A stretch of DNA of 23,662 nt from a virus, in IMG/VR virus record IMGVR_UViG_3300030333_005949, positions 1-23,662 of that record. One strand, 5' to 3'. The notes beneath the pieces are model-generated. The model saw only the letters and a program-made list of their open reading frames with translations. It was not told where the DNA came from and did no database searches. Both the position numbers and the translations under genes were made by a program. Shown in pieces: positions 1 through 23,662 of the stretch (position 1 is the first letter of the stretch; every line of letters starts with the position of its first letter).

Positions 1-757
1 TGGAAACGTTAAGAGACTGTTGATCTTGCCCAGCTAAATCAAACCTATATTTAAAATCTGCAGTTTTGAATCCAGATTTTTGTATAACTTTGAAATCTTC
101 AGTAGTTGAGGCATATACATCTAAATGCCTTAATCCGGACGTTTTTGTTGATTTGAAATTGAAAGATACATCTGACCCAACCTCTACATCGCAACCTGTA
201 ATATCTGGGCTTTTACTTGTTAAAAAGTATACCCCAGTGTTTGATCGGCCATAATAATCAGTAGAAGAAACTTCAAACCTAAACTTTCTCTTTGTTGTGT
301 CTAAACCTTCTCTATCGGGTAATTCAAATGGAGCAAAAAGAGTAGATAAATCTTTAGACGCAAACTGAAACTCTGTACCCCTAAATCCACCTGTAACCAA
401 CTCATTAATAAATCTTCCTGTTTCATCTTTTAGTGTGATTTTAAAACCACTAAAGGCTGTTAGACTATAGACCTCTTCGGGAGTGAAAGCTGTATTGTCT
501 GCCGGATTAACTAAATACCAAGAAACCAAAGGGTCTCTTACAAAAAACTCGCCGCTGCTAACTCTGATATTGCCAGCACTTATATCAGAAGATGAAATAC
601 CACTGCCGCCACTAAATACTGCTAAGCTCGAATTATAATTTAATGGGTCTGAGTTTGGCGCCGACGTAGACTCATTAGCAATATGAAATCCAGAAATCTG
701 CAATGCGGCACCAAAATCTTGGGGCGATTGGGATATAAATTTTTTAAAAGTTGGCAT
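1..757 (-). CDS. Tail-tip or fibre protein downstream of gpJ, 3' end cut off
   Basis: The reading frame starts at the ATG at 757 and stays open through the left edge, giving 252 visible codons, so the C-terminus is missing. The protein begins MPTFKKFISQSPQDFGAALQ. It then has beta-rich, FN3-like stretches (for example RKFRFEVSSTDYYGRSNTG near residues 155-175, followed by SPDITGCDVEVGSDVSF), a style seen in the C-terminal half of lambda-type gpJ proteins. It lies nine bases after the gpJ stop and in the same frame, separated from it by two in-frame TAA codons. No Shine-Dalgarno sequence precedes the ATG, only A-rich DNA. Its position and beta-rich composition suggest an accessory tip or receptor-binding subunit, perhaps once part of gpJ. 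I do not recognise a specific family, so the function is inferred from context. Confidence 0.8.
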   Translation of the reverse strand, partial: MPTFKKFISQSPQDFGAALQISGFHIANESTSAPNSDPLNYNSSLAVFSGGSGISSSDISAGNIRVSSGEFFVRDPLVSWYLVNPADNTAFTPEEVYSLTAFSGFKITLKDETGRFINELVTGGFRGTEFQFASKDLSTLFAPFELPDREGLDTTKRKFRFEVSSTDYYGRSNTGVYFLTSKSPDITGCDVEVGSDVSFNFKSTKTSGLRHLDVYASTTEDFKVIQKSGFKTADFKYRFDLAGQDQQSLNVS

Positions 758-766
758 TTTTTATTT

Positions 767-3700
767 TTAAGGCGTTGGTAATCCTGTTGACTCCATTTTT
801 AAATTTGAATCTAATCTAAATATTTGCACTGAAATATCTCCTCTTTCTACATTTTCATCTCCGAGTAAAATTGTCGCTGTAGTTGAATCGTGACCATCCA
901 AAGTGACTCTAACTTTTTCGCCGTCTCCTTTATTTACCTCAACGACATATCCGCCTGTATTCTCAGAAGTTACACCATTTGCCGCCGCAACATTCGTAAA
1001 GTCAAAATCCATAACAGTTTCCTTGTTTCTAACTGCTAATTCATTTTGCGCAGAAGTACCTCTTACCTCTACGGGAAATTTAGCATCAAACGTAGGCAAT
1101 TTGTCTTGCTCAGAACTGTATTCAGAAAAAGTGACTACGGGCTCTGCATCGTCGCTTGACAACGGGCTAGGCAAACCTCCAACTTCAACCATTTGACTTT
1201 TTGATTGCTGCGTATTTTCTATACTCTTAGATTGATCTACTCCATCGAACTTGGTTCTGTTGTAAAGCATTCCTGTGACTTGATACTCATTAGAACTTTG
1301 CTCTGACACGGACAGAACTCTATATTCTATTTCTTCTATTTCGTATTCTGCAGAAGTATTTTGAACTGACCAAATGTATCCTTTTTTAATTAAAGCAAAA
1401 TCTTCATCGGTTGTCTCAGATATAGTTATTTTATTCGTTTCGCTAACTGAAGCTATAGTAAATTCTTTGATTTGGGTTTGTCGTGACTGACTTATTTCCT
1501 CAGTTGACATGCCTTCGTTTGGGGCTTGATTATCAAAAGCAATTCTTAATCGAGAATCAGCTGTCTCATTTAATTCTCTGACTGAGGTATTTGCTTTAGG
1601 AACTAACATTGTAATTTTTTGACCCACTATATTTTCTTGTATTCCTTCGTCTAAAGTAATTTCTTTTGATGCATGATTTATGTCTTTGATTCTTCCACCG
1701 TACCTTTTTACAGATCTTAATTTGTCTTGAACTTTGATCACATCACTTGGCCTGAGATAGCTACCTTCCTGACCTGTGGAAAATTGTATTGTATCTGTTT
1801 CAGTTTGATTTGTGAACAACATCCATTTTGCTAATCTATGAGCTTGACCCCTAGAAGTAACACCTAAAGCCACAACTTCTTTTTCTTTGTATCCAAACTC
1901 TCTTAGCCCGGTAGGATCTTCCAAGTATTCTACTTTTGGCTTATAACTATCTGTTTCGTCATTATATCTTACAGTGACAGCTGTAGACCTAGATGTTTCT
2001 GCGCTACCAGAATAAGAAAATACTCCATCTTTAACATTTGCGTTCGTAAACATCATTACTGCATCTCTGGCTTGATCGTTAGATACAAACATGTAACCAG
2101 AAGACCAGTATATCATACCCCTAAAAATGGCAGCTATATCATTTAAAGCATTAAATGCGTTTTGCTTTCTGTCAAAGTAAACATTACAGCTAAATCTTGG
2201 CTCCAAAAGAGGTAAAAAATCTTGAAACTGAGTGGCAGCAACGCCTTGAGTTATATTTATATCTAAAGGCTCTCCTGCAAGATAAGCCTGAACAAATTCA
2301 GATTCGCTAGACTGCTGGTTTATCAAATAATTTATTAAATAATCTTGCTCGCTCGAAATCCTATTTTTTTGCTGCTCTAGGAATTCTTCTTTTATCGAAG
2401 GGTATTTTGAAAAAACAGACTGAGCGGTTGGAATTTTAACAAGCTTAAACTTAAAAGTATTACTTGAATAAGACCTTTGAAGAATTAATCTTTTATAAGA
2501 CTTATCTAAATCCTCAGATGAGGCATTTTTATTCTCAAAAAGACACACCGTTCCACCCAAAGGAAATCTAGCGAATAGCTCTTCTTCTCCAAAATTGGTA
2601 GAACTATCATCAATAGACACAATAACACCTCCAGAATCTATTGTGTAATTGTTGTTTGCAAACCTACCAGAATATCCCGTAGGAACTAATTCGTCGCAAT
2701 ATTTAGCAACACTATACAAATTCCATTTATCTAGAAAGTGATTCCTAAAACCATACTTGCCAATTCCATACCTGCCATCAGTAGCCAAATCATAAAAGCA
2801 CCAAGCCGGATTATCTGTCCATTTTTTTGTTAAAGAAAACTGCCCATCCCAGTTGCCAACGTATTCTCTTATATCTGGATCATAATTACTTGGAACAAGA
2901 ACTTTCGTTAATTTGCAATCAAACCTTCTTGTAGGCGGCTGACTAAAACCTCTACCATCGAATATCATGCCCATTAAAGCGCTATGAGGATATGTCAAGC
3001 TTTGCTCAACAATTTCACTTATATGCTTTACTGTAAGATTTTTTTGCAACCTAACATTATTAATCGCAATTTCACTATCTGTTCTAAAAATTTTAACAAA
3101 CCTATCTCTTTTTATTTTAGATGGATTAGGTAAAATAATATTATGGCTCCGAGCGTACTCGCTGCTAGCTTTGCCATATATACTGCAAAATATATATTTT
3201 ATAGAGCCCCCTTCTGCTACAGTTAGTTCATCATCAACATAACCAGTTTTAATAACAAAATTTACAGCAGCAGGATAACTCCTTCCTTTTTTGTTTTGGT
3301 AACGCAAAGACCCGACGGACATATCTATTTGCACATCTGTACAATTATCATTTGTTACTCTATGGGTCACAGAAATAACTTGAGCTTTTTCTGCTTTTCT
3401 TATTTTTTCTACAGCGTCTACATTTTTTATATCATAAGCAAAATTCCCCTTTATTGAGCCGGAGTAAGGAATGTATCTACGCGCTAAGTCAATATCTAGA
3501 GGCCTATCGGTTGAAGCGTCTCCATCTTCTGTATCTTGAACCGCAGGCGCTACAAAGAAAGGCTCGCTAGATTTTTTTATCATTGTATTTTCTTGGTTCA
3601 TGCCCGGCAAATTCACGCCTATATTAAGCGTCTGAACGGCATTTGTAAAAGATAGCGCTTTATTTGAAAATTCTGATAACGGTCTTTGTTTTGAGCTGCC

Positions 3701-4066
3701 TACTCTAAAATCAGCAAAAACTCTAGGATAGTTTAATGTATTTACATTTGTATTTTTAACAGGTACATCATTTAAATATATACCCTTGAATCCGTCTTCA
3801 TTTTTATCTGAATCTGAAGTGAGCCTGACTAGATTACCATTTTTATCGCACAAACCAGCAATTTCTCCTTCGCATAATACATCTATAGTCTGATATATAC
3901 TAACAGCTTCTAATTTAGAATCTGCGGGTTCAGACATAGCGGTAGGACAAATTTTTTCAAAAGTATAAGTGTCGCTGCCGCCCTCAATAGTATAGGCTCC
4001 TTCCTGCTGGCTAACTGCCGCATCGTCAAAATTTCCAATAAAATCTTCTGGATTTGTGTCGCTCAT
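767..4066 (-). CDS. J: Tail tip attachment / central fibre protein, lambda gpJ-like
   Basis: This is the tail-tip hub protein that in lambda-type phages closes the tube and carries the receptor-binding fibre. The 1099 residues are close to lambda gpJ in length (about 1130). Signature stretches include SIYQTIDVLCEGEIAGL (57-72), VPSNYDPDIREYVGNWDG (391-408), NPAWCFYDLATDGRYGIGK (419-437), DKWNLYSVAKYCDELVPTGY (446-465) and GVTSRGQAHRLAKWML (735-750). All of these resemble lambda gpJ as I know it. About 150 residues (469-621) are inserted between the DELVPTGYSG and EPRFSCNVYF blocks, which are adjacent in lambda. The C-terminus holds only one beta-domain (about 995-1090), where lambda has FN3 domains and a fibre, and a second gene follows in the same frame. 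The first 43 residues precede the conserved part. A start at M44 is possible, but the upstream ATG keeps the gap short. Confidence 0.95.
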   Translation of the reverse strand: MSDTNPEDFIGNFDDAAVSQQEGAYTIEGGSDTYTFEKICPTAMSEPADSKLEAVSIYQTIDVLCEGEIAGLCDKNGNLVRLTSDSDKNEDGFKGIYLNDVPVKNTNVNTLNYPRVFADFRVGSSKQRPLSEFSNKALSFTNAVQTLNIGVNLPGMNQENTMIKKSSEPFFVAPAVQDTEDGDASTDRPLDIDLARRYIPYSGSIKGNFAYDIKNVDAVEKIRKAEKAQVISVTHRVTNDNCTDVQIDMSVGSLRYQNKKGRSYPAAVNFVIKTGYVDDELTVAEGGSIKYIFCSIYGKASSEYARSHNIILPNPSKIKRDRFVKIFRTDSEIAINNVRLQKNLTVKHISEIVEQSLTYPHSALMGMIFDGRGFSQPPTRRFDCKLTKVLVPSNYDPDIREYVGNWDGQFSLTKKWTDNPAWCFYDLATDGRYGIGKYGFRNHFLDKWNLYSVAKYCDELVPTGYSGRFANNNYTIDSGGVIVSIDDSSTNFGEEELFARFPLGGTVCLFENKNASSEDLDKSYKRLILQRSYSSNTFKFKLVKIPTAQSVFSKYPSIKEEFLEQQKNRISSEQDYLINYLINQQSSESEFVQAYLAGEPLDINITQGVAATQFQDFLPLLEPRFSCNVYFDRKQNAFNALNDIAAIFRGMIYWSSGYMFVSNDQARDAVMMFTNANVKDGVFSYSGSAETSRSTAVTVRYNDETDSYKPKVEYLEDPTGLREFGYKEKEVVALGVTSRGQAHRLAKWMLFTNQTETDTIQFSTGQEGSYLRPSDVIKVQDKLRSVKRYGGRIKDINHASKEITLDEGIQENIVGQKITMLVPKANTSVRELNETADSRLRIAFDNQAPNEGMSTEEISQSRQTQIKEFTIASVSETNKITISETTDEDFALIKKGYIWSVQNTSAEYEIEEIEYRVLSVSEQSSNEYQVTGMLYNRTKFDGVDQSKSIENTQQSKSQMVEVGGLPSPLSSDDAEPVVTFSEYSSEQDKLPTFDAKFPVEVRGTSAQNELAVRNKETVMDFDFTNVAAANGVTSENTGGYVVEVNKGDGEKVRVTLDGHDSTTATILLGDENVERGDISVQIFRLDSNLKMESTGLPTP

Positions 4067-4073
4067 ACGATTT

Positions 4074-4087
4074 CTTATATATTACAC
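4074..4087 (-). promoter_or_regulatory. GTGTAAT-type element in the gap before gpJ
   Basis: On the minus strand the 29-base gap between gpI and gpJ contains AAGTGTAATATATAAG. It resembles the GTGTATAAT found in the other two gaps longer than ten bases, in front of gpI and the tape measure gene. The resemblance to a -10 box is visible, but I find no convincing -35 box. The element ends about 14 bases or fewer before the ATG, so a transcript starting here would have almost no leader. It could be a weak phage promoter, a translation signal or simply AT-rich spacer. Confidence 0.3.
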
Positions 4088-4095
4088 TTAATAAA

Positions 4096-4776
4096 TTATG
4101 GCGCTTCTAATCCTACGGTAAAAACATTAGATACCTGTATAGCTCCATCAGTAGCTATTTCAGTATCACTTCTATTTCCATAATTTTTGCGTAAAACATC
4201 ATACAATCCTGCTCCAGACTTATCGTAAATCCCTCTATCAACACTAAAAGAATTCACAGATACGACTCTACTACCTACTTGCATGCGCCCATATCCTACC
4301 GGCACGACAACTCCCTGTTTAGTGACATTCTCTGCTTGGCCAAACAAAAATGAAGACGTATTTAAAGTTTCTGGATCATCTTGTTTTAGAAGCTTTGAAA
4401 CCAATAAACTAATTCCAAAAGAAAGCGCAGCACCTAAAACTGTACCTATAACAAAAGTAGCCACAGTTTTCGCTATTCCAGCCGTCATACCCGCAACCAA
4501 TAAACTTGTTAAAGTGGCCACAAAAGCTCCATGAAGAATAGGAATAATTAGAACTTTTTTATTCTTGACATTAGTATTGACAGAAACAGCAGGATCTATC
4601 TCTTTTCCATTTACAAATATAGCAAAAGCTCTTTTCCCATTGAGCTGAAGGTAACTTCTTAACTTTCCCGTATTAGCCTCTATCGCATCTAAAACCTCTT
4701 TTAAGGTCCTAGTATTGAAAGAAAAGCTTTTGCCTACTATTTTTCCAAGTCGGCCTTCTAAAGAAACTGTAGTCAT
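4096..4776 (-). CDS. I: Tail assembly protein, lambda gpI-like
   Basis: Lambda gpI-type proteins are needed to assemble the tail tip but are not thought to remain in the virion. The 226-residue product has the expected layout. Residues 1-80 look like a beta-grasp (ubiquitin-like) domain, starting MTTVSLEGRLGKIVGKSF and ending KKVLIIPILHGA. Residues 83-130 are a Gly/Ala-rich hydrophobic stretch that could insert in a membrane. A conserved C-terminal block includes SSFLFGQAEN (141-150) and VVVPVGYGRMQVGSRVVS (156-173), the counterpart of the lambda NTTAQGNPVPVLYGRM-type motif. It sits between the gpK-like and gpJ-like genes exactly as in lambda. The ATG is supported by the typical N-terminal sequence, although the only AGG upstream is two or three bases from the ATG, too close to be a normal ribosome binding site. 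Confidence 0.93.
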   Translation of the reverse strand: MTTVSLEGRLGKIVGKSFSFNTRTLKEVLDAIEANTGKLRSYLQLNGKRAFAIFVNGKEIDPAVSVNTNVKNKKVLIIPILHGAFVATLTSLLVAGMTAGIAKTVATFVIGTVLGAALSFGISLLVSKLLKQDDPETLNTSSFLFGQAENVTKQGVVVPVGYGRMQVGSRVVSVNSFSVDRGIYDKSGAGLYDVLRKNYGNRSDTEIATDGAIQVSNVFTVGLEAP

Positions 4777-4784
4777 TACCTATT

Positions 4785-4793
4785 ATTATACAC
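4785..4793 (-). promoter_or_regulatory. GTGTATAAT element in the gap before gpI
   Basis: The minus strand of this 19-base gap reads ACGTGTATAATAATAGGTA and then ATG. TATAAT is a perfect consensus -10 hexamer, and the nine-base string GTGTATAAT recurs exactly in front of the tape measure gene. It ends eight bases before the start codon. No clear -35 box is visible in the upstream coding sequence, so promoter activity is only a possibility. Confidence 0.35.
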
Positions 4794-4795
4794 GT

Positions 4796-5185
4796 TTATA
4801 GGTAAAAATAAATCAACTTATGGCTTTTTGGACAATAAAAAGAAAAATTTTTTTTAGGTACCGAATATATTATCATTTTTGCGCCAAACTCTTTAGAAAT
4901 CTCTAAATCTGGCTCACTTGGCTTGGCAGAGCCCAAAACATGAGAATGAAATATAAAATTTACATTAGGCAGTAAATTTACATAATATTCAGGCTTAATG
5001 TAAAAGGTTTCCCTAGGGAAAGGAGAAGAATTCCTTAAAAAATAAATCTTTTCGTTTGCAAGTAAGCCGCAAATTTCAAAGTTGCATAAATTAGACAGTC
5101 TTTCTACTTTTTTTAAAAAATTAGAATTTATACTGCTCAATAGAGGGGAATCCTCCAAATGGTAAACCTCTTCTGTATTTGCCAT
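4796..5185 (-). CDS. K: Tail tip peptidase, gpK-like, JAMM/MPN domain only
   Basis: The 129-residue protein has an exact JAMM zinc-peptidase signature. Glu37 lies in the NFEICGLL segment, and HSH at 80-82 is followed by seven residues, Ser90, two residues and Asp93 (FHSHVLGSAKPSEPD). His80, His82 and Asp93 would bind zinc and Glu37 would be the general base. Lambda gpK has this domain followed by an NlpC/P60 cell-wall hydrolase. Here the protein stops right after the JAMM fold, so the second domain is absent or encoded elsewhere. It overlaps the gpL-like gene by 65 bases in another frame. AGG about ten bases before the ATG at 5185 supports this start, but a shorter form starting inside the overlap cannot be excluded. 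Its place between gpL and gpI supports a tail-tip role; the substrate is unknown. Confidence 0.9.
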   Translation of the reverse strand: MANTEEVYHLEDSPLLSSINSNFLKKVERLSNLCNFEICGLLANEKIYFLRNSSPFPRETFYIKPEYYVNLLPNVNFIFHSHVLGSAKPSEPDLEISKEFGAKMIIYSVPKKNFSFYCPKSHKLIYFYL

Positions 5186-6581
5186 AATCTAAATACCTAC
5201 ATTTGCAACCATTTAAATTCTTTGCGCACTGATCTTGGCGCCAATAAGTTTGCTCATATCTAGGGTCTTTAGTTGTCGCGACCTCTTCTATACAAACGAA
5301 GAACATGTCAGGCCTGTTTAAAACGTCTTCTTGTTTATCTGTAGTATCTACTTTTGCTAAATTTTCTACTTTAGATTCTATTCTAACCACATCACCCGCA
5401 ACATATTTAGTTGTACCTGCTTGATCATCACTAAGTGCAGCACTCAAAAGGCCTGAAACCGAAGTTGCTCCAGAAGCAGCATCTTCATCTAACTTAAGTG
5501 TAGTTCCCCCGCTAAACACAATAGTTCTATCTTTATCTATGGCTGCGCTTAGGGCATCCACAGAGACAGATTGAGCCACGGTTCCTGTTTCATTATCCTC
5601 AACGCTACCAGAAAGAGTTCCGCTTAAAGTTGTAGCTGTTGCTGACGCGCCGCTAGACAGTGTAAAAGTAGCACCATTTGTAAATGTAATAACTTTACCA
5701 TTTGCTATAGCAACAGGAAGAGAGTCTACGGTCATAGAGGTTGCTCCATCCGTATAACCAGAAGCATTATTGATTGTGACAGTAGAGAGCGTGGCAGCAC
5801 CATCAGCAGTAACCGCCACCGTATTTTTATCAAAGTTGCCCTGCCACGTCATAGTTAAATTATAGCCATTTTCATCTGCAAATTTTTTATTATTAGCGTC
5901 AGCCAAAGGAATGCCTAAATTTAAACCATTATCTTTTTCAAAAAAAGAAGTAGGCGTTACAACATTATTATCCGCCATCTTCACTTTTTGAGAGATGAAA
6001 TCGCTGCGCCTACCGTAAAAACAACCATCTCCTCTATATTGCCATGTGCAATAATTTGCTATCATTGTTCTCGCTGGGATTTGTACGTCTTCCAACTCCA
6101 ATGGTGAAACCAATTCAAATTCAACAAAATATTTGTTTTCTTGTGTTTTTCTATTGACTTTAAATATATCATCATCAAATCTTGAATCTGGATCTGGAAC
6201 TCCAAAGGGATTTAAATTATCAGGAAAATTTTCATGATCTAAAAATTTAATGAATATTCTTTTTCTTATTATCGTGTTGCCTACTAGGTCTGATCGTCTT
6301 TTAATTGCATCAGTAATAACTCCTTGAGGATTTGCTATTGTCAAAGTGGGTCTGGGCAGCTGACCATCGCCTCTCACTTCAAAGTTTGTCGCTTCAATTG
6401 GCATCGCATAATAAGTTTGTAAAACGCCATGCCTATCCCTAAGCATAACATCCTTCAAATCATTTTTACCCGGATGAAATCTATACAAGCCATCCTCTTC
6501 TCCTAAATCTATTTCGTACAGCTCGATAACTGTTTCCGGATCTAAATCTAATAATGCAGCGTTATGTAATTGAGTAGACAT
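5121..6581 (-). CDS. L: Minor tail protein, lambda gpL-like, iron-sulfur type, with large insertion
   Basis: gpL is a tail-tip protein whose C-terminal domain holds an iron-sulfur cluster through four cysteines. The N-terminal part here (about 1-170) follows the family: LDPETVIELYEIDL, then a nucleation block ending VSPLELEDVQIPARTM. The cysteines are C178 and C187 (ANYCTWQYRGDGC), then C452 and C459 (DQCAKNLNGC). They are followed by the terminal LPFGGFPS motif. The nine- and seven-residue spacings match those I recall for lambda gpL. In lambda the second and third cysteines are only about 23 residues apart; here 264 residues intervene, so the protein is 486 residues against roughly 230 for the family. 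The insertion contains two 55-residue repeats. The stop lies inside the gpK-like gene. Confidence 0.93.
   Translation of the reverse strand: MSTQLHNAALLDLDPETVIELYEIDLGEEDGLYRFHPGKNDLKDVMLRDRHGVLQTYYAMPIEATNFEVRGDGQLPRPTLTIANPQGVITDAIKRRSDLVGNTIIRKRIFIKFLDHENFPDNLNPFGVPDPDSRFDDDIFKVNRKTQENKYFVEFELVSPLELEDVQIPARTMIANYCTWQYRGDGCFYGRRSDFISQKVKMADNNVVTPTSFFEKDNGLNLGIPLADANNKKFADENGYNLTMTWQGNFDKNTVAVTADGAATLSTVTINNASGYTDGATSMTVDSLPVAIANGKVITFTNGATFTLSSGASATATTLSGTLSGSVEDNETGTVAQSVSVDALSAAIDKDRTIVFSGGTTLKLDEDAASGATSVSGLLSAALSDDQAGTTKYVAGDVVRIESKVENLAKVDTTDKQEDVLNRPDMFFVCIEEVATTKDPRYEQTYWRQDQCAKNLNGCKCRYLDYGKYRRGLPFGGFPSIEQYKF
5412..5744 (-). repeat. Two tandem 55-residue beta-rich repeats within gpL
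   Basis: Residues 280-334 and 336-390 of the gpL-like protein align without gaps at about 40 per cent identity. Shared positions include the VDxLxxAI block, I-F before a Gly, and the ends S-G-x-L-S and D-x-x-x-G-T. The Ser/Thr/Ala/Gly/Val composition suggests small beta-domains of the kind found in phage fibres and tail decorations. The repeats lie inside the insertion that separates the iron-sulfur cysteine pairs. Confidence 0.8.
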
Positions 6582-6582
6582 T

Positions 6583-9500
6583 TTACCAACTTGGTCCTAT
6601 GTTAAATCCCGCAAAACCATTTTGCATATCTAAAGTATTTCTTTTAGTCTCATCTGTTTTGTCAGAAGAAGAATTTATTTGTAATTTTTTGCTGCATAAA
6701 TAGTTAAATATTGCAGCTCGTTCTTTCTTAGTTAAGCTTGCCTTAAAAATTAAAATATCACTAATAGACCCATACCAATTTGTATTTCCGTTCGTCGGAT
6801 GATGAGTTTTTGTGCCTCCTATTAACGGCTTAGGAATCCAACTAAACTGGTCAGCCTCAAAAGAAGAGTTAGATACTAAATTTAAATTATTATAAACACC
6901 ATACAAAATGTGATTTCCTCTTTTTCTCGCCGAAACACTATACATCCAAGCTCTACCGGGATTTATTCCATTCGTAAAATCTGTAAATCTTAATCTATGC
7001 GGATTTGGTAACCCTGCTCCCTCAACAGTTGTACCTTGAGTATCATAAAATAAATTAGGATTTTGCCAACTTTCTTGTGGTAAGTATTCGCTATAATCTC
7101 CTCTTCCTATATCAGACCACTGATGCAAAGGCCAACCCCAAACAGATTTCCGGCCGTTCCTGTGGCCAGTCTGTCCCTTCCTAAAAGATCCGTTGTTGTG
7201 GCCGGGCCTATGAAATGGACTACGCCTAGGAACTGCGTTATCCGTATAATCAGAAAATGGCGCCAATAAATATATAATCTCAAAACTTTCCATGTTTTTA
7301 TCTAATTTGCCAGACCTGACCATACCCTCTAAACACATCATAGCTCCGCCGTTAGCATAAGGAGCTGCAGCTGCATTTATGTTAAAAAATAATACAGGTT
7401 GATTGTTGAAATATTTTGTATAGTTTGTTGTAGAAGTATACAGAATAGGACTGCTCCAACCATTTATAAAATTAGGAATGCTGGTGTTTTGAAAATATAT
7501 ATTAGTAGGATCATTTACAGATTTCCAAATCCTAACGCTATCGCCATTTGATGCCGCCACAGATCCACCAGTATCACTATACACATTAGTACCCGCATCA
7601 AAATGCGCTAATAATAATGGGTAATTTGTTGTATTAAGGGTTTTGAAATTTTTAAAAATAAGCAAGTTACCAATTCCGCTGTAGTTAGAGTTGCCGTCAA
7701 TAATTTTTATAGCTTCTCCTGCTTCTCCTCCGCTAGCTGGCTCTGCATCTGTAGTGTTATAAAAAAACTCTCCTGCGTTTACATTTAGAGCGCCCTGTCC
7801 ATCTGCGCCAAATTCTCCTCCATTACCACCGGGAGAAGTTTTATTATTTATATTATCGGTACTGCCTAAAGCTGCGGCTTGAATGCTACCTTGCGTATCT
7901 GTAAAAATAGCATCTGAACCTTCTTTCAAACTAGCGCCACCCAAACTAATTCCAAAGCCTTGGCCTCCTCCGCCTACTCCAGCTAATTGCGTTCCTAAAA
8001 TATCACTTAGCTTATAAGATTGAGAAAAAGTAATAGTGGTAGTAAAAGATCGTCCCTTTCTTTGGTATGCTTTAGTTTGCAATGTTATGTCCGAATCTAA
8101 ATCAGCAGAATTTATATTCAATTTGGCTTGCGGGGATTGTATCATCCCTTCTATATCTAGTGTAGCTATACTATTTTCTCTTATCTGGAAGGACTTCGGC
8201 CAAAAAAACGGATCTCCGCCCCCTCCACCTCCACCTCCGCCGTATATCTTAGCCGAAGCATCTTTTCTGATCGTTAATTTTGATATATTGGTTTGGTCTA
8301 TGTAAATTGCTGCGGTTCCATTTCTGCCATCAGTAGAAGCTGTGACATTTTTATCTCCAACAACAACCTCTCCTCTATAAAGTAAACGTTGAGCTGCCTC
8401 TGTTCTTGCTATATCTGTAAAACCACCATCTCCACCATGACCTCCATGCCCAGCAACCATAGAAGATTTCTCTAAATCCAAAACGACAGTAACCTCTGTT
8501 CCTGCGTCATCTTCAATTCTTCCGCCCGTAGTAATTGCTGCAGTGCCTAAAGTTTTAGACCCAACTGTAAAAGTTTCTGGTACTACAAAATGAACACCAG
8601 TAAAAGAATAGTTTGAAGCGCCTGCACGAAACCTAGTTAGATCTGGATCGCCATTTGCATCTACCAAGCCCCTAGATATCATTTCATTATCAAGCACTGT
8701 TTTTAGATTTATATCAGACTGGCCATCCTCAAAATAAACATACAAAGCTTCCGGCGAACCAGCAGAATTTTTAATATTTGAAGAAGATGAGCTTGGTAAT
8801 GTAGTACTGCCGCTCAACAAACCATTATTTATATCATTATTTGTAATCTTGACATCAAAGTTATCAACAGGGTAAGCGTACACGTACTCTGATTCGTAAT
8901 TTATAGCATCATTTTTATCTTTGTATTGCCCTTTTATTCTATAGTAGTAATCAGAGTCGAAGCCCGGCAGAGCAGCGACATACTCTCCATAGTTAGAATC
9001 TCTATTGTTTGCAGTTCCTTTGGAGTATAATTGATTGATGCCCGTATTGGTCGCATACTTTCTCATGGTGAACGGGTTAGATGGAAAAGAAGAACCGTCA
9101 AAATACTGAAGTTCATCATTTATTTCGAATGTGTGTAAGCCAGACCAAACTCCAGTGGGGCTTCCAGCTCCGGCGACGGTATCTATATTGCCCGCGTATT
9201 CGATAGAATACTGAGTTAAATAATAGCCTGTATTGGGATGATACCAACGTAAAGTTGCTTGGGGTCTACCATCTTTCGAAAAATCTGTAACTGCTCGAAA
9301 TCCAGAAGGATATTGTGGTTTAGGAGCTGTTACCGCAGCGCCTTGAGCTCCAATCGCAGCACTGAAACCAGAGACTTGACCTGTAAATTGAAATAAGATC
9401 CTTCCGCTAGGGTCACTTTGACCATTAAACTGAGAAACAGTATCTAATCTAAAAGTTTGCGTATATAAGCCATTGTTATCTGGTCCAGTTGAAGTTACAT

Positions 9501-9783
9501 CTGGCCCTGAACCAAAATTGTCTTGTGCAAATACAAACTCAAAAGGTATAAATTTATTTTGTCCTGCTACAATTTCAAATGATTGCCCTGAAGGAAAATT
9601 AAATGATTTTGGAGAAAATGATTCATTGTAAGATATTTCTGTTGTGATCGGATAATTACCGCTATTAGTCAAATAAAAACCTGTCCTTATGCCGAAGCCT
9701 GTGACACCAGTGACAGACATACCGGTAACACCTAAAAATTCGTTTCCGGGTATCCTTGAGGTTACTGAAGATGGTATAGACAT
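6583..9783 (-). CDS. Large adhesin: FN3-like, polyglycine-rich and LamG-like lectin regions
   Basis: This 1066-residue protein is probably a virion-attached receptor-binding or adhesion protein. Residues 1-150 resemble an Ig-like domain (FYLTNSGNYPITTEI). Residues 155-305 look FN3-like (PSGFRAVTDF, TLRWYHPNTGYYLTQYSIEY, DYYYRIKGQYKDK). Residues about 440-690 carry Gly-rich segments: GHGGHGGDGG, nine glycines at 515-523, GVGGGGQGF and SPGGNGGEFG. These recall the polyglycine-sheet tips of gp38-type adhesins. Residues about 720-1035 resemble a LamG/concanavalin A-like lectin, ending WYGSISDILIFKASLTKKER. A His/Arg/Gly-rich loop occurs at 855-890. No signal peptide is visible. It sits one base from gpL and four bases from the gpM-like gene, a place empty in lambda. 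Its receptor cannot be predicted. Confidence 0.85.
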   Translation of the reverse strand: MSIPSSVTSRIPGNEFLGVTGMSVTGVTGFGIRTGFYLTNSGNYPITTEISYNESFSPKSFNFPSGQSFEIVAGQNKFIPFEFVFAQDNFGSGPDVTSTGPDNNGLYTQTFRLDTVSQFNGQSDPSGRILFQFTGQVSGFSAAIGAQGAAVTAPKPQYPSGFRAVTDFSKDGRPQATLRWYHPNTGYYLTQYSIEYAGNIDTVAGAGSPTGVWSGLHTFEINDELQYFDGSSFPSNPFTMRKYATNTGINQLYSKGTANNRDSNYGEYVAALPGFDSDYYYRIKGQYKDKNDAINYESEYVYAYPVDNFDVKITNNDINNGLLSGSTTLPSSSSSNIKNSAGSPEALYVYFEDGQSDINLKTVLDNEMISRGLVDANGDPDLTRFRAGASNYSFTGVHFVVPETFTVGSKTLGTAAITTGGRIEDDAGTEVTVVLDLEKSSMVAGHGGHGGDGGFTDIARTEAAQRLLYRGEVVVGDKNVTASTDGRNGTAAIYIDQTNISKLTIRKDASAKIYGGGGGGGGGDPFFWPKSFQIRENSIATLDIEGMIQSPQAKLNINSADLDSDITLQTKAYQRKGRSFTTTITFSQSYKLSDILGTQLAGVGGGGQGFGISLGGASLKEGSDAIFTDTQGSIQAAALGSTDNINNKTSPGGNGGEFGADGQGALNVNAGEFFYNTTDAEPASGGEAGEAIKIIDGNSNYSGIGNLLIFKNFKTLNTTNYPLLLAHFDAGTNVYSDTGGSVAASNGDSVRIWKSVNDPTNIYFQNTSIPNFINGWSSPILYTSTTNYTKYFNNQPVLFFNINAAAAPYANGGAMMCLEGMVRSGKLDKNMESFEIIYLLAPFSDYTDNAVPRRSPFHRPGHNNGSFRKGQTGHRNGRKSVWGWPLHQWSDIGRGDYSEYLPQESWQNPNLFYDTQGTTVEGAGLPNPHRLRFTDFTNGINPGRAWMYSVSARKRGNHILYGVYNNLNLVSNSSFEADQFSWIPKPLIGGTKTHHPTNGNTNWYGSISDILIFKASLTKKERAAIFNYLCSKKLQINSSSDKTDETKRNTLDMQNGFAGFNIGPSW
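6679..7626 (-). other. LamG/concanavalin A-like domain of the adhesin
   Basis: Residues about 720-1035 have the beta-sandwich lectin pattern. The segment LLLAHFDAGTNVYSDTGGSV opens the domain, GDSVRIWKSVNDPTN follows, and NWYGSISDILIFKASLTKKE closes it. The closing stretch is the common 'G.I.dil.f...Ls..Er..i..YL' ending of LamG-like domains. Sugar binding is inferred from the family and no binding residues were assigned. Confidence 0.65.
7714..8466 (-). other. Glycine-rich adhesin region
   Basis: Residues about 440-690 of the adhesin contain at least four glycine-rich blocks separated by beta-forming stretches. One block is an uninterrupted run of nine glycines encoded at 8215-8241. The pattern, a beta-helix-like lead followed by Gly-rich segments, resembles the polyglycine type II tips of gp38-like phage adhesins. 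The structural claim is inference. Confidence 0.6.
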
Positions 9784-9787
9784 ATTA

Positions 9788-11053
9788 TTAAGGTGTCGTT
9801 TCTGCGCGATCTACAGTTATTAAACTTCTAAATGTAACATCTGCAGATACTAAATTTATAGGATACTCAATAAAGTTTACACTAACATTATTATTTTCTT
9901 TGTAGTTTAATGTATGTTCCCAGTTTGGGCAAATAAATGCTTTTCCGGTAATATCATATGGGGCCGGTGGAGTAAATTCAAATTGCTTTTTTCCTTGGCG
10001 ATGTTCAAGAAAATGTACTATAGCCTTCGCCTCTTTGTCAGATCTTGCATCTAGTGAAAACTCCATATTTAACAAACTTTTATTCAATCCATCTTTCGTT
10101 CTAATATAATAATCGCTCTGTACTGGCTGCTTTAAATATCTTGGGGCTTGCTGCACAGATAAACCATTATTTAAATCAAAATAAAATTTATTTTTAGTCC
10201 ATAGAGATGTGAGACCTCCATTTGGCCCATTATTATCTGTAGCTGTACTCTCATTATCTCCAGTATAATAATACCATCCTGAAACATTTGGAACGTAGTC
10301 TCCGCTTAAATAAGCAATATCATGTTTACTATAAGTGGCGCCCTCTTGCCAATATCCTCTTGTTTGATTGAAAGGAATAAAGTACTGTTGCCAATTCATA
10401 GTTGACTGATCTTCTCTATATAAAGTAGTACTAGTATTATTGACGTTTGGGTAATCAAAAGATCTGTCAAAATTTTCTATATAGAATTCATGTCCACTTG
10501 GCTCTTGGTTATATGGAGCAAATGGAGTGAAGAATATACCTGTGTAAGCGCCACTAGGTTTTTCTCCTTTATTAAAGGAATCTTCGAGTAAATGTACTAA
10601 GCTTCTTGTTTCTTTGTCTGATCTTTTGTTAAAATTTAAATTAAATTGTGTCTTTAGCGAGTTCTCACTTTTACTTAAAACATTATAATAACCATCGCCA
10701 AAAGCAATATCGTAACTTTGATTTTGATACGATACAGAAGAACCATAGGAAGGCTCAAAAAATAATTCTTGTGTCCAAGGGCTTTGTGCAGTTGTGTCGT
10801 TAGGATCATTATGCCCTGCACCTGTAGGAGAGTTGGTTGCCGTTGAAACGGCCGCAGTCGTACCACTATAATAGTAATGCCCCGTTGGAGTGCCAAGACT
10901 TTCTGCTGTAGTGGGTACAGGAGGAGTACCTGCTAACGTATAGCCGCTAAAAAATACAATATCATATTGCGAATAGGTATTTCCAATTTCAAAAGACGGA
11001 ACACCAGCAATGTTCGTGACCCCAGACCCTAAAACATATGATTGACTAGCCAT
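9788..11053 (-). CDS. M: Tandemly duplicated minor tail protein, lambda gpM-like
   Basis: gpM-type proteins help form the tail tip. This 421-residue protein holds two copies of the domain. The first is at about 102-212 (YDIAFGDGYYNVL, LNFNKRSDKETRSLVHLLED, FFTPFAPY). The second is at about 300-400 (MEFSLDARSDKEAKAIVHFL, QFEFTPPAPYD, FICPNWEHTLNY). Each is preceded by a short aromatic module, FEIGNTYSQYDIVFFSG (21-37) with GHYYYSGT, and YWQEGATYSKHDIAYLSG (234-251) with GWYYYTGD. These modules recall small carbohydrate-binding (CBM5/12-like) folds. The unit therefore looks duplicated within one gene. GGAAGG lies about eleven bases before the ATG, and the start overlaps the preceding stop as TAATG. 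The gpM assignment is from motif similarity and from the M-before-L gene order. Confidence 0.85.
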   Translation of the reverse strand: MASQSYVLGSGVTNIAGVPSFEIGNTYSQYDIVFFSGYTLAGTPPVPTTAESLGTPTGHYYYSGTTAAVSTATNSPTGAGHNDPNDTTAQSPWTQELFFEPSYGSSVSYQNQSYDIAFGDGYYNVLSKSENSLKTQFNLNFNKRSDKETRSLVHLLEDSFNKGEKPSGAYTGIFFTPFAPYNQEPSGHEFYIENFDRSFDYPNVNNTSTTLYREDQSTMNWQQYFIPFNQTRGYWQEGATYSKHDIAYLSGDYVPNVSGWYYYTGDNESTATDNNGPNGGLTSLWTKNKFYFDLNNGLSVQQAPRYLKQPVQSDYYIRTKDGLNKSLLNMEFSLDARSDKEAKAIVHFLEHRQGKKQFEFTPPAPYDITGKAFICPNWEHTLNYKENNNVSVNFIEYPINLVSADVTFRSLITVDRAETTP

Positions 11054-11850
11054 TAATAAAATTGCCTTCCTGTCAAGTATTCTTGCGAAACAGATATGCT
11101 TCCATCAATATAGCCTCCTTCGGATACCGATAAATTTTGACTAAAGACTTGTCCGGTACATCCAAATGTTGCAATAGAAGAATCTCCGTAAGTAGAAAAT
11201 ACATTTATATTTAAAGCCGCATAATTTCCGGTTATGCTTACTGCGTCGCCCACATCCTCTCCCGCTATACCTAAACTTATTCTAACATTTTCCTTGGAAA
11301 CTCTTGATGGCAATTCATTTCCCACAGTAACCACAGGGTTTCTATCGCAAGAAACAGAATAATCAAAAGAAACCTTTTTATTTACTTTTACGTCTGTTCC
11401 CGCCATATAAGAACGTAAGCTGTGCCCTAATATCAATTCATTTCTTAGGTCGTTATCCGAGTCTCCGTCATCGTCTAATGCGCTTAACTCTCCATAAATA
11501 TCCATCTCGGATCTAAACAATATTGGAGCAAAAGGAGCTACAGAAAAACTAAGAGATCTAATATAACCGCTACTAAATGTCATTCCAGCCAAGCTACCAT
11601 TTAAAGGTTCCCCAGTGTGCTCTATTGCACTCAAAGGATTTAAAAAGTCGTGAAAGCTTCCGGTGCAATAATGAGAAAATGACAAAGTCCCTTTTACAGG
11701 AGAAGTTGGCGCGTATCTAATAACTGAGCCTGTGATATGAGTCACTGGCTGCAAAGAAGCGGATACTCCTAATTCCGCAGACTCGGCCATAATGTTTGTG
11801 TCTGCGATTTTGAGTAAAGCTTTTTCGTATTTTATAAATTTAGTGGCCAT
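11053..11850 (-). CDS. Tail-tube-like or distal tail protein, second paralogue
   Basis: This 265-residue beta-rich protein has no named family that I recognise with certainty. Its middle, residues about 20-130, follows the same order of features as the 315-residue protein encoded at 13811-14758. Both have a strand with ITGSVIRYAPTSPVKGTLSF-like spacing, a D-F-x-N segment, a short acidic G-x-x-x-G block, then GYIRSLSFSVAPFAPILF against GYLTSYSVNCNVQDVPTIDS. Both end in an amphipathic repeat typical of tube-fold proteins. I infer a tail-tube or distal-tail (Dit-like) role from the position between the tape measure and the tip genes. Both ends form one-base TAATG overlaps, which implies translational coupling. 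Confidence 0.6.
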   Translation of the reverse strand: MATKFIKYEKALLKIADTNIMAESAELGVSASLQPVTHITGSVIRYAPTSPVKGTLSFSHYCTGSFHDFLNPLSAIEHTGEPLNGSLAGMTFSSGYIRSLSFSVAPFAPILFRSEMDIYGELSALDDDGDSDNDLRNELILGHSLRSYMAGTDVKVNKKVSFDYSVSCDRNPVVTVGNELPSRVSKENVRISLGIAGEDVGDAVSITGNYAALNINVFSTYGDSSIATFGCTGQVFSQNLSVSEGGYIDGSISVSQEYLTGRQFY

Positions 11851-13808
11851 TAAAGAGTATCATCTATATAAAATTCAACAGTTAATGTTACCGTAGCTTC
11901 TGCGGATCCGCTATCAGCTTCTATCATAAAAGCCAAGTAATCTCCTTGGTTGAAGTCCAGCTTGGCTCGTGGGTAAGTACTAGTATCGGTTTGAGCTGTG
12001 AAATCAGCATAACCTTTTGTAATAATAGTATTTTTTGCAGTGCCTGTGTCTTCAATTTTAGCATTTTGAAAATTAGCTGAAGTAACAGTAGTTAAACTAT
12101 TAGCGGTCACTGCGGTCTCATCGGGAAGAGCGGCCTGACTATAAATATACATATCAACATTACAATCATCAGTTGCACTCGCATTACGTGCCGCAATTCT
12201 AACACTTTGAATTCTGCCGTCGTGAGGAGCAGCAGTTGCAAATTTTGCAGTGATTGGCCCCGCCGCTGCTCCAGCGCCAGTAGTATCAACTGGGGTTGAA
12301 AAAAGAGGGCTATAAGTTTGAGTGCCTGTAAGTATTTTATAAGGTATACTGAAAGTCTGAACAAATCTTCCTCTACAATAATTTCCAACAGTAGTTCCGC
12401 CTTTATCATAATACGCATCCGCTCCAATATTTCCTTTGATGGTAGTATTTCCGCTAGTATCTATATAAAATAAATTGTTAGCAAGAGTGCCATCAAAGCT
12501 AACGGCACTATCACTATAAGAGGTATTTTTATAATGTATACCAAAATAGTTTGTGCTACTTAATCTCATAGCACCTGCCATCCAATTTACTTTCTTTGTA
12601 GAAGACTCATATAAAGGAAATCCAACAACACTAGAATAAGTGGCCGCAGCATCACTAGTTCCTGTTTCCAATAAAATTCTAGCTCCTGCTGTGTCTGCAG
12701 TGATAAAATCTCCAACAATATTCGTAGATGAAGCTGCTGCTACATTTAGCTTGTAGGTGGTTGTTGCTGTACCGATGCCGACATTTCCTGTGGTCGCTGT
12801 TACATTGAACTTATTAGTGGCACTAGTATTACCTGCCTCGTTTGCCTTTGTTAAAGTTAATAAGCTTCCGTTCCAAGTGATGTAAGCAGCGGAATTATTT
12901 CTATTTAGCTCTAATCCTGCGTGCCCAGAACTGGTCGTGTTTTGAAGTGTTAGTACTGGATTTGTATCAGAAGCATCTTCTTTAATGTGAACTCTTCTGC
13001 TAGATATTGACCCTGTTATATTTCCAATACCTACATGTTTATTGGAAGACTCAATCTTCATCGCAGGATTAACAGTTGAGCCGTCGGTGTCGTTGTACAT
13101 AAAATACACATCTCCACCTGAGTTTCTATTTACATGTAAAGTGCCGTTTGAAACAGATCCTCCACTTGCCCTACTGACACCTTTTAAATCAGCTCTACTT
13201 GCATCTATCTGAATGCCATAATCGGTAGTGCCAGAGTCTTTATCTAAGACTAAGACGTCTCCTGTTTCAACGGCAAGTTCGGCGCTCGGAGTGCTGGTGC
13301 CTATGCCCACATTCCCATCTCCTTTTAAATGTATTCCTACTGCAGTGCCTGCGTCTTCATAATGACTAATGCTAAGCCTTCCATCATCATTTGTAGTGTC
13401 ATAGTAGTATCTTAAAGATACGCTCTTATAATTTGCAGCATCAATACCAAACAACATTTGACTATATCTGCCATCTGTAGTTGCAGACGGATTTAAGACG
13501 CTAAGTAGATTCAAATTTGCGTCAGTATTGCCTCGGATCGCTAAAAACGCTCCGGGAGTAGTAGCAGCGCCGGGGCCAACGCCAATGTTACCTCCATCGT
13601 GAATTAAAATTCCATAATTGCTGCCGTCGTCTCGTAGCTTTAAACCATTGCCGTCAGCAGCGTCAACATTTCGTTTTTTGTTTAGGTCGCTTATCGCTAG
13701 TCTTTTTGTGGCGGGATTGCTGTTATCGGCACTATAATCGCCCATAAACAGCAAATCATTATCTGCTGGTGCCGCGCCCAAATTTGGATATTCTAATATT
13801 TTGCCCAT
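11850..13808 (-). CDS. Tail fibre protein with VGIGT repeats
   Basis: The 652-residue product reads as a fibre. Its N-terminus (DNDLLFMGDYSADNSNPATK, residues 17-36) resembles the virion-attachment ends of fibres I associate with marine phages. The shaft is rich in Gly, Ser, Thr, Asn and Asp, with repeated beta-helix turns: GGNIGVGPG (72-80), GDGNVGIGTSTPSAELAV (163-180), KHVGIGNITG (257-266) and TGNVGIGTATTTYKLNV (340-356). Residues about 480-652 form a separate beta-sandwich-like head (GPITAKFATAAPHDGRIQSV, YLAFMIEADSGSAEATVTL) that could bind a receptor or trimerise. No intramolecular chaperone motif was seen. It sits two bases after the 315-residue gene and overlaps the next start by one base, so it is flanked by two similar tail proteins. 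The product is confident as a fibre; the receptor is unknown. Confidence 0.85.
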   Translation of the reverse strand: MGKILEYPNLGAAPADNDLLFMGDYSADNSNPATKRLAISDLNKKRNVDAADGNGLKLRDDGSNYGILIHDGGNIGVGPGAATTPGAFLAIRGNTDANLNLLSVLNPSATTDGRYSQMLFGIDAANYKSVSLRYYYDTTNDDGRLSISHYEDAGTAVGIHLKGDGNVGIGTSTPSAELAVETGDVLVLDKDSGTTDYGIQIDASRADLKGVSRASGGSVSNGTLHVNRNSGGDVYFMYNDTDGSTVNPAMKIESSNKHVGIGNITGSISSRRVHIKEDASDTNPVLTLQNTTSSGHAGLELNRNNSAAYITWNGSLLTLTKANEAGNTSATNKFNVTATTGNVGIGTATTTYKLNVAAASSTNIVGDFITADTAGARILLETGTSDAAATYSSVVGFPLYESSTKKVNWMAGAMRLSSTNYFGIHYKNTSYSDSAVSFDGTLANNLFYIDTSGNTTIKGNIGADAYYDKGGTTVGNYCRGRFVQTFSIPYKILTGTQTYSPLFSTPVDTTGAGAAAGPITAKFATAAPHDGRIQSVRIAARNASATDDCNVDMYIYSQAALPDETAVTANSLTTVTSANFQNAKIEDTGTAKNTIITKGYADFTAQTDTSTYPRAKLDFNQGDYLAFMIEADSGSAEATVTLTVEFYIDDTL

Positions 13809-13810
13809 TG

Positions 13811-14758
13811 TTAGTCTTTGTTGTAGTAGTCCTTAAATTGTAAATTTACACTTAAAACACCATCTACGGCCGATTCAATACTCTCTGATACTAAATGCCC
13901 AGTGGTGCTTAAAAACTTATATCTTGTTATTCCATCTCCGTCATCCCCCAAGCATTCTCCAGCGTTGTCAACTAAACACAGCTTACCAGTGCCCGCAGGA
14001 ATTACAGTATGCCCATCGAGGGTATCTTCTTTTGCTCCTACTAATATTTCTATCCCTATAGTTTGATAATTTCCGCTTCGTACATTATCTATAATATTAG
14101 CTGTGTCGTAATCGTCTATTTCTACAGTAATATCTGTGGTAATTTCTATAGGATATTCTGTTAAAACTTCAGATGGGGCATAATATATTTCACTTGTTTT
14201 TTGATCTAAAGTATATATAGGAACTCTATTAATGTTGTAAGTTTGAGATGCAGATACTGCTCTATTTGTTCCTGAGCCGTTAAATGTCATTAAAACAGAC
14301 TCATGATTTACAACGCCTAAATTTTGTAAGGGTGCGGTACCAGAGTAATCCAACTCTCCTTCTCTGACACCGCTACCCATTTGGCCAAAAACTACAAAAG
14401 ATGAGTCAATAGTAGGCACATCTTGAACATTGCAATTAACGGAGTAGCTAGTCAAATAACCAGTATTAAATCCATAAACCTTTTCCGCTCCGTCCATTTG
14501 AACGCCATGAAGCAAAGTTCCAGAAACTGCTCCTTCTCCTGTCATATTTAGAACAGGGTCTTGATAGAGCATGTCTCTTGTCATGGAAAGTTCTCCTTGA
14601 AGAGGTTCTGCTATAACTTCTTGTACAAATCCTGCGCCAAGAGCTTTAACTTGTTTTTGTCCGACTGTATAGCCAGCGCTAATATTGCGAATGCCAGAGA
14701 CACCTGTGCCTCCCATGAAAAACATTTGCTCGTAGCTTGGTGACGCGTTATTAGGCAT
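13811..14758 (-). CDS. Tail-tube-like or distal tail protein, first paralogue
   Basis: This is the first gene after the tape measure, overlapping its stop by one base (TAATG; the only AAGG is about three bases from the ATG). The 315-residue protein is beta-rich. Segments include GAGFVQEVIAEPLQGELSMT (41-60), GEGAVSGTLLHGVQMDG and GYLTSYSVNCNVQDVPTIDS. It ends with LSVNLQFKDYYNKD. It shares the order and spacing of these features with the 265-residue protein encoded at 11053-11850, but overall identity is low. In many siphophages a distal tail protein follows the tape measure directly, and that is my preferred guess; a tube subunit or tube terminator is also possible. The acidic C-terminal third (VEIDDYDTANIID, NAGECLGDDGDGITRYK) might bind metal, but no defined motif is present. 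Confidence 0.6.
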   Translation of the reverse strand: MPNNASPSYEQMFFMGGTGVSGIRNISAGYTVGQKQVKALGAGFVQEVIAEPLQGELSMTRDMLYQDPVLNMTGEGAVSGTLLHGVQMDGAEKVYGFNTGYLTSYSVNCNVQDVPTIDSSFVVFGQMGSGVREGELDYSGTAPLQNLGVVNHESVLMTFNGSGTNRAVSASQTYNINRVPIYTLDQKTSEIYYAPSEVLTEYPIEITTDITVEIDDYDTANIIDNVRSGNYQTIGIEILVGAKEDTLDGHTVIPAGTGKLCLVDNAGECLGDDGDGITRYKFLSTTGHLVSESIESAVDGVLSVNLQFKDYYNKD

Positions 14759-17700
14759 TATCCTTGTCTTGCTGTTTTACTTAGCGAGCCGCCGATTCTT
14801 TGCTCTTGCGTTATCACGTCGATAACCGCAGCTCTGATTCTTTCACTCAATTCCTTGCCTTGAGTTGCTTTATCCGTGTTGGATTGCTGGTCTGCATTTT
14901 CATTGCCTGTTGCAGTCGAGCCTTGTCCGCCTCCGCCGCCTCCAACATTAACATGAATAGAAATATTATTTGTATTCGCTGCGCTTTGCGTACTTAATGG
15001 AGCGGCTGCTGCGCCACCAACCATGCCTCCTGTCTGCATAGTTGGAATTAAGCCTCCGTTCAATCTACCCATAAAGCCAAGACCATATTTCTTTACAGCT
15101 TTATTGTTCATAACGAATTCTCCTCCGGCCATATATGCAGGAACGCTATCTCTATTTGTAAATCCTCTGCCTATCATGCCTCCTCTTTGACGGCCGAGAT
15201 CTATACCTAGCAAATCTCCACTTTGCATTAATGTTTTAAAATCTGGATAACCGTGCTGTTGTGCAAATTGATTTTCTCCTCCTGCTTTTACGATAGCTCT
15301 ATCTAAATCTACTTGTCTAGACAAAGACAGATCTTGAGGTTTAACAGCTCCAGCCATAGGATCGCCTTTGGACATCATTCCTTGCATCTTATTGCCAAGT
15401 GCTCCTAGGCCTTTGCTTATTCCAGCAGTCAACAAGGTGGTCAAAAACATATTTTTAAGGCTGTCTTTTTCTGCTTGCTTCTGCCTTCTTTCTTCTTCTT
15501 TTCTTCGCGCTTCTTCTCGAGCTTCTTGCAGCTCTGGATTATCGGATGCTAAAAAGAATCCACTCATTCTTGGGCTGCTTATGCTTTCGTTAACCATCAT
15601 TGCGCCACCATTCGCAAACCTAGGTGCTGCGCCAAAATTTATAGCATCTAACCTTCCGCGACCCATCGCTTTGACGGCATTTTTATTCATAACGTATTCG
15701 CCCGGCTCTAACATGGCTGGAACACGATCTCCATTACCACTACCCGGAACAAATGCGCCTTTGTTGTAACCTTGAAAGTTTTTAAACGTGTCTTGTCTAA
15801 ACCCTCCGCTTGTCCCTAAACCAATTAAACTAGTCAAGTTACTCATAGAATAATCTAAAGAAGCTCGACGAATCATCCTTAACATATCAACAGCAACTCC
15901 AGTGAGCGCATCTTCAAAACTCGTGGTTTTATCCAAAGCAGCCTCCATTGCTCCGACCATGCCTTCTTTAAATTGCGCAGGCAGATCTTGACCGAGTCTA
16001 GCGTATATAGTCTCTGTTTCGTCTAAAACTTTGTTAAATCCTGCTTCTAAACCACCTGTAAATGTGGTGTTTGTTATCCTTACTTGTTCTTCTTTTTCCC
16101 GAGTTATCTTTTCTTGTTCTTCTAACTCTTTGGCGGTTATGCCAGCTTGCTGATACCCTAGTTTTATTTGTCTTTCTGTTTGGTTTATAGTGTCTATCTC
16201 TTGCTGCGTTCTGCCTTCTTTTAGTTTATTGATTTGCTCTTCTACATCTTCTTGATCTTTTACATCTAATAAAATTTTAGCAGTGGCGTCTCTCAGTTCT
16301 TTTTGTCTAGCATAATACTGATCAGCAGTCATTCCCGCAGGTATAGGGACTGATACTGGTTCTAATCCGGTTCCCACAGCTGAACCATCAGGCCTAAGAG
16401 AACTTCCAGCTCTTATTTCTTTCACTCTGGCGGCCGAACCTGCGATGATTGACTCTTTTTTTCTCTCTAAAACTGACGCCTGTCCCCTAAGGTTCAATAC
16501 ATCTACCATTTTTGCCCGTGACTCCCTTGCGTTTGTAACCCCAACCGAAGCAGGATCATTTTTAATAGCGTCTTGGAGTGCATCTGCTTTATTTAACTTG
16601 TCTTTTATCTGACTATCTATCGAAGCAATTTCTGTTTCTTTTCTTAATTGTTCTTTGGCTATATCACTAGCCTTTATCATTTCGTCAGCGAGTTTATCGA
16701 TAGCTAATCTTAAATTGTCTTGACTCGATAGCAATGCTAAATTATTCTTTATTTGAAGATCTTGCCTTTGTAGTTCTGCAACTTTTGAAACTGCACTTTC
16801 TGTTTGAGCCCTTCTCTCCATTCCAATATTTCTTACAAGCATTCGTGAGCGTATTCTACGTGAAGCAGAATCTCTGGTAGCTTGAGTTCCCATTCCTCTG
16901 AATGTGGCAGGGTTTTCTAGCAAAGCTTGATCTCTCATATTAGCAATAGCTACTCTAGATTTTTCCTGCATAAAAAGAGCTTTTCTTTTATCTAAAACTT
17001 CTGACTGAACATTTGTTAAAGCTTTTTCTTTTAAAGTATTTTGTTCACGAAGTTTTTCTAATTCAAACTTTGCGCTGTTAATCTGCTTCTCTACTTGAAA
17101 AGTCGCCTGTTGATTGGCATATTCTATTTGAAGTTGCTTTATTTGACTTTGTATTTTTTGATTTGCTTCCTTGTTTGCAGTTGTAAAACTTTTAAATGCT
17201 TCTAGAGCTTGCTCTACGTCGCCAGTAAGAAAATTATTTGCAGTCTCTCTTAAACGCGTCAAAGCATCATCTCCAACAGCGGCGCCTCCTGATTTTATAT
17301 TATCCAATAAAGATTTAACATTTTTGGCAGCAAAAGTCGATCGAAACGCTGTTTGCCTATCCGTTAAACCAGAATCAAATTGATCTCTACGCAAAGCAAC
17401 AGCGCCAAGTGTTCTTCCAGCTCCAGACAATAAACCCGACTGAGCTGAGCTATATGCTCCACGTAAAGTTTGAAGGTTTTTTGAAAAAGCTGCTAATTGA
17501 CCTAAAGTTTCGCTTACGCGAATCATAGAATTTCTTATGTCCGTAAATGACTCTAAAGCTTGAGCAGCTCTTTTTACAGTTTGTTTGTTGGCTTTTCTTG
17601 CCTCTTCTCCTTTATTCAAAACCATTTTAATTACATCTCCAAAAAGATAATCTGAGAACAGCCTACCGTCAGTGGAATCTTCTAAATGTGAAAAGAAATC

Positions 17701-20700
17701 GGCTATATCTTGTTTAGCCATGTCTGCGAAAGGCCCTCCAAAACTCATAAGTAAATCTGCAATTTCATTTTCTCCAAAGCCCAAAATACCCATATTAGTT
17801 TGAGCTTTAAGCTCTTTGGAAAACTCGTTTAATTCGTCTGGGCTTAGAGTATCATTTATCATTTTGAAAAACTTTCCGTAATCCTTGCTTAAATTTTGAA
17901 GTCCCTCTGCGCCAATTTCAAATGAAGTACTAAACCTTGGACCCATATAACCCTTACTACCAACATTCATATCCGAGCCCGGAATAAGAGTTTTTACTTC
18001 ATCAAAATATCTATCAACAGCTCCTCCGCGCATACCAATCATTTTGCCTAAATCAACCGTATCAAATCTACTAGCGGTAGCTAACGCTTGTTTGAGCGTA
18101 CCACTTCCAGCTCTTTGCTGTTCATATGTTGCTAGAGCTTTAGTTAATGCTGTTACGTCTGAACCTGCCGCAGCAAAACTCTCTTCTAATTTAGTGCCTT
18201 TTATTAACTCAAAGTTTTTGGCTAACCTCTTTTGCGCATCCTCTAATTCTGATTCTGATAGTGCACTTGCTATATCTTCTTGTGCTTTTATATACTCTCT
18301 GGCCGCATTAGTAGTGTCACTTGTAACTTTATCGTACTCTTGAGTTTCTCTTTCTAGTTGTTCAAGACTTCTGCCAGCATCTGCAGCAGCTATAGCCAAA
18401 CCTCCTAAACCTCCTACAGCAGCTCCTATAAGAGCACCAACAGGACCAGCTATCATTCCCAATGACGCTCCAGTTCCTACACCACTTAGAGCTCCTGATG
18501 CAACTTGTCCCGTTTTATTTCCTTCTCCAGCTATTTGTTCTATACCGCCTGCTAACATTGGAGCGCCCATTGCTAAACCTAGTCCGATGCCCATTCCGCC
18601 CATCGGACCTTTAGACAAGCTAGTATTTGCTCTTGATAATCCACTCCTTATTCTTCCTGTTGTTCTTCCTAGTAAACCGGGACGCGTCGGACCTATAAAA
18701 TCTGGAGATCCGGGGGCTGCTGCAACCCCACCCATAGATGCGCCCGCAGCAACTACCGCAGCTGCAGCTGTAGCTTTTAAACCGTTAGCTGCCTGTGTTG
18801 CAGACGTAGCCAAAAGACTAAGATTTTTATCAGCTATACCTAATTTACGTCCAGCGGACATGATATTTTTGGTGAAATCCGCCTGAGAAGTAATTCCTTT
18901 GTTTAAATTTGCGATATTTGCATCTACCGAAGAATAAAAAGATTGCAACGCTCTATTGGTGAATGTTAAACCTTTTGTCATCTCGTTTAATACCATAGTC
19001 ATCTGACCTCCAGCAACTGCAGCAGGATTCAACGCTCCCTTTTTATAATTTGGAATGAATCCTCGAGCTCCTGTGAATACATCTGCTAAACCAGCAGGTT
19101 CATCACGAGTATTTGTTACAGCAAATCCTCTAGGATTTTGTGGGCCAACAAGTCGTGAAGATTGGTTGATCCTGATAGATCCTAAAGGTGCTCCTGCGGC
19201 AACTTCTCTTTCCACTGCGTCACCTAAAGCGGCAAAGTTAGGCACATAACCTTTTGAAGCCCTTGGTCTGCTCGAGTTCCAACTAATAAAAGCTTTGTCT
19301 AATGCAACAATTTTTTCTGCCATACTCTTGACGTTGTCTTTAGAGCTTGATATTTTAAAGTCTCCTCCAGTAATTCCTTTTGCCATCTCTGATGGCTGAT
19401 CAAATAAATCTTTGACTTCTGGCGACATCATCCCATAAGGAACGTCTAAATTTTTTCCTTTGTTTGGAGCTGCAGCTCTTATACCTAAAGCTGTACTTAC
19501 TCCAACTTCAAATGCAGCGCCAGCAGCGGCACTAACAGCACCTCTACCTCCTTGCGCCGCGTTTAGATTGCCAATGACTTCTGACTTTGTGATATTGCCC
19601 GCAGGAGGCGTTATACTTTTTGCGTACTTTACTGTTTCGTTATATATTGCATTTTCAATTCCTGTTTTTATATCAAAAAGTTCATCAGCTTGACCTTTTG
19701 GCTTTTTCGCATAAGTGTAAGCTGGAAACCTTATTGAAGTAGGACCTTTGCCTAATAAATTTTTAAAATTATGCTGATAAAAGCCTCCAGTATTTCCTAC
19801 CGGAGGAAGTAGCATTGCAGCCGAAGTAGAAGTGAATGTGTTTGTTGCTTTCTTTTGAAGTGTTGCCTTATTTCTATCATAAGCATTAAGAGATAACCGA
19901 GCAGACCCTTTTGGAGCCGAGGGTAGCAAAGAAGCGCTAACACCTAGGTCACGTGCTGCACTATCTGCCATCGAAGGCGTAATATTAGTTCCACTATAGA
20001 ATCCACTTGAATCAACTCTTTTGCCTGTGATAGACTGAAGTACGCTAACAGATCTATTTGTGTCAACAAAGTTTGGCACATAGCCGGAAGCCCCTCTGAT
20101 TGGTTTTGCTCCAGAAGGCATACCGTACTGAGCAACCATATTAGGATTAAATATAGCGGAGCCGCCGTTGCTATAATTAGGAACTATATATTCTCCAGTA
20201 TTAGCAATCATTGTGCCTCTGCGGCCTCCGCCAAAAGCAAAATTTGGAATAGCTACAGGCTTAGCTGATGGGCTAACACCTCCAACGCCACGACGTATGT
20301 CATGAACTTCTCCTGCCACACCCGGAATAAAACCTGAAGCGCCTCTTTTTGACTGTCCTACTTTTTGACCAGAAATAGCGCCCAAATTAGTTAGAGCTGT
20401 CGGCATTGACCTTAATGTTGCAGCAATTTGTTTTACAGACTCTTCCTGATTTTCCATTTGAGTCGCGGCAACACTTGCATAATCTGCAATAAGTTTTGTT
20501 TGTGCGGCTATATCTCCAGTATGACCATCTATAGCGGTAGCTAGATTGGCCTCCGACTTCATTACAGCCTCTATAGTTTTTTCTAAGTTTGCTCTTTTTT
20601 GAGTCTCTGTGGTAATTCCTGCGAGCGCTGGCAAAGACTTGGCTAAATAACCAATAGTATTTGTAAAAATTGTTAATAATATTCCGCCTATGGCAACCAA

Positions 20701-21999
20701 ACCGGGACCACCGATTACATTCTTTATACCTTTCAAAATGCCATTCGCAACTTCACTTCCAACTCCTTCTCCATCTATAACATTATTAATTTCTGACAAA
20801 ACAGATTTTAAAGGATCTAAAATTGCTTTAGCTATAGGCTCAAAAGTTTGCTTGCCTATATTTTCCTGCAGTCTTTTAAACTCTGTTGCAGTTTGAGCGG
20901 CTAACGCAGAAAGACTTCTGTTTAACTGGGCGGTAGCTTGATCCGCTTCATTAGTAGCAGATGCAGAAACTTTTAAAGCTTGACTGAAGGTGGACTGCTC
21001 TCTGTTTAAATCTTTTAATATGGCAGAAAGAATGTTAGCTTGGAACACGCCTGCAACTTGCTCTCTTAAATAAGCTTGGCTATTATCAGCTAAAGTCGCA
21101 TATGACTTAGCGAAATTATCCAAGATTTGAATCGCTGGCAACGTATTACCTTGAACATCTTTCACCGCAACATTGAAGCTTTCCAAAGCATCTAATGTGC
21201 TTTGACGTTGCAAACGAGTGAAAATGGTTTTCATGGCGTTACCAATCACAGCTCCGCCTCGACCTGTGGTTTGCTGCACGGAAGTTACGATAGCATTTAA
21301 TTCATCAAATCCAACCTTAGCATCTTTTGCCGAAGATCCTACTCGACCGATAGCTTCAACCAAATCTCTGGCTCCAACAGCAAATTTTGTTTCAACTGCA
21401 ACAAATTTATTGACAGAAGAAGTTGTGGTAATCATCGCATTGTCGAATGCGTTGACAGTAGCAGTCAAGGAACTTACTGCTTTATCAGCATTAATCCCAG
21501 TCAACCTTACCAACGTTAAAGCGTCAGAAGTTCTTTTTAACGTTTCTTCTGTTTTGAGACCTTGACGAGCAAACTCGAGCGCAGCCTTGGTTGTATCTTG
21601 GAATGCTGTAGCATTTTTCTTACTAATATCGAATAATCGATTTCCAAAATCTTCAAAGTTTTTATTGCTTAATTGTAGAATACGATTTATGTCTGCAAAT
21701 TGTTTTCCTACTTCAACTGTAGTTTTTGCTAAATCTTTGAATGCTTTTGATACGCCTCCGATAACTGCGGTTGAAGCTCCGAACGCAATAACACGTGCGT
21801 TCGACGCCGCAAGAGCCGAGTCGAACATATTTAAATCACCAGTGATTCTACCTAAGGGCTGACGAAATCCTTTGTCGTTGAGAGTAAGCTTTAATTGATT
21901 TGCGCTTTTTTGTAAGTTTTTATTAGCTAACTTTACTCCTTTTTCGATAGATTTTACGAGCTCGGCAGCATTAGCGGTTGCATTAATTGAAACAGACAT
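14758..21999 (-). CDS. Tail length tape measure protein
   Basis: This 2413-residue protein sets tail length and is expelled ahead of the DNA on infection. Residues about 50-400 match the TP901-type tape measure core (FARQGLKTEETLKRTSDALT, GRGGAVIGNAMKTIFTRLQR). Hydrophobic Gly/Ala segments at about 428-460, 1131-1155 and 1178-1208 could cross membranes. The middle has G(Y/F)(V/I)PN(F/Y) repeats and a nuclease-like domain. Residues 1600-1850 and 1900-1975 are long charged helices, probably coiled coil. Two VPAxxxxGE(Y/F)VMN modules lie near 2090 and 2285. The C-terminus (IRAAVIDVITQEQRIGGSL) resembles tape measure ends of other siphophages. No lysozyme or HExxH motif was seen. It is nearly three times the length of lambda gpH. 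The ATG lies 22 bases after the upstream gene, without a Shine-Dalgarno sequence. Confidence 0.96.
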   Translation of the reverse strand: MSVSINATANAAELVKSIEKGVKLANKNLQKSANQLKLTLNDKGFRQPLGRITGDLNMFDSALAASNARVIAFGASTAVIGGVSKAFKDLAKTTVEVGKQFADINRILQLSNKNFEDFGNRLFDISKKNATAFQDTTKAALEFARQGLKTEETLKRTSDALTLVRLTGINADKAVSSLTATVNAFDNAMITTTSSVNKFVAVETKFAVGARDLVEAIGRVGSSAKDAKVGFDELNAIVTSVQQTTGRGGAVIGNAMKTIFTRLQRQSTLDALESFNVAVKDVQGNTLPAIQILDNFAKSYATLADNSQAYLREQVAGVFQANILSAILKDLNREQSTFSQALKVSASATNEADQATAQLNRSLSALAAQTATEFKRLQENIGKQTFEPIAKAILDPLKSVLSEINNVIDGEGVGSEVANGILKGIKNVIGGPGLVAIGGILLTIFTNTIGYLAKSLPALAGITTETQKRANLEKTIEAVMKSEANLATAIDGHTGDIAAQTKLIADYASVAATQMENQEESVKQIAATLRSMPTALTNLGAISGQKVGQSKRGASGFIPGVAGEVHDIRRGVGGVSPSAKPVAIPNFAFGGGRRGTMIANTGEYIVPNYSNGGSAIFNPNMVAQYGMPSGAKPIRGASGYVPNFVDTNRSVSVLQSITGKRVDSSGFYSGTNITPSMADSAARDLGVSASLLPSAPKGSARLSLNAYDRNKATLQKKATNTFTSTSAAMLLPPVGNTGGFYQHNFKNLLGKGPTSIRFPAYTYAKKPKGQADELFDIKTGIENAIYNETVKYAKSITPPAGNITKSEVIGNLNAAQGGRGAVSAAAGAAFEVGVSTALGIRAAAPNKGKNLDVPYGMMSPEVKDLFDQPSEMAKGITGGDFKISSSKDNVKSMAEKIVALDKAFISWNSSRPRASKGYVPNFAALGDAVEREVAAGAPLGSIRINQSSRLVGPQNPRGFAVTNTRDEPAGLADVFTGARGFIPNYKKGALNPAAVAGGQMTMVLNEMTKGLTFTNRALQSFYSSVDANIANLNKGITSQADFTKNIMSAGRKLGIADKNLSLLATSATQAANGLKATAAAAVVAAGASMGGVAAAPGSPDFIGPTRPGLLGRTTGRIRSGLSRANTSLSKGPMGGMGIGLGLAMGAPMLAGGIEQIAGEGNKTGQVASGALSGVGTGASLGMIAGPVGALIGAAVGGLGGLAIAAADAGRSLEQLERETQEYDKVTSDTTNAAREYIKAQEDIASALSESELEDAQKRLAKNFELIKGTKLEESFAAAGSDVTALTKALATYEQQRAGSGTLKQALATASRFDTVDLGKMIGMRGGAVDRYFDEVKTLIPGSDMNVGSKGYMGPRFSTSFEIGAEGLQNLSKDYGKFFKMINDTLSPDELNEFSKELKAQTNMGILGFGENEIADLLMSFGGPFADMAKQDIADFFSHLEDSTDGRLFSDYLFGDVIKMVLNKGEEARKANKQTVKRAAQALESFTDIRNSMIRVSETLGQLAAFSKNLQTLRGAYSSAQSGLLSGAGRTLGAVALRRDQFDSGLTDRQTAFRSTFAAKNVKSLLDNIKSGGAAVGDDALTRLRETANNFLTGDVEQALEAFKSFTTANKEANQKIQSQIKQLQIEYANQQATFQVEKQINSAKFELEKLREQNTLKEKALTNVQSEVLDKRKALFMQEKSRVAIANMRDQALLENPATFRGMGTQATRDSASRRIRSRMLVRNIGMERRAQTESAVSKVAELQRQDLQIKNNLALLSSQDNLRLAIDKLADEMIKASDIAKEQLRKETEIASIDSQIKDKLNKADALQDAIKNDPASVGVTNARESRAKMVDVLNLRGQASVLERKKESIIAGSAARVKEIRAGSSLRPDGSAVGTGLEPVSVPIPAGMTADQYYARQKELRDATAKILLDVKDQEDVEEQINKLKEGRTQQEIDTINQTERQIKLGYQQAGITAKELEEQEKITREKEEQVRITNTTFTGGLEAGFNKVLDETETIYARLGQDLPAQFKEGMVGAMEAALDKTTSFEDALTGVAVDMLRMIRRASLDYSMSNLTSLIGLGTSGGFRQDTFKNFQGYNKGAFVPGSGNGDRVPAMLEPGEYVMNKNAVKAMGRGRLDAINFGAAPRFANGGAMMVNESISSPRMSGFFLASDNPELQEAREEARRKEEERRQKQAEKDSLKNMFLTTLLTAGISKGLGALGNKMQGMMSKGDPMAGAVKPQDLSLSRQVDLDRAIVKAGGENQFAQQHGYPDFKTLMQSGDLLGIDLGRQRGGMIGRGFTNRDSVPAYMAGGEFVMNNKAVKKYGLGFMGRLNGGLIPTMQTGGMVGGAAAAPLSTQSAANTNNISIHVNVGGGGGGQGSTATGNENADQQSNTDKATQGKELSERIRAAVIDVITQEQRIGGSLSKTARQG
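15010..15759 (-). repeat. Two VPAxxxxGE(Y/F)VMN modules in the tape measure C-terminus
   Basis: Residues about 2081-2132 contain GNGDRVPAMLEPGEYVMNKN, AVKAMGRGRLDAINFG and FANGG. Residues about 2273-2327 contain TNRDSVPAYMAGGEFVMNNK, AVKKYGLGFMGRLNGG and QTGGM. The two copies share the order D-x-VPA, GE(Y/F)VMN, AVK and GxxGRL, separated by about 190 residues that include a strongly charged helix (EAREEARRKEEERRQKQAEK). Modules of this kind are common at tape measure C-termini. They may contact the tip complex. Confidence 0.85.
19045..19236 (-). other. REVAAG...NTRDEPAGL module in the tape measure protein
   Basis: Residues about 922-985, between two G(Y/F)(V/I)PN(F/Y) motifs, read ALGDAVEREVAAGAPLGSIR, then INQSSRL, then NPRGFAVTNTRDEPAGL. 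I associate this arrangement with a short module recurring in tape measure and other structural proteins of environmental phages. I do not know its function. Confidence 0.5.
19300..19602 (-). other. PD-(D/E)XK nuclease-like domain inside the tape measure protein
   Basis: Residues about 800-900 hold a candidate catalytic set: Glu831 in AGAAFEVGVSTALG, Asp852 in NKGKNLDVPYG, and Asp880 with Lys882 in ITGGDFKISSSKDN. A helix with KSMAEKIVALDKA follows. The order (Glu on a helix, Asp on a strand, D-x-K on the next strand) is that of the PD-(D/E)XK fold. The spacings of 21 and 28 residues are plausible. The call rests on motif reading only. Confidence 0.5.
20800..21852 (-). other. TP901-type tape measure core
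   Basis: Residues about 50-400 contain the conserved helical core of TP901-family tape measure proteins. Recognisable stretches are ARVIAFGASTAVIGGVSKAF, DALTLVRLTGINADKAVSSL, GRVGSSAKDAKVGFDELNAI and VQQTTGRGGAVIGNAMKTIF. The family match is by pattern recognition. Confidence 0.85.
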
Positions 22000-22012
22000 A
22001 ATATCAAACTAG

Positions 22013-22021
22013 ATTATACAC
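22013..22021 (-). promoter_or_regulatory. GTGTATAAT element before the tape measure gene
   Basis: Directly after the TAA of the upstream gene the minus strand reads GTGTATAATCTAGTTTGATATT and then ATG. The nine-base string is identical to that in front of gpI and includes a perfect TATAAT. It ends 13 bases before the start codon. A -35 box 16-18 bases upstream is at best weak (CATTAA-like). Confidence 0.35.
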
Positions 22022-23017
22022 TTATTTTGACACGTTTAATGCCTGCATTAGATCTTTCATGTCCATTTTTCCACCTTTTTCTTTTAACTTCGCCGATAGA
22101 GTGTTCGAAGAAGAACCTTCAACCCCCAAATATTCATAATCTTCCTTCTTCGCGCCTATGATTGTGGTTGCGCCATCTTTATCTAAATTCTTTAAATTTT
22201 CTTTTGCTTTTTCTTGGGCATTGACATAATCAACGACTTTTTCTGGGTCTGTTTTTATTTCTTCTGGAATGTTTGGGTAGTTTTCAAAAATGTTTTTAAA
22301 CATTCTGCTGTAAATAACTAGCTTTACCTGATTTAAAGATAGTTCAAATAAAGGCTTGCTAAACATATTCGTAACGTCTTCGCAAAATGGAATATAAGGC
22401 TGATAAAAATCTTGAAGTATAACTTTTTGTATAATGTTATCTGTGAATGAAGCGTATATAGAATTATAATGCTTGATTATGTTCGACATTTCTTTTCTGG
22501 AAAGATTGTCTATTTGATCTTCGCTATAATATTGTTTTGTTAAATGCGAATCTACATATAAAGATCTAAGCACATAATGATCTGACATTCTTGATTCGGC
22601 ATATTTTTCACAAGTTTGACCTAGGAGGGCATCTTTACTAGCTAAAAGTTTTGAGAGCTTTTGTTGCGCTTCCTCTATATCTTTTGTTATATTTTCAATT
22701 TCCCTCTTAAGATACAATTGTTTTTTTGATACTAAAGCATGCTTTATGTATTCTTTTTGCTCTTTTATTTTGCCGTCATCGTAACTTGTCCATAGATCTT
22801 CTTCTTTTAAACGAGCAAGGGCTTCCTCTTCTGTAGGAAGCCCTCGGTTTTTTGCTTTTTCTCTATAGTAATTTTTTACGTCTTCTATATCTACTTGATC
22901 AAAAATAGACAAATGCTTTAAGAAGGCTCTCGTTGATCCTTGCTCGAAAGAAGACCAACCAAAAACCAAATCCCTAAAAACATTTCGCAAGTTAACATCT
23001 TTTTTAGTCGATGTCAT
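22022..23017 (-). CDS. Putative tail assembly chaperone, second gene
   Basis: The 331-residue protein is highly charged and mostly helical. It opens MTSTKKDVNLRNVFRDLVFG. It has a strong coiled-coil stretch at about 95-140 (LYLKREIENITKDIEEAQQK, LSKLLASKDALLG) and ends in a Gly/Lys-rich linker with KGGKMDMKDLMQALNVSK. No enzyme motif, signal peptide or membrane segment is visible. It lies directly upstream of the tape measure gene, where long-tailed phages place the chaperones that bind the tape measure. Its first 14 bases overlap the previous gene, and an in-frame TAG immediately precedes its ATG, so it is probably started by translational coupling rather than made as a fusion. No Shine-Dalgarno lies at a normal distance. 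I do not recognise the family; the role is inferred from position only. Confidence 0.6.
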   Translation of the reverse strand: MTSTKKDVNLRNVFRDLVFGWSSFEQGSTRAFLKHLSIFDQVDIEDVKNYYREKAKNRGLPTEEEALARLKEEDLWTSYDDGKIKEQKEYIKHALVSKKQLYLKREIENITKDIEEAQQKLSKLLASKDALLGQTCEKYAESRMSDHYVLRSLYVDSHLTKQYYSEDQIDNLSRKEMSNIIKHYNSIYASFTDNIIQKVILQDFYQPYIPFCEDVTNMFSKPLFELSLNQVKLVIYSRMFKNIFENYPNIPEEIKTDPEKVVDYVNAQEKAKENLKNLDKDGATTIIGAKKEDYEYLGVEGSSSNTLSAKLKEKGGKMDMKDLMQALNVSK

Positions 23018-23662
23018 CTACAATCTTTTGAAAATCCTCTATTTTAGGATCGTTACTAAAATACCAATAACTAACAATAGAAGCAATTTTTCCTTGCGCT
23101 GCTTGGAATAATGAAACTTCTAGTTCGTCTTGCTTATAATAATTTTCAACTTTATCTTGGAAAGTTGAGCCTTCAAACATGGGCGCTGGCTTTTCTTCTG
23201 AGCCTTCTTCTTGGAAATAAGTCAAATGAGTTATATACCATAAAACAATTCTATTTTGAGCTTTTGTGTCTGCGGTATGAGAAAACAAGCTTTGATAAGA
23301 AGATTCTAAAGTTACGATATCTCGCCTCAATAAAGCAACCTGCGCTGACAGCTCATTTACTTTTTCTTTGGCTTGAGCGCTAAGTTTCTTTTTATTCCTA
23401 TTGCCTAGACTGGCTTTTGTATACTCCGTCTCTGCTTCCGCTAATTGAGAGTAAAGTTCTACGAGCCTTGTAGCATCATTTTCTGAGAGCAGTCCTCCAC
23501 TATCAGAATACTTTTTAGCTAGCATCGCCTTAGTTAAAATTCCCTTTTTTATGCAATTGCTCATTTCAATGGAATATTCCATGTCGGCATCTTCCAGCTC
23601 TCTTCGAGTAGGATCTTTAATTATAATTTTATAAGGTACTTCTTTTTTTACTTTTTTGCTTA
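23004..23662 (-). CDS. Putative tail assembly chaperone, first gene, 5' end cut off
   Basis: An ATG occurs at 23582, but the frame is open for a further 26 codons to the window edge. Those codons are clearly protein-like (EVPYKIIIKDPTRRELEDAD directly before MEYSIEMSNCIKKGILTKAM), so the true start lies beyond the window and at least 218 residues are present here. The protein is helical. Residues counted from M at 23582 include KKYSDSGG, a charged helical hairpin at about 45-97 (ELYSQLAEAETEYTKASLG, KKLSAQAKEKVNELSAQVA) and an acidic C-terminus. The opening K-D-P-T-x-x-E-L-x-x-A-x-x-x-Y pattern resembles a family I recall from large environmental phages, uncharacterised but near structural genes. 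Its position suggests a tail assembly chaperone. Confidence 0.7.
   Translation of the reverse strand, partial: SKKVKKEVPYKIIIKDPTRRELEDADMEYSIEMSNCIKKGILTKAMLAKKYSDSGGLLSENDATRLVELYSQLAEAETEYTKASLGNRNKKKLSAQAKEKVNELSAQVALLRRDIVTLESSYQSLFSHTADTKAQNRIVLWYITHLTYFQEEGSEEKPAPMFEGSTFQDKVENYYKQDELEVSLFQAAQGKIASIVSYWYFSNDPKIEDFQKIVDDID

Follow-up and report, generated by a model that had tools for sequence, protein, structure and literature searches.

A candidate PD-(D/E)XK-like nuclease domain lies between repeated motifs in a tape measure protein of uncultured tailed phages

Introduction

Tape measure proteins (TMPs) occupy the tail tube, are released at entry, and are known to serve as rulers, as channels and as vehicles for cell-wall enzymes. 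The locus described here raises the question of whether such a protein may also carry a nuclease. It is a 23.7-kb IMG/VR virus record (IMGVR_UViG_3300030333_005949), analyzed over its whole length of 23,662 nucleotides and referred to below as the window. An earlier note on this DNA had singled out residues E831, D852 and D880-x-K882 of a predicted TMP as a possible PD-(D/E)XK active site. A lone E, D and DxK in one protein mean little. In the open-licence literature we found neither phage TMPs described with a PD-(D/E)XK domain nor the repeated motif that delimits the segment carrying these residues.

Results

A lambda-like tail module with a long TMP

The window carries a lambda-like tail module on the minus strand. 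Its largest tail ORF lies upstream of the tail tip genes, with lambda-like L, K-like and J genes downstream:

14758..21999, minus strand: tape measure protein (TMP), 2413 aa, a single uninterrupted ORF
9788-11053, minus strand: minor tail protein (Phage_min_tail)
5121-6581, minus strand: L-like protein of the lambda-like tail module
4796-5185, minus strand: JAB-domain protein (weak) of the lambda-like tail module
767-4066, minus strand: J-like tip protein of the lambda-like tail module

The 2413-aa ORF matches Pfam PhageMin_Tail (1.3e-22), NCBIfam tape_meas_TP901 (TIGR01760; 2.4e-29) and several PHROG tape measure families, and is classed by these profiles as a TIGR01760-type tape measure protein. 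The assignment of the candidate domain to a TMP, made previously, is confirmed by the TIGR01760 match and the lambda-like tail-tip neighbors. The tail-region ORFs at 6583-9783 (1066 aa), 11053-11850 (265 aa), 11850-13808 (652 aa) and 13811-14758 (315 aa) gave no Pfam match, and the last three gave no PHROG match either.

Residues 1169-1269 of the TMP (about 18193-18495) resemble a glycine-rich hairpin, as in TMP membrane segments; their sole match (NCBIfam pdsO, 6.7e-07) falls far below that model's cut-off. Such a hairpin would fit membrane insertion.

A repeated motif delimits the segment and marks one TMP type

The candidate residues lie in a 271-aa segment flanked by two copies of the motif G[FY][IV]PN[FY]. 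The surrounding features of the TMP are:

20671..21870, minus strand: conserved N-terminal TMP region, residues 44-443 (iterated profile, matched in 105 ORFs of the set)
20314..20343, minus strand: degenerate first motif copy GASGFIPGVA, residues 553-562 (sequence inspection)
20092..20250, minus strand: conserved block before the domain (IPNFAFGGGRRGTMIANTGEYIVPNY..GGSAIFNP), residues about 584-636 (consensus of 68 related TMP regions)
20068..20094, minus strand: upstream delimiting motif GASGYVPNF, residues 636-644 (motif family from the IMG/VR scan)
19255..20067, minus strand: inter-motif segment with the nuclease-like domain, residues 645-915 (MAFFT alignment A1; AlphaFold mean pLDDT 79)
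19231..19260, minus strand: downstream delimiting motif ASKGYVPNFA, residues 914-923 (sequence inspection)
19045..19071, minus strand: further motif copy GARGFIPNY, residues 977-985 (sequence inspection)

Relatives were gathered with a degenerate DNA pattern for A-x-G[FY][IV]PNFA over IMG/VR, which yielded at least 120 stretches. Among the pattern matches listed, nearly all fall within very long ORFs with up to eight motif copies. Of the distinct ORFs with two or more copies, 97 of 139 have the N-terminal region of the window TMP, and many of the others are cut off by locus ends; we therefore regard the motif as the marker of one TMP type. Its occurrences in genome contigs are for the most part in unrelated proteins from cultured bacteria; Flavobacteriales/Flavobacteriaceae and Verrucomicrobiales MAG contigs include TMP-like ORFs that carry the nuclease-like domain. 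The repeated motifs themselves may serve for processing, for binding to the tube or as linkers.

The candidate residues are strongly conserved in a divergent family

The four residues and the contexts previously quoted for them were verified in the TMP ORF. The range first proposed (residues about 800-900) covers the putative active site, but the folded domain is wider:

19264..19866, minus strand: folded domain, residues about 712-912 (from the predicted secondary structure in both models, and homology)
19507..19509, minus strand: E831, motif I (E114/D5 of 119 domains)
19444..19446, minus strand: D852, motif II (D116/119)
19360..19362, minus strand: D880, acid of the (D/E)xK motif III (D87/E32 of 119)
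19354..19356, minus strand: K882, lysine of motif III (K119/119)
19312..19314, minus strand: K896, conserved K/Q in the following helix (K94/Q11 of 105)

The order of elements in the folded domain is strands, two helices, a helix with E, then D, a strand with DxK and a helix with K, and the spacing from D852 to D880 is 28 residues, the PD-(D/E)XK expectation between motifs II and III being roughly 10-30.

The 119 domains, from 116 ORFs among the motif-gathered loci, were collected with an iterated profile rebuilt after masking of the motifs, since a first version that included GYIPNF had spread over unrelated segments. In a motif-masked single-sequence phmmer search, 24 other domains were linked directly to that of the window, the best of them L176 at E about 1e-78. 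The family is highly divergent, comprising 47 clusters at 40% identity with a mean identity of 22% between cluster representatives. Against this background the four residues, whose invariance in homologous TMPs had been proposed as a check, prove strongly conserved, with position 880 exchanging D for E.

Two MAFFT alignments that were not fitted to the motif give the same picture. In A1, built from 56 inter-motif segments with a mean column identity of 14%, E187, D208 and K238, corresponding to E831, D852 and K882, are among only four (nearly) invariant columns, the fourth being G827; the counts at the four candidate positions are E52/D4, D56/56, D37/E19 and K56/56. In A4 (33 sequences) they are E31/D2, D33/33, E21/D12 and K33/33. 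Every row of both alignments has an acidic residue or lysine at the four positions, and free D/E exchange falls exactly at the acid of (D/E)xK, the picture expected of a PD-(D/E)XK active site. Since these residues stay fixed while the rest diverges, the alignments support a putative catalytic site: across very divergent TMPs, the four behave like catalytic residues.

Predicted fold

AlphaFold2 models were examined for the window segment (pTM 0.69, active-site blocks mostly at pLDDT 79-96) and for a compact homolog, L067 (pLDDT 86, pTM 0.80). Both consist of strands followed by three helices, the third carrying the E, with the D at a short bridge and, after it, a short helix, a strand with (D/E)xK and a helix with K. 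In the window model, E831 lies within a long helix (172-194). Both models place a three-stranded sheet ahead of the E helix, unlike the textbook order. In a canonical core the first strand would follow the E helix and precede the D strand, and the stretch at that place reaches a pLDDT of only 67-70 in the L067 model.

Foldseek/VIA-align comparisons of both models with the PDB, and of the window model also with BFVD, retrieved no restriction-endonuclease-like fold, the match that had been proposed as a structural check. No other fold matched convincingly either, the highest Z being 4.4 and the lowest E 0.075. The domain found chance matches only in Pfam, PHROG and PDB sequences and is a family absent from these curated libraries. 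An hhalign comparison with an Mrr_cat alignment built in this analysis aligned the FE helix alone, at a non-significant probability of 0.4%. Scans of viral contigs with the whole TMP or the domain as single proteins gave no match, and neither did the domain or segments of five relatives in a 50,697-record phage collection, in which no cultured phage was found. The PD-(D/E)XK proposal is upheld in its catalytic-type conservation, D/E exchange and fixed lysine, but not by a fold match in either model.

This outcome bears on the possibility of a metal-dependent enzyme of another fold, for example an RNase H-like or unclassified nuclease or a phosphotransferase, in which an E-D-(D/E)xK site was reached independently. 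Such an enzyme would be consistent with the failure of either model to match a restriction-endonuclease-like structure and with a modeled strand order that starts with a three-stranded meander. However, a GxxFE helix, a D, a (D/E)xK strand and a K/Q helix form the established order and spacing of PD-(D/E)XK enzymes, and a lysine two residues past a D/E-exchangeable acid is rarely fixed elsewhere. We consider another fold the strongest of the alternatives, although an unlikely one, and the best reading to be a PD-(D/E)XK-like nuclease of divergent sequence that is probably ejected along with the TMP.

A core domain, a second module and other cargo

Among motif-bearing TMPs, through which the set was gathered and to which this and similar fractions refer rather than to TMPs at large, the domain is found in 72 of the 81 that include the TMP N terminus and at least 600 aa past the first motif. 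Most of the nine profile misses show a diverged FE/FD/(D/E)xK segment by eye. Given this prevalence, we take the nuclease-like domain, as defined by sequence profile, to be a core part of this TMP type. A second module lies beyond the downstream motif:

19087..19233, minus strand: second conserved module (..AVEREVAAGAP..IR..NPRGFAVTNTRDEPAG), residues 923-971 (profile matches in 124 ORFs)

It occurs in 74 of the 81 fully covered TMPs, lies less than 200 aa after the nuclease-like domain in 97 of the 110 ORFs with both, has R-E, G, N-P-x-G, V-x-N and D-E-P as near-fixed residues, and matched no known family. Its consensus, LxdAIxREXaAGxPxsqIRxxxxxxLxxxxNPxGLxVxNTrDEPxG, is conserved even above the nuclease-like domain.

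In the window TMP, the nuclease-like domain is the only enzyme-like domain assigned. Segments between the same motifs in sister TMPs, both in ORFs with the TMP N terminus, match a GNAT acetyltransferase (PF00583, 22.3 against a cut-off of 20.7 bits; L101, 6771-7301, plus strand) and a nucleotidyltransferase-associated domain (PF16581, 34.2 against a cut-off of 26.7; L076, 4895-6148, minus strand). Enzymes in this position suggest a modular cargo platform, and the resemblance of sister inter-motif segments to enzymes supports a cargo reading of the nuclease-like domain.

The L076 segment has a P-loop and a HIGH nucleotidyltransferase-like part. Several further segments drew attention by eye only and found no confirmation in Pfam. 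Protein-kinase-like segments occur in L037 (3876-4442, minus), L072 (2307-3191, plus), L064 (6439-7419, minus) and L029 (10608-11285, minus), those of L037, L072 and L029 with glycine-loop or DLHGSNY/DPG-like motifs; Pfam found no kinase in the L037 and L029 segments. HAD-like segments (MYDWDGTI or DLDETLL) occur in L095 (850-1275, plus), L006 (2855-3223, minus), L024 (6094-6516, minus) and L050 (2215-3492, minus), and those with DWDGT in L006, L024, L045 and L095; Pfam found no HAD domain in the L095 segment. An R-STS-ExE segment of L064 (7933-8550, minus) is ADP-ribosyltransferase-like, and Pfam found nothing in this or the kinase-like segment of L064. P-loop segments are present in L024, L045, L099, L101 and L190, and HExxH-like segments in L006 and L012.

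The prevalence of the domain could also be taken to mean that it serves the phage's own DNA, or tail assembly or entry, for instance by trimming a genome end or holding the DNA terminus, rather than acting on host DNA. Near-universal presence (72/81) is expected of a core function more than of optional cargo, and TMPs are known to adjoin the DNA terminus in filled tails. On the other hand, TMPs normally function without a nuclease, and the adjacent inter-motif segments vary and hold unrelated enzymes, for which cargo is the better fit. We judge an own-DNA role improbable, at nearly the same level as another fold.

Integrity of the predicted site

Among 80 well-occupied columns of the 119 domains, the lowest entropies belong to G827, K882, D852, E831, F830, K896 and D880. 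Counted by cluster, motif I is E46/D1, motif II D45/47, the motif III acid D31/E16 and the lysine K47/47. A catalytically dead domain, retained as a structural binder of DNA or metal, would account for the occasional substitutions (five D at 831, three non-D at 852), but with little else conserved the 47 clusters always keep the lysine and hold the acids almost as strictly, and the lysine or acids are usually the first residues lost in dead nucleases. The suggestion that the domain might be inactive and serve only to bind DNA is disfavored by this conservation of a complete site, and we regard it as very unlikely. Chance resemblance without a functional site, conceivable in that E, D and DxK are frequent in any 270-aa stretch, is refuted by conservation, since the four residues rank in the top seven of 80 columns across 119 sequences.

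Discussion

We hold it probable, if well short of certain, that the segment between the motifs forms a nuclease domain of its own, metal-dependent and with a PD-(D/E)XK-type site, that is a standing part of the TMP across a large group of tailed phages that are uncultured. A nuclease is the likely reading, and the architecture is broader than the earlier note saw.

The position of the domain, its family and conservation, the motifs on either side and the TMP around it come directly from the analysis above; fold class, catalysis, ejection and target are inferred as follows. The TMP, stretched inside the tail tube, would exit ahead of the genome and insert in the inner membrane; the lambda TMP adjoins the inner-membrane proteins ManYZ during injection (PMC13190303). 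The nuclease-like domain would then fold on the cytoplasmic side and, with Mg2+, cut DNA through a predicted active site of E831, D852 and D880-x-K882, with K896 as helper. We infer that it may reach the cytoplasm folded and cut DNA there, the most likely targets being the host chromosome or resident plasmid or prophage DNA, in host takeover or exclusion. The phage's own ends would be a less likely target and are the main functional rival.

More tentatively, and with somewhat less than even confidence, the TMP may be a modular delivery rod, in which a core PD-(D/E)XK-like nuclease is combined with exchangeable motif-bounded enzymes (GNAT, nucleotidyltransferase, kinase-like, HAD-like and ADP-ribosyltransferase-like) and injected with the genome for host takeover. 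Such a rod would be the equivalent, carried by the tail, of polyvalent and polymorphic toxin proteins. If a conserved nuclease does reside in the TMP, the first phage protein to enter could act on nucleic acid before phage gene expression, a trait invisible in cultured models, as no entry of the 50,697-record collection matched. With the delimiting motif, cargo of this kind can be sought simply in many metagenomic phages, and the question of what tails inject becomes testable.

Compared with the PD-(D/E)XK superfamily (Mrr_cat, Hjc, restriction endonucleases), the domain shares the order and spacing of a helix E, a D, a strand (D/E)xK and a K/Q in the next helix. It differs in that no known member could be matched to it by sequence or fold, in a helix LxxLFG inserted between D and DxK, in a β meander before the E helix, and in its location inside a TMP.

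TMPs with cell-wall hydrolase domains exist, for example T5 pb2 and those of mycobacteriophages. These likewise hold an enzyme within the TMP, but their target is peptidoglycan and not nucleic acid.

We know of no G[FY][IV]PNF-delimited segments in the polyvalent proteins of phages and conjugative elements. Those proteins, the nearest neighbors in concept, are large, are injected, and combine unrelated enzymes such as ARTs, peptidases and nucleases (PMC5512222). They are head-, MuF- or polymerase-associated, and the main text of that study lacks the word "tape" (PMC5512222), whereas here the carrier is a TMP.

Sle1-type TMP-related effectors also have exchangeable functional domains (PMC13277306). 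They belong to actinobacterial injection systems and carry C-terminal modules, with no PD-(D/E)XK domain described in the available part of that source (PMC13277306). The precedent for a nuclease in a TMP-related protein is Tme, an endonuclease effector related to tapemeasure proteins, which belongs to the contractile injection system of Streptomyces davawensis and is delivered by a tail-like particle (PMC11126660). The nuclease of Tme is C-terminal, of the EndA-type DRGH/H-N-N class, and not of a phage; in contrast, the candidate nuclease described here is internal, PD-(D/E)XK-like, and part of phage TMPs.
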